Assembly (NCBI GenBank): GCA_937925855.1
Contig: CALAMO010000024.1
Span: forward strand, 1-64,000
Direction: 5' to 3'
Source: an uncultured Thiotrichaceae bacterium
GTDB lineage: Bacteria; Pseudomonadota; Gammaproteobacteria; Thiotrichales; Thiotrichaceae
Length of the DNA stretch: 64,000 nucleotides
Each line of letters begins with the position of its first letter. Position 1 is the first letter of the stretch. The notes under the pieces were generated by a model that did not search any database, was not told where the DNA came from, and was given only the letters and a program-made list of their open reading frames with translations. Below are positions 1-64,000 of the stretch, one piece after another. The position numbers and the translations under genes were made by a program.

Positions 1-9
1 GATCCCCCC

Positions 10-3000
10 ATGAACACCATCACCGACATCTTTCTCTTCGATAATGAACAGCTGCACGCTATCGCCAGCGATGTCCACGTCCGCGAGGGGCTGACCTGGT
101 ACAAAGAGAGCCGCGTCACTGATGTCTATGTCGAGGAAACCCGCTTAATGGGCTATGTTGAGGCCCCAGACAGCAGCGCCCCCTACAGCTGTGAGATGTT
201 TTATGATGCGGATGGCGTCATGCGGGTGCGCTGTGACTGCGCGGCGACCGAAGACAGTATCTGCTCGCATATGACCGCCAGCTTGTATAGCCACGCGGCC
301 CGCACCGGGGAAGAGGCGTTGATGAGTGCGACCGAGAACGCGCTGGCCTGGCGCGAGAAACGCGGGCGCACCGAGGTTGAGGTCGAACCGGTGGTGGCGG
401 GCAGCGTATTTGGCGCATGGAAGACCACCTCCATCACCAATGACAAATTTTTCTCGCATCGCTATCGGGTCAGTATCCGCTCGCTATTGCAGCGCAATAA
501 TTATTGCACCTGCCCCGATTTTGCCACCAACCAACTCGGCACCTGCAAACATATTGAAGGCGTGCTCAATAAGGTGCGTAAGCGCGGTGATTTTGATCAG
601 CTGGCGCAGCGGGGCACGCCTAAGCCCTATATCTTCCTCAACTGGGAAACCGAACAGGCTCCGCTCATTAGCCTGCAACGCACCACCGCGATGGCCGCTG
701 ACCTGAGCGAGTTGCTGGATCAGGAATTCAGCGCCGCCGGGCATTTCAACGGTCGTCTGCCTGATGATTTTTTCCGCCTCAGCGAACAGCTGCGCGATCG
801 CGATGATATTGAACTGGGCGAAGATGCGCTGACCTTCAACCGCCAGCTGTCGGCCCGTGCCAGCCAGAAGCTGCGCGCGCAGGAAATTCATGCGCAAATT
901 GCCTCATCCGACGGTCATTTGCCCGGCATTAAAGCCAAGCTCTACCCATACCAGGTCGAAGGCGTTGCTTTCCTCGCGGCTAATGGCCGTGCGCTGCTGG
1001 CGGATGATATGGGTTTGGGTAAAACGCTACAGGCGATTTCCGCCGCCAGCTGGCTGTTCAAGCATGCGCAGGCCAAACGCATTCTGGTGGTGTGTCCAGC
1101 CTCGCTCAAACAGCAATGGGCACGCGAAATCGAAAAATTCACCGCGCATTCCACCCAGATCATTCAGGGTTCGCCGGAGGCACGCGGCGTGCAGTACCGC
1201 CAGGGCGACGGCTTCTACATTATGAATTACGAGCTGGTGCTGCGTGATTTATCGGTGATTAACAGCACGCTTAACCCCGATCTGATTATTCTCGACGAAG
1301 CACAGCGCATTAAAAACTGGCAGACTAAAATCGCCACCGCCGTCAAACGCATCGAATCGCGCTATGCCTTCGTGTTATCCGGCACGCCGCTGGAAAACCG
1401 GCTGGAAGATTTATATAGCTTAATGCAGGTGGTCGATCCGGCGGTATTAGGGCCACTGTGGCGCTATCATGCGGATTTCCATATTAAAGACGAGCGCGGC
1501 AAGGTGCTGGGCTATCGCAATTTATCCACCCTGCGCCAGCGTTTAGCGCCGGTAATGTTACGCCGTGACCGCCGTTTAGTCAGCGATCAATTACCGCAGC
1601 GCATTGAGCAGCGCCTCGACCTGCCGATGACCCAGGCACAGCTTGAGCTACACGATGATGCCATGCAAACCGCTGGTCAGCTCGCCGCCAGAGCCAAACG
1701 CCGCCCGTTAACCCCGAGCGAATCGAATCGCATGATGGGTGCGTTACAACATGCGCGCATGGCCTGTAATGCTGCCGGGCTGGTGGATAAGGAAACGGAA
1801 GGCTCACCCAAGCTGGACGAACTGGAAAGCATCGCCACCGAACTCTGCATAGAATCCGGCCTGAAAATGGTGGTTTTCTCCCAGTGGGAAATCATGACCC
1901 AGATGGTGGAACAGCGCCTGCAAAAAATCGGCGTGGGCTGCGTGCGTTTACATGGTGGCGTGCCGACGGCAAAGCGCGGCGCGTTGATGGACAAGTTTCG
2001 GGATGATGACGCGATCCAGGCCTTCATCTCCACCGACGCGGGCGGCACCGGACTGAATCTACAAAATGCCTCCGTGCTGGTGAATCTGGATATACCGTGG
2101 AATCCGGCGGTGCTGGATCAGCGCATCGCCCGCGTGCATCGCCTCGGCCAGCGTGAGACGGTGCAAACCATTCTCATGGTGTCCAGCCCGTCGTATGAAG
2201 AACACGTCATGGGGCTGGTGAAGGGTAAGCGCCACCTGTTCGATAACGTCATTGATCCCGACGCCAGCGAAGATGTGGTCGGCGTGAGTAAGAAGCTGCT
2301 GGAAACGCTGAGCGACGACCTGGAGAAAATGGGCCTTGTTGCCGAGGCTGATCAGCGGGCGCAGGATACGGATGCCGGGGAGGCAGTGCCGGATTTACCG
2401 GAGACGCCGGATACTGACGATGCCGTTGCAGATACTGCTGATGCTACCATCACGCCCAAATCGTCCGGCCCGTCGGAATACGATCTGGAGCTGGAAAACC
2501 AGCTGCGTCACTGCATCGTGCAACTCCAGCAATTATTTGGCAGCCGCATCGAACGCATACTCGGCAGCGGTGGCGGCCTGCTGGTGATTCTGGATCAGGT
2601 CACCACCCAGGATGACTGGCAGCTGGAAGAACAGGCTATGGGCGTACCGGTGGCGCTGCTTGATCCACGTACGCTGCGCAGCTTACAGAAGCTCGGCGAT
2701 AACTCACCGCTGAAAGAAGCTAACCCGCTGTATGACGTAGCGGAAGAACCGACGGAACCGCAGATACCGCGCCTGCAACAACTGGCACAGGAAAAACTAC
2801 AGGCCGCTGAAGTCCTAATGGAACAGGGGATTTACAGTGTGACGCTGAATATGCTGGTGAATGCGCTGTTACAGGCTGCCGCTGCCCGAGCGGAACTGGA
2901 ACATGCACCTGCTGAACATGAGGCGGCGGTTTGGCTCTATGGGGAAGCGATACCGAATGGCTGGCTGGATCAGGAACAAGCCGGGCTGATTAGTCAGGCA

Positions 3001-3084
3001 TTGGCGTTGGGGCAGGCTCCTGAGGTGCCGGAGGCGATGTTGGAGGGGTTGTTTGTGGGGGCGCGGAAGTTTGTGGGGGGCTGA
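10..3084 (+). CDS. SNF2/HepA-type DNA helicase with SWIM zinc motifs and HEPN-like C-terminus
   Basis: Predicted cytoplasmic dsDNA translocase of the SNF2 branch of superfamily 2, 1024 residues. Two CxC...CxH SWIM-type zinc motifs lie near residues 75-88 and 165-180 (CDC...CSH and CTC...CKH). The helicase core follows: Walker A DDMGLGKT near 332, DEAQ near 428, SGTPLENRLEDL near 460, and the C-terminal lobe with TDAGGTGLNLQ and RVHRLGQ near 680-715. After an acidic linker (about 780-825) comes an extension ending in an alpha-helical segment (about 915-1024) that reads like a HEPN domain and contains RAELEH (R960-H965, an Rx4H pattern). SNF2-SWIM assignment is firm; substrate and role are unknown. 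The last ~90 bases are strikingly G/T-rich. The start ATG is 9 bases into the window, so its ribosome site cannot be judged fully. Confidence 0.93.
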   Translation: MNTITDIFLFDNEQLHAIASDVHVREGLTWYKESRVTDVYVEETRLMGYVEAPDSSAPYSCEMFYDADGVMRVRCDCAATEDSICSHMTASLYSHAARTGEEALMSATENALAWREKRGRTEVEVEPVVAGSVFGAWKTTSITNDKFFSHRYRVSIRSLLQRNNYCTCPDFATNQLGTCKHIEGVLNKVRKRGDFDQLAQRGTPKPYIFLNWETEQAPLISLQRTTAMAADLSELLDQEFSAAGHFNGRLPDDFFRLSEQLRDRDDIELGEDALTFNRQLSARASQKLRAQEIHAQIASSDGHLPGIKAKLYPYQVEGVAFLAANGRALLADDMGLGKTLQAISAASWLFKHAQAKRILVVCPASLKQQWAREIEKFTAHSTQIIQGSPEARGVQYRQGDGFYIMNYELVLRDLSVINSTLNPDLIILDEAQRIKNWQTKIATAVKRIESRYAFVLSGTPLENRLEDLYSLMQVVDPAVLGPLWRYHADFHIKDERGKVLGYRNLSTLRQRLAPVMLRRDRRLVSDQLPQRIEQRLDLPMTQAQLELHDDAMQTAGQLAARAKRRPLTPSESNRMMGALQHARMACNAAGLVDKETEGSPKLDELESIATELCIESGLKMVVFSQWEIMTQMVEQRLQKIGVGCVRLHGGVPTAKRGALMDKFRDDDAIQAFISTDAGGTGLNLQNASVLVNLDIPWNPAVLDQRIARVHRLGQRETVQTILMVSSPSYEEHVMGLVKGKRHLFDNVIDPDASEDVVGVSKKLLETLSDDLEKMGLVAEADQRAQDTDAGEAVPDLPETPDTDDAVADTADATITPKSSGPSEYDLELENQLRHCIVQLQQLFGSRIERILGSGGGLLVILDQVTTQDDWQLEEQAMGVPVALLDPRTLRSLQKLGDNSPLKEANPLYDVAEEPTEPQIPRLQQLAQEKLQAAEVLMEQGIYSVTLNMLVNALLQAAAARAELEHAPAEHEAAVWLYGEAIPNGWLDQEQAGLISQALALGQAPEVPEAMLEGLFVGARKFVGG

Positions 3085-3152
3085 ATGCTCAGCTGGCTGT
3101 TATGCGCGATCTGGACTATGTTACTTTCGGGCATACGCCTTAATTACACGAT

Positions 3153-3614
3153 TCATTGTAAATGGGTTAGCATTAGCTTTCTCAACAAGCCTTTTAGCTG
3201 CTTAACTTCGTTTTCCTCCAACCCCTCCAGAAAACCCCTATTCACCTTAGCCACAATCTGATAAAAGGTTGGTGCTAAAGCCCGCCCCGCTTCCGTCAAC
3301 ACAATGCGAAAACTGCGGCGTGAATTCTCGTCAGGACGACGCTCAATAAGAGCCCTTTGTTCAAGTGCGTCCAGATTTCGTGTCATTGCATAACCTGGCA
3401 TGATGACTTGCTTACCAATAGCAGCCTGTGAAATGTAATCCTCTTCTAACAGAGTCATCAGAATCGCAAACTGTGCCTGGGTTAATTCCAGCGGGGCGAG
3501 CTGCTGTTTCATAATGTCGTCGACCGTGCGGGTCAATATATTCAACATCCAACCCACACTCCCTTCCTTGATGTGCTCAGGACGTTCATTCGTTGTTTTA
3601 TCAGTTGATTTCAT
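3153..3614 (-). CDS. MarR-family transcriptional regulator
   Basis: Winged-helix dimeric repressor or activator of the MarR family, about 153 residues. The core reads from QLAPLELTQAQFAILMTL (helix before the HTH) through a recognition helix and wing (ALIERRPDENSRRS) to a C-terminal dimer helix. I place the start at the ATG ending at 3614, not the upstream in-frame ATG at 3635. The later start leaves a 13-base direct repeat at promoter distance instead of inside the ribosome-binding zone; neither start has a strong Shine-Dalgarno. It diverges from the small exported protein and cytochrome b561 genes, which are the obvious regulatory targets. Ligand unknown. Confidence 0.88.
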   Translation of the reverse strand: MKSTDKTTNERPEHIKEGSVGWMLNILTRTVDDIMKQQLAPLELTQAQFAILMTLLEEDYISQAAIGKQVIMPGYAMTRNLDALEQRALIERRPDENSRRSFRIVLTEAGRALAPTFYQIVAKVNRGFLEGLEENEVKQLKGLLRKLMLTHLQ

Positions 3615-3639
3615 AGTATGTAGGCTAACTTGCATCTAA

Positions 3640-3697
3640 ATCAAAAACAACTTTATCAAAAACAACTATTGCATTTGCAATTATTAAGCGCAATAAT
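3640..3697. promoter_or_regulatory. Candidate MarR operator region: direct and inverted repeats
   Basis: Between the marR-like gene and the divergent gene at 3760 there is an exact 13-base direct repeat (ATCAAAAACAACT at 3640-3652 and 3655-3667). A perfect palindrome ATTGCA-TT-TGCAAT follows at 3668-3681, then a second inverted repeat ATTATT-N6-AATAAT at 3680-3697. MarR proteins usually bind short palindromes between divergent promoters, so autoregulation plus control of the 3760-4712 pair is likely. Assignment to this regulator is inference. Confidence 0.5.
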
Positions 3698-3759
3698 ACT
3701 GTTTGCTACATCATTATGATGCGTTGCCACAAACTTCAACATGATACGAGGAAAATAAA

Positions 3760-4161
3760 ATGAAACAATTCATCTATACCGCACTGCTCACTCTAACCAT
3801 GACACTTAACCCAGCGCAGGCAGAAGAAAAGGATCTGCGCAATACTTTCGCTGTAGTCTGGAACTATGTAACGACAGATCAGGAACTCATAAACGCCAAT
3901 GTTGCTGATCAGGCAGCAGACACCCTGGCTCTGTGGAAACAGGGAATCATTGAAAATGTATATATGAATCCAGAGGCAAGACTCTCTGACTCGAAAAAAG
4001 CGACTAATGTGGTGTATTTCATCAAAGCAAAAGATCGCGCAGCAGCAGATGAAATGCTTGCTGAACAGACCTTTGTGAAAAAGCAGATTGCTGAATACCT
4101 ACTCTTTCCAGTTGGTTTTCTTTGGCTGAAAACACATGAAGATAAACCAGAGGAAAAGTAA
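3760..4161 (+). CDS. Small exported YCII-like protein
   Basis: A 133-residue protein with a signal peptide (residues 1 to about 21, ending in NPAQA before EEKD). The mature part (FAVVWNYVTTDQELINAN ... FVKKQIAEYLLFPVGFL) looks like the dimeric alpha-beta (ferredoxin-like) fold of the YCII/muconolactone isomerase-like group, but no catalytic motif is evident. The start is supported by an AGGA-type site about 9 bases upstream. Its stop is 2 bases from the cytochrome b561 start, so the two are co-transcribed. Probably periplasmic; function unknown. Confidence 0.75.
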   Translation: MKQFIYTALLTLTMTLNPAQAEEKDLRNTFAVVWNYVTTDQELINANVADQAADTLALWKQGIIENVYMNPEARLSDSKKATNVVYFIKAKDRAAADEMLAEQTFVKKQIAEYLLFPVGFLWLKTHEDKPEEK

Positions 4162-4163
4162 AC

Positions 4164-4712
4164 ATGAATAGGTATCACCCTTTACTGGTTATCCTCCACT
4201 GGATACTGGCGATTATGGTCGCTGGCGGTTTGTTTATGGGCGGCAATGTGTTGAGTGAAATACCGAACTCTGATCCTGAGAAACTGTTTGCACTACGTAT
4301 GCATATGTCGATGGGCATCATTATTCTGGTGTTAACGCTGGTTCGGCTGGCGGTGCGCTTTAAAACGGCCAAACCGGCACATGCTGATATTGGGAATGCA
4401 CTGTTGAATAAAATGGGTGTGCTGGCGCATTACCTGTTATACGCATTGGTGATTTTAATGGCCGCCAGCGGTATTGGAATTTCACTACTCGCAGGCCTGC
4501 CGGATATTGTATTTGGTGGCTCCGGCGCTGCGTTACCGGCCAGTTTTGATGACTTGCCACCGCGTGCAGCACATGGCGTGATAGCCACGATCTTACTGCT
4601 GACAATTGCGGCTCATGTCATGGCGGCACTGTATCACCAGTTCATACGCAAAGACGGCCTATTTGGGCGCATGTGGTTTGGCAAGCGCCATAACATTAAA
4701 TCAAAACCTTAA
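4164..4712 (+). CDS. Cytochrome b561-family membrane protein
   Basis: A 182-residue integral membrane di-heme cytochrome with four hydrophobic helices. Candidate heme-ligand histidines are H12 in VILHW, the His of RMHMSMG (helix 2), the His of LAHYLLY (helix 3) and the His of RAAHGV/AAHVMA (helix 4). Length and pattern match bacterial cytochrome b561 (YodB/CybB type), which moves electrons between the quinone pool and periplasmic or oxidant acceptors. It follows the exported YCII-like gene by 2 bases and probably shares the MarR-controlled promoter, suggesting a stress or redox response unit. Confidence 0.9.
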   Translation: MNRYHPLLVILHWILAIMVAGGLFMGGNVLSEIPNSDPEKLFALRMHMSMGIIILVLTLVRLAVRFKTAKPAHADIGNALLNKMGVLAHYLLYALVILMAASGIGISLLAGLPDIVFGGSGAALPASFDDLPPRAAHGVIATILLLTIAAHVMAALYHQFIRKDGLFGRMWFGKRHNIKSKP

Positions 4713-4733
4713 AAAGAAAAACCCCCTCATCGG

Positions 4734-4757
4734 CTAAGAAAAATTATGATTTCTTAG
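4734..4757 (+). terminator. Possible terminator after cytochrome b561
   Basis: CTAAGAAA (4734-4741) pairs with TTTCTTAG (4750-4757) across an 8-base loop, 22 bases past the stop codon, and is followed by GATTTTAC. The stem is AT-rich and the U-tract short, so termination efficiency is uncertain. Confidence 0.4.
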
Positions 4758-4931
4758 TCGATTTTACATTCATTCTCACACAATATTTCTACCAAATATT
4801 ACGCTGACACTCAAAACAAAGGCACGTTTTCACTGCTCCCTTGTGTTCAAGGTTTGCTGCTTTTCTGACACAATAGGCGTGCAATTTTGCCTAAAACAGA
4901 CTTTTGATGCACAGTGGGTAGGAGAAAGAAG

Positions 4932-5171
4932 ATGGGCTCACTCAGCGTCAGATTGCCTGACTCAATCCACCAGGAAATCCGCAAACTGGCTAAGCAGGAT
5001 AATGTCTCTATCAACCAGTTCATTGTTTCTGCGGTTACAGAGAAAATGGCAGCTTTCAAAACACTGGATTATTTAGAGTAACGCGCCCAACAAGGCAGTC
5101 GTGAACAGTTTTTGGCGGCACTGGATAAAGTATCCAATAAAGAACCGGAAGCGTGGGATAGGCTCTCGTAA
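4932..5171 (+). pseudogene. RHH (HicB/CopG-like) antitoxin gene broken by an internal stop
   Basis: An AGGAG site precedes ATG 4932. The frame encodes 49 residues beginning MGSLSVRLPDSIHQEIRKLA, a typical N-terminus of ribbon-helix-helix antitoxins of the HicB-like family. TAA follows at 5079-5081. The same frame then continues without shift for 29 residues (RAQQGSREQFLAALDKV...EAWDRLS) to a second TAA at 5171. The downstream part is the usual C-terminus of this antitoxin family (DYLE-ERA-x-RGSRE...PEEYDRL). One G-to-T change (GAA to TAA) explains it. The truncated 49-residue product could still fold as an RHH DNA-binding unit. No toxin gene is adjacent. Confidence 0.75.
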
Positions 5172-5248
5172 GCAGAAACACCTAAAGTGCAAGCAACGCT
5201 AAACTGGCGTGTGATCTCATGCAGCCACCCAATCAGCGCCCCCCAAAG

Positions 5249-6058
5249 CTAAACAAACTGACAGCTAATCCCACCCAGCGGCCCATAATCCGCATGTATA
5301 GTATCGCCCGCTTTCACTATAATCGGCGCGGTAAACGACCCGGATAAAATCACCTGCCCCGGCTCCAGCGCAACCCCATGCGGCGCAAAACGCTTCGCCA
5401 CCCAGCAAATCCCATTCGCCGGATGATTCAACACCGCCGCCGCCAGACCGGTTTCTTCAATCACCGCATTCTTATATAAAATCGCACCACACCAACGTAA
5501 ATCCATCTCATTAGGCCGCACCGGGCGACCACCCATAATAATCCCGGCATTCGCCGCATTATCGGAAATGGTATCCATCACCGTACGCACGTGCCCATTT
5601 TCCGGGTTCACCCGATGGCTACGCGCCGCGATCAGCTCCAGCGCAGGAATCACATAGTCCGTCGCATTAAGCACATCCATCATCGTGACGTTTTCACCAA
5701 ACAAACGATCCTTCAACACAAACGCCAGCTCAACCTCAATGCGTGGATCGGTGAACTGATCGGCTGCAATATCCGAACCATCCGCAAACCGCATTGACTC
5801 CGTAAGCACCCCATAGTCGGGAATATCAATCTTCATCGCCCGCTGCATCACGCGGGAAGTCAGGCCGATTTTATAACCAATGGTCTTATCACCTGCTTCC
5901 TGCTTTAACGCAATCCAGGCCGATTGGATGGCATAAGCATCCTCCATATCCATGGCAGGATACGTCAGCGTCAGCGCATCAATCTGCACCCGATTTTGCT
6001 CCGCCTCGTATAAATCACGCGCGGCCTGGTTAATTTGTTCGGTGCTTAATGTACTCAT
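5249..6058 (-). CDS. hpaH: 2-oxo-hept-4-ene-1,7-dioate hydratase
   Basis: Hydrates 2-oxohept-4-ene-1,7-dioate in the homoprotocatechuate meta-cleavage pathway (Mg-dependent, cytoplasmic). The 269 residues match the HpaH/MhpD-type hydratase length; characteristic stretches include TIGYKIGLTS, DPRIEVELAFVL (metal-ligand acidic residues), ALELIAARS, LNHPANGICWVAKR and the C-terminal GDTIHADYGPLGGIS. It is the last gene of the minus-strand hpa operon, starting 10 bases after hpaF stops. Related hydratases and 4-oxalocrotonate decarboxylases share the fold, but the neighbours favour HpaH. Confidence 0.9.
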   Translation of the reverse strand: MSTLSTEQINQAARDLYEAEQNRVQIDALTLTYPAMDMEDAYAIQSAWIALKQEAGDKTIGYKIGLTSRVMQRAMKIDIPDYGVLTESMRFADGSDIAADQFTDPRIEVELAFVLKDRLFGENVTMMDVLNATDYVIPALELIAARSHRVNPENGHVRTVMDTISDNAANAGIIMGGRPVRPNEMDLRWCGAILYKNAVIEETGLAAAVLNHPANGICWVAKRFAPHGVALEPGQVILSGSFTAPIIVKAGDTIHADYGPLGGISCQFV

Positions 6059-6068
6059 CGCGTATCAC

Positions 6069-6446
6069 TCACAGATAGTCGCCAAAATTGTTTTTATTGT
6101 ACTTCAATACTTCTTCCAACTCTTTCATCTCAAACGAAAGCGCCACACCGCGTTTGGCATAACTATCGGCGAAGTGATCCGTCAGCACCGCAAAAAAAGC
6201 CTTCGCCGCTGGCTCACGTTCCTCCATGGTACGCCCCCGTCCCACCATAGCGCTTAGATGAGCGAACATATGGCTTGGGTTGCCGTCGGCTAAGCGATAA
6301 TCATGAGTTGGATAAGCGCGGCTGCGCATACCCTTGAGCGGGAATAGGCCAGTGCCTACCGCTGTGTCGTGTAGCCGAGCAAACAGCTCCTGTAGGCGGA
6401 GTTCGTCTTTGTCGATGTTGTCGGAGTATTCTAAGATGAAGTGCAT
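6069..6446 (-). CDS. hpaF: 5-carboxymethyl-2-hydroxymuconate isomerase, without N-terminal proline
   Basis: Isomerises 5-carboxymethyl-2-hydroxymuconate in homoprotocatechuate degradation; about 125 residues, as in the family. Matching segments: HFILEYSDNI at the N-terminus, TGLFPLKGMRSRAYP, HMFAHLSAMVGRGRTMEER and ALSFEMKELEEVLKYNKNN. The start at 6446 is set by AGGA nine bases upstream and by homology. Family members begin Met-Pro-His-Phe, and after Met removal Pro-1 is the catalytic base; here Met is followed directly by His, and the only proline nearby lies upstream of the start (N-P-K-M-H). An upstream in-frame ATG at 6482 would not expose that proline either. Activity is therefore in doubt. 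Confidence 0.85.
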   Translation of the reverse strand: MHFILEYSDNIDKDELRLQELFARLHDTAVGTGLFPLKGMRSRAYPTHDYRLADGNPSHMFAHLSAMVGRGRTMEEREPAAKAFFAVLTDHFADSYAKRGVALSFEMKELEEVLKYNKNNFGDYL

Positions 6447-6482
6447 TTTAGGGTTCCTAAATATCTGTATTTGTGTCATCAA

Positions 6483-6596
6483 ACACCCTCACCCCCCAGC
6501 CCCCTCTCCCTCAAAGGGCGAGGGGGAGACAAGAACGAGAGCTTTTTAAGCTTTAGCCCCTCGCCCTGTGAGGGAGAGGGGTTGGGGTGAGGGTGT
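6483..6596. repeat. Long imperfect inverted repeat (REP/MITE-like)
   Basis: About 45 bases beginning ACACCCTCACCCC are repeated in inverted orientation at the far end (GGGGTGAGGGTGT), with arms matching through CCCTCTCCCTCA and AGGGCGAGGGG apart from a few mismatches and indels. The 25-30 base centre carries a smaller palindrome (AGCTT-TTT-AAGCT). It fills the gap between the dioxygenase large subunit gene and hpaF. It can fold into one very stable hairpin in the operon mRNA. Similar CCCTCACCCC...CTCTCCCTCA elements are widespread intergenic repeats in proteobacteria (recalled knowledge). No second copy is present in this window. Confidence 0.8.
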
Positions 6597-6606
6597 GTAG
6601 ACGCTT

Positions 6607-7425
6607 CTAAAGCTCCACTATCCCAACCGTACACCCCACCGCAAAAATCGGAATAGGCCGGTAATAATGTACCTTCGCTGTTGAACCAGCCGTCGCGCCC
6701 GAAACCGCAATAAAAGTACGAATTTCAAAGCCACCCTGCCCGGCATCGCGCAGCGTTTCCGCGTCGGTATAACGCAGCATGGCATCCTTATCGTTGGCCT
6801 GCCACTCATCCAGAAACGCCTTATCCCACGCGACATTAATCTTCCCGGAATCGGGGGTCGCAGGCCAGTGCGAAATACCGCCGGTGCCGACAATCGCAAT
6901 GCGCTCCGGCACGGCATCACAGGCCTTACGCAGCGCCTCACCAAATTTCCAGGCGCGATGCAGCGGCGTTAATGGCGGCCCCTGACAGTTGATATTCACT
7001 GGAATAATGTCCAAATCATAGCGCGGCGTGAGGAAATTCAGCGGCACGCTAATACCGTGGTCAAACTTCCATTCCTCAGCGTAGGCCAGATCCACATCCT
7101 GCTGCACCGTTTGGATAATACGCTGTGATAGATCGGGATTACCCGGAATCGTGGTACGTGCAATCCCCAGCCAGTCCGGGTCTTCAATCGGGCCGTGGTA
7201 TTCCTGCCCCATCCCCATGCAATAGGCGGGCATATTATCCATGAAAAAATTCGCGAAATGCTCGGCGGCAATCACAATCAGCGCATCCGGCTTGGTCGCT
7301 TCCAACGCCACTCGCATCTCATCGAAGGCGGCATGAAACGTCGCTTTATCATCGGGATCAGCCATATGCGCCCGCCCGGTAATCCCCGGCGCGTGGCTAC
7401 AAACACCCGCAAAAACCAGACTCAT
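6607..7425 (-). CDS. LigB-type class III extradiol dioxygenase, catalytic subunit
   Basis: Fe(II)-dependent aromatic ring-cleavage enzyme of the LigB superfamily, 272 residues. Expected iron-ligand and acid-base residues are visible: GVCSHAPGI (His near 11), IAAEHFANFF (His near 55), DHGISVPL (Asp-His), and GTGGISHWP (His). In this cluster the expected substrate is 3,4-dihydroxyphenylacetate (2,3-cleavage). Unlike single-chain HpaD enzymes, it is encoded with a separate LigA-like small subunit, overlapping it by 4 bases (ATGA), so the two are translationally coupled. Protocatechuate or gallate cleavage is an alternative, but hpaE/F/H next door argue for homoprotocatechuate. Confidence 0.85.
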   Translation of the reverse strand: MSLVFAGVCSHAPGITGRAHMADPDDKATFHAAFDEMRVALEATKPDALIVIAAEHFANFFMDNMPAYCMGMGQEYHGPIEDPDWLGIARTTIPGNPDLSQRIIQTVQQDVDLAYAEEWKFDHGISVPLNFLTPRYDLDIIPVNINCQGPPLTPLHRAWKFGEALRKACDAVPERIAIVGTGGISHWPATPDSGKINVAWDKAFLDEWQANDKDAMLRYTDAETLRDAGQGGFEIRTFIAVSGATAGSTAKVHYYRPIPIFAVGCTVGIVEL

Positions 7426-7736
7426 ATCGCCCCCTTACCATCAGTTGTGGCATAGATACCAGCGCGCACATTACCGTGTTTTGCTAAGCCATCACGCATC
7501 GCCTGAATATACTCCGGCCAGGCATAGCCACACATCGCCGCATAGTGCATTAGAATCTGACCATTTACCCCCAGGATATACAGCATGCCAATATCCGGCT
7601 TTTTCAAGGCAGCAAGCTCTTCCTCGTCCAGCGTATAATTTTTCAAAACGCTGTCTTTATCCGCCAGATATGCGGCCTGTAAAGCCGGATCGCGATTCAG
7701 GTTATAGAGCAGTTTTTGGGTATAGTACAGACTCAT
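7422..7736 (-). CDS. LigA-like small subunit of class III extradiol dioxygenase
   Basis: A 104-residue helical protein of the LigA family (alpha subunit of protocatechuate 4,5-dioxygenase-type enzymes): KLLYNLNRDPALQAAYLADK, LDEEELAALKKPDIGMLY and GVNGQILMHYAAMCGYAWPEY. It caps the active site of the LigB-type subunit. The frame is open to 7802, but the ATG at 7736 is preferred: AAAGG lies about 9 bases upstream and the family homology begins at this residue. Its TGA overlaps the ATG of the large subunit. Confidence 0.85.
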   Translation of the reverse strand: MSLYYTQKLLYNLNRDPALQAAYLADKDSVLKNYTLDEEELAALKKPDIGMLYILGVNGQILMHYAAMCGYAWPEYIQAMRDGLAKHGNVRAGIYATTDGKGAI

Positions 7737-7885
7737 TACAGAGACCTTTGAATATCCTGTCAAAACGGAACAATCAGGGCATAACAACTTTTTGGCCTGC
7801 ATAAACTCGCTGTCGCTCAGACAGTACTTGGCCCAAAGCCGTTATACCCTACTTGTTCCTTGTGCATGCTTTCATCTTCGCTAAA

Positions 7886-9403
7886 TTAGCGCCCCATTAC
7901 CGGTACACGGTGTGTACCATGCGCCAAACAAACGTTCTTGGTTTCCATATAGAAATCAAAGCTATAATCGCCACCATCACGTCCGATACCACTCATCTTA
8001 ATCCCGCCAAACGGCGACGGCAAATTGCGGTTATTCTCCGAGTTAATCCACAGCATACCCGCTTCAATCTTGTGCGCTAAGCGCATGGCGCGGCCCTGAT
8101 CATTTGTCCAGATATAACCCGCCAACCCGTAAGACGTATCATTCGCCAGCTTAATCGCTTCTGCCTCCGTGTCGAAATCCAGCACGGTCAACACCGGGCC
8201 AAAAATTTCCTCACGCGAAATCTTCATGTCACTATTTGCCCCGGTAAACAGCGTCGGTGCAAAATAATTACCCGCGCCCAGATCGTCACGGCGTTTGCCG
8301 CCCACCGCAATCGTCGCCCCCTCCGAAGTCGCCGCTTCCATATAGCTCATCACCTTGGCAAAATGCTCGGGGTGAATCAGCGGGCCAACGTCAGTCTGTG
8401 GGTCTAGCGGATGGCCTACCTTCAAGTTTGCCACCCGCTGTTCCAGCGCGGCGATAAAGCGCTCGCGGATACCCGACTGGATTAACAGGCGACTGCTGGA
8501 GGTACAGCGCTGCCCATTCAGGCTGTAAATCATAAACACCACCGCATCCAGCGCGCGCTCAAAATCCGCGTCATCAAATACAATCACCGGATTTTTGCCG
8601 CCCAACTCAAGGTGAATACGCTTCAGCGTCGGTGAACTCTGGCGCATGATATGCGTTCCGGTGACAGTCTCGCCGACGAATGACACCGCTTTAATTGCCG
8701 GATGCTCGCTCACCCGTCTGCCCGCCGTTTCACCAAAACCATTCACCATATTCCACACGCCCTTAGGCAAACCGGCTTCCACACTCACCTCCGCCAGAAT
8801 TGCCGCCGTTAACGGACTTAGCTCCGCCGGTTTATGCACCACGGTGCAGCCCGCCGCCAGCGCGGGTGCGATCTTCCAGGTCGAGAGCATAAACGGTGTA
8901 TTCCACGGCGTAATAATGCCCACCGGGCCAATCGGTGAGCGCACGGTGAAATTGGTATGTTCCACCTGATGCAGCGCCTTACCGTCCCGCGCTTCCGGCG
9001 CTTTATCGGCAAAAAAACGGAAATTCGCCGCACCACGCACCGCAGCCTGCTTCATAAAGCGAATGGTCTGACCACAGTCAACGCTTTCGACCAGCGCAAT
9101 CTCTTCCGCATGCTCAACCAGCTTATCGGCAAACCGGGTCAGAATCTTCTTCCGTTCCGCCCCCGGCACATCGCGCCATTCCTCAAACGCCGCCTCCGCC
9201 GCCTCACAAGCCCTATCCACATCAGCCTCAGTCCCCGCAACCACCTCGCCCAAACGGGTATTATCAATCGGCGTTGGATTGCTGAAAGTCTGCGCACCTT
9301 CCGGCACGACCATCTCACCGTTAATGAAGTGGCCGGTGACATTATCTTTAAAACGTTTGAGGTATTTTTCAGCGAGCTGCTGGTGGGTGGCGAAGTCTGA
9401 CAT
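7886..9403 (-). CDS. hpaE: 5-carboxymethyl-2-hydroxymuconate semialdehyde dehydrogenase
   Basis: NAD-dependent aldehyde dehydrogenase, 505 residues, that oxidises the ring-cleavage product semialdehyde to 5-carboxymethyl-2-hydroxymuconate. ALDH hallmarks are all present: IITPWNTPF, HKPAELSPLTA (cofactor Lys), SFVGETVTGTHIM, the general-base Glu in LELGGKNP, and the nucleophile Cys in GQRCTSSSRLL. First gene of the minus-strand operon. It is preceded by GGAATAATACA-ATG, a leader nearly identical to that of the divergent gene at 9498. HpaE rather than a generic ALDH is inferred from sequence style and context. Confidence 0.9.
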   Translation of the reverse strand: MSDFATHQQLAEKYLKRFKDNVTGHFINGEMVVPEGAQTFSNPTPIDNTRLGEVVAGTEADVDRACEAAEAAFEEWRDVPGAERKKILTRFADKLVEHAEEIALVESVDCGQTIRFMKQAAVRGAANFRFFADKAPEARDGKALHQVEHTNFTVRSPIGPVGIITPWNTPFMLSTWKIAPALAAGCTVVHKPAELSPLTAAILAEVSVEAGLPKGVWNMVNGFGETAGRRVSEHPAIKAVSFVGETVTGTHIMRQSSPTLKRIHLELGGKNPVIVFDDADFERALDAVVFMIYSLNGQRCTSSSRLLIQSGIRERFIAALEQRVANLKVGHPLDPQTDVGPLIHPEHFAKVMSYMEAATSEGATIAVGGKRRDDLGAGNYFAPTLFTGANSDMKISREEIFGPVLTVLDFDTEAEAIKLANDTSYGLAGYIWTNDQGRAMRLAHKIEAGMLWINSENNRNLPSPFGGIKMSGIGRDGGDYSFDFYMETKNVCLAHGTHRVPVMGR

Positions 9404-9497
9404 TGTATTATTCCGGTGCTAATGTTTATTTGGCTAACTTAACAGGTTAGGGTTATTCTCTCTACTTTGAAAGCCACGTCAAACCGGAATAACCACC
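9404..9497. promoter_or_regulatory. Divergent promoter/operator region of the hpa cluster
   Basis: The 94-base gap between the start codons of hpaE and the FAH-family gene holds an inverted repeat CTAAC-N7-GTTAG at 9434-9450, roughly central. On the plus strand TTGGCT (9430-9435) and TTATTC stand 17 bases apart as a weak -35/-10 candidate overlapping the palindrome. TTATTCCGG (9408-9416) and CCGGAATAA (9484-9492) give both genes the same ribosome-binding leader. A repressor binding the palindrome would control both directions; no regulator gene lies inside the cluster. Confidence 0.45.
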
Positions 9498-10352
9498 ATG
9501 CGCCTGCTTAGCTACGAATACCACAATGAAGTCTCCTGGGGAGCATTACAGGATGACGCTAACATCATCGACCTGCGCGGCATTGCGCCTAGCCTTAAGG
9601 CAGCGATTGAACAGGATAAGCTGGGCGACATTGATCTGGAAGACAAGATTGGCTCGGTACCACTAGAACAGGTGAAGTTATTAGCCCCCATCCAGGCCCC
9701 AGAAAAAATCGCCTGCATCGGCGTCAACTACGCCAACCGCAACGCTGAATACAAAGACGGCAGCGACGCCCCTAAATTCCCCAGCGTGTTTATGCGTACC
9801 CCGGACTCACTCACTGCGCATGACGCACCGCTAATTCGTCCACCGGAATCACATCAGCTGGATTATGAGGGTGAAATCGTGGTGATTATCGGTAAAGGCG
9901 GTCGCCGTATCGCACAGGAAGATGCTTATAACCATATCGCGGGCCTTAGCATTATGAATGAAGGCACACTGCGTGACTGGGTGCGCCATGCGAAGTTTAA
10001 TGTCACACAGGGCAAGAATTTTGAACACTCCGGTTCGATTGGCCCGTGGATGGTAACGGCGGATCAGTTCAGCGCGGAGCAGTATGAAAATATGCGCGTC
10101 ACCACCCGCGTCAATGGCGAAACGCGCCAGGATGATACCACCGCCAATATGATGTTCCCGATTGCTTATATCATTCATTATTTATCGACGTTTATGACGC
10201 TAAAACCGGGCGATGTCATTGCCACAGGCACCCCTAATGGCGCGGGCGCACGCTTTGATCCGCCGCGTTATCTGGTGCCAGGTGATGTGGTAGAGGTAGA
10301 AGTGGCCGGCGTTGGTTTGCTACGCAATGGCGTGGCGGATGAGGTGATTTAA
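9498..10352 (+). CDS. FAH-family hydrolase/isomerase, probable HpaG role
   Basis: Fumarylacetoacetate hydrolase-fold protein, 284 residues, single catalytic domain at about 70-284. Metal-binding and catalytic signatures are visible: IACIGVNYANRNAEY, SHQLDYEGEIVVIIG (acidic ligands), DWVRH, and the C-terminal KPGDVIATGTPNGAG. In the hpa pathway this fold provides OPET decarboxylase/HHDD isomerase (HpaG). E. coli HpaG is a fused double-domain protein, whereas this is one domain, so the exact reaction is inferred from position. It is transcribed divergently from hpaE across a shared control region. Confidence 0.8.
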   Translation: MRLLSYEYHNEVSWGALQDDANIIDLRGIAPSLKAAIEQDKLGDIDLEDKIGSVPLEQVKLLAPIQAPEKIACIGVNYANRNAEYKDGSDAPKFPSVFMRTPDSLTAHDAPLIRPPESHQLDYEGEIVVIIGKGGRRIAQEDAYNHIAGLSIMNEGTLRDWVRHAKFNVTQGKNFEHSGSIGPWMVTADQFSAEQYENMRVTTRVNGETRQDDTTANMMFPIAYIIHYLSTFMTLKPGDVIATGTPNGAGARFDPPRYLVPGDVVEVEVAGVGLLRNGVADEVI

Positions 10353-10372
10353 GACACTGCTTTAAGACACTG
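10348..10372. repeat. Small tandem duplication across the stop codon
   Basis: TTTAAGACACTG occurs at 10348-10359 and again at 10361-10372, separated by one base. The first copy contains the TAA stop of the FAH-family gene. It looks like a recent slippage duplication with no effect on the protein. Confidence 0.8.
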
Positions 10373-10390
10373 GGCGGCGGGCGCATTGCC

Positions 10391-11005
10391 TTAGCGCAAT
10401 AGCACGCTTGTCACCTGCCCGGCTTGTGTCTGACGGGCTATCGTTAAATCAAACGCCTCAAAATCCAGCGCCAACTCAGACTCATATTCCAGGTAAATCA
10501 TTCCCTCCGCGTTTAACAGCTGATGCTGATGGATTAAGCGCAGGGTTTGTACCGCCCAGTCCTGACGGAACGGCGGGTCAAGCAAGATAATATCAAACGG
10601 TTCTGGCGCTGTGGCGAGAAACGCTAAGCCGTCGGCATGGTGGAGCGTTAGGCCAGCGGCCTGTAGAGCAGTGCTGTTGGCCTGTAACTGTGCAAAAGCA
10701 GCCGCCTGCTTTTCCACCATCACCACCGTCGCCGCGCCGCGCGACAGCGCTTCAAACCCCAGCGCGCCGCTACCGGCGAATAAATCCAGGCAGCGCGCCC
10801 CCGGTACGCTCAGCTGGAGCCAGTTAAACAGTGTTTCCCGCACGCGATCCGGTGTTGGCCGCAGGCCGGGCAGCGCCGCCACCGGCAAGCGCCGACTGCG
10901 CCACTTCCCACCAATAATACGCAGCTGGCTCGCTTTACCCGCCGCGGCTCGACGGGCTTTGGCTGATGTGTTAGCTGCTGGCCGGTTTGGCCTTTGCTTC
11001 GCCAT
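10391..11005 (-). CDS. rsmD: 16S rRNA (guanine-966-N2)-methyltransferase
   Basis: SAM-dependent methyltransferase acting on G966 of 16S rRNA in assembled 30S particles. It has a Rossmann core with SAM motif DLFAGSGALGFEALSRGA, the catalytic tetrapeptide DPPF in IILLDPPF, and the RsmD-typical RIIGGKWRSRRL and RPTPDRVRETLFNWL. About 204 residues if started at ATG 11005; the longer open frame to 11086 would add only arginine-rich sequence. A basic N-terminal tail of ~25 residues precedes the domain. It overlaps the end of the upstream M16 gene by 35 bases, consistent with one minus-strand operon. Confidence 0.92.
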   Translation of the reverse strand: MAKQRPNRPAANTSAKARRAAAGKASQLRIIGGKWRSRRLPVAALPGLRPTPDRVRETLFNWLQLSVPGARCLDLFAGSGALGFEALSRGAATVVMVEKQAAAFAQLQANSTALQAAGLTLHHADGLAFLATAPEPFDIILLDPPFRQDWAVQTLRLIHQHQLLNAEGMIYLEYESELALDFEAFDLTIARQTQAGQVTSVLLR

Positions 11006-12464
11006 CGTCGTTCTCGCCCGCCTTATTCTGCTCGCCCGTCTCATCCATCTCATCAGCCGCGTCGGCCTTCGCCTCACCGCCCACAATCACCGTTAACAGC
11101 TTATCCGGGTCTAAACGCCGTTGAAAAGCATCCACAACCTGCTCATGCGTCAGTGCCTCAATATTAGCACTGAAGGTGTCGAGGTAATCCAGCGGCATGT
11201 CATAAAACCCAATCATCGACAAATAGCTGACGATACTAGCGTTGCTTGCGGTGCGCAGCGGGAAACCGCCGGTGATATTTTTCTGGGAGGCACCTAGTTC
11301 ATTACCGCTTGGCCCTTCAGCACGAAACACCTGAAGCGTGTCATTCATCACCTCGATGGCTTCATCGACCTGATTCAACTTGGTTTGCAGGCCCATTTGG
11401 AACGGCCCCGGCTGCCCCATCAGCGCGAAATAACTGTACACGCTGTAACTCAAGCCGCGCTTACTGCGAATCTCTTCGGTCAGGCGTGAGCTGAAACCGC
11501 CCCCTCCTAAAATGTGATTCCCCAAATAAAGACTAAAATAATCGGGATCACCGCGCTTTGCCCCAATCTGCCCTAGCGTAATGTGTGCCTGCTCGGATGG
11601 ATAAGGAATATGAATCGTTTTGGCCGCTGTAAGCGCGGGCACCGGCGGTAAGGGCGCTGCCCGCTTGCCCTCAGCCAGCACGGCGGAAACACGCTCCGCC
11701 AATACTTCTGCCGCCGCGCGATCAATCGCCCCCACTAGGGCCAACACGCCATTACGCGCCACAAAGTACTGCTGATAAAACGCCCGTAAATCATCTGTAG
11801 TCAGCGCCTGGATCGAAGCTTCCGTGCCATTATCCGGTGCAGCATAGGGATGATCACCGTATAAAGCCTGCATAAACGCCTTTGCGCCCAGCGCACTCGG
11901 CGACTGTTTCTCCGCCTGCAAGCCGACCAGAGCCAGCTTCTGGGCATTATTAAACTCTTTCTCTGGGAAATCAGGCTCACTCAAAACGGTTAGCCAAGTG
12001 TCCAGCCCCCGCTTCATTTCATTGTCCAGCGTTAAGGTGCGTAGACTGACCCACGCCATATCACGCGCAGCGCCGCCGCCATAAACGGCCCCAACCGATT
12101 CAAAGGACTCCGCCAGCTGATCCGCACTCATCCCGCCCGCGCCGTCATTCAGCAGGCCACTGGTCAACATGGCTAAACCGGGCTTATCGCCGTCACGCGC
12201 CCCGCCAGCCGCAAAGGTCAGGCGAATATCTAACATCGGCAGTTGAGGCGCGGCGACATAATAAACCCGCAGCCCCTTATCCGTCGTCCAGTGCTCGATG
12301 TTGGGGCCAGCTTGTGCCACTTGCAGACTCACACACAACAACAGTAGAGCAGACAACCCTGACATTCCCACACCCATATTGCTTTTTAGCCAGGCCCGAA
12401 CGCAAGAAGTGCTATTGTCCCACACACGACAGCGCGCCTTAAGCGCTTGATTAGACCTACTCAT
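10971..12464 (-). CDS. M16-family zinc-peptidase homologue lacking the catalytic motif
   Basis: A 497-residue pitrilysin-fold protein with a long N-terminal signal region (hydrophobic near 35-50, cleavage after VAQA). No HxxEH motif is present where the family has it (GLAMLTSGLLNDGAGG replaces it). The C-terminal half keeps the substrate-groove signature ILGGGGFSSRLTEEIRSKRGLSYSVYSYF. This is the pattern of the non-catalytic partner in heterodimeric M16B pairs (compare alpha-MPP). It starts within the ATGA overlap with the catalytic gene, behind a strong AGGAGG site. The C-terminus is acidic and Lys/Ala-rich. Probable periplasmic partner subunit. Confidence 0.88.
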   Translation of the reverse strand: MSRSNQALKARCRVWDNSTSCVRAWLKSNMGVGMSGLSALLLLCVSLQVAQAGPNIEHWTTDKGLRVYYVAAPQLPMLDIRLTFAAGGARDGDKPGLAMLTSGLLNDGAGGMSADQLAESFESVGAVYGGGAARDMAWVSLRTLTLDNEMKRGLDTWLTVLSEPDFPEKEFNNAQKLALVGLQAEKQSPSALGAKAFMQALYGDHPYAAPDNGTEASIQALTTDDLRAFYQQYFVARNGVLALVGAIDRAAAEVLAERVSAVLAEGKRAAPLPPVPALTAAKTIHIPYPSEQAHITLGQIGAKRGDPDYFSLYLGNHILGGGGFSSRLTEEIRSKRGLSYSVYSYFALMGQPGPFQMGLQTKLNQVDEAIEVMNDTLQVFRAEGPSGNELGASQKNITGGFPLRTASNASIVSYLSMIGFYDMPLDYLDTFSANIEALTHEQVVDAFQRRLDPDKLLTVIVGGEAKADAADEMDETGEQNKAGENDDGEAKAKPASS

Positions 12465-13894
12465 TGTTCATCCTCCTCAGAACGCTTGACCCCTATCGCC
12501 TGCGGCACCAGCTCCCCTATGGTCAGCTGCTCTTCCACAAAGTATTTCTGCGCCACCTGTTGAATTTGCTCCGGGGTTATCGCCAACACGCGCTCAACAT
12601 AGGCATCCATGAGCTTATAGCCCAGACCCACCGTTTCCAGCGAGCCCAGTAGGTTGGCCTGTTGCTGCACCCCGTCCAGCCCAAACACCTCGCCCGCAAT
12701 CACCTGTGCTTTCACCCGCGCCAGCTCTTGTGGCGTCACCGCCTCTGTTTTGAAACGCTCCAGCTGTTCCAGCAGCGCCGCTTTCACCACCTCAATAGCG
12801 ACGTCCTTCGCGGGGACACCGTACACCGAAAACAGACTTGGCAGACGCCCATAATTACTCGACCATGAGCCCGCCGCCGCCGCAATTTCCTTACCTCGAA
12901 TCATTTCCCGACTCATGCGCGAGCTGCGGCCACCGTCCAGCACGCTGCTTAAGACTTCCAGCGCATAAGGCTCCCATTCGCTTTCAGTCCCCAACACATC
13001 GACCAAGGCGGGCGTCTTATAGCCCATCAGCACAAAAGGCACTTCTGCCGGAGCTTTCACTTTGACATGGCGCGGCCCCATTTGTGGGGTTTCAAGCTGT
13101 GGCTTGGGCGGCGTAATAGTACGGCGTTCAATCGGGCCATAATACTGCTGCGCCAAGGCGTGCACCTCAGCCGGCTCAACGTCACCGACCACCACCAACG
13201 TGGCATTATTCGGCGCATACCAGCGGTCATACCAAGTGCGCAGATCAGCCACTGTCATTGCATCCAGGTCAGTCATCCAGCCAATGACCGGATGACCATT
13301 GGGGTTATTCAGAAACGCAGTCGCCATAAACTGTTCACGGGCCAAGCCGTTTGGACGATCCTCAGTACGCAAGCGACGCTCTTCTTTCACCACTGCCATC
13401 TCTTTCTTAAATTCTTCCGGCGGCAAGGTCAGGCCCCGCATGCGATCCGCTTCCAGCTCCAGTGCAATCGCTAACCGGTCACTGGCTAGGGTCTGGTGAT
13501 ACACCGTGGCATCTGGACTTGTGAACGCATTATCCTCCGCCCCGTTTTCATTAATAATACGGTTAAATTCGCCCGTGGGGTACTTTTTTGTGCCTTTGAA
13601 CATCATATGTTCGAGCGCATGCGACACACCGGTAATCCCAGAATGCTCATAGCTGGAGCCGACTTTGTACCAGAGTTGCACCACGGCAATCGGGGCGCGC
13701 TTATCCTGCTTGACCAATATGCGCAGACCGTTATCCAGCGTGTACTCGTGGATGGCGTCACTGTATTGAACCGCCGATGATTCTGCTAAAACCACGCTGC
13801 CCACACTGACCGCACCCAGCAGAACGCTCAGCACGGTTAACAAAACGGCTTTACTGTTACGCATTAGGCGCGCAAATGGTAGTATTCCTGACAT
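12461..13894 (-). CDS. M16-family zinc metallopeptidase, catalytic subunit
   Basis: A 477-residue pitrilysin-type (inverted zincin) peptidase with an N-terminal signal segment (about 1-37, ending VVLA before ESS). The zinc site is intact: HALEH at 92-96 and the distal Glu pair in VVKEERR near 171-172. The region ENGAEDNAFTSPDATVYHQT and the C-terminal GGRSSRMSREMIRGKEIAA match bacterial M16B peptidases. It is paired with the non-catalytic homologue through an ATGA overlap. Likely periplasmic and active as a heterodimer. It diverges from ftsY, with 50 bases between start codons. Confidence 0.9.
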   Translation of the reverse strand: MSGILPFARLMRNSKAVLLTVLSVLLGAVSVGSVVLAESSAVQYSDAIHEYTLDNGLRILVKQDKRAPIAVVQLWYKVGSSYEHSGITGVSHALEHMMFKGTKKYPTGEFNRIINENGAEDNAFTSPDATVYHQTLASDRLAIALELEADRMRGLTLPPEEFKKEMAVVKEERRLRTEDRPNGLAREQFMATAFLNNPNGHPVIGWMTDLDAMTVADLRTWYDRWYAPNNATLVVVGDVEPAEVHALAQQYYGPIERRTITPPKPQLETPQMGPRHVKVKAPAEVPFVLMGYKTPALVDVLGTESEWEPYALEVLSSVLDGGRSSRMSREMIRGKEIAAAAGSWSSNYGRLPSLFSVYGVPAKDVAIEVVKAALLEQLERFKTEAVTPQELARVKAQVIAGEVFGLDGVQQQANLLGSLETVGLGYKLMDAYVERVLAITPEQIQQVAQKYFVEEQLTIGELVPQAIGVKRSEEDEQ

Positions 13895-13944
13895 TATTTA
13901 TATTCCTACCCGATAGACATAAAAATCACCAGGTTCATTGTACG

Positions 13945-14949
13945 ATGTTTGGATTCGGAAAGAAAAAAAACGAGGACGCTGCCGCATTACCATCCGGTAA
14001 TGCGGCTGATGCAAAAGCCGCAGGCGGCTTGTTCTTACGCCTGAAACAAGGACTGTCTAAAACCGGGAGTGCCCTGACCGAAGGGATGGAAAACCTAGTA
14101 CTCGGCAAAAAGAAAATCGACGCCGAGGTGCTGGAGGAACTGGAGGAACGTCTGCTGCTGGCCGACCTCGGCATGGAAGCCACACAGAATATTATGGCCG
14201 ACCTGACGCAGCGGGTTGACCGCGCCGAACTGAATGATTTGGACACGCTGCTAGCCGCGATGGAAACCAAGATGCTGGAAATCTTGCACCCCGTCAGCGC
14301 AGCACTCACCCCGAACCCAGACAATCAGCCGACGGTGATCCTTATGGTCGGCGTTAATGGTGCCGGAAAAACCACAACCATTGGCAAACTCGCCAAAAAG
14401 TTTCAGCAGCAGGGCAAATCCGTCATGCTCGCCGCTGGGGATACTTTTCGGGCAGCAGCGGTCGAACAACTCAGCATTTGGGGCGAGCGCAATCAAATTC
14501 CGGTGGTGGCACAAGGTACTGGCGCAGACTCTGCCTCAGTGATCTACGATGCACTACAATCAGCTAAGGCCAGGGGTATCGATATACTGTTGGCGGATAC
14601 CGCAGGACGCCTGCATACCCAGACTAACCTGATGGATGAGTTAAAAAAGGTTAAGCGCGTGCTCCAAAAACTAGAGCCTAGCGCACCGCACGAGGTGATG
14701 CTGATTGTGGATGCCAGTATCGGCCAGAACGCCTTGGTACAAGCCACACAATTTAATGAGGCGCTGGGCGTGACCGGTATTACCGTGACCAAACTGGATG
14801 GTACCGCTAGGGGAGGGATTGTCTTTGCTATCGCTGAACAGCTGAAGATTCCGGTGCGCTTTATTGGCGTGGGTGAAAGCATTGATGATTTACAGGCCTT
14901 TGATGCCACAGCCTTTACCCGCGCACTGCTAGCAGGCAAGGCAGCCTGA
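13945..14949 (+). CDS. ftsY: Signal recognition particle receptor FtsY
   Basis: SRP-dependent GTPase that docks ribosome-nascent chain complexes at the membrane. About 334 residues from ATG 13945 (MFGFGKKKNED...); the open frame extends upstream to 13876 but the homology and basic/amphipathic N-terminus start here. The NG domain is complete: GVNGAGKTTTIGKLAKKF (G1), DTFRAAAVEQL, DTAGRLHTQTNLMDEL (G3), TKLDGTARGG (G4) and IGVGESIDDLQAFD. It is shorter than E. coli FtsY because the long acidic A domain is only about 35 residues. It forms the usual ftsY-ftsE-ftsX group. Confidence 0.96.
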   Translation: MFGFGKKKNEDAAALPSGNAADAKAAGGLFLRLKQGLSKTGSALTEGMENLVLGKKKIDAEVLEELEERLLLADLGMEATQNIMADLTQRVDRAELNDLDTLLAAMETKMLEILHPVSAALTPNPDNQPTVILMVGVNGAGKTTTIGKLAKKFQQQGKSVMLAAGDTFRAAAVEQLSIWGERNQIPVVAQGTGADSASVIYDALQSAKARGIDILLADTAGRLHTQTNLMDELKKVKRVLQKLEPSAPHEVMLIVDASIGQNALVQATQFNEALGVTGITVTKLDGTARGGIVFAIAEQLKIPVRFIGVGESIDDLQAFDATAFTRALLAGKAA

Positions 14950-14980
14950 TTGCGCATAAACTACTGGGGCTTATGCACAA
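14950..14980 (+). other. Stem-loop between ftsY and ftsE
   Basis: TTGCGCATAA (14950-14959) can pair with TTATGCACAA (14971-14980) with one mismatch across an 11-base loop. No T-run follows, so it is more likely an mRNA processing or stability hairpin than a terminator. Confidence 0.4.
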
Positions 14981-15025
14981 TGAATGACCAAACCGGACGA
15001 CTTAAGCAAACGACTGAACTAGAGC

Positions 15026-15670
15026 ATGATTGAATTCAAAGAAGTTTGTAAGCGTTATACCACCGGGCAGCTGGCCTTGTATAACGTGAATCTAACAATG
15101 CGAGCCGGTGAGATGATTTTCATCACCGGTCACTCCGGCGCCGGAAAAAGCACGCTGCTTAAGCTCATTGCCCTACTAGAACGCCCCAGCAAGGGTGAGA
15201 TTCTAGTCGGTGGCAAACCGCTGAGCCAGCTGACTCGCAGCCAGATCCCGCAGTACCGTCGGCGTATCGGCTTTATTTTTCAGGATCCCCACTTACTACA
15301 TGACCGCTCAGTTTTCGATAATGTGGCTATCCCCTTATTAATTTCTGGCATGGGCAGCCATGAGATAAAACGCCGGGTGCATGCCGCACTCGACAAAGTT
15401 GGCCTCATGCATAAGGTGAAGAGCTTCCCGTTGATGCTGTCCGCTGGTGAACGCCAGCGCGTCGGTATTGCGCGTGCCTTCGTTAACCGCCCGACCGTTA
15501 TCTTAGCCGATGAACCCACCGGCAACCTTGACCCAGAACTGGCGCAAGACATTATGTATACTTTTTCTCAGTTCAATGACCTCGGTGCAACCGTCCTCAT
15601 CGCAAGCCATGATCATGCGCTGGTGGATCGCATGCAAAAACGTACCATTATGTTACAGAAGGTGGAGTAA
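15026..15670 (+). CDS. ftsE: Cell division ATP-binding protein FtsE
   Basis: ATPase of the FtsEX complex that couples cytokinesis to periplasmic peptidoglycan hydrolase activation. At 214 residues it has typical FtsE length, with Walker A GHSGAGKST, Q-loop IGFIFQDPHLL, signature LSAGERQRVGIAR, Walker B VILADEPTGNLD and H-loop ASHDH. Its stop overlaps the ftsX start (TAATG), indicating coupled translation. Confidence 0.96.
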   Translation: MIEFKEVCKRYTTGQLALYNVNLTMRAGEMIFITGHSGAGKSTLLKLIALLERPSKGEILVGGKPLSQLTRSQIPQYRRRIGFIFQDPHLLHDRSVFDNVAIPLLISGMGSHEIKRRVHAALDKVGLMHKVKSFPLMLSAGERQRVGIARAFVNRPTVILADEPTGNLDPELAQDIMYTFSQFNDLGATVLIASHDHALVDRMQKRTIMLQKVE

Positions 15671-16653
15671 TGGCGGACAGACCCAACACACGCAGTGGCC
15701 GCCGCCAGATCAAACGCACTGGGCCGTTTGCGGCTTGGCTACATCAGCAGAAAAACGCTATTCATTTCAGCTTGAAGCGCTTGTGGTTTAACCCGGTTTC
15801 GACCTGGATCACCCTCGCAGCCATCGGTATCGCCCTGTCCTTACCCACCAGCCTGAGCGTACTGCTGGAAAATATGCAAACGCTGACCGATAACAAGCGC
15901 GAAGTCCCCACCGTCACGCTGTTTATGAAAGAAACCATCTCCGAACAACAGACAAAAGACCGCGCAGAACTGCTGTCTGAACTGGATGAAGTCGCTAACG
16001 TCCAGGTCGTCACTCGTGAACAGGCCATTGATAATTTCCGCAAGATCAGCGGCTTTGCAGAAACGCTGGAAGCACTGCCTGAAAACCCGCTGCCGCATGT
16101 GCTGATTCTGACGCCTAAGCTCAGTATGTTCAGCAATCTGGAGAGTGATCTCGCAGAATTTGCGGGTAAACTGAATGCCTACTCAGATGTAGAAACCGTA
16201 CAGGTTGATATCGAGTGGATACAGCGCCTGCGCGCTATCCTGAATATCGCCGACCGCATTGTGCTAGTGGTTTCCATCCTGCTCGGCCTCACCGTGCTGC
16301 TGGTCATCGGGAACACCATCCGCCTCGACATCGAAAACCGCAAAGAAGAAATCACCGTCACCCGCCTAATCGGCGCAACCAACGGCTATATCCGGCGCCC
16401 GTTTATCTATGGCGGCTGCTGGCTTGGAATATTTGGCGGCGTCATTAGCCTCGTGATTGTTCATCTCGCGCTGCTGTTTATGATTGAACCGGTGAATGAT
16501 CTGGCGCAAGAATACGGCAGCAACTTCGCCTTGAACAGCGTCGGGGTTTTAATGACGCTACAAGTATTAGCCATCAGCGCACTGCTTGGCGTTATGGGTG
16601 CCTGGATCGCGGTGGGGCGCTATCTTTGGAACAATGATGGGATTGAGGCATAG
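15670..16653 (+). CDS. ftsX: Cell division protein FtsX
   Basis: Integral membrane partner of FtsE, 327 residues, with a basic cytoplasmic N-terminus (about 1-35). TM1 lies near 40-60, followed by the periplasmic loop (about 65-205) that in the family contacts EnvC or other hydrolase activators. Three C-terminal helices follow (near 205-225, 250-275 and 295-315). The segment IRLDIENRKEEITVTRLIGATNGYIRRPF is the family hallmark. In many gammaproteobacteria rpoH follows; here the next gene is the convergent purD, so rpoH must lie elsewhere. Confidence 0.95.
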   Translation: MADRPNTRSGRRQIKRTGPFAAWLHQQKNAIHFSLKRLWFNPVSTWITLAAIGIALSLPTSLSVLLENMQTLTDNKREVPTVTLFMKETISEQQTKDRAELLSELDEVANVQVVTREQAIDNFRKISGFAETLEALPENPLPHVLILTPKLSMFSNLESDLAEFAGKLNAYSDVETVQVDIEWIQRLRAILNIADRIVLVVSILLGLTVLLVIGNTIRLDIENRKEEITVTRLIGATNGYIRRPFIYGGCWLGIFGGVISLVIVHLALLFMIEPVNDLAQEYGSNFALNSVGVLMTLQVLAISALLGVMGAWIAVGRYLWNNDGIEA

Positions 16654-16674
16654 CCGCCTCAGAAAAAAACATGA

Positions 16675-16764
16675 CCCGCCACTTGGTTCGCACCTTTGGT
16701 GCTGGAAGGTGAAGCACTGAAATTAGCGCGCGGTGAGTTCTTCTGCGGCGGGCTGACGATTTAA
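16675..16764 (+). other. Short open frame, possible gene remnant
   Basis: In the ftsX-purD gap one frame stays open from 16675 to TAA 16764 and reads like the end of a protein (LVLEGEALKLARGEFFCGG...). It has no start codon or ribosome site of its own. It may be a decayed 3' fragment of a lost gene, or chance. I do not recognise it. Confidence 0.2.
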
Positions 16765-16775
16765 CTGAAAGGTGG

Positions 16776-16802
16776 GGAGGCGTTAATGGATAATCAGCCT
16801 CC
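16776..16802. terminator. Hairpin between convergent ftsX and purD
   Basis: GGAGGC (16776-16781) and GCCTCC (16797-16802) form a perfect 6-bp stem with a 15-base loop, next to TCTTTGGG on the plus strand. Its location between convergent genes suits a bidirectional terminator, but no strong U-tract is seen. Confidence 0.35.
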
Positions 16803-16812
16803 TCTTTGGGCC

Positions 16813-18099
16813 TTAAACTTCTCGCGCAATTGCCCGATAACCAATATCCGTCCGATAATAGACATCATCCCAGCTAATCGCCGCAACCAGCTGCATAGCC
16901 TGCGCCTGCGCCGCGGTCACGGTCTCCCCCAACCCAACCGCACACAGCACCCGCCCGCCCTGGGTCACACGATTACCCTCGTCATCCTCAGCCGTACCGG
17001 CATGAAACACCTTACCGTCTAGACCAGCCGCCGCATCCAGCCCACTAATCACATCACCTCTACGGTAGGATGCGGGATACCCGCCCGCCGCTAGCACAAC
17101 ACCCAATGCCGCTCGCTCATCCCATTGCGCCGTTACCTCATCCAACCGTTGTTCCAAGGCTGCCTCAATCAGTGCCACCAAATCAGACTGTAAGCGCATC
17201 ATAATTGGCTGTGTTTCCGGGTCACCAAAACGGCAGTTATATTCCAGCACCTTCGGCACGCCCTGCGCATCAATCATCACGCCAGCATAAAGAAATCCCG
17301 TGTAGGGCACACCATCTGCTGCCATCCCCGCAACGGTTGGCCTGATGACCTGCTCCATGATGCGCTCATGCATCTCCGGCGTGACCACGGGTGCTGGCGA
17401 ATACGCCCCCATGCCGCCAGTGTTTGGCCCCTGGTCACCGTTATCACGCGCTTTATGATCCTGTGAACTCGCCATTGGCAAAATATTTTTACCGTCAACC
17501 ATAACGATAAAGCTAGCCTCTTCGCCCACGAGGAACGCTTCGATCACTACGCGGTGCCCGGCATCGCCAAAGGCATTGCCCGCCAACATGTCCTGCACAG
17601 CGGCAATGGCCTCTTCCTCAGTCTGCGCCAAGATCACTCCCTTACCTGCCGCCAGGCCGTCGGCTTTCACTACAATCGGCGCACCTTGTGCACGGATGTA
17701 AGCAATCGCGGCCTCGATGTCCGTAAAGTTACCGTAAGCCGCCGTGGGAATCTTATGACGCGCTAAAAAGTCCTTGGTGAACGCTTTGGAGCCTTCCAGC
17801 TGCGCAGCATTAGCGCTCGGCCCAAAACAACGCAGACCCGCTGCGTTAAACGTATCAACCACACCCATTACCAACGGTGCCTCTGGGCCAATCACCGTTA
17901 GGGCGATAGCTTCCTGCTGCGCTAAGGCAAGCAGCCCAGGAATATCATCTGCAGCCACCGCAACGTTGCGCATACCCGGTTCTCCGGCCGTTCCCGCATT
18001 ACCGGGTGCTATCAGTACCTCGCTCACCCGCTGCGACTGGGCGATCCGCCATGCCAGCGCGTGCTCACGGCCACCACCCCCTACAACCAGAATTTTCAT
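16813..18099 (-). CDS. purD: Phosphoribosylamine-glycine ligase
   Basis: ATP-grasp enzyme of de novo purine synthesis (phosphoribosylamine + glycine + ATP to GAR). About 428 residues starting MKILVVGGGGREHALAW; start 18099 has TAGGAG five bases upstream, better than the in-frame ATG at 18114. Visible family segments: VIGPEAPLVMGVVD, PIVVKADGLAAGKGVI, HKARDNGDQGPNTGGMGAYSPAP, VLEYNCRFGDPETQPIMMRL. It stands alone, without purH beside it. Confidence 0.96.
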   Translation of the reverse strand: MKILVVGGGGREHALAWRIAQSQRVSEVLIAPGNAGTAGEPGMRNVAVAADDIPGLLALAQQEAIALTVIGPEAPLVMGVVDTFNAAGLRCFGPSANAAQLEGSKAFTKDFLARHKIPTAAYGNFTDIEAAIAYIRAQGAPIVVKADGLAAGKGVILAQTEEEAIAAVQDMLAGNAFGDAGHRVVIEAFLVGEEASFIVMVDGKNILPMASSQDHKARDNGDQGPNTGGMGAYSPAPVVTPEMHERIMEQVIRPTVAGMAADGVPYTGFLYAGVMIDAQGVPKVLEYNCRFGDPETQPIMMRLQSDLVALIEAALEQRLDEVTAQWDERAALGVVLAAGGYPASYRRGDVISGLDAAAGLDGKVFHAGTAEDDEGNRVTQGGRVLCAVGLGETVTAAQAQAMQLVAAISWDDVYYRTDIGYRAIAREV

Positions 18100-18447
18100 G
18101 TTGACTCCTATCATCGCATTAACCCACAGAGGCGCTCATTAAAGCCAGATTCATGCTGGGTTTCAACCCTAACTTACACCTAGCAACGTACTGACTACCC
18201 TCAACCCATAACGCTCGATGTGTTAAAAATACCCGCAACGATTACCCAAAAAAATGGCAACGGTTCAGACAGCACTACTCAAAACCACTGGCCGGTTAAA
18301 GGCTAAAAACTCACGCTTAGCCATAAAGCCATAGACGCACTCCGACCATAAACCATAATAATTTAGTTCATCCTGATACAAGACAATAGTGATCATAAAC
18401 ACCGATCGTGCAATGGAAAGCAGAAAATTAATCGCGGGAGATATGAA
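18100..18447. other. Intergenic region between purD and a small lipoprotein gene
   Basis: About 350 bases, AT-richer than the neighbouring genes, hold the purD ribosome site at the left edge and the GGGAG site of the lipoprotein gene at the right. I see no convincing ORF, tRNA, strong hairpin or riboswitch. It must contain the promoters for both divergent genes, but no clear -35/-10 pair stands out. Confidence 0.5.
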
Positions 18448-18786
18448 GTGATAGTGTATTTGAGATTTCTTTTATTCACATTGATCTTGATGGGCTGTAA
18501 ACATGATGTTGCCGCATTAACACTATTACCCGGCGAAAGTCGTGCCATCGCCACCACCTACAAGGTCAAAGCCGATAAGCATACTGTAGGGGTCAAATGC
18601 TACCAAATGAACACCACCAAACGCTCTCCCTTGACATTCATAGCGCAGGATCAGCTCGTTAAAATTGTAGCCATCGAAGAGGGTTTACGCTATTTTGACG
18701 GTGAACTATGGCTTAGGGTCTACCCACCGCTCACCCATCGCCCTAACTGTTATGTCAACGTTGATAATCTGATCCCCTACAGCTAA
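18448..18786 (+). CDS. Small putative lipoprotein of unknown function
   Basis: Starts at GTG 18448, seven bases after GGGAG; 112 residues. The N-terminus has a hydrophobic stretch ending in LILMGC, a lipobox with Cys17 as the lipidation site. The mature part of ~95 residues (VGVKCYQMN..., FIAQDQLVKIVAIEEGLRYFDGELWLRVYPP..., NCYVNVDNLIPYS) is beta-rich and looks SH3b-like, with two further Cys that could form a disulfide. No Asp at +2, so outer-membrane retention is expected. I do not recognise a named family. Confidence 0.65.
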   Translation: MIVYLRFLLFTLILMGCKHDVAALTLLPGESRAIATTYKVKADKHTVGVKCYQMNTTKRSPLTFIAQDQLVKIVAIEEGLRYFDGELWLRVYPPLTHRPNCYVNVDNLIPYS

Positions 18787-18878
18787 ACGGTGCTTACTCT
18801 ACCTGCGCAGCAGTGCTGTCGCAAAGCAGTGACGTGGCGTATAATACGCATCATTAGATTAAAACAGGCCAGATCATT

Positions 18879-19817
18879 ATGCAGGTAACCCTTGCTGACC
18901 CACGCGGTTTTTGTGCCGGTGTTGACCGGGCTATTGAAATCGTTGACCGGGCGCTTGAAGTATTAGGTGCGCCGATTTATGTGCGCCATGAGGTGGTGCA
19001 CAATCGCTTTGTAGTGAATACCTTGCGTGATAAAGGCGCCATTTTCGTCCAAGAACTAGATGAAGTACCCGATGATGCCACCGTTATTTTCAGCGCACAC
19101 GGCGTATCACGTCAGGTACAAAACGAAGCCAAACGTCGCGGCCTGAAGGTATTTGATGCGACCTGTCCCCTAGTGACCAAAGTACACGTTGAAGTTACGC
19201 GCTATAGCCGCGAAGGACGCGAGACCATCTTAATCGGCCATAAAAACCACCCAGAAGTAGAAGGGACCATGGGGCAATACGAGACAGTGCACGGCGGTAA
19301 AATTTACCGGGTTGATTCGCCGGAAGAGGTGACAGCACTCAGCGTAGACAACCCAGAAAAATTGGCTTACGTCACCCAAACCACCTTGTCCGTTGACGAT
19401 ACCGCGATCGTCATCGACGCCTTACGCACGAAATTTCCAGCAATCATTGGCCCCAAAAAAGATGATATTTGTTATGCCACGCAAAATCGCCAGGATGCAC
19501 TGAAGCAGCTAGCCGACGATGCTGACCTCGTGTTGGTCGTCGGATCACCGAATAGCTCTAATTCCAACCGACTGCGTGAGATTGCAGAAAAGCGCTCAAC
19601 CCCGGCTTATCTGATTGATGATGCTAATGACATTCAAACAGAATGGTTGCAAGGTGTAAAAATGGTGGGCTTAACCGCGGGTGCCTCTGCCCCCGAAGTA
19701 CTGGTTGAGGGCGTCATTAAACACCTAAAGCAGCACGGCGCAGAGGTTCAGGTGCAAAATTCGGGCATTAAAGAGAATATTGCCTTTGTCCTGCCCAAGG
19801 AATTACGCCCAGGCTAA
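18879..19817 (+). CDS. ispH: 4-hydroxy-3-methylbut-2-enyl diphosphate reductase
   Basis: Last step of the MEP isoprenoid pathway: HMBPP to IPP and DMAPP using a [4Fe-4S] cluster. 312 residues; cluster cysteines C12 ([10 protein letters not shown]), C96 ([11 protein letters not shown]) and C198 ([11 protein letters not shown]) are present, as are substrate histidines in RHEVVHN and [11 protein letters not shown]. The stop TAA overlaps the stop of the convergent DUF3301 gene by four bases. Confidence 0.97.
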
Positions 19818-20149
19818 AGCGCGTCCTCTTTCATATCGATGGTGGTGCCCTGTTCTGCGTCAATTTGCACTTGCTCCAGCGCCTGTCCGGCCATAAAAGC
19901 ACGGCCCCGACGACGCTCATAGCCTGCAATACTAAAATCGAAACCGTAGATCCGACGAAACATCAGCCGGCCCCGCTCACTGCGCATCGGTTTAATGCTC
20001 TCCAGTGATACGGTCTGATCCAGCAGCTGTGCACCCAATTCTTTACAGGCGCGACCCGCCGCAAACACGGCCCGCTCGCGGGTACGCAGCGTATCAATCC
20101 AGAACCAAACCATCAGCCCCAGCACTATTAATAGCAGAAAGTTTCCCAT
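19814..20149 (-). CDS. DUF3301-family membrane-anchored protein
   Basis: A 111-residue protein with one N-terminal membrane helix ([14 protein letters not shown]) followed by the DUF3301 pattern: [28 protein letters not shown], then [21 protein letters not shown]. Known mainly from gammaproteobacteria, function undetermined. The ATG at 20149 has GGGAG four bases upstream. Tail-to-tail overlap with ispH means the two transcripts must cross at their 3' ends. Confidence 0.85.
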
Positions 20150-20325
20150 ATCACTCCCGTGTCATTACTGTCATCAGCCCGAAGAAGTTTATTGCGTAAG
20201 CAGGCCCGTCTGTGCGGTGCAGAGTCACTAGCATAAAAGTCCACGCCTTCTGTAGTAAGCATATCACGCTTACCTGGGGTAGAATATGAGGCAGCCGCAG
20301 CACATATCAACAGGACAAATATGCA

Positions 20326-21165
20326 ATGACACAAGCACAATTACCCCATAAAGAGTTAACGGTCACCTTTATTGGCGCGGGCAATATGGCACGCAGCCTA
20401 ATTGCGGGTCTAATGGAAGACAATAGCCCGCTAAGTATTCGAGTGGCTGACCCGGATCAGAACCAGTTGGACGTTATTCGCCGCCACTGGCCGGAGATCA
20501 CCGTGGATACGGATAACCTAACGATGATTGATGGCGCGGATATGGTCGTACTGGCGGTCAAGCCACAGGTTATGAGCGATGTTATCAGCCCGTTTCATGA
20601 AATAGCCCAACGGCAACGTCCAGTCTTTGTGTCAGTGGCTGCGGGCATCCGTGAGTCTTCTCTCAATAAGTGGCTAGGGGGCGGCTTGCCTATCGTACGC
20701 TGCATGCCTAACACGCCTGCGCTGGTACAGGCCGGAGCGACCGGCTTGTACGCTAACGAAGCGGTCTCCGCCGAACAACGCAGTCTGGCAGAAAGCATAC
20801 TACGCGCTGTGGGTATTGCTATTTGGTTTGAGGAAGAGGCTAAACTGGATGCTGTTACTGCTGTATCGGGTAGCGGCCCGGCTTATTTCTTCTTGGTGAT
20901 GGAGGCGATGCAGGAAGCGGCTGAAGGGCTTGGATTGAAGCCGGAAGATGCCAATTTGTTGGTGATTCAAACGGCATTGGGTGCGGCAAAATTAGCATTA
21001 GAAAGCGATGACCGCCCTGCTGAACTACGGCGGCGGGTAACTTCCAAAGGCGGTACTACTGAGGCAGCGATAAATAAACTCAACGAAGGTGGATTGGTCG
21101 ATCTATTTGACCAGGCGCTACAGGCCGCTGCGAAGCGCTCGGAAGAACTGGCCGAGCTGAGCTAA
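20326..21165 (+). CDS. proC: Pyrroline-5-carboxylate reductase
   Basis: NAD(P)H-dependent final step of proline synthesis, 279 residues. N-terminal Rossmann motif FIGAGNMARSLIAGL, VLAVKPQVM, then the C-terminal dimerisation/substrate domain with the hallmark AVSGSGPAYFFLVMEAM and RRRVTSKGGTTEAAI. The usual upstream yggS/pilT genes are absent; yggT follows 46 bases downstream as in many gammaproteobacteria. Confidence 0.96.
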   Translation: MTQAQLPHKELTVTFIGAGNMARSLIAGLMEDNSPLSIRVADPDQNQLDVIRRHWPEITVDTDNLTMIDGADMVVLAVKPQVMSDVISPFHEIAQRQRPVFVSVAAGIRESSLNKWLGGGLPIVRCMPNTPALVQAGATGLYANEAVSAEQRSLAESILRAVGIAIWFEEEAKLDAVTAVSGSGPAYFFLVMEAMQEAAEGLGLKPEDANLLVIQTALGAAKLALESDDRPAELRRRVTSKGGTTEAAINKLNEGGLVDLFDQALQAAAKRSEELAELS

Positions 21166-21211
21166 TCCAATACATAATACAATCAACCTATAGCAACAAT
21201 CAGGCAATCAC

Positions 21212-21763
21212 ATGGTTTTTCAAAACGTCGCAATCTTTCTCGTTTCTACCCTACTCTCGCTTTACATTGGCGCGGTGCTGATTCGCTTCTTGCTGGCTTA
21301 TGCGAGAGCCGATTTTCATAACCCGCTGTCGCAGTTTTTGGTAAAAATCACTAACCCGGTGCTGGTGCCGCTACGGCGCTTTATTCCGGCGATTGGCAAG
21401 ATTGACACCTCCTCTTTAGCACTGGCATTTGTACTGAAACTGCTTGGTGGTTTCCTGATTCTCAATCTGATGGGACAGAAACTAGACATAGGTTTTATGC
21501 TCGTCGCGGCCCTCTTTGACATCGTGCGTAGCGTCATCTGGATTTATATTATTGCGATGATTGTGCATGCGGTGATGAGTTGGATGGGGAATACCTATGG
21601 TAACCCGGTGGCGTCGCTGTTGCAGAGTTTGACTGATCCGATTTTAAGGCCGATACGGCGGTTTGTGCCGTTGGTTAGTGGGATTGATTTGTCGCCGTTG
21701 GTGGCGATTTTGGGGTTACAGGTTGGGTTGATATTGTTGGGGGGGTTGCCGGGGATTTTTTAA
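21212..21763 (+). CDS. yggT: YggT-family integral membrane protein
   Basis: 183 residues made of two YggT repeats, each with two membrane helices around a conserved NPLSQFLVKITNPVLVPLRRFIP / GNPVASLLQSLTDPILRPIRRFVP type segment. Located after proC, the classic position. Function not firmly known; implicated in osmotic tolerance in E. coli. The last ~160 bases are unusually G/T-rich with runs of G, unlike the rest of the gene. Confidence 0.93.
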   Translation: MVFQNVAIFLVSTLLSLYIGAVLIRFLLAYARADFHNPLSQFLVKITNPVLVPLRRFIPAIGKIDTSSLALAFVLKLLGGFLILNLMGQKLDIGFMLVAALFDIVRSVIWIYIIAMIVHAVMSWMGNTYGNPVASLLQSLTDPILRPIRRFVPLVSGIDLSPLVAILGLQVGLILLGGLPGIF

Positions 21764-21805
21764 GGACTCACAGCCATCTCAATTCTGCGCTGATCCAAAC
21801 CTATT

Positions 21806-21827
21806 TGTGCTATCATATGCGTGCACA
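21806..21827 (+). promoter_or_regulatory. Candidate autoregulatory operator of the toxin-antitoxin pair
   Basis: TGTGC (21806-21810) and GCACA (21823-21827) form an inverted repeat that brackets TATCAT (21811-21816), a plausible -10 element, 15 bases before the antitoxin ATG and upstream of its GAGGA site. Antitoxins of this type usually repress their own promoter; binding here is inference. Confidence 0.4.
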
Positions 21828-21841
21828 CTTGAGGAATAATC

Positions 21842-22168
21842 ATGCAATCATTTAGCATACGTGACCTGCGGGAACGCACCGGAGACATTAGCCGTTCCGC
21901 TGAACAAGGGGAACTGTCATTGGTTACCCGCCACGGACACCCACTATTTATTAGCGTGCCTTTCAACCAACACGTTGTTGAACATGGTGTCTATCTCGCA
22001 CTGGCGGAAAACCTGTTCAAATCCGGTGAACTTAGCCTCGGCAAAGCAGCAAAACTGGCAAATATGTCGCGTGTGGAATTTGGTGAACATGTCAGTCGTC
22101 TGGGAATTCCGATTGTAGATTATGATCCTGCTGAGCTTGATGCCGAGCTGGATTATTTTTCTTCATGA
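21842..22168 (+). CDS. Antitoxin: Phd-like N-terminus joined to UPF0175 C-terminus
   Basis: 108 residues. The first ~50 (SIRDLRERTGDISRSAEQGELSLVTRHGHPLFISVPF) follow the Phd/YefM DNA-binding pattern, where the N-terminal strand/helix and hairpin form the DNA-binding fold. The rest (AENLFKSGELSLGKAAKLANMSRVEFGEHVSRLGIPIVDYD...) matches UPF0175, a small antitoxin family. The gene overlaps the DUF3368 toxin by ATGA, the standard arrangement. Strong GAGGA site. The combination is a fusion of two antitoxin types, the first for DNA binding and the second probably for toxin neutralisation. Confidence 0.8.
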   Translation: MQSFSIRDLRERTGDISRSAEQGELSLVTRHGHPLFISVPFNQHVVEHGVYLALAENLFKSGELSLGKAAKLANMSRVEFGEHVSRLGIPIVDYDPAELDAELDYFSS

Positions 22169-22656
22169 CAAAGCCCATTATTGTCGCAGACGCCAGCCCA
22201 CTTATTGCGCTGGCTAAGCTTGAAAAACTGGAACTATTGCATGAACTATTTTCTGATTTGCATGTGCCGGAAACTGTCCTGCTTGAAGTGACCGTTGCTC
22301 AGTCTCGCACTGACGCCCGCTTGCTCAAGTCTTATATCGCTGCAAACTTCACTGTCCATTCTACGCTGGAAAATCCGTTTACCCAGGAAATCGGGCGTAT
22401 ACTGGATGACGGTGAGATTCAGGCACTGGCTTTAGCGAGACAGCTGGATTGTGGTGTACTGATAGACGAATTACGTGGTCGCAAGGTAGCCCAACGTTAC
22501 GACATAAAAACCGTGGGCGTTCTTGGCTTATTGATGCAAAGTAAACAACAGGGTTTAGTGAGTCACATCACCCCTCTGATTACCCAACTGCAAGCAGAGA
22601 ATTATCGTTTGTCTTCCAGGCTAATCGAATCCGTTTTAGAGCGTATGGGAGAGTAG
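22165..22656 (+). CDS. DUF3368 PIN-domain toxin (VapC-like)
   Basis: 163 residues, PIN-fold ribonuclease toxin. Acidic active-site positions are visible: D9 in IVADASPLIALA, the Glu of DDGEIQALALA, and the Asp of VLIDELRGR. The segment ARQLDCGVLIDELRGRKVAQ and GVLGLLMQSKQQGLV are typical of DUF3368, which pairs with UPF0175 antitoxins. Expected to cleave RNA. The stop codon abuts the stop of convergent gatC with zero spacing, so read-through would generate antisense to gatC. Confidence 0.85.
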   Translation: MTKPIIVADASPLIALAKLEKLELLHELFSDLHVPETVLLEVTVAQSRTDARLLKSYIAANFTVHSTLENPFTQEIGRILDDGEIQALALARQLDCGVLIDELRGRKVAQRYDIKTVGVLGLLMQSKQQGLVSHITPLITQLQAENYRLSSRLIESVLERMGE

Positions 22657-22944
22657 TCACTCCAACACCTTAGGCACCAAATACAAGCCCTTCTCCACCT
22701 CAGGCGCACACGCCTGATAATGCTCCCGGTGATCCGTCTCAGTCGCTACATCTTCCCTTAGCCGCTGCACGCTATCCAACGGATTCGACATCGGCTCCAC
22801 CCCCGTCGTATCCACCGCGTTCAGCTGCTCCACCATATCCACAATCCCCGACAGCTTCGCCGCATAAACCGGTACATTCTCCTCCAGAATCGCCAGCCGG
22901 GCCAAACGCGACACCTTCATCACATCTTCTTCAGTAACCGCCAT
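22657..22944 (-). CDS. gatC: Asp-tRNA(Asn)/Glu-tRNA(Gln) amidotransferase subunit C
   Basis: About 95 residues; small subunit that stabilises GatA-GatB. Family pattern: EDVMKVSRLARLAI, KLSGIVDMVEQLNAVDTTGVEPMSNPL, LREDVATE, and the C-terminal GLYLVPKVLE. The start is ATG 22944, with AAAGGGG seven bases upstream; GTG 22947 is less likely. It is the last gene of a gatA-gatB-gatC transcription unit, only a few bases after gatB stops. Most bacteria place gatC first. Confidence 0.92.
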   Translation of the reverse strand: MAVTEEDVMKVSRLARLAILEENVPVYAAKLSGIVDMVEQLNAVDTTGVEPMSNPLDSVQRLREDVATETDHREHYQACAPEVEKGLYLVPKVLE

Positions 22945-22948
22945 CACA

Positions 22949-24379
22949 TCACCCCTTTAACTTTTCTTTCAGCAATTCATTCACCATCGCCGGATCAGCT
23001 TTACCCTTCGAGGCACGCATCGTCTGTCCAACAAAGAAGCCAAACACCTTATCCTTACCCGAACGGTACTGCTCCACCTGTCCGGGGTTATTGGCGATAA
23101 TTTCATCCACCAAGGCTTCAATCGCACCGGTATCCGTGACCTGCTTCAGACCTTTAGCTTCGATCACCGCATCAGCGTCACCATCGCCAGCCCACATGCC
23201 TTCCAACACTTCTTTCGCCGCAGTGGCAGAAATCGTCTTATCCTTAATCCGCACCAGCATGCCAGTCATCATCGCAGCACTCACCGGCGCATCCGTAATG
23301 TCCGTCTCATGCTTATTCAGCAACGCCGATAAACCGCCCATCACCCAGTTCGCCGCCAGCTTAGTATCGCCACAACCTTCGGCCACGGTTTCAAAATAAT
23401 CCGCCACTTCGCGACTATTGGTCAAGTCATCCGCCAGATCAGCATTTAATCCCAGCTCAGCCATAAAACGCTGCTTTCGCGCATCCGGTAACTCAGGCAA
23501 CGAAGCACGCGCCTCTTCCAGATCCTCAGCCGAGATCGCCACCGGCAATAAATCCGGGTCAGGGAAATAGCGGTAATCGTTCGCGTCTTCCTTGCCGCGC
23601 ATTGAACGTGTCTCATCCTTATCAGGATCATACAAGCGCGTCTCCTGTACCACCTGACCACCGGACTCAATGATCCCGATTTGGCGATCGACTTCGCAAT
23701 GAATCGCGCTCTGAATAAAGCGGAACGAGTTCAGATTTTTAATCTCAGCGCGTGTACCAAATTCAGCGCCCGGACGGCGTACGGAAACGTTCACATCACA
23801 GCGGAACGAGCCTTCCTGCATATTGCCATCACACACGCCGAGATAACGCACCAGCGCATGCAACTTCTTCACGTAAGCAACCGCTTCTTTCGCCGAACGC
23901 ATATCCGGCTCAGACACAATTTCCAGTAAAGGCGTACCCGCACGATTCAAATCAATCCCGGTCTGCGTTTCAAAGTCTTCATGCAGCGACTTACCGGCAT
24001 CTTCCTCAAGATGCGCCCGGGTCACCCCAATGCGTTTGGTTTCGCCGTTTTCCAGCTCAATATCCAGATGGCCCAAACCGACAATCGGCAGCTCAAACTG
24101 ACTGATTTGGTAGCCTTTTGGTAGATCGGGGTAAAAATAATTCTTGCGGGCAAATACTGACTGCGGCGCGATTTCAGCATCAATCGCCAGGCCTAAACGC
24201 AGCGCCAACTTTACCGCCTGCTTATTCAATACCGGCAACACACCCGGCATGCCGAGATCAACCAGACTCGCCTGTGTGTTTGGTTCCGCACCATAAGCCG
24301 TAGAAGAGCCAGAGAAAATTTTGCTGTTAGTCGATAACTGGGCATGAATTTCCAGACCGATGACCGTTTCCCATTCCAT
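22949..24379 (-). CDS. gatB: Asp/Glu-tRNA amidotransferase subunit B
   Basis: 476 residues; activates misacylated Glu-tRNA(Gln)/Asp-tRNA(Asn) by phosphorylation and binds the tRNA. Family landmarks: [18 protein letters not shown] at the N-terminus, [69 protein letters not shown], then the helical YqeY-like tail ([28 protein letters not shown]). Lies 11 bases after gatA. Confidence 0.96.
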
Positions 24380-24390
24380 GTGTTATCTCC

Positions 24391-25884
24391 TCAAGCGAAT
24401 GCCGCGGGTGTTTGTAAATGCCAATCGGTTTGCTGCTGGTACTGATGAGCAATATTCAACATACGCGCTTCTTCAAAGTAATTACCAATCAACTGCATAC
24501 CCACCGGCAGACCATTATCAGCAAAACCAATCGGGAAACTCATCCCCGGCAAACCAGCCAGACTGGTTGGAATGGTGTAAATATCCGCGAGATACATCGC
24601 CAGCTGATCATCGACCAACTCACCTAGCTTGAAAGCTGTAGTCGGCGCAGATGGCCCCATAATGACATCAACATCGTTAAACACATCAACAAAGTCTTGT
24701 TTAATCAGGCGACGTACCTGCTGCGCCTTGAGGTAATAAGCATCGTAATACCCCGAAGACAACGCATAAGTCCCCATCATAATGCGGCGCTTCACTTCGT
24801 CACCAAAACCTTCCCAGCGACTACGTTCATATAAATCGTTCAGATCCTGTGGATTATCACAGCGATGACCAAAACGTACCCCATCGAAACGCGACAGGTT
24901 CGACGAACATTCTGCTGGCGCGACCACATAATAAACCGGCACAGCGAGATGACTATTTGGCAACGTGACCTCTTTAATCACAGCACCGCGTGCTTCAAAT
25001 GCTTTCACCGCACGCTCAATCACCGCAGCCACCTGCTGATCCAAACCCTCAGCAAAAAACTCCTGCGGCAAGCCAATCTTCAGGCCATCAATCGAATCAT
25101 TCAGATTCGCAGTGTAATCCGGTACATCGACCTGCGCCGACGTCGAATCGCGCTCATCAAAGCCAGCGATCTCATTCAACGTAATCGCACAATCTTCCGC
25201 CGATACCGCCATCGGGCCGCACTGATCCAGACTGGAAGCGAAGGCAATCATGCCAAAGCGCGACACGCGGCCATAGGTCGGTTTAATGCCGGTGACGCCG
25301 CAGAAAGACGCCGGTTGGCGAATCGAGCCACCGGTGTCGGTACCTAATACCATGGGTGCGAGACGTGCAGCGACTGCCGCTGCGCCCCCACCAGAGCTGC
25401 CGCCCGGCACATAGTCAGTGTTCCAGGGGTTTTGCACCGGTGCAAACGCCGAGTTCTCATTCGATGACCCCATCGCGAACTCATCCATATTGTTCTTACC
25501 CAGCAAGACGCCCCCGGCGTCTTTCAGCTTGCTGGTGACATGTGCATCATAAGGCGCAACAAAATTCGCCAGCATTTTCGAGGCACAGCTGGTCAGAATA
25601 CCATCGGTGCAAAACAAGTCTTTCAGTGCATAGGGAATACCGGCCAGCGCACCCTTTAACTCGCCAGCGCGTATTTGATTATCAATCACCTCCGCCTGCG
25701 CGCGCGCCTGTTCTTCTGTCACGGTAATATAAGACTTCAGTCCAGCATCAAAACGTGCGATGCGCTCAAGATAGGCTGCAGTGACTTCCATCACTGAAAA
25801 CTGGCTAGACTGTATGCCCCGCTGTAACGCTTTCAATGATAGCTGTGTTAGCTCAGCAGTTTGGGTTGAATCGACCTGAGACAT
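24391..25884 (-). CDS. gatA: Asp/Glu-tRNA amidotransferase subunit A
   Basis: Amidase-signature glutaminase that supplies ammonia to GatB; about 497 residues. The Ser-cisSer-Lys triad is intact: Lys in [10 protein letters not shown], Ser in [12 protein letters not shown], Ser in [16 protein letters not shown]. Start 25884 (MSQVDSTQ) is supported by CCGGAG five bases upstream; an in-frame ATG at 25905 lacks one. First gene of the A-B-C unit. A short hairpin (AGGCAG/CTGCCT, 25908-25923) lies just upstream in its leader. Confidence 0.96.
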
Positions 25885-25970
25885 GATTACTCCGGTAAAT
25901 GACACTCAGGCAGTTTGCTGCCTACCGCTCCGGCAGCGTTTCTGCAATACAGCGCCCTGAACAATGAATA

Positions 25971-25991
25971 ATGCCCGCACATAGCGGGCAT
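25971..25991 (-). terminator. Terminator after the large surface protein gene
   Basis: Perfect 8-bp stem ATGCCCGC (25971-25978) / GCGGGCAT (25984-25991) with a 5-base loop; on the minus strand TATTCATTGTT follows. It sits between the end of the 1564-residue protein gene and gatA, so it most likely insulates gatA from that transcript. Only moderately U-rich. Confidence 0.55.
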
Positions 25992-26018
25992 GAGTATTTT
26001 CAAATAGCGGCTATACAA

Positions 26019-26146
26019 CCTACATGCGTGTTACTGTAGAAGTCGAAACCTCTATGCGTGCGGGGGAATGCCCTACATGCGTGTTACTATAATCAAGCCT
26101 GTCGGGCGACGCAACCGGCGTTCCAAGCCCCGCTAAACCCGACGGG
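26019..26146. repeat. Intergenic repeat cluster upstream of gatA
   Basis: A 17-base sequence CCTACATGCGTGTTACT occurs exactly at 26019-26035 and 26072-26088, with a partial related copy (CCTCTATGCGTG) at 26049-26060 between them. Next to it CCTGTCGGG (26098-26106) and CCCGACGGG (26138-26146) form a 9-bp stem with one mismatch. The cluster lies in the 3' region of the large surface protein transcript. Nature unknown: decayed intergenic element or RNA structure. Confidence 0.55.
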
Positions 26147-26180
26147 TTAGCACCTCATCCGCTACCGACCTAATCATGCC

Positions 26181-29100
26181 CTAGGGCAAACTGCCCTTCA
26201 CTACAAAATTAGAGATATAATCCGTATTATCTGGGTGCAGCAAAACATTACCAATCAACAAGTTAGAATCGTTACTAGGCCCGCTGTAAATCGTCTTACC
26301 ATCCATATTGAGGTCGCTGGCATAATACCCCGCCAGCGGATAGTTAGCATTCGCCTTCTTATTCGCAGGAGCGACCAACACAGATCCCAACAACACGGTT
26401 AAATCACTGCCCGGCCCTTCACTAATAATCGATCCACTATTATTCAAATCACCCGACCACATCAGTGCATGATCGGAGGACATCATGGAGCGTGGGATTT
26501 TGCCATAAACCGGCAGATCAGGATCAGCAAAATCGTAAGTGATCGATTCATCAGGCTTTAGCGGCACCGGCGTAGCCGTCATCACCCCGAGATGATTACG
26601 ATGACGAATAGCAATATAATGATTGCCTTCACCTACACCCGACAAAACCAGACTATCACTCCCCGTTTCTGCGACTACAATATCGCCATCCGCCTGAATT
26701 AGTGCCGCAGTGGAAGACAATATCCTAGTGGGGTCTGCGCTAGCGCGAATTTCCACCAATATCCAGTCAACGACGGCATCCCCCTCCTCCGCACGGAAGA
26801 CGGCGTCCGACATAACGCCCTCGCCCTGATAGCCAAAAGGTGTCACATTGCCGACAGAGCCGTAGCCAAAAGAATTTTCTAGACTGGAATAGGGCTGCTC
26901 CGTCGGAAGATAACCAGAGTCCCGCAGCTTGGTATGCATCTGCTTGGCGCGCAGATCATATGCACCCTGCAACATAGCACGCAGCTTCACCCGGATAAAA
27001 GGAGAAAACTCGCTGTCCATATAATCCACCAGCCCATCAAGATCAGCATCAACCGCATCCGCCGGATCGCCATCTCCATTAGGATCAGGCATTTCATCTT
27101 TAGTTAGGATGCCATCATCATCATCATCAGCGTCAATGTAATTCTTCTTACCGTCCTGATCATAATCTAAGGCGTCATCAGGATTCCCGTTTTGATTAGG
27201 ATCAGGCGACTCATTAATGGTCAGCAAACCGTCACCATCATCATCGGTATCCAGGTAATCCACGATACCATCACCATCGGTATCATCATCCAGTGGCAGG
27301 GCACCATTATAATTTTCCAACCAGGTAATCACCCCATCCCCGTCATCATCCGTATCCAGATAATCGGGCATCCCATCGCCGTCGGAATCCTCATCGGTGG
27401 GGCCATTGCCGTTATAGTCTTCTAGTTTAGTCAAGATGCTGTCATTATCATCATCATGATCCAAGTAGTTTGGCACACCGTCATTATCCGTATCAGTATC
27501 CGCTACCGACTTGCCATCGTGGGCTTCATCAATATTTAAAATACCGTCATTATCATCATCCTGGTCACGAAAATCAGGGATGCCATCATTATCACTGTCT
27601 AATGGATCACCATTTTCATCCATCTCTTTCCCATCAGGAATGCCGTCATTATCACTGTCGCTGTCGTTGGGGTCTGAGCCTAATTCAATCTCCGTCTGAT
27701 TATCAATACCGTCGCCATCATCATCGTCACCGGGTGCGGTCGCATTATTAAAATCCAGGTAGTCCACTAAACCATCACCCTCAGTATCCACCGCATCCGT
27801 TGGATTGCCATCATTATTAGGGTCGGCCTGCTCATTTTTTGTTAGCAAGCCGTCATTATCATCATCCGTATCCAAGTAATCCGGCACGTCGTCTTTATCG
27901 GTATCATCATCGGTCGGCAGCCCACCATTATAGTTTTCATAGCGCGTCAAAACGCCATCGCCATCATCATCCACATCACGGTAATCAGGCACAGCGTCGC
28001 CATCGGTATCATCATCAGCAGGCGTGCCCGCATTATAATTTTCATCCTTGGTCAGGATGCCATCACCATCATCGTCATCATCCAGCACGTCAGGCACACG
28101 ATCACCATCGGTATCCCGAGGATTAAGGTAATCCAGGCCGATCTCTTCCCGATCGTCAATACCGTCACCATCAGTATCCGCCTTATTCGGATCGCTACCA
28201 ATCGCTAACTCAACACCAGCTGGCACGCCATCACCGTCAAAGTCTTCAGCTAAATCCACCACGGTCACGATGATGGTCTGCGCGTCACAGGCATTGAAGC
28301 GGTCACAAACCTTCACCTTGATTTCGTATTGATTGTTTTTATCGTGATCGACTGGTTTTTCATAGTCCGGCGGCAGAATAAAACGCAGGCCCCCACGCGA
28401 ATCAATCACAAATTGAGCTTCATCGCTGCCTCCGAACGTTGACCAGCTTAAGCCTGAACCTTCAGTGTCGCCTTCCGTATCCTCTGCATTCAGGTCAACC
28501 ACAGGCTGAGTCGAGTTCTCCTCAAACGAGAGATTTATAGCGAGCGAGCCGTCATTATTTAAGATACGCGGGGGCTGGTTATTTTCAGCCGCAGGATCCT
28601 CAGCCACATCAGCCACCGTCACCGTCAGCATCTGCACATCGCACATTGTTGTGCTGTCACACACCCGAACTTCTACTTGGTACTGATTATCGTTATCAGC
28701 GTCCGCAGGCTTTTCATAATTAGGCGACTGAATGAAATGCAGTCCGCCCTGCGAATCGAATGCAAAGAGTCGCTCATCACTGCCCCCCGAGATGACCCAG
28801 ACCAAACCCGCACCTTCGGTATCACCATCCTGGTCCTCAGCGTCCATTTCAATAACAGCGACTACGGCATTTTCATTATAGGAAAGCGCCGCAGTGGCAG
28901 CACTTGCATTATTTAAGATCGTGGGCGGATTTTTCACACTCGCATCCGCCAAATCAGTCACCTCAACGGTAATAGACTGCGTATCACAGGCCGCCGAGCT
29001 ATCACACACACTGACCTCCACTTCATACTGGTTGTCAATGCCTTCATCCAAAGGTTGTTCAAAATCAGGCGCTACAATAAACCGTAGCTTACCGCGTGCA

Positions 29101-30875
29101 TCAAGGGTAAAACGCTCCTCATCAGCCCCGCCAGATATAGACCAGACCAGTCCTGAGTTCTCGGTATCACCATCCTCATCCTGTGCATCGAGGTCAATAA
29201 TCACCGTGGTGGCATTTTCAGGATAAGTCAGGCGGGTAGACGGTGCACTGCCATTATTAGTAATCGTCGGCGCACGATTTTCTGCAGGTGCCGAATCCTG
29301 CTCATCCAGCAAGTCACTCACCCATACAGTAATCGTCTGCACATCACATTCAGCCGCGCTATCACAGACCTTTACTTCGACCTGGTATTGGTTATCTTTG
29401 TTATGATCCAACGGATTTTCATAGTCAGGTGGCCTAATAAAACGCAAGCCCCCACTCACATCCAGGGTGAAATGACGTGCATCATGACCACCCGATAGTA
29501 CCCAAATTAAGCCCGCGCCCTCGCTATCACCATCCACATCCTTAGCATCTAAGCTGACAATAACGGCTGTTGTATTTTCCAGCACAGAAATACTAAAGGT
29601 CTCAGCACTATTCGCGTTGGTAATCAGCGGAGGATTATTATGCTCGGGTTTGAGCACTAGAATAGCCGTATCATCTTCCAACGGAAGGGACAAATGATTG
29701 TAAGGCGTAGAATCCGGGTCTTCATTAAACGCATACTGGATTTCCGCCGGGATTGTATAACTGATGGCTTCGCCCACGCTGATTCTGAGGTCTAGCGTTT
29801 TACTGACGCCACCATCCATATCACCGACACGCCATATACCTTCTGCCGAGTCAAAAGTACCGCCGCCACTATCGGCGATGCTAATTACCCCCGGCGGCAA
29901 ATCAATGCCTACTGCAACCCCCTTAGTCCCCGTGGTTGAGGTGTTGGTCACGGTATAACGAATATCAAGCAGACCATTTTTAGCCGGTTTAAGGGTCGAC
30001 GGTAACGCAGACAGCGCTAAATCAACTTCAGCCGAAGACGTACTGGTGAGCCACTTGAAAAAAGCGGCAGAATCATAAGCCTGATCACCTGCATCAGCGA
30101 GTGCAAGCTTAATTCGATAACGCTGCCCGGCCTGCAAATCGCCAATTGAGGCCGTCACTGGCCGGGTAAAGCCATCCATTTGTGTGCCGGCAGCCCCGGT
30201 ACCATTGCCGTTATCGACGAAGTAAATAGAATGACTCAGGTCACAAGCTGTCCCATCCGCCGCACTGCCACGCAGGCCATTATTAATATTATTAACAGCA
30301 ATGGGAGCATTGGAACCTGGAACACGCGCCGCATTGCTTGTCCCGTTGATACCCGGCCCGCTCACAAACAGACCGAAAGCATCATTAAATTTGCTACACA
30401 CGTATTCTGGATATTCTTCCGAACCAAATACCAGCAGGAAATTAAGTTTATCGCCCTCTGGAATAAGATCAAATTCAAGGATCACTGGGTCGTAGATTGC
30501 GTTAGCGGTAATACCCATCAGATCGGGGTCACCGTATTGGACGTTGGTGTTATAGGTAAACTTGTCGGTGTTATTAGGGCCTGCAATGCTGTTTTTATTG
30601 CCGGTGCTGAGGTAAATGCCATCTGGGATGCCTAGATTATTACCCCCGGTTACTGAATCATTACCCCCGACAAACGTTCCATACTGCCCTTTAACACCTT
30701 TAATGAAACGTAAATTTTCAAGTTGCAGCCCTGGCCCACGCAGCACAGCACTGAATTCGCCCGGCGTTGGGGAATCATTAAGAGAGAGTTCAGCCACTGC
30801 AGACTGACTAAGAACAGTTATCACAAGGACTAGAATGCCTTTAAAGCCCTGCTTCCAGAGGTAGGTCATACCCAA
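26181..30875 (-). CDS. Large secreted Ca-binding protein: choice-of-anchor L, cadherin-like repeats, TSP3 array
   Basis: 1564 residues. Signal peptide 1-28 (cut after SAVA). A choice-of-anchor L domain spans about 35-285 ([47 protein letters not shown]). A DUF11-like Ig module follows (290-410). Four cadherin-like repeats start near 412, 532, 647 and 765; each has VCDSxxxCD, a Cys pair likely to form a disulfide. From about 878 to 1285 lies a long Asp-rich thrombospondin type 3 array ([19 protein letters not shown] units). The C-terminal part (1285-1564) contains [19 protein letters not shown] and [14 protein letters not shown], then two EF-like loops ([17 protein letters not shown]) that resemble dockerin. 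Probably an extracellular adhesin or matrix protein that needs Ca. No sortase, PEP-CTERM or T9SS tail is seen; the export route is unknown. Confidence 0.88.
27030..28245 (-). repeat. Thrombospondin type 3 repeat array (within the surface protein gene)
   Basis: About 400 codons of Asp/Gly-rich Ca-binding repeats, seen on the plus strand as recurrent ATCATCATC/GTCACCATC triplets. Units alternate between [32 protein letters not shown] and longer PDPNxNGNPxDA units. The sequence identity between units makes this region prone to recombination and misassembly. Confidence 0.85.
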
Positions 30876-31122
30876 ATACCTATTATTGTTATTTTATAAG
30901 CCCAGCGAGAACGTAACGTGGTTTTGCTCTCGGTCTTTCTATTAAGATTCAAATTAACGCAAAAGCGCCACAATAAGCAAATTTTATTAGTCGTTCGGTC
31001 GGGTATAAGCCAGCCTTGTGCCACCTTTCGTCGCTTGCTACCGCCTATCCCTTCACAAAGCAGCGCACTCAACTCATAATGGAATGACCCTCCCCAACAA
31101 CAATAATAAAGTGGGTGTCATC

Positions 31123-32475
31123 GTGAATAATAAGAAATGGCTGGCGCTTATGCTGGTTGCGACTTCATCAATGCCGTTCTCAGCTGCCAATGCTGAATAT
31201 TACCCCTCTTACCCAACCATTGAACCCGCCGCCAATGTGCCAAATGCAGGCCGGGCTTTACCCTGGTGGAATGAACGCACGATGCTGGTTCCTGAAATAC
31301 AACCCCACCGAACAGCTCGCGCGCAAACTGGCAACACACCGGTGCGGCAACACACCACACGCAGGCAAAATCCAGGGTACATGACCACACCAACAGTGCA
31401 CGCACAGCCGGCGAGCTACCAAAAGCCGTATCACAACAATCCAACGCGCCTGCTGCATCAGACGCTTAATTGCCAACATGCGAATGCGCTTAATTTGCCG
31501 GATCGCTGCATCCTGCGCTCTGCCCACAATCGTCGTGGGCTGGAAGAACAAATCAAATACCTGCGCACACGCAACCCAGTACAACAGGTCGCCAGAGGTT
31601 GGGCTGGCGTCTCCAATGCCGCGCTGTTACACACGGCCCACAGGCTATTACATTGGGAACGGGGACTTAACAGACAGCCCCTACAGGAACAATTTTTCCT
31701 ACGCAGGATTGGCTCACAAAAAAACACCGCGCATGCGGATTACACCGGTTACTTCACCCCTGTTGTCCAGGTACAAAGTTTTCCTGATCAGCGCTACCGG
31801 TTTCCTATCTATGCCGCGCCGCGCAATGGTACGAGCCTTACTCGCCGCCAAATAGAACAGGGGGCATTGCGCAATCACCAGCTGGAAATTGCCTGGACAG
31901 ATGACCGGGTGAATTTATTTTTTGCGCATACGCAGGGTTCAGCCATCGCACGTTATCCTGATGGCACTGAACGTTACCTGGGTTACGCAGGTAATAACCG
32001 CCATGCCTACGGCAAAATTAGCCGGGTATTACGCAGTAAAGGCTATATGCAAGGCAGCATGAGTAATGAAAACATCCGTAAATGGTTGCATGCTAATCCA
32101 AGGCAGATTGATGAAGTACTGAATTACAATCAACGCTATATCTTTTTCAGCTTATCCAATCACCTCCCCAAAACGGCAACGGGAACCGCCGTATTGCCAG
32201 GCCATACGCTGGCAGTCGATGACCATTATATTCCGCTGGGTGCTGTTTTACTCGCAGCGGTGCCACGGATTAACCATTTAGGCCAACGGATTGGCAGCGA
32301 CTGGCGCTTGCTCTTCGCTCAGGACAGAGGCAACGCAATTAAAGGACCTGGCCGTGTCGATATGTATACCGGCATGGGACAGCATGCCGAAGCCGCCACC
32401 TATCAAGTAACCGGCTTGCATCAAACGTATATGCTCATTAGCAAACCCAACGATCAAAATGTCGCCAGAATGTAG
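31123..32475 (+). CDS. MltA-family lytic murein transglycosylase
   Basis: Cleaves peptidoglycan glycan strands with 1,6-anhydromuramoyl product. The MltA core spans the C-terminal ~300 residues: DYTGYFTPV, LTRRQIEQGALRN, LEIAWTDDRVNLFFAHTQGSA, then the 3D domain with catalytic Asp region LFAQDRGNAIKGPGRVDMYTG. GTG 31123 gives a clean signal peptide (VNNKKWLALMLVAT...SAANA); ATG 31084 is a possible longer start. Unlike E. coli MltA there is no lipobox Cys, and an unusual ~110-residue Pro/His/Thr/Asn-rich segment separates the signal from the core. It diverges from the large surface protein. Confidence 0.85.
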   Translation: MNNKKWLALMLVATSSMPFSAANAEYYPSYPTIEPAANVPNAGRALPWWNERTMLVPEIQPHRTARAQTGNTPVRQHTTRRQNPGYMTTPTVHAQPASYQKPYHNNPTRLLHQTLNCQHANALNLPDRCILRSAHNRRGLEEQIKYLRTRNPVQQVARGWAGVSNAALLHTAHRLLHWERGLNRQPLQEQFFLRRIGSQKNTAHADYTGYFTPVVQVQSFPDQRYRFPIYAAPRNGTSLTRRQIEQGALRNHQLEIAWTDDRVNLFFAHTQGSAIARYPDGTERYLGYAGNNRHAYGKISRVLRSKGYMQGSMSNENIRKWLHANPRQIDEVLNYNQRYIFFSLSNHLPKTATGTAVLPGHTLAVDDHYIPLGAVLLAAVPRINHLGQRIGSDWRLLFAQDRGNAIKGPGRVDMYTGMGQHAEAATYQVTGLHQTYMLISKPNDQNVARM

Positions 32476-32660
32476 CTGAATTAGCGCCAGATCAGATCTA
32501 AGTTCAATCCATTAACCCAAAGTATAGAACTCAGCCAGCGTTAATATAACTCAGTTTAAGGTGGTATCAGGCTTGAGATTGCCGATCATATTAAGATTGG
32601 CAGCTTTTAACTGCTGAATTAGGTAATTAATTAGCACATAACACACGTTACGGACTCATC

Positions 32661-33752
32661 ATGATTAACTTGTATGACGTCATGCTTATTGCACTAGCTC
32701 TAGGCGCCATGTTGGGCGCACTACTTCTCGTACGCCCGTCGTTTAACCGCCGTGACATCAATAAAATCCGTAAATTACGTGGTAAAGTTGAGAAAGACCA
32801 GCGCCTTATTGCTAACATACTCGGTGCCGCCCAACAAGAAGCCAAAGATACTGAATCCCTGAATCAACAGCTAAAAACACGCATTGAACAGATCAACCAT
32901 GAGAGCCAGAGCAGTCATAAACGCGCCTTGGAAGCTGAACGCGCCATCGAAAAAGCCACTGCGGCCGAAAGCGAGTTACGCGCCATTTCCACCCAGCTAG
33001 GCGAACGCATCGAGAATGTACAAACCTATTGGGACGAAAGACTAGACGACACCAATAAGTCAGTTCAGCAAGTTGAAAAGCGGCTCAAGCAAGGCCTTAC
33101 CCAGGTTGATGCTGGCCTGCTGCGCCTGCGCGAACAAGAAAAAATGGCCCAGGATCATACTCGGAAACTATTGGATTATCAGAAAGAGCAGCTGACCACT
33201 CAACAGAAAAATGCACAGCTCTCTGGGGAAATGCAGAAACAACTGGAAGCCATTTTGCAAGAATCCGCCACATCATTGCAAACCATTCAGGCACAAAATC
33301 AGCGCACTGATGATCTGTTCAAGCAATACGCTGATGGGCTACAGTCACTAGAGCAACAGGCACATGAACAATTCACCACGACCTTCCAAACGGCTGAGAT
33401 GGCCCGTACTGAACTGAATGAAGGTATGAAAGAAATGCGTACAAACAGTGAAAAAGTACGTGAGTATGAAACCCAAAGCTTGACAATGCACAGCCGGATC
33501 AAGACCCAGTTTGACCAAGTCGATAAGCTACAAATTGACCGCTTGACCAAGACAGTCGGCCTGACTGATGAAATGTGTGTCAACCTACAGGAAGGTCTGG
33601 AAAACGCTCGCGCTTTACTAAGCACGCTGGAGGCAAAGACCACTGAAGTCATTAACGCGCATGAAGAAGAACCTCCCGTATCCGCCACAGCAACAGCCAA
33701 CGACCAGCCTGAGAAACCGCGTAATTTATTTTCTTTACGCGCCTACCGTTAA
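32661..33752 (+). CDS. Membrane-anchored coiled-coil protein, unknown function
   Basis: 363 residues: one N-terminal membrane helix (residues 4-24, VMLIALALGAMLGALLLV), then nearly continuous heptad-rich coiled coil from about 35 to 335 with many Gln, Glu and Lys, and a short C-terminal tail (NLFSLRAYR). The arrangement resembles RmuC- or Mcp-like anchored coils, but no nuclease domain or methylation helix is seen. No strong ribosome site. Stands alone between mltA and the ABC exporter. I do not recognise a family. Confidence 0.75.
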   Translation: MINLYDVMLIALALGAMLGALLLVRPSFNRRDINKIRKLRGKVEKDQRLIANILGAAQQEAKDTESLNQQLKTRIEQINHESQSSHKRALEAERAIEKATAAESELRAISTQLGERIENVQTYWDERLDDTNKSVQQVEKRLKQGLTQVDAGLLRLREQEKMAQDHTRKLLDYQKEQLTTQQKNAQLSGEMQKQLEAILQESATSLQTIQAQNQRTDDLFKQYADGLQSLEQQAHEQFTTTFQTAEMARTELNEGMKEMRTNSEKVREYETQSLTMHSRIKTQFDQVDKLQIDRLTKTVGLTDEMCVNLQEGLENARALLSTLEAKTTEVINAHEEEPPVSATATANDQPEKPRNLFSLRAYR

Positions 33753-33887
33753 ACCATTGATAAAAGTAAAGGCCATCCGTGGCAACCCCGAAGGGTAGCT
33801 ATCCCTGCTGAATCCTCTTTATAACGCAGCCCTTAACCTTTCCTGAACAGACTGCATCTTGAGTGTAGTCCTCCTGAAAATTTTCGC

Positions 33888-33903
33888 TGTGCTTTTCAGC
33901 ACA
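33888..33903. terminator. Hairpin between convergent genes
   Basis: TGTGCT (33888-33893) pairs perfectly with AGCACA (33898-33903) around a 4-base loop. On the plus strand a T7 run follows about ten bases later; on the minus strand AAAATTTTC follows. Located between the convergent coiled-coil and ABC transporter genes, it may act as a weak bidirectional terminator. Confidence 0.4.
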
Positions 33904-33921
33904 CTCCCACCCCTTTTTTTA

Positions 33922-35715
33922 TCAGGCCTCATCCTTCTGTTGTAGCTCCCACATCTCATAATAAACTCCACGCAGCGCGAGCAAGACGTCATGTGTACCG
34001 TGTTCAACTACCCTACCCTTATCCATGACCAGAATCTGATCTGCGTTGACGATGGTCGACAGGCGGTGTGCAATCATCAGCGTAGTATGCTGACCAGCGA
34101 CTTCGTGCAAGGTCTGCTGGATCGCCTGTTCAGTTGAACTATCAAGTGAAGAGGTAGCTTCATCAAAAATCAGAAACGGCGGATTTTTCAAAATAGCGCG
34201 TGCAATCGCCACGCGCTGCTTTTCGCCGCCCGACAGCTTAAGGCCGCGCTCACCCACCACAGTATCCCAGCCTTCTGGCAGTGCCTCAATAAACTCAAGG
34301 ATATGGGCCATGGCAGCGGCCTGTTCCAATTCGACCTGGGTGGCTAGCGTATTACCGTACTGTAGGTTATAGCGAATGCTTTCATTAAACAGCACAGTAT
34401 CCTGAGGCACGATTCCGATCGCACTGCGCAGACTAAACTGAGTCACCGTCCGAATATCCTGCCCGTCTAGCATTATCTTCCCGCCGTTCACATCATAAAA
34501 ACGGTACAGCAAGCGCGAGAGCGTCGACTTGCCCGCACCACTATGTCCGACCACCGCGACCGAAGAACCCGCAGGCACGGTAAACGACACATCATGCAAA
34601 ATCGGACGCGCCGCATTATAGGCAAAATCAACGTGCTCGAAGCGAATCTCACCCTGCACCACCTTAAGCTCAGTGGCCTCAGGACGATCATTAATTTCTG
34701 GCGACTGCTCTAACAGGCGAAACACCGTGTCCATATCGGCCAGCGTATATTTAATCTGACGATACACCATGCCCAGTACGCCCAGCGGGATAAACAGCTG
34801 CAACATAAACGCATTCACCATCACCAGATCGCCAATGGTCATTTCACCCTGCACCACGCCTGCTGCTGCCAGAAACATGATCGCCATCACGCCGAATGCA
34901 ATAATCGCCTGCTGCCCAAAGTTAAGCAGCGCCATAGAGGACTGGCTTTTAACCGCATTCTCTTCCCAGTCAGCCAGCGTCGCGTCATAGCGCTGCTGCT
35001 CCATCGCCTCATTATTGAAATACTTCACCGTCTCATAGTTAATCAGACTGTCTATCGCCTGATTATTCGCCTGTGAATCCAACCGATTCATCTCATGCCG
35101 ATATTCCATCCGCCAATTAGTGATGAACAGGGTAAAAAAGACATACAGCCCAACGGTCGCAAAGGTGACGAGGGTAAAAGTGATGGCGTAGTTGCTCAGC
35201 AAAATCGCAGCGATTAACAGAAACTCCACCGCAGTTGGAATAATACTGAAGGTCAGAATGTTCATAATTGAATTAACCGAGCGCGTTCCACGCTCCAGAT
35301 CCCGGCTAATTCCACCAGTCTTGCGCTCCAGGTGAAACCGCAGCGACATCTGGTGTAGATGCTCTAACACGCGGGTCGAGAGTTGCCGCATCGCACGGTA
35401 GCGCACTCGGCCAAACACGGCATCACGCAGCTCGTTAAACAGAGAACTCAACAGGCGCAGCGCGCCATAACCTAGCAGCAGCGCCACCGGTAAGACTAAT
35501 ATTTGCTCCGGCTTATTCTCCAGGCCATCCACAACGGTTTTCAGAATTACCGGCACGCCGACATTAGCCACTTTCGCCAGCACTAAGCAGGCCAGCGCGA
35601 ATAGAACCCGCCCCCGAAAGGCCAGCAAAAAGGGCAGCATCGCGCGTAGATTATTCAGGTCACGGCGATTACTGTGCTCCGCCTCGGTACGTAATAGTCT
35701 CTGGTCTGGTGGCAT
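33922..35715 (-). CDS. Atm1/HMT1-type ABC exporter (membrane + ATPase)
   Basis: 597-residue half-transporter: six-helix transmembrane domain at about 25-330, with the Atm1-family pattern (RLLSSLFNELRDAVFGRVRYRAMRQLSTRVLEHLHQMSLRFHLERKTGGISRDLERG split over that region). The ATPase follows: Walker A GHSGAGKST, Q-loop IGIVPQDTVLFN, signature LSGGEKQRVAIAR, Walker B FLIFDEATSSLD, H-loop IAHRLST. Bacterial members export glutathione-conjugated metals or related thiols and act as homodimers in the inner membrane. Substrate here not determinable. Monocistronic, divergent from rluB. Confidence 0.92.
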   Translation of the reverse strand: MPPDQRLLRTEAEHSNRRDLNNLRAMLPFLLAFRGRVLFALACLVLAKVANVGVPVILKTVVDGLENKPEQILVLPVALLLGYGALRLLSSLFNELRDAVFGRVRYRAMRQLSTRVLEHLHQMSLRFHLERKTGGISRDLERGTRSVNSIMNILTFSIIPTAVEFLLIAAILLSNYAITFTLVTFATVGLYVFFTLFITNWRMEYRHEMNRLDSQANNQAIDSLINYETVKYFNNEAMEQQRYDATLADWEENAVKSQSSMALLNFGQQAIIAFGVMAIMFLAAAGVVQGEMTIGDLVMVNAFMLQLFIPLGVLGMVYRQIKYTLADMDTVFRLLEQSPEINDRPEATELKVVQGEIRFEHVDFAYNAARPILHDVSFTVPAGSSVAVVGHSGAGKSTLSRLLYRFYDVNGGKIMLDGQDIRTVTQFSLRSAIGIVPQDTVLFNESIRYNLQYGNTLATQVELEQAAAMAHILEFIEALPEGWDTVVGERGLKLSGGEKQRVAIARAILKNPPFLIFDEATSSLDSSTEQAIQQTLHEVAGQHTTLMIAHRLSTIVNADQILVMDKGRVVEHGTHDVLLALRGVYYEMWELQQKDEA

Positions 35716-35833
35716 AGAGTGTGGCCGTATACTTCGTCAGTGGGAAAACCACCTATGGTAGCGCATACGCGCTTGATTTGTGCCATACTATTCCGCTTAT
35801 TCAGATTACAGCCGGGAGACTGGAAGGAAGAAT

Positions 35834-36883
35834 ATGAAAGAACGCATTCAGAAATTACTGGCGCGCGCAGGCTATGGTTCGCGCCGCGAAATTGAACGCT
35901 GGATTGTCGCCGGTGAGCTTAAAATCAACGGCAAACCCGCCGAGATCGGCCAACAAATTAGCCCACAGGATACCGTTATCCTGCGCGGTAAGGCACTCAA
36001 TCTTCAAGCCAGGCTGCGCGCTACGCCCAAGGTGCTGGCCTATCACAAACAAGCTGGTGAAATGTGCACCCGCCACGACCCAGAAAAGCGCCCCACCGTC
36101 TTCGATAAACTCCCCCACCCTGGTTCTGGGCGCTGGATCATGATTGGACGCTTGGATATTAATACCGATGGCCTGCTGCTCTTTACCACTGACGGTGAAT
36201 TAGCCAATCGCCTCATGCACCCTTCCCATGAAATTGAGCGCGAATACGCCTCACGCATTCTAGGCGAAGTGGATAGCGACATGCTGAAGCGTTTAACTCA
36301 GGGCGTCGAGTTAGCAGACGGTCAAGCTAAATTCATGCGTATCAAAGATGCCGGTGGTGAAGGCGCAAATCATTGGTACCATGTTGTCCTCACAGAAGGC
36401 CGCAATCGCGAAGTACGTCGTCTCTGGGAGTCACAAGGGGTAAAAATCAGCCGCTTGATTCGGGTGCGCTACGGCAACATTACGCTGCCACGCTACCTAC
36501 GCGGTGGACACAGTGAAGAACTCGACGTTAAGACAACGCGCAAACTCTACGAGTCAGTTGGCCTGACGTTTGATGACGGTTCACTGTCATACGATACCGA
36601 AAAAACCCAGCGGCATACCGGCCATAAAGCAGCCCCTAAACCCTATGATAAAGCGAGCCAGCGCCCAAAATCAGTCGCAGCCAAACCACATAGGAAATCA
36701 GATAAGTCAAACTCATCAGGATCGACTAGTACGCTGCGCAAGCCATCCGAGGCAACACCCGCGCAGCGGCCCAATAAACCGGCTGGTGCCAAACCTGCGC
36801 TCAAAACCAGTACAAAGCCCAGCCCCTATGCTAATTTCGGTCAGAAAAAAACATCCCGCCCCAAGCCATCGCACAAGCGCTAG
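35834..36883 (+). CDS. rluB: 23S rRNA pseudouridine(2605) synthase, RluB type
   Basis: RsuA-family enzyme, about 349 residues from ATG 35834, which has GGAAGGAA just upstream; an in-frame ATG at 35780 lacks support. S4 RNA-binding domain at 1-60 (IQKLLARAGYGSRREIERWI, LKINGKPAEIG), catalytic domain with D108 in IGRLDINTDGLLLF, and NREVRRLWESQGVKISRLIRVRYG. A basic, low-complexity tail of ~105 residues (Lys/Pro/Ser/Thr) follows the domain, as in many RluB proteins. RluE/F are excluded by length and tail. Confidence 0.9.
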   Translation: MKERIQKLLARAGYGSRREIERWIVAGELKINGKPAEIGQQISPQDTVILRGKALNLQARLRATPKVLAYHKQAGEMCTRHDPEKRPTVFDKLPHPGSGRWIMIGRLDINTDGLLLFTTDGELANRLMHPSHEIEREYASRILGEVDSDMLKRLTQGVELADGQAKFMRIKDAGGEGANHWYHVVLTEGRNREVRRLWESQGVKISRLIRVRYGNITLPRYLRGGHSEELDVKTTRKLYESVGLTFDDGSLSYDTEKTQRHTGHKAAPKPYDKASQRPKSVAAKPHRKSDKSNSSGSTSTLRKPSEATPAQRPNKPAGAKPALKTSTKPSPYANFGQKKTSRPKPSHKR

Positions 36884-36903
36884 GCTGTAGGGTATTCATC
36901 AGG

Positions 36904-37521
36904 TTACGCGCTCACCAAACGACTCAGCAACTCGCCGTAATGTTGTACCTGTCGGTCAGTGCGTAACCGCCCCGCGCTAAACAGAAAGCATAGCTCTTGC
37001 AGCGCATCCTCGAAGTCATCGTTAAACAATAAGTAGTCATACTCCGAGTAGTGTGACATTTCGCTGCGTGCTTCCCGCATCCGACGCTTAATAATGGCAT
37101 CATCGTCCTGTTTGCGCCCGCGCAGACGCGCTTCTAACGCGGTCAAACTCGGCGGCAAAATAAAAATGCTGATAGCAGTATCGGTCTTTGCGCGCACCTG
37201 ACGTGCACCCTGCCAGTCAATTTCCAGAATGACATCCTTACCCGCATCCAGCAGCGCATCCACCGCCAGTTTGGATGTGCCGTAGTAATTACCAAAAACC
37301 TCGGCATATTCGAGAAAATGGCCTTGCTCTACTTCAGCCTGGAATGCCGGTATCGACACAAAGTTATAGTGCCAGCCATCTTTTTCACCTGAACGGGGCG
37401 AGCGTGTGGTATGGGATACCGAGACGGTGACGTGCTGCAAACGACCACGCAGAGCATTCAGTAACGATGTTTTTCCCGCACCAGACGGCGCTGAGACAAT
37501 ATATAGTTGGCCCTGCTTCAT
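36904..37521 (-). CDS. gmk: Guanylate kinase
   Basis: GMP + ATP to GDP + ADP; about 205 residues. P-loop APSGAGKTSLLNAL, GMP-binding SHTTRSPRSGEKDGWHYNFV and EYAEVFGNYYGTSK, and lid/IDWQGARQVR are all intact. GAGGG lies seven bases before ATG 37521, favouring it over ATG 37527. Convergent with rluB, 20 bases apart. Confidence 0.96.
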   Translation of the reverse strand: MKQGQLYIVSAPSGAGKTSLLNALRGRLQHVTVSVSHTTRSPRSGEKDGWHYNFVSIPAFQAEVEQGHFLEYAEVFGNYYGTSKLAVDALLDAGKDVILEIDWQGARQVRAKTDTAISIFILPPSLTALEARLRGRKQDDDAIIKRRMREARSEMSHYSEYDYLLFNDDFEDALQELCFLFSAGRLRTDRQVQHYGELLSRLVSA

Positions 37522-37674
37522 ACACATTCCCTCTTGGTTACTCGGGCAGAGACTTTATAGTTAATAGATGCCTGAGACAATAACAGGCACAAACAATGCT
37601 TGCAATTCAGCGTAGATGACCACATATTTTCGCGCTAAAGTCATCCATAAAAACACTTACAGGAACACGCAACC

Positions 37675-38517
37675 ATGCTGGAAGCTTGGCAACAACGACT
37701 AGAACAGCTGAAATCAAACAAATTGTTTGAGCTATTAGTGGTTGGCATCATTATCTTTTCCGCCCTGTTGATCGGCGCACACACCTATCAGGATCAAGAT
37801 GACCCGCCGTTACAAGGCATACAGTGGCTGGAAATTCTCGACTGGGGCGTCACCCTGTTCTTCCTGCTGGAGATTACGATCCGTTTTCTGGCAGAAAAAA
37901 ATAAGATCGATTTCTTCAAGAATGGCTGGAATGTCTTCGACACGCTCATTGTTGCGATAAGCCTGATCCCGATTAATGACGCCGAAATGGCCGTACTGGG
38001 GCGTTTGATCAGAATTTTCCGCGTGCTGCGGATGATTTCAATCATTCCTGAACTGCGCATGCTGCTGAACTCTTTGTTGAAAGCGTTGCCGCAGCTGGGC
38101 TATGTCATGCTATTGATGTTTATTATTTTTTACATCTATGCCGCGGTGGGCAGTACGCTGTTTGAAAGCATCAATGCCCAACTGTGGGGCAACGTGAGTA
38201 TCGCCATGCTCACCCTTTTTCGGGTAATGACCTTTGAAGATTGGACTGATGTGATGTATGAGACCATGGAACATCCAGACGGCTCGCCCTTCGCCTGGAT
38301 TTACTATCTGAGTTTTATCTTCTTCACTACCTTTGCTTTTCTTAATATGGTGATTGGCATCGTGGTTAATGTTATGGAAGATGAGCGCAAAAAACTACAT
38401 GCCGAGGAGCACCCCAATGAACCTAATCTCACTGATTTGCAGCAAGAAATACGCGAACTGAAAGCCCTGATAACCGCATCAGCAACCTCTAACAGCCAGC
38501 ATGGGCCTCAGCGCTAA
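37675..38517 (+). CDS. Voltage-gated cation channel, single-domain, acidic filter
   Basis: 280-residue Ion_trans-family tetrameric channel subunit with six helices. S4 carries arginines every third residue (RLIRIFRVLRMISIIPELRML, near 105-125). The pore loop reads FRVMTFEDWTD with the filter T186-D192. Bacterial Na channels have TLESWSM-like filters; this one has E-D-W-T-D, close to the TLDDWSD that converts NavAb into a Ca-selective pore, so Ca or mixed selectivity is expected. C-terminal coiled coil (LQQEIRELKALI) suits tetramer assembly. Convergent with the protoglobin gene. Confidence 0.88.
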   Translation: MLEAWQQRLEQLKSNKLFELLVVGIIIFSALLIGAHTYQDQDDPPLQGIQWLEILDWGVTLFFLLEITIRFLAEKNKIDFFKNGWNVFDTLIVAISLIPINDAEMAVLGRLIRIFRVLRMISIIPELRMLLNSLLKALPQLGYVMLLMFIIFYIYAAVGSTLFESINAQLWGNVSIAMLTLFRVMTFEDWTDVMYETMEHPDGSPFAWIYYLSFIFFTTFAFLNMVIGIVVNVMEDERKKLHAEEHPNEPNLTDLQQEIRELKALITASATSNSQHGPQR

Positions 38518-38543
38518 GTCAGCACTATGCTTTCGCTAAGTTA

Positions 38544-39077
38544 TCACAGGCTGCTGCTCATGCCCGTAATTCCCAAAAAGTGCTCTGGATCATTATCTAG
38601 CGCGGAAGACTGATACGCCGCTTGCATCACATAAAGCGAGAAGCCCAGTGCCGCATTAATTGACAATAAGGACTGCAGCAAAATTTCGGGCCGCTCGGCG
38701 TAGATATTACGCAACAGACCGATTAAGTGGCTTTGAATAATACTCATGGCAGCCGCCATAAATTTGGCAGGCAGCTGAATTTGGCAGTGTGCTTCACCTA
38801 GCTCATAAATTGACCGCGTATAGTTCACATCAAACGAGGCAACAAATAATTGTTGTAGCCAAGCCTGATGACTGACCTGCAAACCCTCCATGTGATTAGA
38901 CAGAAAAGGCTGCACCCGTGGAATCGAGTGCAGATGCTGATAGAACATAATGGTCACATCCGCCAAGCCAAAATCGACATCCCGTGCTATCGCATGCAAG
39001 CTATGAATTTTCTCATCGTCTAACTGCGCAAATGAGCGCGCATCAGCACATAAGGTTTTATAATTGGTTTGTTTCAC
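38544..39077 (-). CDS. Stand-alone protoglobin/sensor-globin domain protein
   Basis: 177 residues, entirely a globin-coupled-sensor-like domain. Pre-helix and A/B helices (IHSLHAIARDVDFGLADVTIMFYQHL), then HQAWLQQLFVASFDVNYTRSIYELGEAHCQIQLPAKFMAAAM with the proximal heme His at H97. No kinase, GGDEF or MCP output domain is attached or adjacent. It would bind O2, NO or CO; role as a sensor acting in trans or an NO-handling protein is open. Confidence 0.85.
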   Translation of the reverse strand: MKQTNYKTLCADARSFAQLDDEKIHSLHAIARDVDFGLADVTIMFYQHLHSIPRVQPFLSNHMEGLQVSHQAWLQQLFVASFDVNYTRSIYELGEAHCQIQLPAKFMAAAMSIIQSHLIGLLRNIYAERPEILLQSLLSINAALGFSLYVMQAAYQSSALDNDPEHFLGITGMSSSL

Positions 39078-39393
39078 GATCAGAACCCCCCAAGCCAGCT
39101 TGGCAATTTTTATTAGTCGTCATTCCCTGAACTTAATAAAGTCAGTACATTAATATTATGCTAATCATTAACTTAGGCCAGCAACACACGTCAATAAGCG
39201 CAATCCCGTGAGAATATAACACTGCTTATTTCAGTTAATGGCATGAGCGACTATTAGAGCCCTTTTGCATTGGTTGCATCAAAATAATTAATCACTGTGG
39301 GTAGTGTTTTGCAGACAGAGTGAAATCATTTGCTATAGGGTGTGGCCTGTTAATGTAAGATAGATCTATTTTTCATCGGAGGAACAACCTGTT
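39078..39393. other. Intergenic region between protoglobin and chalcone-isomerase-like genes
   Basis: 316 bases, AT-rich, with no ORF of note. It separates two divergent genes. On the plus strand TTGCAT near 39268 with an AT-rich -10 zone about 17 bases later is one promoter candidate; GGAGG lies 12 bases before ATG 39394. I see no RNA gene or strong hairpin. Confidence 0.45.
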
Positions 39394-39957
39394 ATGCAAC
39401 GCTTAAATACCTATATTTCTGGCTGGATGCTGGCTTTGATGCTGTGCCTTGCCTTCCCCACGGCGGCCAGTGCTGATAACTTCGCGGCTACGCAAAATTT
39501 CGCGGGCAGCAACCTCAACCTCAATGGCAAAGGCATCCGCACCAAGCTGTTTTTCAACCTGTATACCGCCGGTCTCTACCTGCAACAGCCTACTAGCGAT
39601 GCCGCAGCACTGCTCAGCGGCACGGTTCCTTTGGCACTGCGCATGGAAATCACCTCGGCACTGATCACCAGTGAGACGATGGAAAGTGCGGTACGCGATG
39701 GCTTTAAACTGTCAGCTGGTGACCAACTCGCCAAGCTACAACCACGCATTGATCAACTGATTGAAATTTTCAAAGAAGAAATTAAGAAAGGTGATGTGTA
39801 CGATTTTATCTATCGACCACAAAACACCATTATTCAAAAGAACGGTGAGAACGCGGGTACGATTCCCGGTGCTGACTTCATGCAGGCCTTTTATGCCATC
39901 TGGCTAGGTGATAAGCCGGTTCAGGCTGACCTGAAAACCCAGTTGCTGGGCCAGTAA
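39394..39957 (+). CDS. Exported chalcone isomerase-like protein
   Basis: 187 residues with signal peptide (about 1-27, ending AASA before DNF). The mature domain (NLNGKGIRTKLFFNLYTAGLYLQQP, LRMEITSALITSETMESAVRDGF, FKEEIKKGDVYDFIYRP, FMQAFYAIWLGDKPVQADLKTQLLG) is the bacterial periplasmic chalcone-isomerase-like family. These lack plant CHI activity in known cases; fatty-acid-binding or unknown roles are considered. Followed by a strong terminator. Confidence 0.85.
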   Translation: MQRLNTYISGWMLALMLCLAFPTAASADNFAATQNFAGSNLNLNGKGIRTKLFFNLYTAGLYLQQPTSDAAALLSGTVPLALRMEITSALITSETMESAVRDGFKLSAGDQLAKLQPRIDQLIEIFKEEIKKGDVYDFIYRPQNTIIQKNGENAGTIPGADFMQAFYAIWLGDKPVQADLKTQLLGQ

Positions 39958-39963
39958 AACGCT

Positions 39964-39990
39964 AAATTGCCCGCAGCTTGCGGGCAATTT
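39964..39990. terminator. Strong bidirectional terminator
   Basis: AAATTGCCCGC (39964-39974) and GCGGGCAATTT (39980-39990) form a perfect 11-bp stem with a 5-base loop (AGCTT), flanked by A and T runs on both sides. Serves the chalcone-isomerase-like gene on plus and the 49-residue protein gene on minus. Confidence 0.85.
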
Positions 39991-40022
39991 TCAAACAAGC
40001 TCATCCCTAGATTGCAAGCCTG

Positions 40023-40172
40023 CTAATCGGCCGCTTTATTGTATGGATCTAGTTCGTCCGCAATTTCTTTCGGTAATTTTTGACTGTTTTCTGATTGCGC
40101 CGCACAAAACGTGCTGTAACCAATCGCAGCAATTAAGACCACCGCAATCAGTACGATAACTAACATACTCAT
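40023..40172 (-). CDS. 49-residue single-span membrane protein
   Basis: ATG 40172 is preceded by GGGAGG with a 5-base spacer, an excellent ribosome site. The 49 residues begin MSMLVIVLIAVVLIAAIGYS, one hydrophobic helix, then a polar acidic tail (QSENSQKLPKEIADELDPY). The stop TAG at 40023 is followed on the minus strand by the strong terminator at 39964-39990. Ribosome site, helix-plus-tail composition and terminator together make it a probable real gene, though below usual length cut-offs. It matches no small protein I know by name. Confidence 0.75.
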   Translation of the reverse strand: MSMLVIVLIAVVLIAAIGYSTFCAAQSENSQKLPKEIADELDPYNKAAD

Positions 40173-40326
40173 AAGAACCTCCCGATGTCCAAGAGCAAAT
40201 AGTGTGGTTAAAAAGCAACCATTGTTGTAGATAAGTTATTGATGATAAATATTTTTAACCCAATATAGAGATTAGCGCATCTCATAGAAAATAACCATAA
40301 AACTCACAGGTTTCGGCCACGCATGG

Positions 40327-40353
40327 CTTGAAAAACGAATACCCACCCACATT
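40327..40353 (+). promoter_or_regulatory. Probable heat-shock (sigma-32 type) promoter of hslVU
   Basis: CTTGAAA (40327-40333) and CCCACATT (40346-40353) are separated by 12 bases, close to the sigma-32 pattern CTTGAAA-N(11-16)-CCCATnT. Transcription would begin near 40360, about 26 bases before hslV. HslVU is a heat-shock operon in E. coli, which supports the reading. Confidence 0.55.
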
Positions 40354-40385
40354 AAAAAGTTTTGCAAATTGGCGGGAGTCCGGTT

Positions 40386-40919
40386 TTGGAACAATACCGA
40401 GGTACAACTATTCTGAGCGTACGCCGCAATGGCACGGTCGTTGTCGGTGGCGACGGCCAAGTCACCCTGGGCAATACGGTGATGAAAGGCAACGCCCGTA
40501 AAGTGCGCAAACTGTATGGTGACAAAGTACTGGCCGGATTTGCTGGCGGCACAGCAGACGCCTTCACCTTGTTTGAACGCTTTGAGGCCAAACTGCAGCA
40601 GCACAACGGTAATCTCACCCGCGCAGCCGTTGAATTAGCGAAGGATTGGCGTACTGATCGTATGTTGCGGCGGCTGGAAGCGCTGCTCATCGTGGCAGAT
40701 GCCTCAGCCTCGCTGTTGATTACCGGCAATGGTGACGTGGTTGAACAGGAACATGACCTGATTGCCATTGGCTCAGGTGGTGCGTTTGCTCAGTCTGCGG
40801 CGCGGGCATTACTGGAGAATACCGACCTGGGCGCCCGCGAAATTGTAGAAAAGGGTTTGAATATTGCCGCTGACATCTGTATCTACAGCAATAGTAACCT
40901 GACGATTGAAGAGCTATAA
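40386..40919 (+). CDS. hslV: ATP-dependent protease subunit HslV
   Basis: Proteolytic core of HslVU (ClpQY), N-terminal-nucleophile threonine protease. The start is TTG 40386, set by GGGAG seven bases upstream; no ATG is available. The product starts (M)[15 protein letters not shown], a six-residue propeptide cut to expose Thr7 as nucleophile. [41 protein letters not shown] and [20 protein letters not shown] are family signatures. 177 residues, followed 18 bases later by hslU. Confidence 0.95.
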
Positions 40920-40937
40920 CTTTAAGGAGCTGCAACC

Positions 40938-42296
40938 ATGTCGACCATGACACCGCGTGAAATCGTACAGGAACTGGATAACCACGTTATTGGCCAGGAT
41001 AACGCCAAGCGCTCCGTCGCCATCGCCCTTCGTAATCGCTGGCGCCGACAGCAATTAGACGATACGCTGCGTCCTGAGGTCACCCCCAAGAATATTTTAA
41101 TGATTGGCCCCACCGGCGTAGGTAAAACCGAAATTGCCCGCCGCTTAGCGCGCTTGGCGAATGCCCCCTTCATCAAGGTAGAAGCGACAAAGTTCACCGA
41201 AGTTGGCTATGTCGGCAAGGAAGTTGATTCGATTATTCGCGATCTGGCTGATGTCGCAGTGAAACTGCTGCGCGAACAGGAAGTCAAAAAAGTTAAATTT
41301 CGCGCCGGAGAAGCCGCGGAAGAGCGTATTCTGGATATTCTATTACCATCGCCCAAGAAAGAAAGTAACACCAATGACTGGCTCTCGATGGATGAAGACA
41401 AAGAGCCCGTGCGCGATGCTACTGCCAGCAATACCCGCCAGAAATTCCGCAAAAAATTACGCGAGGGTGACCTCGACGATAAAGAAATCGAAATCGAGGT
41501 TTCCGGTGTTAATGTCGGCGTTGAAATTATGACGCCCCCAGGCATGGAAGAAATGGCTAACCAGCTACAGGGCATGTTCCAAAACATGGGCAGCCAGAAA
41601 AAGCGCAAACGCAAGCTCAAAATCAAAGACGCGATGACTGTGCTGACTGAAGAAGAAGCACACAAAATGGTAAATGAGGAAGAGCTCAAACAACGCGCCT
41701 TGGATGCCGTCGAGAATCATGGCATCGTCTTTCTGGATGAGATTGATAAGGTGGTGCGCAGCGGTCAGACCAGCGGCGCTGATGTCTCGCGCGAGGGCGT
41801 ACAGCGCGATTTACTGCCTCTTATCGAAGGCTCGACCGTCAACACTAAATACGGCATGGTCAAGACAGACCATATTCTCTTCATTGCCTCCGGTGCCTTT
41901 CATCTGGCGAAGCCCTCTGATCTGATCCCAGAATTACAGGGCCGCCTGCCGATACGAGTTGAAATGGAAGCACTGACAGCCGATGATTTTGAGCGTATTC
42001 TAACGGAACCCAACGCCTCGTTGACAGAGCAGTATGTCGGCCTACTACAGACCGAAGGGGTCGAGCTGGAATTTATGCCGGAAGGCGTGCGCCGTATTGC
42101 TGAAATCGCGTTTGATGTTAATGAGCGCACGGAGAATATTGGCGCAAGACGCTTACACACCGTGATGGAACGCCTGTTGGAAACCATTCTGTTTGAAGCA
42201 CCGGACTGTACGGGTAAAAAAGTCGATGCCGAGTACGTGAATGAAAGGCTCAACGAGCTGGTGCAGGATGAAGACTTAAGCCGCTATATTTTGTGA
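40938..42296 (+). CDS. hslU: ATP-dependent protease ATPase subunit HslU
   Basis: AAA+ unfoldase partner of HslV, 452 residues. N-domain with [22 protein letters not shown], Walker [16 protein letters not shown], pore-loop region YVGKEVD, an intermediate (I) domain of about 125 residues (~95-235), Walker [11 protein letters not shown], sensor [18 protein letters not shown], and a C-terminus ending DLSRYIL that docks into HslV. AAGGAG ribosome site. Confidence 0.97.
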
Positions 42297-42313
42297 GATA
42301 AGGAAGGTAATTC

Positions 42314-42685
42314 ATGGCAACAGCGCCCACCAATATAACGCTCAAGCAAAAATCGCACGCCCTGGAAATTAGCTGGCCAGATGGCAGCACACATACTTTG
42401 AGCTGCGAATACCTGCGCGTTAGCTCGCCCTCTGCGGAAGTACGCGGCCACGGACCAGGACAAGAAGTTTTACAAATTGGCAAAGAAAACGTCAACATTA
42501 CAGCGATTGAGCCTGTCGGCCACTACGCCGTAAAGTTGATATTTGATGATAACCACGATAGTGGCTTGTACGACTGGGATCTCTTGTATCAGCTGGGCGT
42601 CAACCAAGAGCAGAACTGGGCAGACTATCTTGACAAGCTCGCAGAACGCGGTTACGAGCGCAAGGCACCAGGACAGGTCATCTAA
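42314..42685 (+). CDS. DUF971-family protein
   Basis: 123 residues matching the DUF971/gamma-butyrobetaine hydroxylase N-terminal-like domain: LEISWPDGSTHTLSCEYLRVSSPSAEVRGHG, then IEPVGHYAVKLIFDDNHDSGLYDWDLLYQLG. Commonly downstream of hslU in gammaproteobacteria. Role unknown; iron-sulfur biogenesis is suggested for the fold. Its TAA overlaps the hisI start (TAATG). Confidence 0.88.
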   Translation: MATAPTNITLKQKSHALEISWPDGSTHTLSCEYLRVSSPSAEVRGHGPGQEVLQIGKENVNITAIEPVGHYAVKLIFDDNHDSGLYDWDLLYQLGVNQEQNWADYLDKLAERGYERKAPGQVI

Positions 42686-43113
42686 TGGCAGCGGCCTCAT
42701 CAGACTCAACTGCCGCCCCAAACGCACAGGCACTCAGCAGCGTACTGGATCAGCTTAAATATAATGCTGCTGGCCTGATTCCCGCCATTGCTCAGCAGTA
42801 TGACAGCGGTGAAGTGCTGATGATGGCCTGGATGAACCGAGCGTCCATCGAAGAGACCCTACGCACTCAGCGGGTCTGCTATTGGTCGCGTTCCCGCCAG
42901 CGCTTTTGGCGCAAAGGCGAATCCTCCGGCCAGACACAAACACTGAAAACGCTACGCTTCGATTGTGATCTTGACACTATTTTACTGGCGGTTGATCAGC
43001 AGGGCGCAGCCTGCCACACCGGCAGAAGGGACTGCTTTTTCTATAAAGTCGAGGATGACAGCGTCATTATTGACCGTGTGCCATTAATTGACCCGGATGA
43101 ACTGTATGCTTAA
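42685..43113 (+). CDS. hisI: Phosphoribosyl-AMP cyclohydrolase
   Basis: Third step of histidine synthesis (PR-AMP to ProFAR), Zn/Mg enzyme, 142 residues, HisI only with no fused HisE. Signatures: VLMMAWMNRASIEETL, VCYWSRSRQRFWRKGESSGQTQ, FDCDLDTILL (Mg-binding Asp), ACHTGRRDCFFYKV (Zn Cys). The first ~22 residues form a low-complexity Ala/Ser extension. Not in a his operon; coupled to the DUF971 gene. Confidence 0.95.
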   Translation: MAAASSDSTAAPNAQALSSVLDQLKYNAAGLIPAIAQQYDSGEVLMMAWMNRASIEETLRTQRVCYWSRSRQRFWRKGESSGQTQTLKTLRFDCDLDTILLAVDQQGAACHTGRRDCFFYKVEDDSVIIDRVPLIDPDELYA

Positions 43114-43180
43114 CCCATATGCAGATCCCCATCCCCCCTTGCCCTGTAGGCATACCCACCTGCGGCTTACCGAGTAAAGC

Positions 43181-43447
43181 ATGAGCATGCAAGGCGTGCT
43201 CAGTGCACTGGTGCGGGGCTATCAATTATTCCTGAGCCCATTATTAGGCAATAACTGTCGTTTCTACCCCAGCTGCTCACATTACACGCTGGAAGCCTTA
43301 GAAAAACACGGTGCGCTCCGGGGCACATGGCTAGGGCTTCGACGCCTCACGCGCTGTCATCCCTGGCACGCGGGCGGTGTTGATCCCGTGCCCGAGCCCA
43401 TCTCAGAACCTGCGGCCAAACCGGACAACACACCCCCCAAAACATAG
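43181..43447 (+). CDS. yidD: YidD membrane insertion efficiency factor
   Basis: 88 residues: LVRGYQLFLSPLLGNNCRFYPSCSHYTLEALEKHG and LGLRRLTRCHPWHAGGVDPVP are the complete YidD pattern, including the conserved Cys and the CHPW motif. Helps YidC-dependent insertion. Usually found in the rnpA-yidC cluster, but here relocated between hisI and pyrC. Pro-rich C-terminal tail. Confidence 0.94.
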   Translation: MSMQGVLSALVRGYQLFLSPLLGNNCRFYPSCSHYTLEALEKHGALRGTWLGLRRLTRCHPWHAGGVDPVPEPISEPAAKPDNTPPKT

Positions 43448-43557
43448 CGCACCACCCTGCCTAAGCCCCATGTTGACACCCTGTGTTGCGCAACTCCCTG
43501 TCGAAAATAAAATATCAGGTGAATCGACACGCATTTTACCCGATAATCAGGCGATTA

Positions 43558-44634
43558 ATGACGAACCAGCCCAGAACCATGCCGAGCACTCCTGACCGCC
43601 CAACACTGACCCTCACCCAACCAGACGACTGGCATCTTCACCTCCGCAGTGGTGAAGTGCTGCGGCACGTCTTACCTTATAGCACACGCCATTTTGGCCG
43701 CGCCATCGTCATGCCGAACCTGCAACCGCCAGTAGTCACCTGCGCAGATGCCGCTGCGTACCGCGCAGAGATTAATGCGGCACTGCCAGCAGGCAGCCGC
43801 TTTCAGCCCCTAATGACCCTTTATATGACCGAACAAACGGAACCGGCGGAAGTACAACGCGGCTTTGAGTCCGGCGAAATTAGCGCTGTAAAACTCTACC
43901 CGGCGGGTGCCACCACCAACTCAGCCGCTGGCGTCACTAACCTACAGAACATCTACCCGGTGCTAGCGACCATGCAAGCCATTGGCATGCCGCTGCTGGT
44001 TCATGGTGAAGTGGTCGACAGCGAGGTGGATATTTTTGACCGGGAGGCGGTGTTTATTGAAAAGAAACTCCAGCCGGTGCGGGCGCACTTCCCAGAATTA
44101 AACATTGTGTTTGAGCACATCACCACCCGCGACGGCGTTGAGTATGTCCAGTCCTGCGACCAGTATACGGCAGCCACTATCACCCCGCATCATCTGGTAA
44201 TTAACCGCAATGCCCTACTGGTGGGCGGCATTAAACCTCATTATTACTGCTTACCAGTCGCCAAGCGTGAAACACATCGGTTAGCTTTAGTCGCAGCGGC
44301 TACCAGCGGGGATAAACGCTTTTTCCTCGGCACCGACTCGGCACCACATTTAGACGGAGCGAAAGAAAGTGCCTGTGGCTGTGCCGGTATTTTTAACGTG
44401 GCGAACACGCTGTCTATCGTAACCGAGGTATTTGAATGGGCCGGGGCCTTAGATCAACTGGAAGGGTTTCTAGCACTTAACGGCGCGGCGTTTTATGGGC
44501 TAGCGCCTAACCCGAATAAAATCACGCTGCAACGCCATAAAGCGCCGTTAGCCTTACCGGAAAAATTAGTGCTGCCTGCGGGTGAGATCACTCCGTTTGA
44601 TCCACAGCTCGACCTGCATTGGCAGGTGGTATGA
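43558..44634 (+). CDS. pyrC: Dihydroorotase
   Basis: Zn amidohydrolase of pyrimidine synthesis, class II (E. coli-like), about 358 residues from ATG 43558; ATG 43579 is also possible. Metal site HLH in [12 protein letters not shown], carboxylated Lys in [27 protein letters not shown] and the Asp in [10 protein letters not shown] are present. Monocistronic; convergent with the ECF sigma gene. Confidence 0.96.
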
Positions 44635-44657
44635 TGTAAGAGCGCAACCGTGTTGTC

Positions 44658-45209
44658 TTAGGCAGCTTGTGCTAAGCAGCCTCGGAGCTGTTCGATACCT
44701 CGGCGTATCCAGGCTTTCACTGTGCCCAACGGCCTGTTCATTTTACTAGCTAGTTCATCATGCGTATTGCCGTAATAAAAGGCCTGCATAATGCATTCAC
44801 GCTGCTCAGCTTTGAGCTTATTCATACAGCGCAACAGCTGCTGGGTATCGTCACTCAGCGCCTTCAAGCTGTCAGGGGAGAGGTCAGGCGAGGCAAAGTC
44901 TAAAGTTTCGTATTCGCCCTCATCGGCTAACACCGGACGACTTTTCGCCATACGCAGCTTGTCCAATGCCTGATTACGCACTATGGTCGTCATCCAAGTC
45001 ATCGCACTGCCGCGTCTTGCGGCAAAGACGCCCGCATTGTTCCAAATCTTGACGAAACCCTCCTGCAACACATCTTCAGCTAGCTCGTCATCTCGCATCA
45101 ACCGCTTACACAGGGCATACAGACGCGGAGCGGCTAAACGATAGAGCTGATTAAAAGCCGAAGCGTCACGGTTGGCGCTGCGAATAAGGAGTTCATTCAG
45201 TTGTTCCAT
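44658..45209 (-). CDS. ECF-family RNA polymerase sigma factor
   Basis: 183 residues with region 2 (AFNQLYRLAAPRLYALCKRLM, LAEDVLQEGFVKIWNNAG, MTWMTTIVRNQALDKLR) and region 4 (LKAEQRECIMQAFYYGNTHDELASKMNRPLGTVKAWIRRGIEQLRG). Group is close to SigK/RpoT-like ECFs, which are normally controlled by a co-transcribed anti-sigma. Here the gene ends its unit: tsaC is upstream with 19 bases between, and convergent pyrC is downstream. So no anti-sigma is adjacent. Confidence 0.92.
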   Translation of the reverse strand: MEQLNELLIRSANRDASAFNQLYRLAAPRLYALCKRLMRDDELAEDVLQEGFVKIWNNAGVFAARRGSAMTWMTTIVRNQALDKLRMAKSRPVLADEGEYETLDFASPDLSPDSLKALSDDTQQLLRCMNKLKAEQRECIMQAFYYGNTHDELASKMNRPLGTVKAWIRRGIEQLRGCLAQAA

Positions 45210-45228
45210 ACTGATCTGTTGCGCTTAA

Positions 45229-45816
45229 CTAGCCTTTCCTCAGAATTTCATTGGTGATCGCGTGCCGTATTTCACTGGGGTGCTGTCGATCCCCCAAAGG
45301 CTTATCAAGAATTAGGTCAATCTGTTGACCGAGCTGCTGTGCGACTTGCATGGCCGTGGTCGCCGCCGGATAACCACTTAGGTTAGCGCTGGTCGATACC
45401 AGCGGATGCCCCAGACGCTGACACAGCTGCTGGCACACCGGATGGTCACTAATACGCACCGCAAGGGTGTTATGATTGCCACGCACCAGCGGAGACACGG
45501 TTTTTTTCACCGGCAAGAGCCAAGTAATCGGCCCCGGCCACGTCGGTGCGACCCGCTCCCATATTTCCTCATCCAACGGCGGCACAAAATCAGCCAGCTG
45601 ATTGATATTTGCCGCCAGCAAAATCAATCCTTTATCCGCCGAGCGCTGTTTGATACCCAACAGGCGCTGCACCGCACTCAGATGATGTGGATTGCAGCCC
45701 AAGCCAAACACCGCCTCGGTTGGATAAGCCAGCACACCACCGGCGCGCACGCTGTCCACAGCAGCGTCCAGCGAGCGACTCAGCTTTAACACAGCGGCAT
45801 CATCACTAGGGCTCAC
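45229..45816 (-). CDS. tsaC: Threonylcarbamoyl-AMP synthase
   Basis: YrdC-family enzyme making the t6A37 tRNA precursor from Thr, bicarbonate and ATP; 195 residues, single YrdC domain. Motifs: GGVLAYPTEAVFGLGCNP, KQRSADKGLILLAA, TWPGPITWLLPV, TLAVRISDHP, LVSTSANLSG. Starts three bases after topA ends, same strand, as in many gammaproteobacteria. Confidence 0.94.
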   Translation of the reverse strand: MSPSDDAAVLKLSRSLDAAVDSVRAGGVLAYPTEAVFGLGCNPHHLSAVQRLLGIKQRSADKGLILLAANINQLADFVPPLDEEIWERVAPTWPGPITWLLPVKKTVSPLVRGNHNTLAVRISDHPVCQQLCQRLGHPLVSTSANLSGYPAATTAMQVAQQLGQQIDLILDKPLGDRQHPSEIRHAITNEILRKG

Positions 45817-45819
45817 TGC

Positions 45820-48345
45820 TCAGCCTTCGGCATCAGGTTTAGCGGTATCAGCAGCGGCTTTTTTACGGGCCGCCGGTTTTTTTGCCGCCGTACTTTTAGT
45901 GCTTTTCCGAGCGGTGGCCTTTTTTGCCGGGGCCTTTTTCTTAGCGGGTGCTTTCTTCGCTTCCGCTTTTTTAGCCGCAGCCGCCGCTTTTTTCTCAGCC
46001 GCCTTCTTTTCTTTTTCCGCCGCTTTTTTCTTCGCAGCATACTTCTTCGCCGCTACTTTACTTTTTGGTGGTGGCGCTTTCTCAACCATTTCCAACGCTT
46101 CTTCGTGGGTGACAGTCATCGGATCACGGTCTTTAACCAGCCGCACCTTCACGATGCCATCGGTCACAAATGGCCCCCAACGCCCCTTTAGAATCTGTAT
46201 GTCGTCGCCAAAGTCCTGAATGATCTTGGCCAGATCAGCCGCTTTTTTCTCCTCGATCAACACTAATGCGCGTTCCAGCGTCACCGTGTAAGGGTCATCA
46301 TCCTCTTTCAATGAGACAAAGCTGCTGCTATAGCGAATATAGGGCCCAAAGCGCCCAATACTGGCGTAGACGGCCTGCCCTTCTGCATTTTCGCCTAGGT
46401 GGCGCGGTAGCTTAAACAGCTCCAGCGCATCGTCCAAGGTCACATCGTCCATTTTCATGCCGTGCCGCAGGCTAGCAAAGACTGGAGTCTCCTCATCATC
46501 ACGGGTGCCGATTTGCACAAACGGGCCATAACGCCCCATGCGCACCGACACCGGCTTGCCGCTCTTTGGGTCAGTACCAATCTCGCGTGGTTTCAGCACA
46601 TCACTGCGCTGCACGCTTTCCATCTTGTCATCAACCAATTCATGGAAGGGCTGCCAAAACTGATCCAGCACCGGTATCCATTCAGTTTCGCCGCGTGAAA
46701 TTGAATCCAGCTGATCTTCAAGATTAGCGGTAAAGCTATAGTCAACGTAGCGCGTGAAGTGCTCGGTCAAAAACTTATTGACGATGCGACCAATGTCGGT
46801 TGGAAAGAAGCGCCGCTGCTCCAGCTCAACGTATTCACGCGCCTGGAGCGTGGAGATAATACTGGCATAAGTCGAAGGGCGGCCAATACCGTATTCTTCC
46901 AGCGTCTTAACCAGCGAGGCTTCTGAAAAGCGCGGCGGCGGCTCGGTGAAATGCTGATTCGCTTCAATCTCATGCAGCGTTATCATTTCGCCCTCTTCCA
47001 GCGGCGGCAGAATTTTATCATCGTCCTTGGTTTTCTTCTGGTCGTCCAAGCCCTCTTCATAAACCGCGAGAAAGCCAGGATGGCGAATCGTCGAGCCGGA
47101 GGCACGGAAGAAGCAGCCAGATTCTGCTTGTAGGTTAACTGACACCGTATCGATGGTGGCGTGAATCATCTGACAGGCAACCGTGCGCTTCCAAATGAGT
47201 TCATACAACTTGAACTGATCGTCGCTTAAGTAGCTGCTAATTTCAGTCGGTATCCGCATGCAGGACGTTGGGCGCACCGCTTCGTGTGCTTCCTGTGCAT
47301 TCTTAGACTTAGTTTTGTATTCAGGCGGTGTTTCTGGCACCTGATCCGCCCCGTAGCGCTGCATAATGAGTTCGCGTAGCTCAGTCACCGCCTCTCCCGC
47401 CAGCGCCACCGAATCCGTCCGCATATACGTGATCAGTCCGACCGGGCCTTCACCCAAATCGATCCCTTCATACAGCTGCTGGGCGGTACGCATCGCACGC
47501 TGCGAAGAAAAGCGCAGCTTACGCACAGCCTCCTGCTGCAAGGTCGAGGTCGTAAAAGGCGCCGCTGGATTGCGCTTGCGCTGTTTTTTCTCGACTTTCT
47601 GCACCAGCAGCTTGCCATCCGCTGCCCGCAGCAGGCGATCACGCACTGCGTTCGCACCCTTGTCATTATTAATATCAAACTGATCCAGGCGCTGACCGTC
47701 CAGCGTATGTAACTTGCCGGAGAATGCTTTACTGTTCTTATCCACCTGTGCAATCAGTGTCCAGTATTCCTGTGGCACAAACGCTTCGATTTCCAGCTCA
47801 CGCTCAACAATCATCCGTAGCGCCGGGCTTTGCACCCGCCCCGCAGACAAACCGCGTTTAATTTTGCGCCAGAGCAGCGGTGAAAGGTTAAAGCCAACCA
47901 GGTAATCCAGCGCACGTCGTGCCTGCTGCGCATCAACCAGATCAGTCGCCAGCGCGCGCGGACTCGCAATCGCGGTCTGCACGGCATTCTTAGTGATCTC
48001 GTGAAACACCACGCGATGCACAGTCTTATCTTTCAGCGCGCCTTTGGCTTGCAACAGCTCATACAAATGCCAGGAAATCGCTTCGCCTTCGCGATCCGGG
48101 TCAGTCGCCAGATATAGGGTGTCGGCTTTTTTAAGCGCCTTAGAAATAGCATCAACATGCCGCTGATTGCGATCGATAATATCGTATTTCATGGCATAAC
48201 CATTCTCAGGATCGACCGCCCCTTCTTTCGGGACTAAATCGCGCACATGGCCGTATGAGGCAAGAACATGATAGCCCTGGCCTAAATACTTCTCGATGGT
48301 TTTACCTTTTGCCGGTGATTCGACAATGACCAGATTTTCGCTCAT
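45820..48345 (-). CDS. topA: DNA topoisomerase I
   Basis: Type IA topoisomerase that relaxes negative supercoils, 841 residues. Toprim domain with NLVIVESPAKGKTIEKYL and DPDREGEAISWH; catalytic Tyr in GLITYMRTDSV near 309; GLSAGRVQSPALR; THFTRYVDYSFTA-type strand passage domain. The C-terminus has repeated TopoI_C modules (SVRMGRYGPFVQIG and similar) and no Cys4 zinc ribbons. It ends in ~85 residues of Lys/Ala-rich sequence like histone H1 tails, which probably binds DNA. Start preceded by a structured leader. Confidence 0.96.
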   Translation of the reverse strand: MSENLVIVESPAKGKTIEKYLGQGYHVLASYGHVRDLVPKEGAVDPENGYAMKYDIIDRNQRHVDAISKALKKADTLYLATDPDREGEAISWHLYELLQAKGALKDKTVHRVVFHEITKNAVQTAIASPRALATDLVDAQQARRALDYLVGFNLSPLLWRKIKRGLSAGRVQSPALRMIVERELEIEAFVPQEYWTLIAQVDKNSKAFSGKLHTLDGQRLDQFDINNDKGANAVRDRLLRAADGKLLVQKVEKKQRKRNPAAPFTTSTLQQEAVRKLRFSSQRAMRTAQQLYEGIDLGEGPVGLITYMRTDSVALAGEAVTELRELIMQRYGADQVPETPPEYKTKSKNAQEAHEAVRPTSCMRIPTEISSYLSDDQFKLYELIWKRTVACQMIHATIDTVSVNLQAESGCFFRASGSTIRHPGFLAVYEEGLDDQKKTKDDDKILPPLEEGEMITLHEIEANQHFTEPPPRFSEASLVKTLEEYGIGRPSTYASIISTLQAREYVELEQRRFFPTDIGRIVNKFLTEHFTRYVDYSFTANLEDQLDSISRGETEWIPVLDQFWQPFHELVDDKMESVQRSDVLKPREIGTDPKSGKPVSVRMGRYGPFVQIGTRDDEETPVFASLRHGMKMDDVTLDDALELFKLPRHLGENAEGQAVYASIGRFGPYIRYSSSFVSLKEDDDPYTVTLERALVLIEEKKAADLAKIIQDFGDDIQILKGRWGPFVTDGIVKVRLVKDRDPMTVTHEEALEMVEKAPPPKSKVAAKKYAAKKKAAEKEKKAAEKKAAAAAKKAEAKKAPAKKKAPAKKATARKSTKSTAAKKPAARKKAAADTAKPDAEG

Positions 48346-48387
48346 GAATCTGCTTTTACGTTAGTTTAAGGTTTTTATTTCTGTACA

Positions 48388-48409
48388 CCACGGAGCGTCA
48401 TATCCGTGG
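48388..48409 (-). promoter_or_regulatory. Hairpin in the topA leader
   Basis: CCACGGA (48388-48394) pairs with TCCGTGG (48403-48409) with an 8-base loop, about 45 bases before the topA ATG on the minus strand. A GGAGG lies just upstream of it, followed by a tiny frame MTLRGVQK-stop. Further upstream TACAAT with TTTACT-like sequences is a -10/-35 candidate. A leader-peptide or RNA-structure control of topA is possible but unproven. Confidence 0.35.
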
Positions 48410-48506
48410 TTCCTCCATGTAAGAGGCTTGCATTGTAAACCCGAAAATACCCGTAAAGTAAAGCGCTGGTTTGCGATTCAGGCAAAATACTTTAGCGCTA
48501 CTACGC

Positions 48507-48980
48507 TTAATGGTAGACTGGCTGCGTCCCATCCAGCGCCAAACCCTCCGTCCAGAAAAAGCTATTATCCCCATCCTGCCGATTGAGTAACACCATTAAG
48601 ATCACCCACTTCAACCGATCCAGACTCAGCTCATCATCTTCGAGCTCCAGCACCCGATCTATGACCTGTTCACGGGCTTCCAGGTTAAGGATACCCGCGT
48701 TTTCTAAAAACAACAGATAGTTTTGACCCTCCGTATTCAGCCAGCGTTGCTCGTCAGCTGAGAAAATACGGATAGCGCCACAGCTTGACGGTTGATTCAG
48801 TAGATGAACATCATCGCCCAGGCTCTCTAACCAGGTAAATGCACGGCTAATTTCATGCGGCAGAAACCCTGCACCCTGCAAACTCCGGTTTAGCGACTCG
48901 CGATTATCCGTTGTGCTCTCATCGATTTCGGGGTAGTTATCAAACAGGTAGAACAGTACGTCTAACGTGTTCTCTTTCAT
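48507..48980 (-). CDS. smg: Smg family protein (DUF494)
   Basis: 157 residues; DUF494 pattern VLFYLFDNYPEI, LNRSLQGAGFLPHEISRAFTWLESL, FSADEQRWLNTEGQNYLLFLENAGIL, REQVIDRVLELEDDELSLDRLKWVILMVLLN. Classic position between dprA and topA. Role not known in detail. It starts four bases after dprA stops. Confidence 0.93.
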   Translation of the reverse strand: MKENTLDVLFYLFDNYPEIDESTTDNRESLNRSLQGAGFLPHEISRAFTWLESLGDDVHLLNQPSSCGAIRIFSADEQRWLNTEGQNYLLFLENAGILNLEAREQVIDRVLELEDDELSLDRLKWVILMVLLNRQDGDNSFFWTEGLALDGTQPVYH

Positions 48981-48984
48981 TGGG

Positions 48985-50175
48985 TCATTCTCTTGGGGTT
49001 AACTGCATGTAGTGACCGCCACCACATGCTGCAACGTAGCCCTGTAGCTCAAGCATCAGCAGCATGGATGAAACTTCCTCAGTGGTCAAGCCTGTTTGCA
49101 GCACTATCTGGTCAACCGGCACTGGATCATGGCCTAATGCGGTCAGAATCAATTGATCACTCTCATCAAGCTGATACTCAGGCAGGCTATCCGCTGGGCT
49201 AATATCTGGACTACTAGCCGTGTTACCAGACGTGTTAGCAGCCCCACTGGCACTCGCTTTTTGGCCCGCGCCGCTATCGATAAACAGATGCAACTGGGTC
49301 GTCACTTCTTCGAGAATATCGCTGGCTGTTTCGACCAGCTTAGCACCCTGGCGAATCAGCTGGTGACAACCACGCGCCATTGGATTATGAATTGAACCGG
49401 GGATAGCGAAAACTTCGCGCCCTTGTTCAGCGGCGTGTTTAGCGGTCACTAATGAACCACTGCGCAGGGCCGCTTCTACCACCAGTGTACCCACCGAAAT
49501 GCCGCTGATAATGCGATTACGGCGTGGGAAGTTTTTCGCCTGTGGCCGCACACCCGCTGGAAACTCAGACACAATCAGCCCATCTTCTGCCACAATACGC
49601 TCCGCCAGCTGCCGATTGCGTGCGGGATACACGACATCCATCCCCGTGCCAACAACGGCAATCGTCGCCCCACCCGCATCTAATGCACCCAGGTGACTCT
49701 CGGCGTCAACGCCCAACGCCAGCCCGCTGGTAATACAAATACCACTCTGCGCCAGATGACTGGCGAAGGCTCGCGCATTCTCTTTACCACCGCTGGTCGG
49801 GCTGCGGCTGCCCACAATAGCAATTTGCGGGTCGTTCAGCAGTCCAATATTACCCACAGCAAATAGCAGGGGCGGCGGCTGGCTCGTACTCTGCAAAAGA
49901 TTTGGGTAACGTGGGTCATCTCTGGAGATAATATAACGCCGCGCAGCGGCCTGGAGCCATTCAAAGTCGGCATCGGCATCAGCAGCCGTTGTAGCACGCA
50001 GCAGTTCAATTTTCGCGGGCTTCAATCCGGCGGAAGCCAGTTCGTGCTGACTGCTATTTAGGGCCTGGGCTATGCTGCCAAAATAGGCCAACAACTGCTG
50101 CATAACAGCCCCACCCAATCCAGGGGCACGCCACAGCTGTAAGCGGGCGCGCAGTTCTTCTTCACTCAAGTTCAC
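48985..50175 (-). CDS. dprA: DNA-processing protein DprA
   Basis: Recombination mediator that loads RecA on incoming ssDNA in transformation. Rossmann-like core with IAIVGSRSPTSGGKENARAFA, ITSGLALGVDAESHLGAL, ATIAVVGTGMDVVYPARN, FPRRNRIISGIS and VVEAALRSGSL. C-terminal winged helix (LILTALGHDPVPVDQIVLQTGL). Start uncertain: GTG 50175 puts the protein's beginning next to the homology (LSEEELRARLQLW); a TTG at 50232 gives 19 more residues. The linker at about 305-335 is Ala/Ser/Thr-rich. Confidence 0.93.
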   Translation of the reverse strand: MNLSEEELRARLQLWRAPGLGGAVMQQLLAYFGSIAQALNSSQHELASAGLKPAKIELLRATTAADADADFEWLQAAARRYIISRDDPRYPNLLQSTSQPPPLLFAVGNIGLLNDPQIAIVGSRSPTSGGKENARAFASHLAQSGICITSGLALGVDAESHLGALDAGGATIAVVGTGMDVVYPARNRQLAERIVAEDGLIVSEFPAGVRPQAKNFPRRNRIISGISVGTLVVEAALRSGSLVTAKHAAEQGREVFAIPGSIHNPMARGCHQLIRQGAKLVETASDILEEVTTQLHLFIDSGAGQKASASGAANTSGNTASSPDISPADSLPEYQLDESDQLILTALGHDPVPVDQIVLQTGLTTEEVSSMLLMLELQGYVAACGGGHYMQLTPRE

Positions 50176-50290
50176 GGGGTTTGTCTCATCATTGTCGCCC
50201 CTGCTATGCGCAGAGACGACAGGTTTATACAATCAGACCGGGGGACGGTGACACTAGCGGGCCAGCAGAGGCCCTTTTCAGGATTAAACC

Positions 50291-51478
50291 TTAGGGATTA
50301 CCTATCTTATAGCCGCTCTGCACTTCACGCTTTGAGTTGAGCACAATCGCATAGCTGAACTCATCACTAACGCTGTAGACAATCGCTTCCGCCACTTTCT
50401 CCGGGGGTAACTGGGTTGTCGCTGGGTATTGCCGCAGACTCGTCCCTGTTTTACGCCGATTCACATCCTCCACCGTCAAACCCTCTGCATACACACCCAG
50501 TACATAACCCGGCTTAATACCCTGTTTCTTACCTCGGTTAAGCACAATAATCATACAGTCCGCGCTGAGGTATTTAGCCTGATAGAGCGACACAATCTGG
50601 CCGCGTACTTTATGGCGCGGTAGATGAATCGGCGCAGTTAAACGTTGCTGTTGTACACTTTCTGGGAGCAGTCGATCACCCTTGCGCACCGCATCACGAG
50701 CACTCAGTAAGGTTGCACTGGACAGTTCGTCCGCAACATCGATGCGGGCACGCGCTACGAAATCCACCTGATGCCCAAGCAATTTGCCGTTTTCCGGGTT
50801 ATGCAATGGTTTTTTAGGGCTAAAAATCGACTGGCGACTTCCGGGCGATGTTTGGCTCAGGTTTTGAATGTAAATTCGGTCGCCTTTAGTCATCAGCGTA
50901 TGATTATCGCGCGATGCCAGCACATAAGGCGCATTTTTGATCGTATCATCATCGAGTACCAGCGGCCAGGCCAGAAAGGGTGCCAGCGTCGACAAGGGCT
51001 CACCATACGCTCCATTGCGCTCAACCCGAATACGCGGCGCCAGTTTCTCAGCGTTACTCACGCGCTCATAGCCGAAGTGCAGGATATCACCCGGATAAAT
51101 CAAGTGAGGGTTTTTAATGCGCTGGTTCTTATGCCAAATTTCCGGCCAGTAAGCAGGGGTCAGCAGAAATTTCTTGGCAATGCTCCATAACGTATCGCCT
51201 TTTTTTACAGTATACGTTTTCGGAGCCAACGGGTTCACTGCCATGCCCTGACGACGCAGCTGTTTTCCAGCCGGAGCTGGGTTAGCAAAAGCACTGAGCG
51301 CGCCACCCCCTCGACCGGGCGGCATCCCGTAGTACTGATCGTAATGCTGTACAGCAGCCATACGATTCCTTTCATCAGCGGCCTTAATACTGCTTGAACT
51401 ACAGCCACTTAATATGCCTGCGGCAATGCCACACAAGCAAAAAGCTCGGAAAGTAAAAGTATGAGAGTAGCGCGACAT
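50291..51478 (-). CDS. LysM-domain lipoprotein
   Basis: About 395 residues from ATG 51478. Signal peptide with lipobox ILSGC, so an outer-membrane lipoprotein is expected. One LysM domain (YTVKKGDTLWSIAKKFL...YWPEIWHKNQRI...LIYPGDILHF) lies near 88-140 and would bind peptidoglycan. The long C-terminal part contains flagellar L-ring-like or SH3-like beta segments without named motifs. Commonly divergent from def and upstream of dprA in gammaproteobacteria. Exact function unknown. Confidence 0.88.
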   Translation of the reverse strand: MSRYSHTFTFRAFCLCGIAAGILSGCSSSSIKAADERNRMAAVQHYDQYYGMPPGRGGGALSAFANPAPAGKQLRRQGMAVNPLAPKTYTVKKGDTLWSIAKKFLLTPAYWPEIWHKNQRIKNPHLIYPGDILHFGYERVSNAEKLAPRIRVERNGAYGEPLSTLAPFLAWPLVLDDDTIKNAPYVLASRDNHTLMTKGDRIYIQNLSQTSPGSRQSIFSPKKPLHNPENGKLLGHQVDFVARARIDVADELSSATLLSARDAVRKGDRLLPESVQQQRLTAPIHLPRHKVRGQIVSLYQAKYLSADCMIIVLNRGKKQGIKPGYVLGVYAEGLTVEDVNRRKTGTSLRQYPATTQLPPEKVAEAIVYSVSDEFSYAIVLNSKREVQSGYKIGNP

Positions 51479-51560
51479 AGCTTCGACCCTTATTATTTGT
51501 AATGCTTTATTATTATTTATATGGCGAACGTACATGAAAGCACGTTGCTACGATAACTTA

Positions 51561-51573
51561 CGTTATAATAACG
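51561..51573. promoter_or_regulatory. Palindromic -10 element between LysM and def genes
   Basis: CGTTAT-A-ATAACG is a perfect palindrome that contains a consensus TATAAT (51564-51569) for def on the plus strand and TATTAT on the minus. Def would have a leader of about 45 bases. No good -35 is visible at 17 bases. Shared bidirectional promoter use is possible. Confidence 0.45.
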
Positions 51574-51622
51574 AAATAGGCTCAAGCGCCGTACCACTTT
51601 CTGATTTTCGGTAAAATTTATT

Positions 51623-52153
51623 ATGGCTTTATTAGAAATATTACATCATCCAGACGCCCGACTGCGCAAAAAAGCAGCGCCTGTGCAGCAGATTGATGCA
51701 CGCATCACTCAATTAGTGGCTGATATGTTTGAAACCATGTACGCCGCCCATGGCATCGGCCTTGCTGCCACGCAAATTAATGTGCATGAACGGGTAGTAG
51801 TGATTGACCTATCTGAGGAAAAAACCGAACCACTCTGCCTCATAAATGCTGAAATTATCAGTAAAGAAGGCAAGATGGAACACGAAGAGGGCTGTCTCTC
51901 CGTGCCGGAGTATTATGAAAAAGTAGAGCGGGCAGAGCGCATCCAAGTGCGCGCACTGGATACCGCAGGCAAGACGTTTGAAATGGACGCCGATGGCCTG
52001 CTGGCGGTATGCATTCAACATGAATTAGATCATCTGGACGGCAAACTTTTTGTTGACTACCTCTCATCACTCAAGCAGCAGCGCGTGCGCAAAAAACTGG
52101 AAAAACTTAAGAAGCAGCAGCCCAAATCACCCGCCAGCGGAGCCGCTGCCTGA
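51623..52153 (+). CDS. def: Peptide deformylase
   Basis: Fe(II)/metal hydrolase removing the N-formyl group from nascent proteins, 176 residues. All three motifs are intact: [16 protein letters not shown] (Cys ligand) and HELDH (two His ligands and catalytic Glu). Basic C-terminal tail ([13 protein letters not shown]) for ribosome contact. First gene of def-fmt-rsmB; TGATG overlap with fmt. Confidence 0.97.
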
Positions 52154-53130
52154 TGCCAACGCAGCTGCGTGTCGTGTACGCAGGCACGCCGGACTTTGCG
52201 GTTCCAGCGCTGCACAGCCTTTTGGCTTCGCCTCATGAAGTGGTCGCGGTCTATACACAACCAGACCGCCCAGCAGGACGCGGCAGAAAAATTAAACCCA
52301 GCCCGGTGAAACAACAGGCGCTGGATGCAGGGATTCCTATCGAACAACCCCTGTCACTGCGCGACGCGCCCACGCTGGCCCGCCTAGCAAGTTATCGGGC
52401 CGATGTGGTGATCGTTGCCGCTTATGGTCTGATGCTACCACAGCAGGTATTAGACATGCCGCAGTATGGCTGTTTAAATATCCATGCCTCTTTGCTACCG
52501 CGCTGGCGCGGGGCCGCCCCTATTCAGCGCGCCATTCAGGCCGGTGATACCGAAACCGGCGTCACGATTATGCAAATGGCTGCCGGCCTAGATACAGGTG
52601 ATATGCTGTTAAAAGTGCCTAGCCCAATTGGCCCAGAAGATGGTGGACAGCGCGTCCACGACCGCTTAGCACAGGCCGGTGCTGCTGCTCTATTGCACAC
52701 GCTGGAACAGCTCGGTACGGGGCAATTACAGCCCGAAGTCCAGAATGAAGCCCTCGCTTGCTATGCTCACAAGCTGACTAAGGCAGAAGCAGAAATCAAT
52801 TGGGCCGACCCAGCAGCAACCATTGACCGCAAAATTCGCGCGTTTGACGCTTGGCCTACGGCCTTTAGCTATTTAGACGGCAAACCAGTGCGCTTCTTCA
52901 GTTCCAGCCTGAATCCTCAGCCCGCTGCCGCTCATGCCCATCATCCCGCAGGCACCGTACTGGCAGAGAGCCGAGCAGGCATAGAGGTATTAACCGGTGA
53001 TGGGGCGAGTGTAAACCTTACCAGTCTGCAAATGGCAGGCGGCAAGCGCATGGCGGTCGCTGACTTTCTCAACGCTCGCAGCCTAAGCGGCACTTGCTTT
53101 AGTACTAGCGACAGGACACCACGTACTTGA
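52153..53130 (+). CDS. fmt: Methionyl-tRNA formyltransferase
   Basis: Formylates initiator Met-tRNA with 10-formyl-THF. 325 residues. N-terminal formyltransferase core with VYAGTPDFAVPALHSL, QPDRPAGRGRKIKPSPVK, GCLNIHASLLPRWRGAAPIQRAI (catalytic N-I-H) and QMAAGLDTGDML; C-terminal tRNA-binding domain (~210-325). Coupled to def and rsmB by overlaps. Confidence 0.97.
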   Translation: MPTQLRVVYAGTPDFAVPALHSLLASPHEVVAVYTQPDRPAGRGRKIKPSPVKQQALDAGIPIEQPLSLRDAPTLARLASYRADVVIVAAYGLMLPQQVLDMPQYGCLNIHASLLPRWRGAAPIQRAIQAGDTETGVTIMQMAAGLDTGDMLLKVPSPIGPEDGGQRVHDRLAQAGAAALLHTLEQLGTGQLQPEVQNEALACYAHKLTKAEAEINWADPAATIDRKIRAFDAWPTAFSYLDGKPVRFFSSSLNPQPAAAHAHHPAGTVLAESRAGIEVLTGDGASVNLTSLQMAGGKRMAVADFLNARSLSGTCFSTSDRTPRT

Positions 53131-54434
53131 ACAGTCGAATTGCTGCCATGCACGCATTGCACCGGGTAATTTATCGCAGTGAATCACTGACTGATGTACT
53201 GCAGCAGGCGGCAATCAACAAATTGCCGGTGCGCGATCAGGCCTGGGTGCGCAATCTGTGCTTTGGCAGCTTGCGCTGGCATGGCCGCCTCGGCGCTATT
53301 CTACGCGAAATGCTAACTAAGCCGCTGAAGAAAGCCGACAAGGATATTGAATGCCTGCTGCGCTTGGGTCTGTATCAGCTGCTTTATCAGCGCACCCCAG
53401 ATCACGCCGCCGTTAATGAAACCGTGGCCGCCACGCGCCAATTGAAAAAAGCCTGGGCTGGCGCCCTCATCAACGGCGTGCTACGGCGGTTTCTGCGCGA
53501 AAAAGAGGAAGTATTAGCGAAAATTGACCTGCTAGAAACAGCACGTTATTCCTTCCCCCCTTGGCTAACTGAGCGCCTGAAAACCGCTTGGCCCGATAAC
53601 TGGCAAGACATTATGCAAGCCAGCAACCAGCAAGCCCCCATGGTGCTAAGAGTGAATCAGCGCCAGCTGAGTCGTGCCGCTTATCAGCACAAACTGCAAT
53701 CACAGGCACTCACGGCCCATGAGCTCAGTGCCGTCCCCTCGGCTTTGGTGATGGAACAAGCGAGGCCTGTGAGTGAACTGCCCGGTTTTGCAGAGGGTGA
53801 GGTGGCGGTACAAGACAGTGCAGCACAGCTGGCGGCCCTGCTGCTGCGCTGTGAGAGCGGGCAGCGTGTGCTTGATGCCTGTGCGGCACCGGGCGGCAAG
53901 ACATGTCACCTGCTAGAATGCTACGATGAACTGGCCTTACTAGCGCTGGATAGCAATCAGCGCCGGTCGCTACAGATTGCTGAAAACCTGCAACGCCTGC
54001 AGCTTTCGGCTAAAATTGGAGTAGCTGATGCCGCTGACACCGCTACTTGGTGGGACGGTCACTTATTTGATCGTATTTTACTGGATGCACCCTGCTCCGC
54101 AACGGGCGTGATCCGGCGTCACCCCGATATTAAACTGCTGCGTAAAGACCGCGACATCGCAAACTTACAGCAGCAGCAGCGCGCACTGTTAAGCGCATTA
54201 TGGCCAGTATTACAACCCGGAGGACTGCTGTTATATGTGACCTGCTCAGTCTTACCGGAGGAAAATAACCAGCAGGTAAGCGATTTTTTACGGGCAACAC
54301 CCGATGCAGAACATCAGCCGATTGAGGCAGATTGGGGATACAAACTCTCCGTAGGACGACAGATCCTGCCGGGCAGTCAGGGGATGGATGGTTTTTATTA
54401 CGCATTGCTAAAAAAGACAATGCCGGAAAATTGA
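53127..54434 (+). CDS. rsmB: 16S rRNA (cytosine-967-C5)-methyltransferase
   Basis: 435 residues. N-terminal NusB-like RNA-binding domain (about 1-140) and a C-terminal SAM methyltransferase: VLDACAAPGGKTCHLLE, LLALDSNQRRSLQIAENL, ILLDAPCSATGVIRRHPDIKLLR (PC motif), LYVTCSVLPEENNQQVSDFL (second catalytic Cys). The start is TTG 53127, overlapping the fmt stop (TTGA); ATG 53148 is an alternative without a ribosome site. Confidence 0.96.
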   Translation: MNSRIAAMHALHRVIYRSESLTDVLQQAAINKLPVRDQAWVRNLCFGSLRWHGRLGAILREMLTKPLKKADKDIECLLRLGLYQLLYQRTPDHAAVNETVAATRQLKKAWAGALINGVLRRFLREKEEVLAKIDLLETARYSFPPWLTERLKTAWPDNWQDIMQASNQQAPMVLRVNQRQLSRAAYQHKLQSQALTAHELSAVPSALVMEQARPVSELPGFAEGEVAVQDSAAQLAALLLRCESGQRVLDACAAPGGKTCHLLECYDELALLALDSNQRRSLQIAENLQRLQLSAKIGVADAADTATWWDGHLFDRILLDAPCSATGVIRRHPDIKLLRKDRDIANLQQQQRALLSALWPVLQPGGLLLYVTCSVLPEENNQQVSDFLRATPDAEHQPIEADWGYKLSVGRQILPGSQGMDGFYYALLKKTMPEN

Positions 54435-54436
54435 GA

Positions 54437-55033
54437 ATGATAAAAAACAATTTTTTGCTAGGTTGGCGACGGCTGCTGTTCGCCTGTTTATGGTGGGCAC
54501 TAAGCAGCACAGGGTACGCGGTCGCAGATACCATCGTGGTACGCGACTTTGCGTTCTACGAGGGCGAGCGTAAAGATAGCCTAGTGGCCGATATTCAATT
54601 TGAGTACCAGCTGACGAACTATCTACGCGAAAGCTTGCTCAATGGCATCACCCTGCGTAATGAGGTGCATTTTGAACTCAACTGGCACAGTGATTGGTGG
54701 TGGAATAAAACTGAGCATCTGGACAACATTATGGCTGATTTAAAATATGATGCGCTGAGCCGCCAATACCAGCTGCTGAATAAAAAATCTGGCCAAAACT
54801 GGAATTTCTCCAATCTAGCAGCAGCACTTGATCACATGGGCGTGGTTAAGCAACATGTTCTACCGGCCTTACCGGCGGATGCGTTTGAAGAAGATGCCTC
54901 CATTTATATAGAAGCTACACTCAAACCGGTTGTCACAAAATCATTGGATATACCCTCCAAATTATCGTCGCTGTTCAGCAGTGAAGATCACCAACTAGTT
55001 AGTCAGGGCGTGTTGTGGCCGTTGACACGTTAA
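54437..55033 (+). CDS. DUF4390-family exported protein
   Basis: About 198 residues from ATG 54437, two bases after rsmB. N-terminal signal/membrane segment (LLFACLWWALSSTGYAVA), then a periplasmic domain (FAFYEGERKDSLVADIQFEYQLTNYLRESLLNGITLRNEVHFEL, DWWWNKTEHLDNI). Family is found between rsmB and ntrY in several gammaproteobacteria. Function unknown; the context suggests a link to NtrY signalling. Overlaps ntrY by 19 bases. Confidence 0.85.
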   Translation: MIKNNFLLGWRRLLFACLWWALSSTGYAVADTIVVRDFAFYEGERKDSLVADIQFEYQLTNYLRESLLNGITLRNEVHFELNWHSDWWWNKTEHLDNIMADLKYDALSRQYQLLNKKSGQNWNFSNLAAALDHMGVVKQHVLPALPADAFEEDASIYIEATLKPVVTKSLDIPSKLSSLFSSEDHQLVSQGVLWPLTR

Positions 55034-57396
55034 AACTTAAATTGTTGCGCTGGCTGCCGATTATCATCATCGGCAGCCTGCTCAGCACTTCACTTACGCT
55101 ACTGTACCTGCTTACCCGCGCTAATGAATATTCGGGGGCCTACGTCGATGGTGTGCTGTACCTGAATGGGTTTATGCTGCTGTTACTCAGCGTCGCCATT
55201 CTGGTCAATTTGGTGCGTATTATTTACCAATGGCATACCCGTCAGGCCGGGTCACGCTTCACCTTGCGTTTGATGGTCGGTTTTCTGATTCTGACCCTGC
55301 TGCCTGTGGTCATCGTCGCTTTCTTCTCAATGAATTTCATTGGCAAAAATATTAGCCAGCAGCTCGATGGCAGAGTGGAAAGTGCGCTGGAAGATGCCCT
55401 CGAACTGTCAGAAATGTCGCTGGCGATTCGTAGCCGCGCCCACCTACAACAGTTGTCGGCGCTGGCGAATCAACTCGTGAGTAAAAACCGGCTGGAGACG
55501 GCAGCACTCATCGATGACTGGCGCCTTCAGAGCGGCGCTCTTGAAGTCGTACTCTTCGCGGAAGACATGAGCTATGTGGCCAATAGTACCGATAATGTCG
55601 GTGGTTTAGTGCCCATGCTAGCGACGAATGATTTACTCAATAATCTATCTGGGCGTAATGCTTATTACCGCACTGGCACCGTAACGGACAATGGTCAACA
55701 GAACCGTTTCTCCAGGGTTGCACTGCGCCTGCGCTACGGCATTGATGATCAGCGCGGGATCTTAACCGCTCTGTTTCATTTAACCGAACGCGAACAACGT
55801 CTGTCAGAAAGCGTACTGACCGTGCGCAATGAATACAAAGCCATCAGTTTTGGACGCCAGACCTTTAAACGCGCCTTCCGGGTCGCCATGCTGATTATCG
55901 TGATTCTGACCGTGCTCTTCTCACTCTGGGCGGCCTTCATTTTCTCACGCCGCCTGACTCAACCCGTGCGCGACCTAGTTGAGGGCACGCTGGCCGTCGC
56001 ATCCGGTGATCTGAAAAAGAAACTACCCGTTTCTGACCGCGATGATTTTAGTCTGCTGGCCCGCTCATTCAATACGATGACCAAGCGCCTATCACACGTC
56101 CAACAGGAGCGTGAACAGGCCCGTAAGCAGTTGCAGCAGGAACATGACTATCTCGATGTGGTCATTGGGCATTTATCATCAGGCGTGGTTACCCTGGATG
56201 AAAAGATGATTATTCGCCGAGTAAACACCTCTGCTGGTCAAATTCTGGGCCAGTCACTAGACCCTAAAATTGGTGAAGCATTCAGCACAGTCTGCCATGA
56301 AATGGAGGGGCTTGAACCCTTTCTGCAAGCGCTACAACCCTGGCTGAATGATCCGCAACAGGACTGGCAGTCTGAAGTGGATTTGAGCGCTGACGGACGC
56401 CGTAAAGTACTGATTTGCCGGGGGGCCAGCCTGCCAACCCATGCGCTGCAACAGCAGGGTTATGTGCTGGTATTTGAAGATGTCAGCGACGTAGTACAGG
56501 CTGAGCATGACGCCGCCTGGGGCGAAGTCGCGCGCCGCCTAGCCCATGAAATCAAAAACCCCCTCACACCGATTCAGCTCTCAGCAGAACGCCTGTCGCG
56601 TAAGCTGTCACAGCAGCTGGATACCGAAGCAGAAGCCTTTCTCAGCCGCATGACCGGAACCATTATTCAACAAGTTGATACGCTGAAATCCATGGTGAAT
56701 GCCTTTAGCGAATATGCTAAAACGCCAGCACTGGTGCTGCAGAAAACCGATCTGAATAAAATCATCACCGACGTCGCAGAATTGTATCGCGGCAATGAAC
56801 AGGGTGTCGTCTTAACGCTGGCCCTGGTAGATATACCCAAAGTCGCCGTTGATCCACATCGCATGCGACAGCTCTTGGTTAATCTGCTAAAAAATGCGCT
56901 GGAGGCAATTAGTCTGGATGAAGCCGTACGGGATAACGGTGAAATTTTGCTGAGTAGCACGCTACAGCAAACAGACGGCCAGACAGAACTGGTCATTGCC
57001 ATCCAAGATAACGGGCTAGGCATCCCAGAAAGCCTGCTGCCCAAACTGTTTGAGCCTTACATTACCAGTAAGCGCAAGGGCACCGGACTGGGACTAGCGA
57101 TCGTCAAAAAAATTGCAGAAGAGCACAGCGGACGACTTAGCGCCCGCAACTACTATGCAAGCCCAGCAGCGTCAGGCAAACCCGTCGACGCTACTCACGG
57201 CCAAGCCCCAGCACACGACCAAGAAGAAACGCACGCCACAAGCGAGCAAATTGCAGATTTACACGGCAACACACAGCCAAAAGGCGCTATTATAACAATA
57301 ACATTGCCCTTTAATATGCATACTAACGAGGTGCAAACCGGGCATGACACCCACGACGCGGGAAGCAGTGGCGTAACAGCGAAGGAGAATGGATGA
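55015..57396 (+). CDS. ntrY: NtrY-like sensor histidine kinase
   Basis: 793 residues, starting at GTG 55015. Three or four N-terminal membrane helices within 1-105, a periplasmic/extracytoplasmic sensory segment (about 110-285), another helix (~292-312), HAMP (FSRRLTQPVRDLVEGTLAVASGDL), PAS (LDVVIGHLSSGVVTLDEKMIIRRVN), HisKA with H511 in RRLAHEIKNPLTPIQLS, and HATPase (LLVNLLKNALEAI, DNGLGIPE, GTGLGLAIVKKI). A ~40-residue His/Gln/Thr-rich insert (about 716-755) separates the last strands of the ATPase. Partner is the next gene, start codons interlocked (ATGA). Confidence 0.93.
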   Translation: MAVDTLKLKLLRWLPIIIIGSLLSTSLTLLYLLTRANEYSGAYVDGVLYLNGFMLLLLSVAILVNLVRIIYQWHTRQAGSRFTLRLMVGFLILTLLPVVIVAFFSMNFIGKNISQQLDGRVESALEDALELSEMSLAIRSRAHLQQLSALANQLVSKNRLETAALIDDWRLQSGALEVVLFAEDMSYVANSTDNVGGLVPMLATNDLLNNLSGRNAYYRTGTVTDNGQQNRFSRVALRLRYGIDDQRGILTALFHLTEREQRLSESVLTVRNEYKAISFGRQTFKRAFRVAMLIIVILTVLFSLWAAFIFSRRLTQPVRDLVEGTLAVASGDLKKKLPVSDRDDFSLLARSFNTMTKRLSHVQQEREQARKQLQQEHDYLDVVIGHLSSGVVTLDEKMIIRRVNTSAGQILGQSLDPKIGEAFSTVCHEMEGLEPFLQALQPWLNDPQQDWQSEVDLSADGRRKVLICRGASLPTHALQQQGYVLVFEDVSDVVQAEHDAAWGEVARRLAHEIKNPLTPIQLSAERLSRKLSQQLDTEAEAFLSRMTGTIIQQVDTLKSMVNAFSEYAKTPALVLQKTDLNKIITDVAELYRGNEQGVVLTLALVDIPKVAVDPHRMRQLLVNLLKNALEAISLDEAVRDNGEILLSSTLQQTDGQTELVIAIQDNGLGIPESLLPKLFEPYITSKRKGTGLGLAIVKKIAEEHSGRLSARNYYASPAASGKPVDATHGQAPAHDQEETHATSEQIADLHGNTQPKGAIITITLPFNMHTNEVQTGHDTHDAGSSGVTAKENG

Positions 57397-58772
57397 TGAC
57401 AGCACAATTTATCATGGTGGTAGACGACGAACCGGATATTCGGCAGCTGGTCGGTGAAATTCTGGTCGATGAAGGTTATAAAGTAGTCGCCGCAGAAGAT
57501 GCTGCCAAAGCCAAAGAACTTTACCGCCAACGCAAGCCTGACTTAGTGTTGCTCGACATCTGGATGCCGGGGCAAGACGGGATTTCATTGCTAAAAGAAT
57601 GGCGCGATGAAGAGGCATTGCACTGCCCGGTTATTATGATGTCCGGCCACGGCACCATTGAAACCGCTGTCGAAGCGACCAAGCTTGGGGCTTACGACTT
57701 TATCGAAAAACCACTGTCAATGGCGAAGATGCTATTGACGCTGGAAAACGCGCTGCGCGCCCGTCTGCTGGAACAAGAAAATCAGGGGCTACGCCGTCAA
57801 TTCATGACCGAACAGGGCATGATCGGCAGCAGCCAAACGCTACAGCAGCTGCGGGATCAGGCCTTACGGGTCGCGCAGCACGAGCCTAGCGTCCTACTGT
57901 ACGGTGAACCCGGTTCCGGCAAAGAAGCACTCGCGCGTTTCATCCACCACAACAGTGCCCGCAAACAGCGCACCTTTACCAAGGTGGTGTTATCGCTGCT
58001 CAATCAGAATGAAATGGCGCGCCAGCTGTTCGGTTATGTTGAGAAAGGCCGCGTACACCATGGCTTACTGGATGAGTGCAACGGTGGCTTTCTGTATATG
58101 GCAGAAGTGTTTGAGCTGGATGAAGACAGTCAGGCACGCCTGCTCGGTGCACTGAAGGATAATTATTTTCTGCGAATAGGCGGACAGGAGAAGGTCGATT
58201 TTGACCTAAAACTGGTGGTGTCCTCCACGCACGATTTACAAGACGATGTTTCAGCAGAGCGCTTTAGCGAAGAACTCTATTATCTGCTAAATGTCGTGCC
58301 CATACAGGTGCCAGCGCTGCGCGACCACCCCGAAGACGTGCCAGAATTACTCAATTACTACGTCAATCAGCTGACCGCCCAGGATGGTTTGCCCTACCGC
58401 CATTTTTCACTGCCCGCCCAAAATTTCCTGCGCAACCAGCGCTGGCCCGGTAATGTGCTAGAACTGCGCAATTTAGTACAGCGCCTACTGATTCTCGGCA
58501 CCGAGGTCGATATTAGCCTGGAAGAAGCCGAAGAGGCCATCGGTGCCATTATTCCGGTATTTTCCAATGAAATCGGTTATGTGCCGGAAAATTTATATGA
58601 CCTGCCGCTGCGACAGGCGCGTGAACAGTTTGAACATGACTACCTGGTCTATCAGCTCAAGCAAGTCGAGGGCAACGTCAGTAAGCTGGCCGAAAAGGTC
58701 AAGATGGAACGCACCCACCTGTATCGAAAAATGCGCTCCTTAAACGTTGATCCGAAAAAATATGGCCGTTAA
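57393..58772 (+). CDS. ntrX: NtrX-like response regulator with degenerate sigma-54 activator core
   Basis: 459 residues: receiver domain (phospho-acceptor D55 in LLDIWMPG), AAA+ region (~140-385) and Fis-type HTH (LKQVEGNVSKLAEKVKMERTHLYRKMR). The AAA+ part has a good Walker A (GEPGSGKEALARFIH). GAFTGA, needed to contact sigma-54, is replaced by GYVEKGRVHHGLLDE, and Walker B GGTLFLDE is GGFLYMAE, losing the acidic Asp. It is therefore unlikely to activate sigma-54 promoters and may act as a DNA-binding repressor or activator of sigma-70 promoters. AAGGAG ribosome site. Confidence 0.9.
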   Translation: MMTAQFIMVVDDEPDIRQLVGEILVDEGYKVVAAEDAAKAKELYRQRKPDLVLLDIWMPGQDGISLLKEWRDEEALHCPVIMMSGHGTIETAVEATKLGAYDFIEKPLSMAKMLLTLENALRARLLEQENQGLRRQFMTEQGMIGSSQTLQQLRDQALRVAQHEPSVLLYGEPGSGKEALARFIHHNSARKQRTFTKVVLSLLNQNEMARQLFGYVEKGRVHHGLLDECNGGFLYMAEVFELDEDSQARLLGALKDNYFLRIGGQEKVDFDLKLVVSSTHDLQDDVSAERFSEELYYLLNVVPIQVPALRDHPEDVPELLNYYVNQLTAQDGLPYRHFSLPAQNFLRNQRWPGNVLELRNLVQRLLILGTEVDISLEEAEEAIGAIIPVFSNEIGYVPENLYDLPLRQAREQFEHDYLVYQLKQVEGNVSKLAEKVKMERTHLYRKMRSLNVDPKKYGR

Positions 58773-58781
58773 TCCGCGCAC

Positions 58782-60155
58782 ATGAAAGTATTAATTCTGG
58801 GCGCAGGCCAAGTGGGTCGCTCGGTAGCAGAAGTCCTCGCGCATGAAGATAATGATGTCACTATTGTCGATACCGATGTCTCGGTCTTACGCGAACTGCG
58901 CGAGAAGCTGGATGTGCGCACTGAAATCGGACAGGCTTCCTATCCGCGCGTGTTGGAACGCGCGGGGGTAGAAGACGTGGATATGTTGATTGCAGTCACC
59001 AACAGCGATGAAGTCAATATGATCGCCTGTCAGGTGGCTTTCACCCTGTACCGTACCCCAACCAAAATTGCCCGTATCCGCTCATCACACTACCTCCAAC
59101 ATCCGCGTTTGTTCGTGCAGGAAGCACTGCCTATTGATGTACTAATTAGCCCGGAGCAGCTGGTCACCGAACACGCTTTTCGCCTGATTTCACATCCCGG
59201 TGCGCTACAGGTGTTGAATTTTGCCGATGGCAAGGTACAGCTGGTCGGGGTGAAAGCCCTGTCGGGTGGTTCGTTGATCGGACATGCGCTAGCAGCGATG
59301 TATGACCATATGCCCGGCATCCGCGCCAGCATTGCAGCCATTTTCCGCAAGGGCAAACCTTTACGCATTACGCCAGAAACGGTGGTTGAGGTCGATGATG
59401 AGGTGTTTTTTGTCGCCAGCCCCAAGCATATTCGGGCCATCATTAGCGAAATGCGCAAGCTGGACAAACCCTATAAACGCATTATGATTGCGGGCGGCGG
59501 TAATATTGGTAACCGCCTCGCGCGTTTACTGGAAGAAGCGCGCTATCAGGTCAAAATCATTGAACATAATGCACAGCGTGCCGCTAAGCTAGCCGAGCGT
59601 TTGGAAAAGACCATCGTCCTGGAAGGCGATGCCTCTGACGAATCGCTACTGCTGGAAGAAAACATTGAGAACACCGATGTCTTTATTGCGGTGACCAATG
59701 ACGATGAGGCCAATATTTTGTCTTCTATGCTGGCTAAGCGGCTGGGGGCACGTCAGGTAATGAGCCTGATCAATCGCATGAGCTATGCCGACCTGGTCGA
59801 GAGCAGTGTTGATTTGGCTATTTCTCCGCAGCAAATTACCATTGGAGCCTTGCTCACGCATATTCGCCGAGGTGATATTGTCGCGGTACACTCCCTGCGC
59901 CGTGGAGCGGCAGAAGCCATTGAAGTCATCGCGCACGGCGATAAGAAAACCTCGCGTGTTGTCGGCAGGCGGGTGAGCCAGATTAAGATGCCACCTTCTG
60001 CCGCCATTGGCGCGCTGGTGCGTGAGGATGAGGTCTTAATACTGGATGACGATCCGCTGATTGAAGCGAACGACCACGTCATTATGTTTCTCACCGATAA
60101 ACGTTATATTCCTGCCGTGGAAAAATTATTCCAGGTAGGCATTCACTTCTTTTGA
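58782..60155 (+). CDS. trkA: Trk system potassium uptake protein TrkA
   Basis: 457 residues, cytoplasmic NAD(H)-binding gating subunit of Trk. Two RCK/KTN modules: [21 protein letters not shown] and [20 protein letters not shown] start the Rossmann folds, each followed by a TrkA-C domain. Located ten bases after ntrX and 28 before trkH. Confidence 0.96.
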
Positions 60156-60183
60156 GCCACCTCATGATCTGGATTACCCGCCG

Positions 60184-61650
60184 ATGCAGCTAACTGTCAT
60201 TCAGCGCATTCTTGGTCTGCTAATGATGACCTTTAGCCTGACCATGCTGCCCCCTATTTTGGTGGGCTGGCTTATGGGTGATCCCGATCTTTTACCGTTC
60301 TGGGAAGGCTTCGCCTTAATTTTCTGCATCGGCCTCATCCTGTGGTTCCCGGTCAGAAAAGTACGGGCCGACCTGCGCCTACGTGAGGGCTTTCTCATCG
60401 TGGTCTTATTCTGGGTCGTGCTGGGTTTATCGGGTGCGGTGCCCTTTGTGCTGTTCTCAGACTTTGAAATTTCCTTCACAAACGCCGTGTTTGAATCGGT
60501 CTCTGGGCTGACCACCACCGGGGCTACGGTAATTATCGGCTTGGATTCACTGCCACGCTCACTCGCCTTCTACCGCCAGGAATTACAGTGGCTGGGCGGC
60601 ATGGGCATTATCGTACTAGCCGTCGCTATTCTGCCAATGCTCGGCGTTGGCGGGATGCAGCTGTATCGCGCAGAAACGCCGGGGCCAATGAAAGACTCCA
60701 AGCTTACGCCGCGCATCACCGAAACAGCGAAGCTACTGTGGTATATCTATCTGGCGCTGACCATCCTGTGTGCACTGGCTTACAAGGCGGCAGGGATGGA
60801 CTGGTTTGATGCAATCGGCCATAGCTTCTCCACCGTCGCGATTGGTGGTTTTTCTTCACATGATTCCAGCATGGCGTTCTTTAATAACCCCATGATTGAG
60901 GCCGTTGCGATTGTCTTTATGATCCTGGCCGGGGTTAATTTCAGCCTCCACTTTGTGGCCTGGCGCAGCCTGAGCTTCAAAGGGTATCTGCGTGACTCAG
61001 AGTTTAAAACGTATATTTTTCTGTTGGTCACACTCGCCATCATCACTATTCTGTTTCTGGGCACCCAGGGTGCGGGCAAAGATCAGCCAGAGCTGAGCAC
61101 GATTGACACCCTGCGCCACGGTTTGTTTCAGGTCGTATCCATCACCACGACCACAGGGTTCACCACCACTAATTTCAGCTTATGGCCGGGCTTTCTACCA
61201 GTGCTGCTGCTGTTTGCTAGTTTTATTGGGGGCTGTGCTGGTTCAACCGCAGGCGGTATGAAGGTGATTCGCTTCCTATTACTTTATCGGCAGGGACTGC
61301 GCGAAATTACCCGCTTAGTCCACCCCAGTGCCCGCATTACGGTTAAAGTGAATCGCCAACCGCTACCCGAAAATGTCGTCGAAGCGGTATGGGGCTTTTT
61401 CTCCATGTACGTGGCGGTCTTTATTATTTTCTTGCTGGTCTTACTCGCCATGGGCCATGATCAGGTTACCGCCTTCTCCGCAGTGGCCGCCACCCTGAAT
61501 AATCTTGGCCCCGGCTTAGGTGAAGTCGCCGGTAATTTTGCGTCGATGGATAATTTCTCCAAATGGTGGCTATGTTTCGCGATGCTAATGGGGCGACTCG
61601 AACTATTCACCCTGCTGGTGATTTTCACTCCGGCCTTTTGGCGGCGCTAA
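60184..61650 (+). CDS. trkH: Trk system potassium uptake protein TrkH
   Basis: 488 residues, four M1-P-M2 pore units with K-filter loops at VSGLTTTGATVIIG, FSTVAIGGFSSHDSS, ITTTTGFTTTNFSLWPG and TLNNLGPGLGEVAG. Inner membrane K uptake driven with TrkA. End of the def-to-trkH transcription unit. Confidence 0.96.
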   Translation: MQLTVIQRILGLLMMTFSLTMLPPILVGWLMGDPDLLPFWEGFALIFCIGLILWFPVRKVRADLRLREGFLIVVLFWVVLGLSGAVPFVLFSDFEISFTNAVFESVSGLTTTGATVIIGLDSLPRSLAFYRQELQWLGGMGIIVLAVAILPMLGVGGMQLYRAETPGPMKDSKLTPRITETAKLLWYIYLALTILCALAYKAAGMDWFDAIGHSFSTVAIGGFSSHDSSMAFFNNPMIEAVAIVFMILAGVNFSLHFVAWRSLSFKGYLRDSEFKTYIFLLVTLAIITILFLGTQGAGKDQPELSTIDTLRHGLFQVVSITTTTGFTTTNFSLWPGFLPVLLLFASFIGGCAGSTAGGMKVIRFLLLYRQGLREITRLVHPSARITVKVNRQPLPENVVEAVWGFFSMYVAVFIIFLLVLLAMGHDQVTAFSAVAATLNNLGPGLGEVAGNFASMDNFSKWWLCFAMLMGRLELFTLLVIFTPAFWRR

Positions 61651-61700
61651 CGCAGTCTGAGCAGCCGTAATAAATTCCCCAAAGGCCGCACTCCAAACAA

Positions 61701-63239
61701 TCAGCGTAGAAATTGCTGGTAAGCCAGATTATGTGTTTCATCCCAGTGCGCATAGCCCAATTTATCAATAAAATGGTTGAAGGCCATGCGCTCTAAGGCC
61801 GGGATCTGCATGCCGACCAAAACACGCCCAAAATCTGAACCGTGGTTGCGGTAGTGAAACAGGCTAATATTCCAATCCGTGCTCATGCCATTGAGAAAAT
61901 TCAGCAAAGCACCGGGACGCTCGGGAAACATAAAGCGATATAAAATTTCATCAGGCAGATTGCGGCCATGTCCTCCCACCATATGGCGCAGGTGTAACTT
62001 CGCCACCTCATTATCACTCATATCAATATAAGCGTAACCCTGCTCACGCAAGGCCTTTAGTAAGGCGCTACGTTCCGCTTCACCACCGTTTATTTTCACA
62101 CCAACAAACACCTGGGCCTCGTTTGTAGCGGCGTAACGGTAATTAAACTCTGAGATAGAACGCTGCCCAATGGTCTGACAAAAGCGCCGGAAGCTCCCCG
62201 TTTGTTCTGGGATAGTAACCGCTAATAATACTTCGCGCCCCTCGCCCACCTCAGCGCGTTCGGCCACATGGCGCAGACGATCAAAATTAATATTAGCCCC
62301 GCTGGTAATCGTGAGGATATGTTTATCCTTCCAACCGTAACGGCTCACGTATTTTTTTACCCCCGCCACCCCGAGCGCGCCCGCCGGTTCGAGTAGCGTG
62401 CGGGTGTCTTCAAACACATCTTTAATGGCGGCACAGGTTTCATCCGTGTTCACCAAGATCATATCGTCCACCACCTGTTTGGCAATGGCAAAGGTCTTTT
62501 CGCCGACCTGTTTGACCGCCGCGCCATCGGCAAAGGTACCGATTTGTTTTAGGATAATACGTTCATCATGCGCGAGCGCGTTATGCATGCCCGGTGCTTC
62601 CTCGTGCTCAACACCGATCACCTGAGTGTTTGGATACAGGTATTTAATATAACTCCCCACGCCAGCAATCAGCCCACCGCCACCAACGCACATAAAAATG
62701 GCATCAGGCGGCTCCGGGTGCTGGCGCAATAGCTCCATCCCAATCGTCCCCTGGCCAGCGATGACATCCAGATCATCAAAGGGATGTGCGAAGATCATGC
62801 CGTGCTCCTGTTCCAGCGTGCGCGCATAGGCGTAGGCTGCATCAAAAGAGTCGCCGTGCAGTACCGCTTGCCCACCAAACGCTTTCACCGCTTTGACTTT
62901 AATCGCTGGCGTCATTGTCGGCATCACGATGGTAGTCTTAATGCCGAGCGTATTGCCCGCCAGGGCGACACCCTGCGCATGATTGCCCGCCGAAGCGGCC
63001 ACCACACCTTGTGCACGCTCGCGTGCTGATAGGTGAAACAAGCGGTTAAACGCACCGCGAATTTTAAACGAAAAAACGGGCTGTAAGTCTTCGCGTTTTA
63101 GGTAGATATGGTTTTGCAGCCGCTGACTCAGGTTGTGTGCCTTATCCAGCGGCGTTTCCAACGCCACATCATAAACACGCGCCGTCAGAATACGTTCGAT
63201 CAGACGCTGTTCCAATTCACCGTGGTGCGGTTTGTTCAT
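61701..63239 (-). CDS. ilvA: Threonine ammonia-lyase, biosynthetic
   Basis: PLP enzyme converting Thr to 2-oxobutyrate, first step to isoleucine. About 512 residues from ATG 63239 (MNKPHHGELEQRL); upstream in-frame ATGs are less likely. PLP Lys in VFSFKIRGAFNRL, Ser/Gly-rich VGGGGLIAGVGSYIK, Cys/TSGANINFDRL. Two C-terminal ACT-like regulatory domains (about 330-512) show the allosteric, isoleucine-inhibited form. Divergent from rpiA by 63 bases. Confidence 0.96.
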   Translation of the reverse strand: MNKPHHGELEQRLIERILTARVYDVALETPLDKAHNLSQRLQNHIYLKREDLQPVFSFKIRGAFNRLFHLSARERAQGVVAASAGNHAQGVALAGNTLGIKTTIVMPTMTPAIKVKAVKAFGGQAVLHGDSFDAAYAYARTLEQEHGMIFAHPFDDLDVIAGQGTIGMELLRQHPEPPDAIFMCVGGGGLIAGVGSYIKYLYPNTQVIGVEHEEAPGMHNALAHDERIILKQIGTFADGAAVKQVGEKTFAIAKQVVDDMILVNTDETCAAIKDVFEDTRTLLEPAGALGVAGVKKYVSRYGWKDKHILTITSGANINFDRLRHVAERAEVGEGREVLLAVTIPEQTGSFRRFCQTIGQRSISEFNYRYAATNEAQVFVGVKINGGEAERSALLKALREQGYAYIDMSDNEVAKLHLRHMVGGHGRNLPDEILYRFMFPERPGALLNFLNGMSTDWNISLFHYRNHGSDFGRVLVGMQIPALERMAFNHFIDKLGYAHWDETHNLAYQQFLR

Positions 63240-63266
63240 TAGCAGTGTTTCCCTTGGCATGAGGGT

Positions 63267-63274
63267 AGTATACT
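63267..63274. promoter_or_regulatory. Symmetric -10 element between ilvA and rpiA
   Basis: AGTATACT is self-complementary, so TATACT (a good -10 match) reads identically on both strands, in the exact centre of the 63-base gap between ilvA and rpiA start codons. It would give short leaders of about 20 bases on each side. No strong -35 is seen on either side. Confidence 0.5.
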
Positions 63275-63302
63275 CCGCCAGAAGCAAATAAAGGGTGAGT
63301 GA

Positions 63303-63953
63303 ATGAACCAGGATGCAATGAAAAAAGCCGCCGCAATGGCCGCACTTGAGTATGTTGAAGGCGGCATTATTGGCATCGGTACCGGCTCAACCGCCAATCA
63401 TTTTATTGATTTACTGGCGGGCATGAAAGACAAAATCGATGCCACCGTCGCTAGCTCAGTCGCTAGTGCGCAACGCTTACAGCGCCACGGCCTGCGCGTG
63501 CTTGATTTAAATGAGGCTGGCACGCTGTCACTGTACGTTGATGGGGCGGATGAATCGAACCCTGCGCTTCAGCTGATTAAAGGCGGCGGTGGCGCACTGA
63601 CACGGGAGAAAATTGTCGCCAGCGCCAGTGAAAAATTTGTCTGTATCGCCGATAAGACTAAATTAGTGCCGGTGCTGGGTGCATTCCCACTGCCGGTTGA
63701 AGTGATTCCGATGGCACAGGCAGTCGTGGCGCGTCAGCTCATAGCACTGGGCGGTACGCCGGTATTACGGACAGGCTATACCACCGATAACGGCAATGTC
63801 ATTCTGGACGTGAGTGGCCTACACATTGGTGACCCCGTTGGGCTGGAAAGTGAACTGAATCATATTCCAGGGATAGTCACTAACGGTTTATTTGCGCTGC
63901 GCCCCGCAGATGCATTACTGATGGGCACGGCGGATGGCGTAGAAGCACGTTAA
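63303..63953 (+). CDS. rpiA: Ribose-5-phosphate isomerase A
   Basis: Ribose-5-P to ribulose-5-P, pentose phosphate pathway. 216 residues: [63 protein letters not shown] (catalytic Asp, Glu and Lys), [27 protein letters not shown] ribosome site. Followed 14 bases later by a strong hairpin. Confidence 0.97.
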
Positions 63954-63967
63954 GCGCAGCGCCCCAC

Positions 63968-64000
63968 CGTTGCACCCACCTAACCGATGTGGGTGCAACG
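63968..64000 (+). terminator. Terminator hairpin after rpiA (cut by window end)
   Basis: CGTTGCACCCAC (63968-63979) and GTGGGTGCAACG (63989-64000) form a perfect 12-bp stem with a 9-base loop. The T-run expected after it would lie outside the window. Confidence 0.7.

Follow-up and report, generated by a model that had tools for sequence, protein, structure and literature searches.

A candidate non-cellulosomal cohesin/X-dockerin-like surface-assembly system in Thiotrichaceae and Bacteroidota

Cohesin and dockerin bind each other as tightly as almost any protein pair known, and the clostridial X-dockerin anchors the complex to surface cohesins (PMC5141474, excerpt). The X-dockerins used for comparison here are those of ScaA from Acetivibrio cellulolyticus (PDB: 4u3s, 4wi0), and of CipA (2b59, 3kcp, 4fl4) and CipB (5m0y, 5k39) from C. 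thermocellum. Non-cellulosomal sets of scaffoldin-like multi-cohesin proteins and dockerin proteins have been described in Ca. Stygibacter (Cloacimonadota), whose scaffold also has a C-terminal domain for surface attachment (PMC8542988, excerpt), and in ANME archaea (PMC9012536, excerpt).

Here, we analyze a gene from a 64,000-nucleotide stretch of Thiotrichaceae DNA (the window), whose product ends with a C-terminal domain (CTD) resembling X-dockerins in its predicted fold. According to the same excerpts, the Stygibacter and ANME systems were found with standard domain libraries, whereas no cohesin or dockerin model matches the CTD family and the cohesin-like family considered below, which come from Thiotrichaceae and Bacteroidota. 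We estimate at about 0.7 the probability that the window protein belongs, as a client, to a non-cellulosomal cohesin/X-dockerin-like surface-assembly system not described so far, its candidate partners being encoded elsewhere in the genome. Our search of freely accessible journal papers yielded no description of a CTD/cohesin-like system; the titles and abstract beginnings retrieved contained nothing joining cohesin, dockerin, and Thiothrix, and nothing on choice-of-anchor L.

Gene organization and neighborhood

The preliminary description of the window, made from the sequence alone, had reported a 4.7-kb gene in a housekeeping region, combining choice-of-anchor L, four disulfide-bearing cadherin-like repeats, about 400 residues of TSP3 repeats, and a dockerin-like C-terminus, possibly acquired or expanded locally and with no partner adjacent. 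The ORF is indeed intact; judging from the sequence, the ATG at 30869, two codons past the TTG from which the codons are counted and with AGGT eight bases 5' of it, is the likelier start. The features are as follows.

26181..30875, minus strand: whole gene, 1564 codons (amino acids) from TTG
30792..30869, minus strand: putative signal peptide, 26 amino acids (read by eye, no predictor)
30054..30749, minus strand: choice-of-anchor L, residues 43–274 (NCBIfam NF038133, 194.5 bits)
29706..30023, minus strand: DUF11 (Ig-like), residues 285–390 (PF01345, 44.3 bits)
28257..29594, minus strand: four cadherin-like repeats, approximately residues 428–873 (PF00028 and Cys positions; outer limits set by inspection)
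27012..28244, minus strand: acidic TSP3-like stalk, residues 878–1288 (motif matches; PF18884 below cut-off)
26466..27008, minus strand: predicted X-module-like Ig fold, from residue 1290 to an approximate border near 1470 (AF2, PDB fold matches)
26184..26465, minus strand: predicted dockerin-II-like module of two Ca-type loop-helix units, residues from about 1471 to 1564 (fold, profile, conservation)
26403..26450, minus strand: Ca-type loop 1, D1476 to D1491, 16 positions (conservation, 91 sequences)
26268..26315, minus strand: Ca-type loop 2, D1521 to D1536, 16 positions (conservation, 91 sequences)
24391..25905, minus strand: gatA, downstream syntenic anchor (gene neighborhood and synteny)
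22949–24379: gatB, after gatA (gene neighborhood and synteny)
31018..32475, plus strand: mltA-type lytic transglycosylase, upstream divergent syntenic anchor (neighborhood and synteny)

The domain search proposed in the preliminary description (Pfam, NCBIfam) recovered anchor-L, DUF11, and cadherin, and nothing for the C-terminal end. The NF038133 match, at 194.5 bits against a cut-off of 27, places the protein among choice-of-anchor L members, as had been claimed. PF00028 (cadherin) scores above its cut-off and matches four stretches at the lax limit of E ≤ 1; by inspection, each repeat holds one C-x5-C pair (Cys 504/510, 624/630, 739/745, 857/863), so that the four repeats and their cysteines stand, and the pairs may form the postulated disulfides. 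Residues 861–1290 are 35% D/E, and 36 of the 40 overlapping matches of D-x-[DN]-x-D-[GAKDNS] in the protein fall at residues 878–1276, in line with the TSP3 assignment, with Pfam TSP3_bac (PF18884) remaining below its cut-off (21.5 vs. 25). The N-terminal 1289 residues have the same make-up as bacterial cadherin/TSP3 adhesins with choice-of-anchor L, a label that covers the adhesive part only and is silent on the C-terminal bimodule.

The neighbors (gatA, gatB, mltA, an ABC transporter, and a pseudouridine synthase) are housekeeping genes, and no partner is adjacent at this locus; candidate partners are encoded on another contig of the genome. In contrast, the idea of local acquisition or expansion was not supported. 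Since mltA and gatA–gatB flank the counterpart gene in all five nearest loci of the scan (L009–L013, four titled Thiothrix and one gammaproteobacterial MAG), recent local acquisition is ruled out, and members of the CTD family are scattered across the host genome.

The C-terminal bimodule compared with X-dockerins

In clostridial scaffoldins, the X-dockerin is a C-terminal bimodule with an Ig-like X fold followed by a two-loop dockerin fold, and the CTD is predicted to have the same organization. The structure prediction that the preliminary description had proposed for the C-terminal region gave an AF2 model with pLDDT 94.6 and pTM 0.91, the best matches of which are X-dockerins. In the Foldseek comparison with PDB, X-dockerin II chains hold ranks 1, 2, and 4 (best E 6.9e-4), with low TM-scores (0.28–0.33 by query and 0.45–0.53 by target). 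According to VIA, X-module/type II dockerins occupy ranks 1–7 (Z 7.8–9.2, 142–151 residues aligned) and the next row has Z 5.2; the best value, 9.2, is modestly above 7–8, typical of this tool for models without a clear match.

At the sequence level, the relationship is more distant, with 15–19% identity over aligned residues. The 275-residue CTD has no sequence relative in Pfam, NCBIfam, or PDB; PDB sequence searches, run with the CTD sequence by itself and with the profiles of the CTD and the cohesin-like domain, yielded weak matches only (best E 0.2). Unlike the clostridial X-dockerins, the CTD has no Pfam dockerin match, and none of the 91 CTD members matched a dockerin or X-module family of Pfam/NCBIfam at E ≤ 0.01. 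Comparison of the CTD profile with that of PDB X-dockerins gave P = 7.5e-4, but an hhalign probability of 25%, with mismatched profile pairs as controls at P 0.98 and 0.53; the motifs MWxGD and DxNxDG, common to both, are in register.

The canonical EF-hand loop comprises 12 positions; in a departure from the clostridial X-dockerins, both Ca-type loops of the CTD comprise 16. The first loop of the A. cellulolyticus X-dockerin also has a four-residue insertion (PMC5141474, excerpt). Ligand-type residues are conserved in both loops of the 91 relatives: D/N in 85, N/D in 83, D/S/N in 87, and D in 89 at the Ca-type positions of loop 1, and D in 91, N/D in 88, D/N/S in 90, and D/E in 91 at those of loop 2. 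Loops lacking Ca binding, which the preliminary description had named as evidence against its interpretation, are thus not what the residue pattern suggests. Taken together, the predicted fold and the conserved loops support an X-module plus dockerin-II-like fold for the C-terminal end, as anticipated by the term “dockerin-like.”

The CTD ends at most 12 residues from the stop in 87 out of 91 ORFs that are distinct, complete, and hold the CTD at full length (loci L009–L086, 78 kept; CTDs with a complete 3' end, excluding shorter X-only matches and the broken copies of the Ca. Thiothrix singaporensis MAG, L037 and L040). Rows kept in the CTD alignment (A2) cover about 245 model positions or more, start no later than model position 8, and are at most 85% alike to any other row.

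The cohesin-like domain, its carriers, and its co-occurrence with the CTD

Clustering of the neighbors of CTD genes yielded a second unnamed domain, common beside them, which was flagged as a cohesin candidate before its model existed. In the Foldseek comparison of this model (pLDDT 95.1), ranks 1–11 are cohesins or cohesin-holding scaffoldin chains, the best E being 2.5e-3 and no match reaching 0.001. In VIA, such chains occupy ranks 1–23 (Z 9.9–8.3), followed at rank 24 by a GH20 chain (Z 8.3), level with the lower cohesin rows; the best Z, 9.9, is again modestly above the 7–8 typical of unmatched models. The nearest cohesins are 2vo8 and 2jh2 from C. perfringens, and the jelly roll is shared over 115–128 residues (Z 9.9–8.2; first 25 VIA rows bar one non-cohesin). 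Jelly rolls are a common fold.

No sequence relation to cohesins was detected: PF00963 matches none of the 70 members at E ≤ 0.1, and the profile comparison with three close type I cohesins gave no support for homology at the sequence level (P = 0.76, a thin template). PF00963 has no match in the host genome at E ≤ 0.001 either, a result that initially spoke against the existence of a partner. The preliminary description had implied a cohesin-type partner, and this family, missed by PF00963, fills that place as a candidate, judging from its predicted fold and genomic logic rather than from sequence.

As in cohesins, the domain occurs in tandem copies and on carriers with anchor signals. Arrays of three to seven domains were seen, two of which end in a CTD; both domains often lie on one polypeptide, and in two phyla they are carried by separate adjacent genes. 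The host genome encodes four cohesin-like proteins, on contig C12 and not on that of the window, which has no cohesin-like domain. Their cohesin-like domains are encoded in locus L006 at 7979–10684, 10876–11463, 11767–14328, and 14435–16048. The anchors differ from those of cohesins, being IPTL-CTERM or T9SS tails. In the window's family, 24 of the 25 genomes positive for the domain have a cohesin-like protein with an IPTL-CTERM tail (contigs and ORF lengths matched by hand; the exception, G051, near a contig start), and in the host genome this protein is the only IPTL-CTERM match. IPTL-CTERM was matched in 34 genomes, of which nine have no cohesin-like domain, and additional IPTL-CTERM proteins occur in several. 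Among loci L006–L042, the commonest cohesin-like type without a CTD is a single-domain, anchorless protein (11 distinct, vs. five with IPTL-like tails, one of them below cut-off). In Bacteroidota, ten of 12 complete CTD-less cohesin-like ORFs have tails of about 95–107 residues resembling T9SS type A (six of these tested against the profile), the other two being L045_5 and L055_4. Type A tails scored above cut-off in six out of six proteins tested and type B tails in four out of four, all ten chosen for tails that looked so.

The two domains co-occur in the window's family: among 63 genomes, 25 have both, two have the CTD only (these are 74% and 83% complete), none has the cohesin-like domain only, and 36 have neither; the 46 good-quality genomes split into 23 with both and 23 with neither. 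These counts are not corrected for kinship, and co-occurrence is confined to four out of eight genera, a pattern to be expected of any gene specific to them. For the L053 family (titled Saprospiraceae; 150 genomes; limits 1e-10 and 1e-5), CTD matches were obtained in 80 genomes, which include every one of the 23 with a cohesin-like match, two of the latter (G398, G483) having no full-length CTD among the matches listed. Conversely, nine of at least 30 genomes with a full-length CTD, i.e., reaching model position 248 among the matches listed, have no cohesin-like match. In the wider Bacteroidota sample, the cohesin-like domain was found in only two of 42 genomes with a CTD, and one of the two is the seed genome. 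The sample centers (G000, G063, G068) are seed genomes, and the loci behind A2 and A3 come from the same lineages. In 44 of 78 CTD loci, no cohesin-like domain lies within the flank retrieved.

CTD clients are adhesin-like, in contrast to the cellulase scaffolds of clostridial X-dockerins. Among 38 clients of the Thiotrichaceae group, including the window protein and the pre-CTD parts of the broken Ca. Thiothrix singaporensis copies, we observed cadherin (16), TSP3 (14), Big_9 (8), GEVED (8), DUF11 (7), and one beta-sheet domain of rhamnogalacturonan lyase, with no cellulase among the 18 families listed; for 28 Bacteroidota clients, no cellulase is among 25 of 32 families shown. The window's family is taken as Thiotrichaceae because named loci (Thiothrix, Thiofilum) have CTDs in common with it and because some ORF lengths recur in loci and genomes alike (e.g., 1235 aa in L010 and G040). 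Groups follow record titles, with L064 (Gemmatales MAG) counted with Bacteroidota and L012, L024, L026 (proteobacterial MAGs) with Thiotrichaceae. The families listed thus do not point to a cellulosome, that is, dockerin-bearing cellulases or hemicellulases on a CBM-bearing scaffoldin.

Docking model and alternative explanations

In the proposed model, the client would be exported by Sec and then cross the outer membrane, and its Ca-stiffened adhesive part (anchor-L, cadherin-like repeats, and TSP3-like stalk) would be held at the surface by the C-terminal bimodule, plugging in a Ca-dependent manner into a cohesin-fold domain of another protein. Of the four candidates on C12, two combine a cohesin-fold domain with the same bimodule, a third is a single-domain protein, and the fourth has the IPTL-CTERM sorting tail and would be the anchoring receptor; in Bacteroidota, cohesin-fold domains, some in tandem as in scaffoldins, are carried by proteins with T9SS type A/B tails. 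The observations comprise the fold predictions with the structures matching them, residue conservation, the terminal position of the CTD, gene linkage, co-occurrence, and anchor signals, whereas binding, Ca dependence, surface location, and the adhesive role of the client are inferred.

The terminal position of the CTD and the presence of SprA in all eight Bacteroidota carriers tested would also fit a sorting signal for an outer-membrane translocation machine, with no docking, and a T9SS tail structure (8qb1) does appear in the CTD VIA list, at Z 3.5. We consider this improbable, as SprA, for which these carriers are the positive control, was found in none of the 63 genomes of the window's family, 27 of which carry the CTD, so that a T9SS was rejected there; the best fold matches of the CTD are X-dockerins, not the T9SS tail; and the Bacteroidota cohesin-like proteins bear ordinary T9SS tails instead. 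The window protein itself has no match to TIGR04183 or TIGR04131, hence no sign of a T9SS substrate. PorV-type weak matches in 26 of the 63 genomes, none above cut-off and not tracking the CTD, are taken as general outer-membrane barrel similarity.

It is also conceivable, though unlikely, that both domains belong to one adhesin gene family without forming a pair, in which case the jelly roll would recognize glycans or matrix, and the CTD something else or itself. Carbohydrate-binding modules are jelly rolls too (the GH20 chain in VIA, CBM rows in Foldseek), the domains often share a polypeptide, the sequence link to cohesins is lacking, and lineage alone could produce the co-occurrence in the window's family. 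On the other hand, cohesins fill the top 23 VIA ranks, co-occurrence recurs in the second phylum, and both phyla have separate adjacent genes for the two domains, where the anchor tails belong to the cohesin-like proteins and the CTD to the clients. Finally, a free secreted Ca-binding matrix adhesin, merely stabilized by its dockerin-like end, would agree with the window locus, which has neither anchor nor partner, but seems very improbable: the bimodule is conserved across phyla while N-terminal parts vary, which is unexpected for a passive cap.

Extending the docking model, we find it fairly probable, with less confidence than for the window protein, that a general non-cellulosomal display system missed by the domain libraries searched exists in two phyla. 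It would comprise clients (dockerin-like Ca-dependent adhesins or enzymes), adaptors that join an X-dockerin to as many as four cohesin-like domains, scaffolds of seven or more cohesin-like domains, and receptors held by the host's own anchor, IPTL-CTERM in gammaproteobacteria and T9SS in Bacteroidota. Filamentous Thiothrix and Saprospiraceae could use such a system to assemble their adhesive outer matrix; possible sockets for the CTD, elsewhere in the host genome as well as among its relatives and in a remote phylum, suggest a shared mode of clipping adhesins onto cells. If true, sulfur bacteria and Bacteroidota would possess a diverged set, indifferent to the type of anchor, that extends the cohesin/dockerin principle from cellulose digestion to the building of adhesive surfaces. 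Cohesin/dockerin pairs serve protein engineering, and the set could add new docking pairs for biotechnology.

It would also explain the surface retention of a large set of unannotated proteins, as at least 569 stretches encode CTD relatives in one scan. In a quick tree of 91 CTDs, a single branch (SH-aLRT 96) splits the two groups, hence repeated exchange between the phyla was rejected; the tree requires no more than a single transfer or else deep common descent.

The window gene, its neighborhood and the CTD family

26181-30875 (-): gene for the modular protein, 1564 codons
21842-22656 (+): genes for a UPF0175 protein and, immediately after it, a DUF3368/PIN-type protein, which look like a toxin–antitoxin pair

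The reading frame of the modular gene is uninterrupted; it starts with TTG, and two codons on there is an ATG at 30869 with AGGT at a plausible spacing. The protein comprises an N-terminal signal peptide (judged by eye), choice-of-anchor L (residues 43–274, 194.5 bits), DUF11, four cadherin-like stretches, four C-x5-C pairs, a TSP3-like stalk rich in acidic residues (residues 878–1276 hold 36 motif matches; the Pfam score is under the cut-off) and, at the C-terminal end, a domain of 275 residues (CTD). Hence the modular gene with a dockerin-like end noticed in the preliminary description is indeed there. Local acquisition, also suggested there, is not borne out: gatA–gatB and mltA flank the counterpart of the gene in all five nearest loci (four titled Thiothrix, and one gammaproteobacterial MAG without a genus name), and thus the gene is an old resident.

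The CTD of the window protein has no Pfam or NCBIfam match, and the PDB sequence search yields only chance-level similarity (E 0.2). The same domain is found in three further intact proteins and one fragment in the window's own genome, and a scan of genome contigs revealed at least 569 CTD-encoding stretches, of which the best 80, forming 78 loci with the window itself outside them, were retained. By title, these loci belong to Thiothrix, Thiofilum, and their kin, to Bacteroidota (mostly Saprospiraceae, Chitinophagales, and what we take to be Cytophagales), and, in one case, to Gemmatales. No Pfam or NCBIfam family is common to more than two of the 91 aligned members; the CTD makes up a separate family. 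Where a full-length CTD occurs in a complete ORF, it ends at most 12 residues from the stop in 87 out of 91 distinct cases (44 out of 45 in the Thiotrichaceae-type group, 43 out of 46 in Bacteroidota), the remaining four carrying 281–504 extra residues after it. In a quick tree of 91 CTDs, a single branch parts the Thiotrichaceae-type sequences from the Bacteroidota group (SH-aLRT 96); a single transfer, in one direction or the other, or ancient common descent would suffice to explain the presence of the CTD in both.

Several variants deserve mention. In three Bacteroidota loci (L051, L054, L070), the 281–282 residues beyond the CTD have a similar W-rich, CGPCQ-type end, possibly another C-terminal signal. 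Four consecutive short ORFs (270–324 aa) at 3212-6771 of the Bacteroidota locus L066 each encode one CTD variant; their final ~20 residues diverge, with Cys in most and proline last in all. In the window's genome, a 58-codon ORF with a CTD remnant lies at the end of contig C23 (89827-89958; loci L005, L008), adjoining the start of an ORF resembling the RHS/YD type by eye, and may be read as a broken CTD gene. Several CTD genes of the Ca. Thiothrix singaporensis MAG (L037, L040) also look broken or frameshifted, perhaps due to sequencing errors.

Predicted folds of the CTD and of a neighboring domain

The CTD model, built on the 91-sequence alignment, has pLDDT 94.6 and pTM 0.91. In the Foldseek search against PDB, X-module/type II dockerin chains take ranks 1, 2, and 4 (E 6.9e-4 to 4.3e-3), with low TM scores (0.28–0.33 by query, 0.45–0.53 by target). 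In VIA-align, they occupy ranks 1–7 (Z 7.8–9.2, 142–151 residues, 3.5–3.8 Å), the following rows being at Z 5.2 and lower; since a best Z of 7–8 is common even without true kinship, this gap outweighs the Z value itself. The list also contains carboxypeptidase D domains (Z 4.2), and a published X-module has been likened to avian carboxypeptidase D, 1qmu (PMC5141474). When the CTD profile is compared with three PDB X-dockerins, P is 7.5e-4 and the register is as expected, at a probability of only 25%; mismatched pairs give P 0.98 and 0.53. Calcium-type residues are retained in both loops, where the first-to-last spacing is 15 rather than 11. Given the fold matches, the profile register and these loop residues, the CTD is predicted to have an X-dockerin-like fold with diverged sequence and longer loops.

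The search with PF00963 found no cohesin in the window's genome. Clustering of the neighbors of CTD genes produced one large group (45 ORFs from 30 loci in both phyla) sharing a domain of ~160 residues that occurs in single-domain proteins, fused to the CTD, or in tandem; it was named a cohesin candidate ahead of structure prediction. For its model (pLDDT 95.1), Foldseek ranks 1–11 are cohesins or scaffoldin chains containing one (E 2.5e-3 at best, with no hit under 0.001), and so are VIA ranks 1–23 (Z 9.9–8.3), while rank 24, a GH20 chain, is level with the lowest cohesin rows. We call the domain, on the basis of its predicted structure, cohesin-like rather than cohesin, because no sequence-level link was found by PDB sequence search, PF00963, or profile comparison.

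Linkage and co-occurrence of the two domains

In the fetched flanks, a cohesin-like domain is encoded within the CTD ORF itself or in one close by at 34 out of 78 CTD loci (12 out of 33 Thiotrichaceae-type, 22 out of 45 Bacteroidota). All four cohesin-like domains of the window's genome reside on contig C12, none on the window's contig. Among 63 genomes of the window's family, presumably the Thiotrichaceae, 27 carry the CTD; 25 of these, and no others, also carry the cohesin-like domain, and the two that lack it are 74% and 83% complete. The 46 good genomes split into 23 with both domains and 23 with neither. The Fisher value of 2e-13 overstates the evidence, as kinship links the genomes and the positives come from four out of eight genera, so that any gene limited to these genera would match. 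Two other families deviate from this pattern over the same 63 genomes (IPTL-CTERM, 34; weak PorV-type matches, 26).

The second phylum shows the same nesting. The family of L053 (a locus titled Saprospiraceae) was sampled by 150 genomes: 80 are CTD-positive, and these include every one of the 23 cohesin-like-positive ones. The cohesin-like domain occurs in 21 out of 30 genomes with a full-length CTD among the matches listed vs. two of the other 120. In 296 Bacteroidota genomes, the only two cohesin-like-positive ones, one of them the seed genome, are within the 42 CTD-positive ones, many of which match the X half only. In two genomes of the L053 family (G370, G464; 231 and 252 first-look candidates, respectively, 17 scored in each), the matches listed span only this half (about model positions 2–184) and may belong to a distinct and far larger family of X-like modules.

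Anchor signals, scaffold-like proteins, and presumed clients

Many cohesin-like proteins without the CTD bear, by sequence, a putative anchor signal typical of their host. In the window's family, IPTL-CTERM has 1–4 matches per genome in the 34 genomes having any, and it is found on a cohesin-like protein in 24 out of 25 cohesin-like-positive genomes, including the sole match in the window's genome; nine genomes have it without the cohesin-like domain. Three out of four further cohesin-like proteins of this kind that were scanned scored above the IPTL-CTERM cut-off, and one below (16.8 vs. 20.5). Single-domain cohesin-like proteins without an anchor are more frequent (11 distinct ones in L006–L042). 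In Bacteroidota, T9SS type A tails were found in six out of six short and type B tails in four out of four longer cohesin-like proteins, these ten having been picked by tail appearance. No T9SS tail was detected by NCBIfam on two Bacteroidota CTD proteins (L060, L080), and SprA was detected in none of the 63 genomes of the window's family (positive control, eight out of eight Bacteroidota carriers). Multi-copy proteins are arranged like adaptor and anchoring scaffoldins:

L103: four cohesin-like domains and CTD
L104: three cohesin-like domains and CTD
L110: seven cohesin-like domains, ORF running off its contig
L111: six cohesin-like domains, cut by the fetched stretch
L112, L113: three cohesin-like domains, type B tail

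Considering the fold matches, gene adjacency, and co-occurrence in the second phylum, we infer that the CTD most likely binds, presumably in a Ca-dependent manner, to cohesin-like domains tied to the cell surface, and the window protein is a client, that is, a presumably docked protein, of this kind. The 38 scanned Thiotrichaceae-type clients, two of them derived from broken gene copies, contain cadherin (16), TSP3 (14), Big_9 (8), GEVED (8), and DUF11 (7) domains, and 28 Bacteroidota clients contain further ones, including lectin and metallopeptidase. A cellulosome is rejected, as no cellulase family is among those listed for these 38 and 28 clients.

Cohesin/dockerin systems outside cellulosomes, with scaffoldin-like proteins, have already been reported (PMC8542988, PMC9012536). 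The scaffold of the Cloacimonadota system is anchored by a C-terminal domain (PMC8542988), in ANME archaea as many as five cohesins are combined with a dockerin in a single protein (PMC9012536), and both systems were detected by standard domain libraries. The Bacteroidetes genome of a rumen study is described as having no cohesins or dockerins, in line with others (PMC5831590). Our literature search, within the limits of the library, found nothing on the CTD or cohesin-like families; the general kind is already known, and the families, hosts, and anchors of this variant appear new within the literature searched.

Two more types of cohesin-like proteins were observed. Lone proteins of 253–261 aa (L105, L106, L107), away from the CTD matches listed, have a short, apparently helical tail ending near a Cys, possibly a distinct receptor; ORFs of similar size are seen in other genomes. 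The protein at 3-4517 (-) of L116 (genome G473) has, by eye, a fetched end like a canonical dockerin (DVNNSKTISTIDMIQIRKLIL), and would thus unite the old and new types of docking in one polypeptide.
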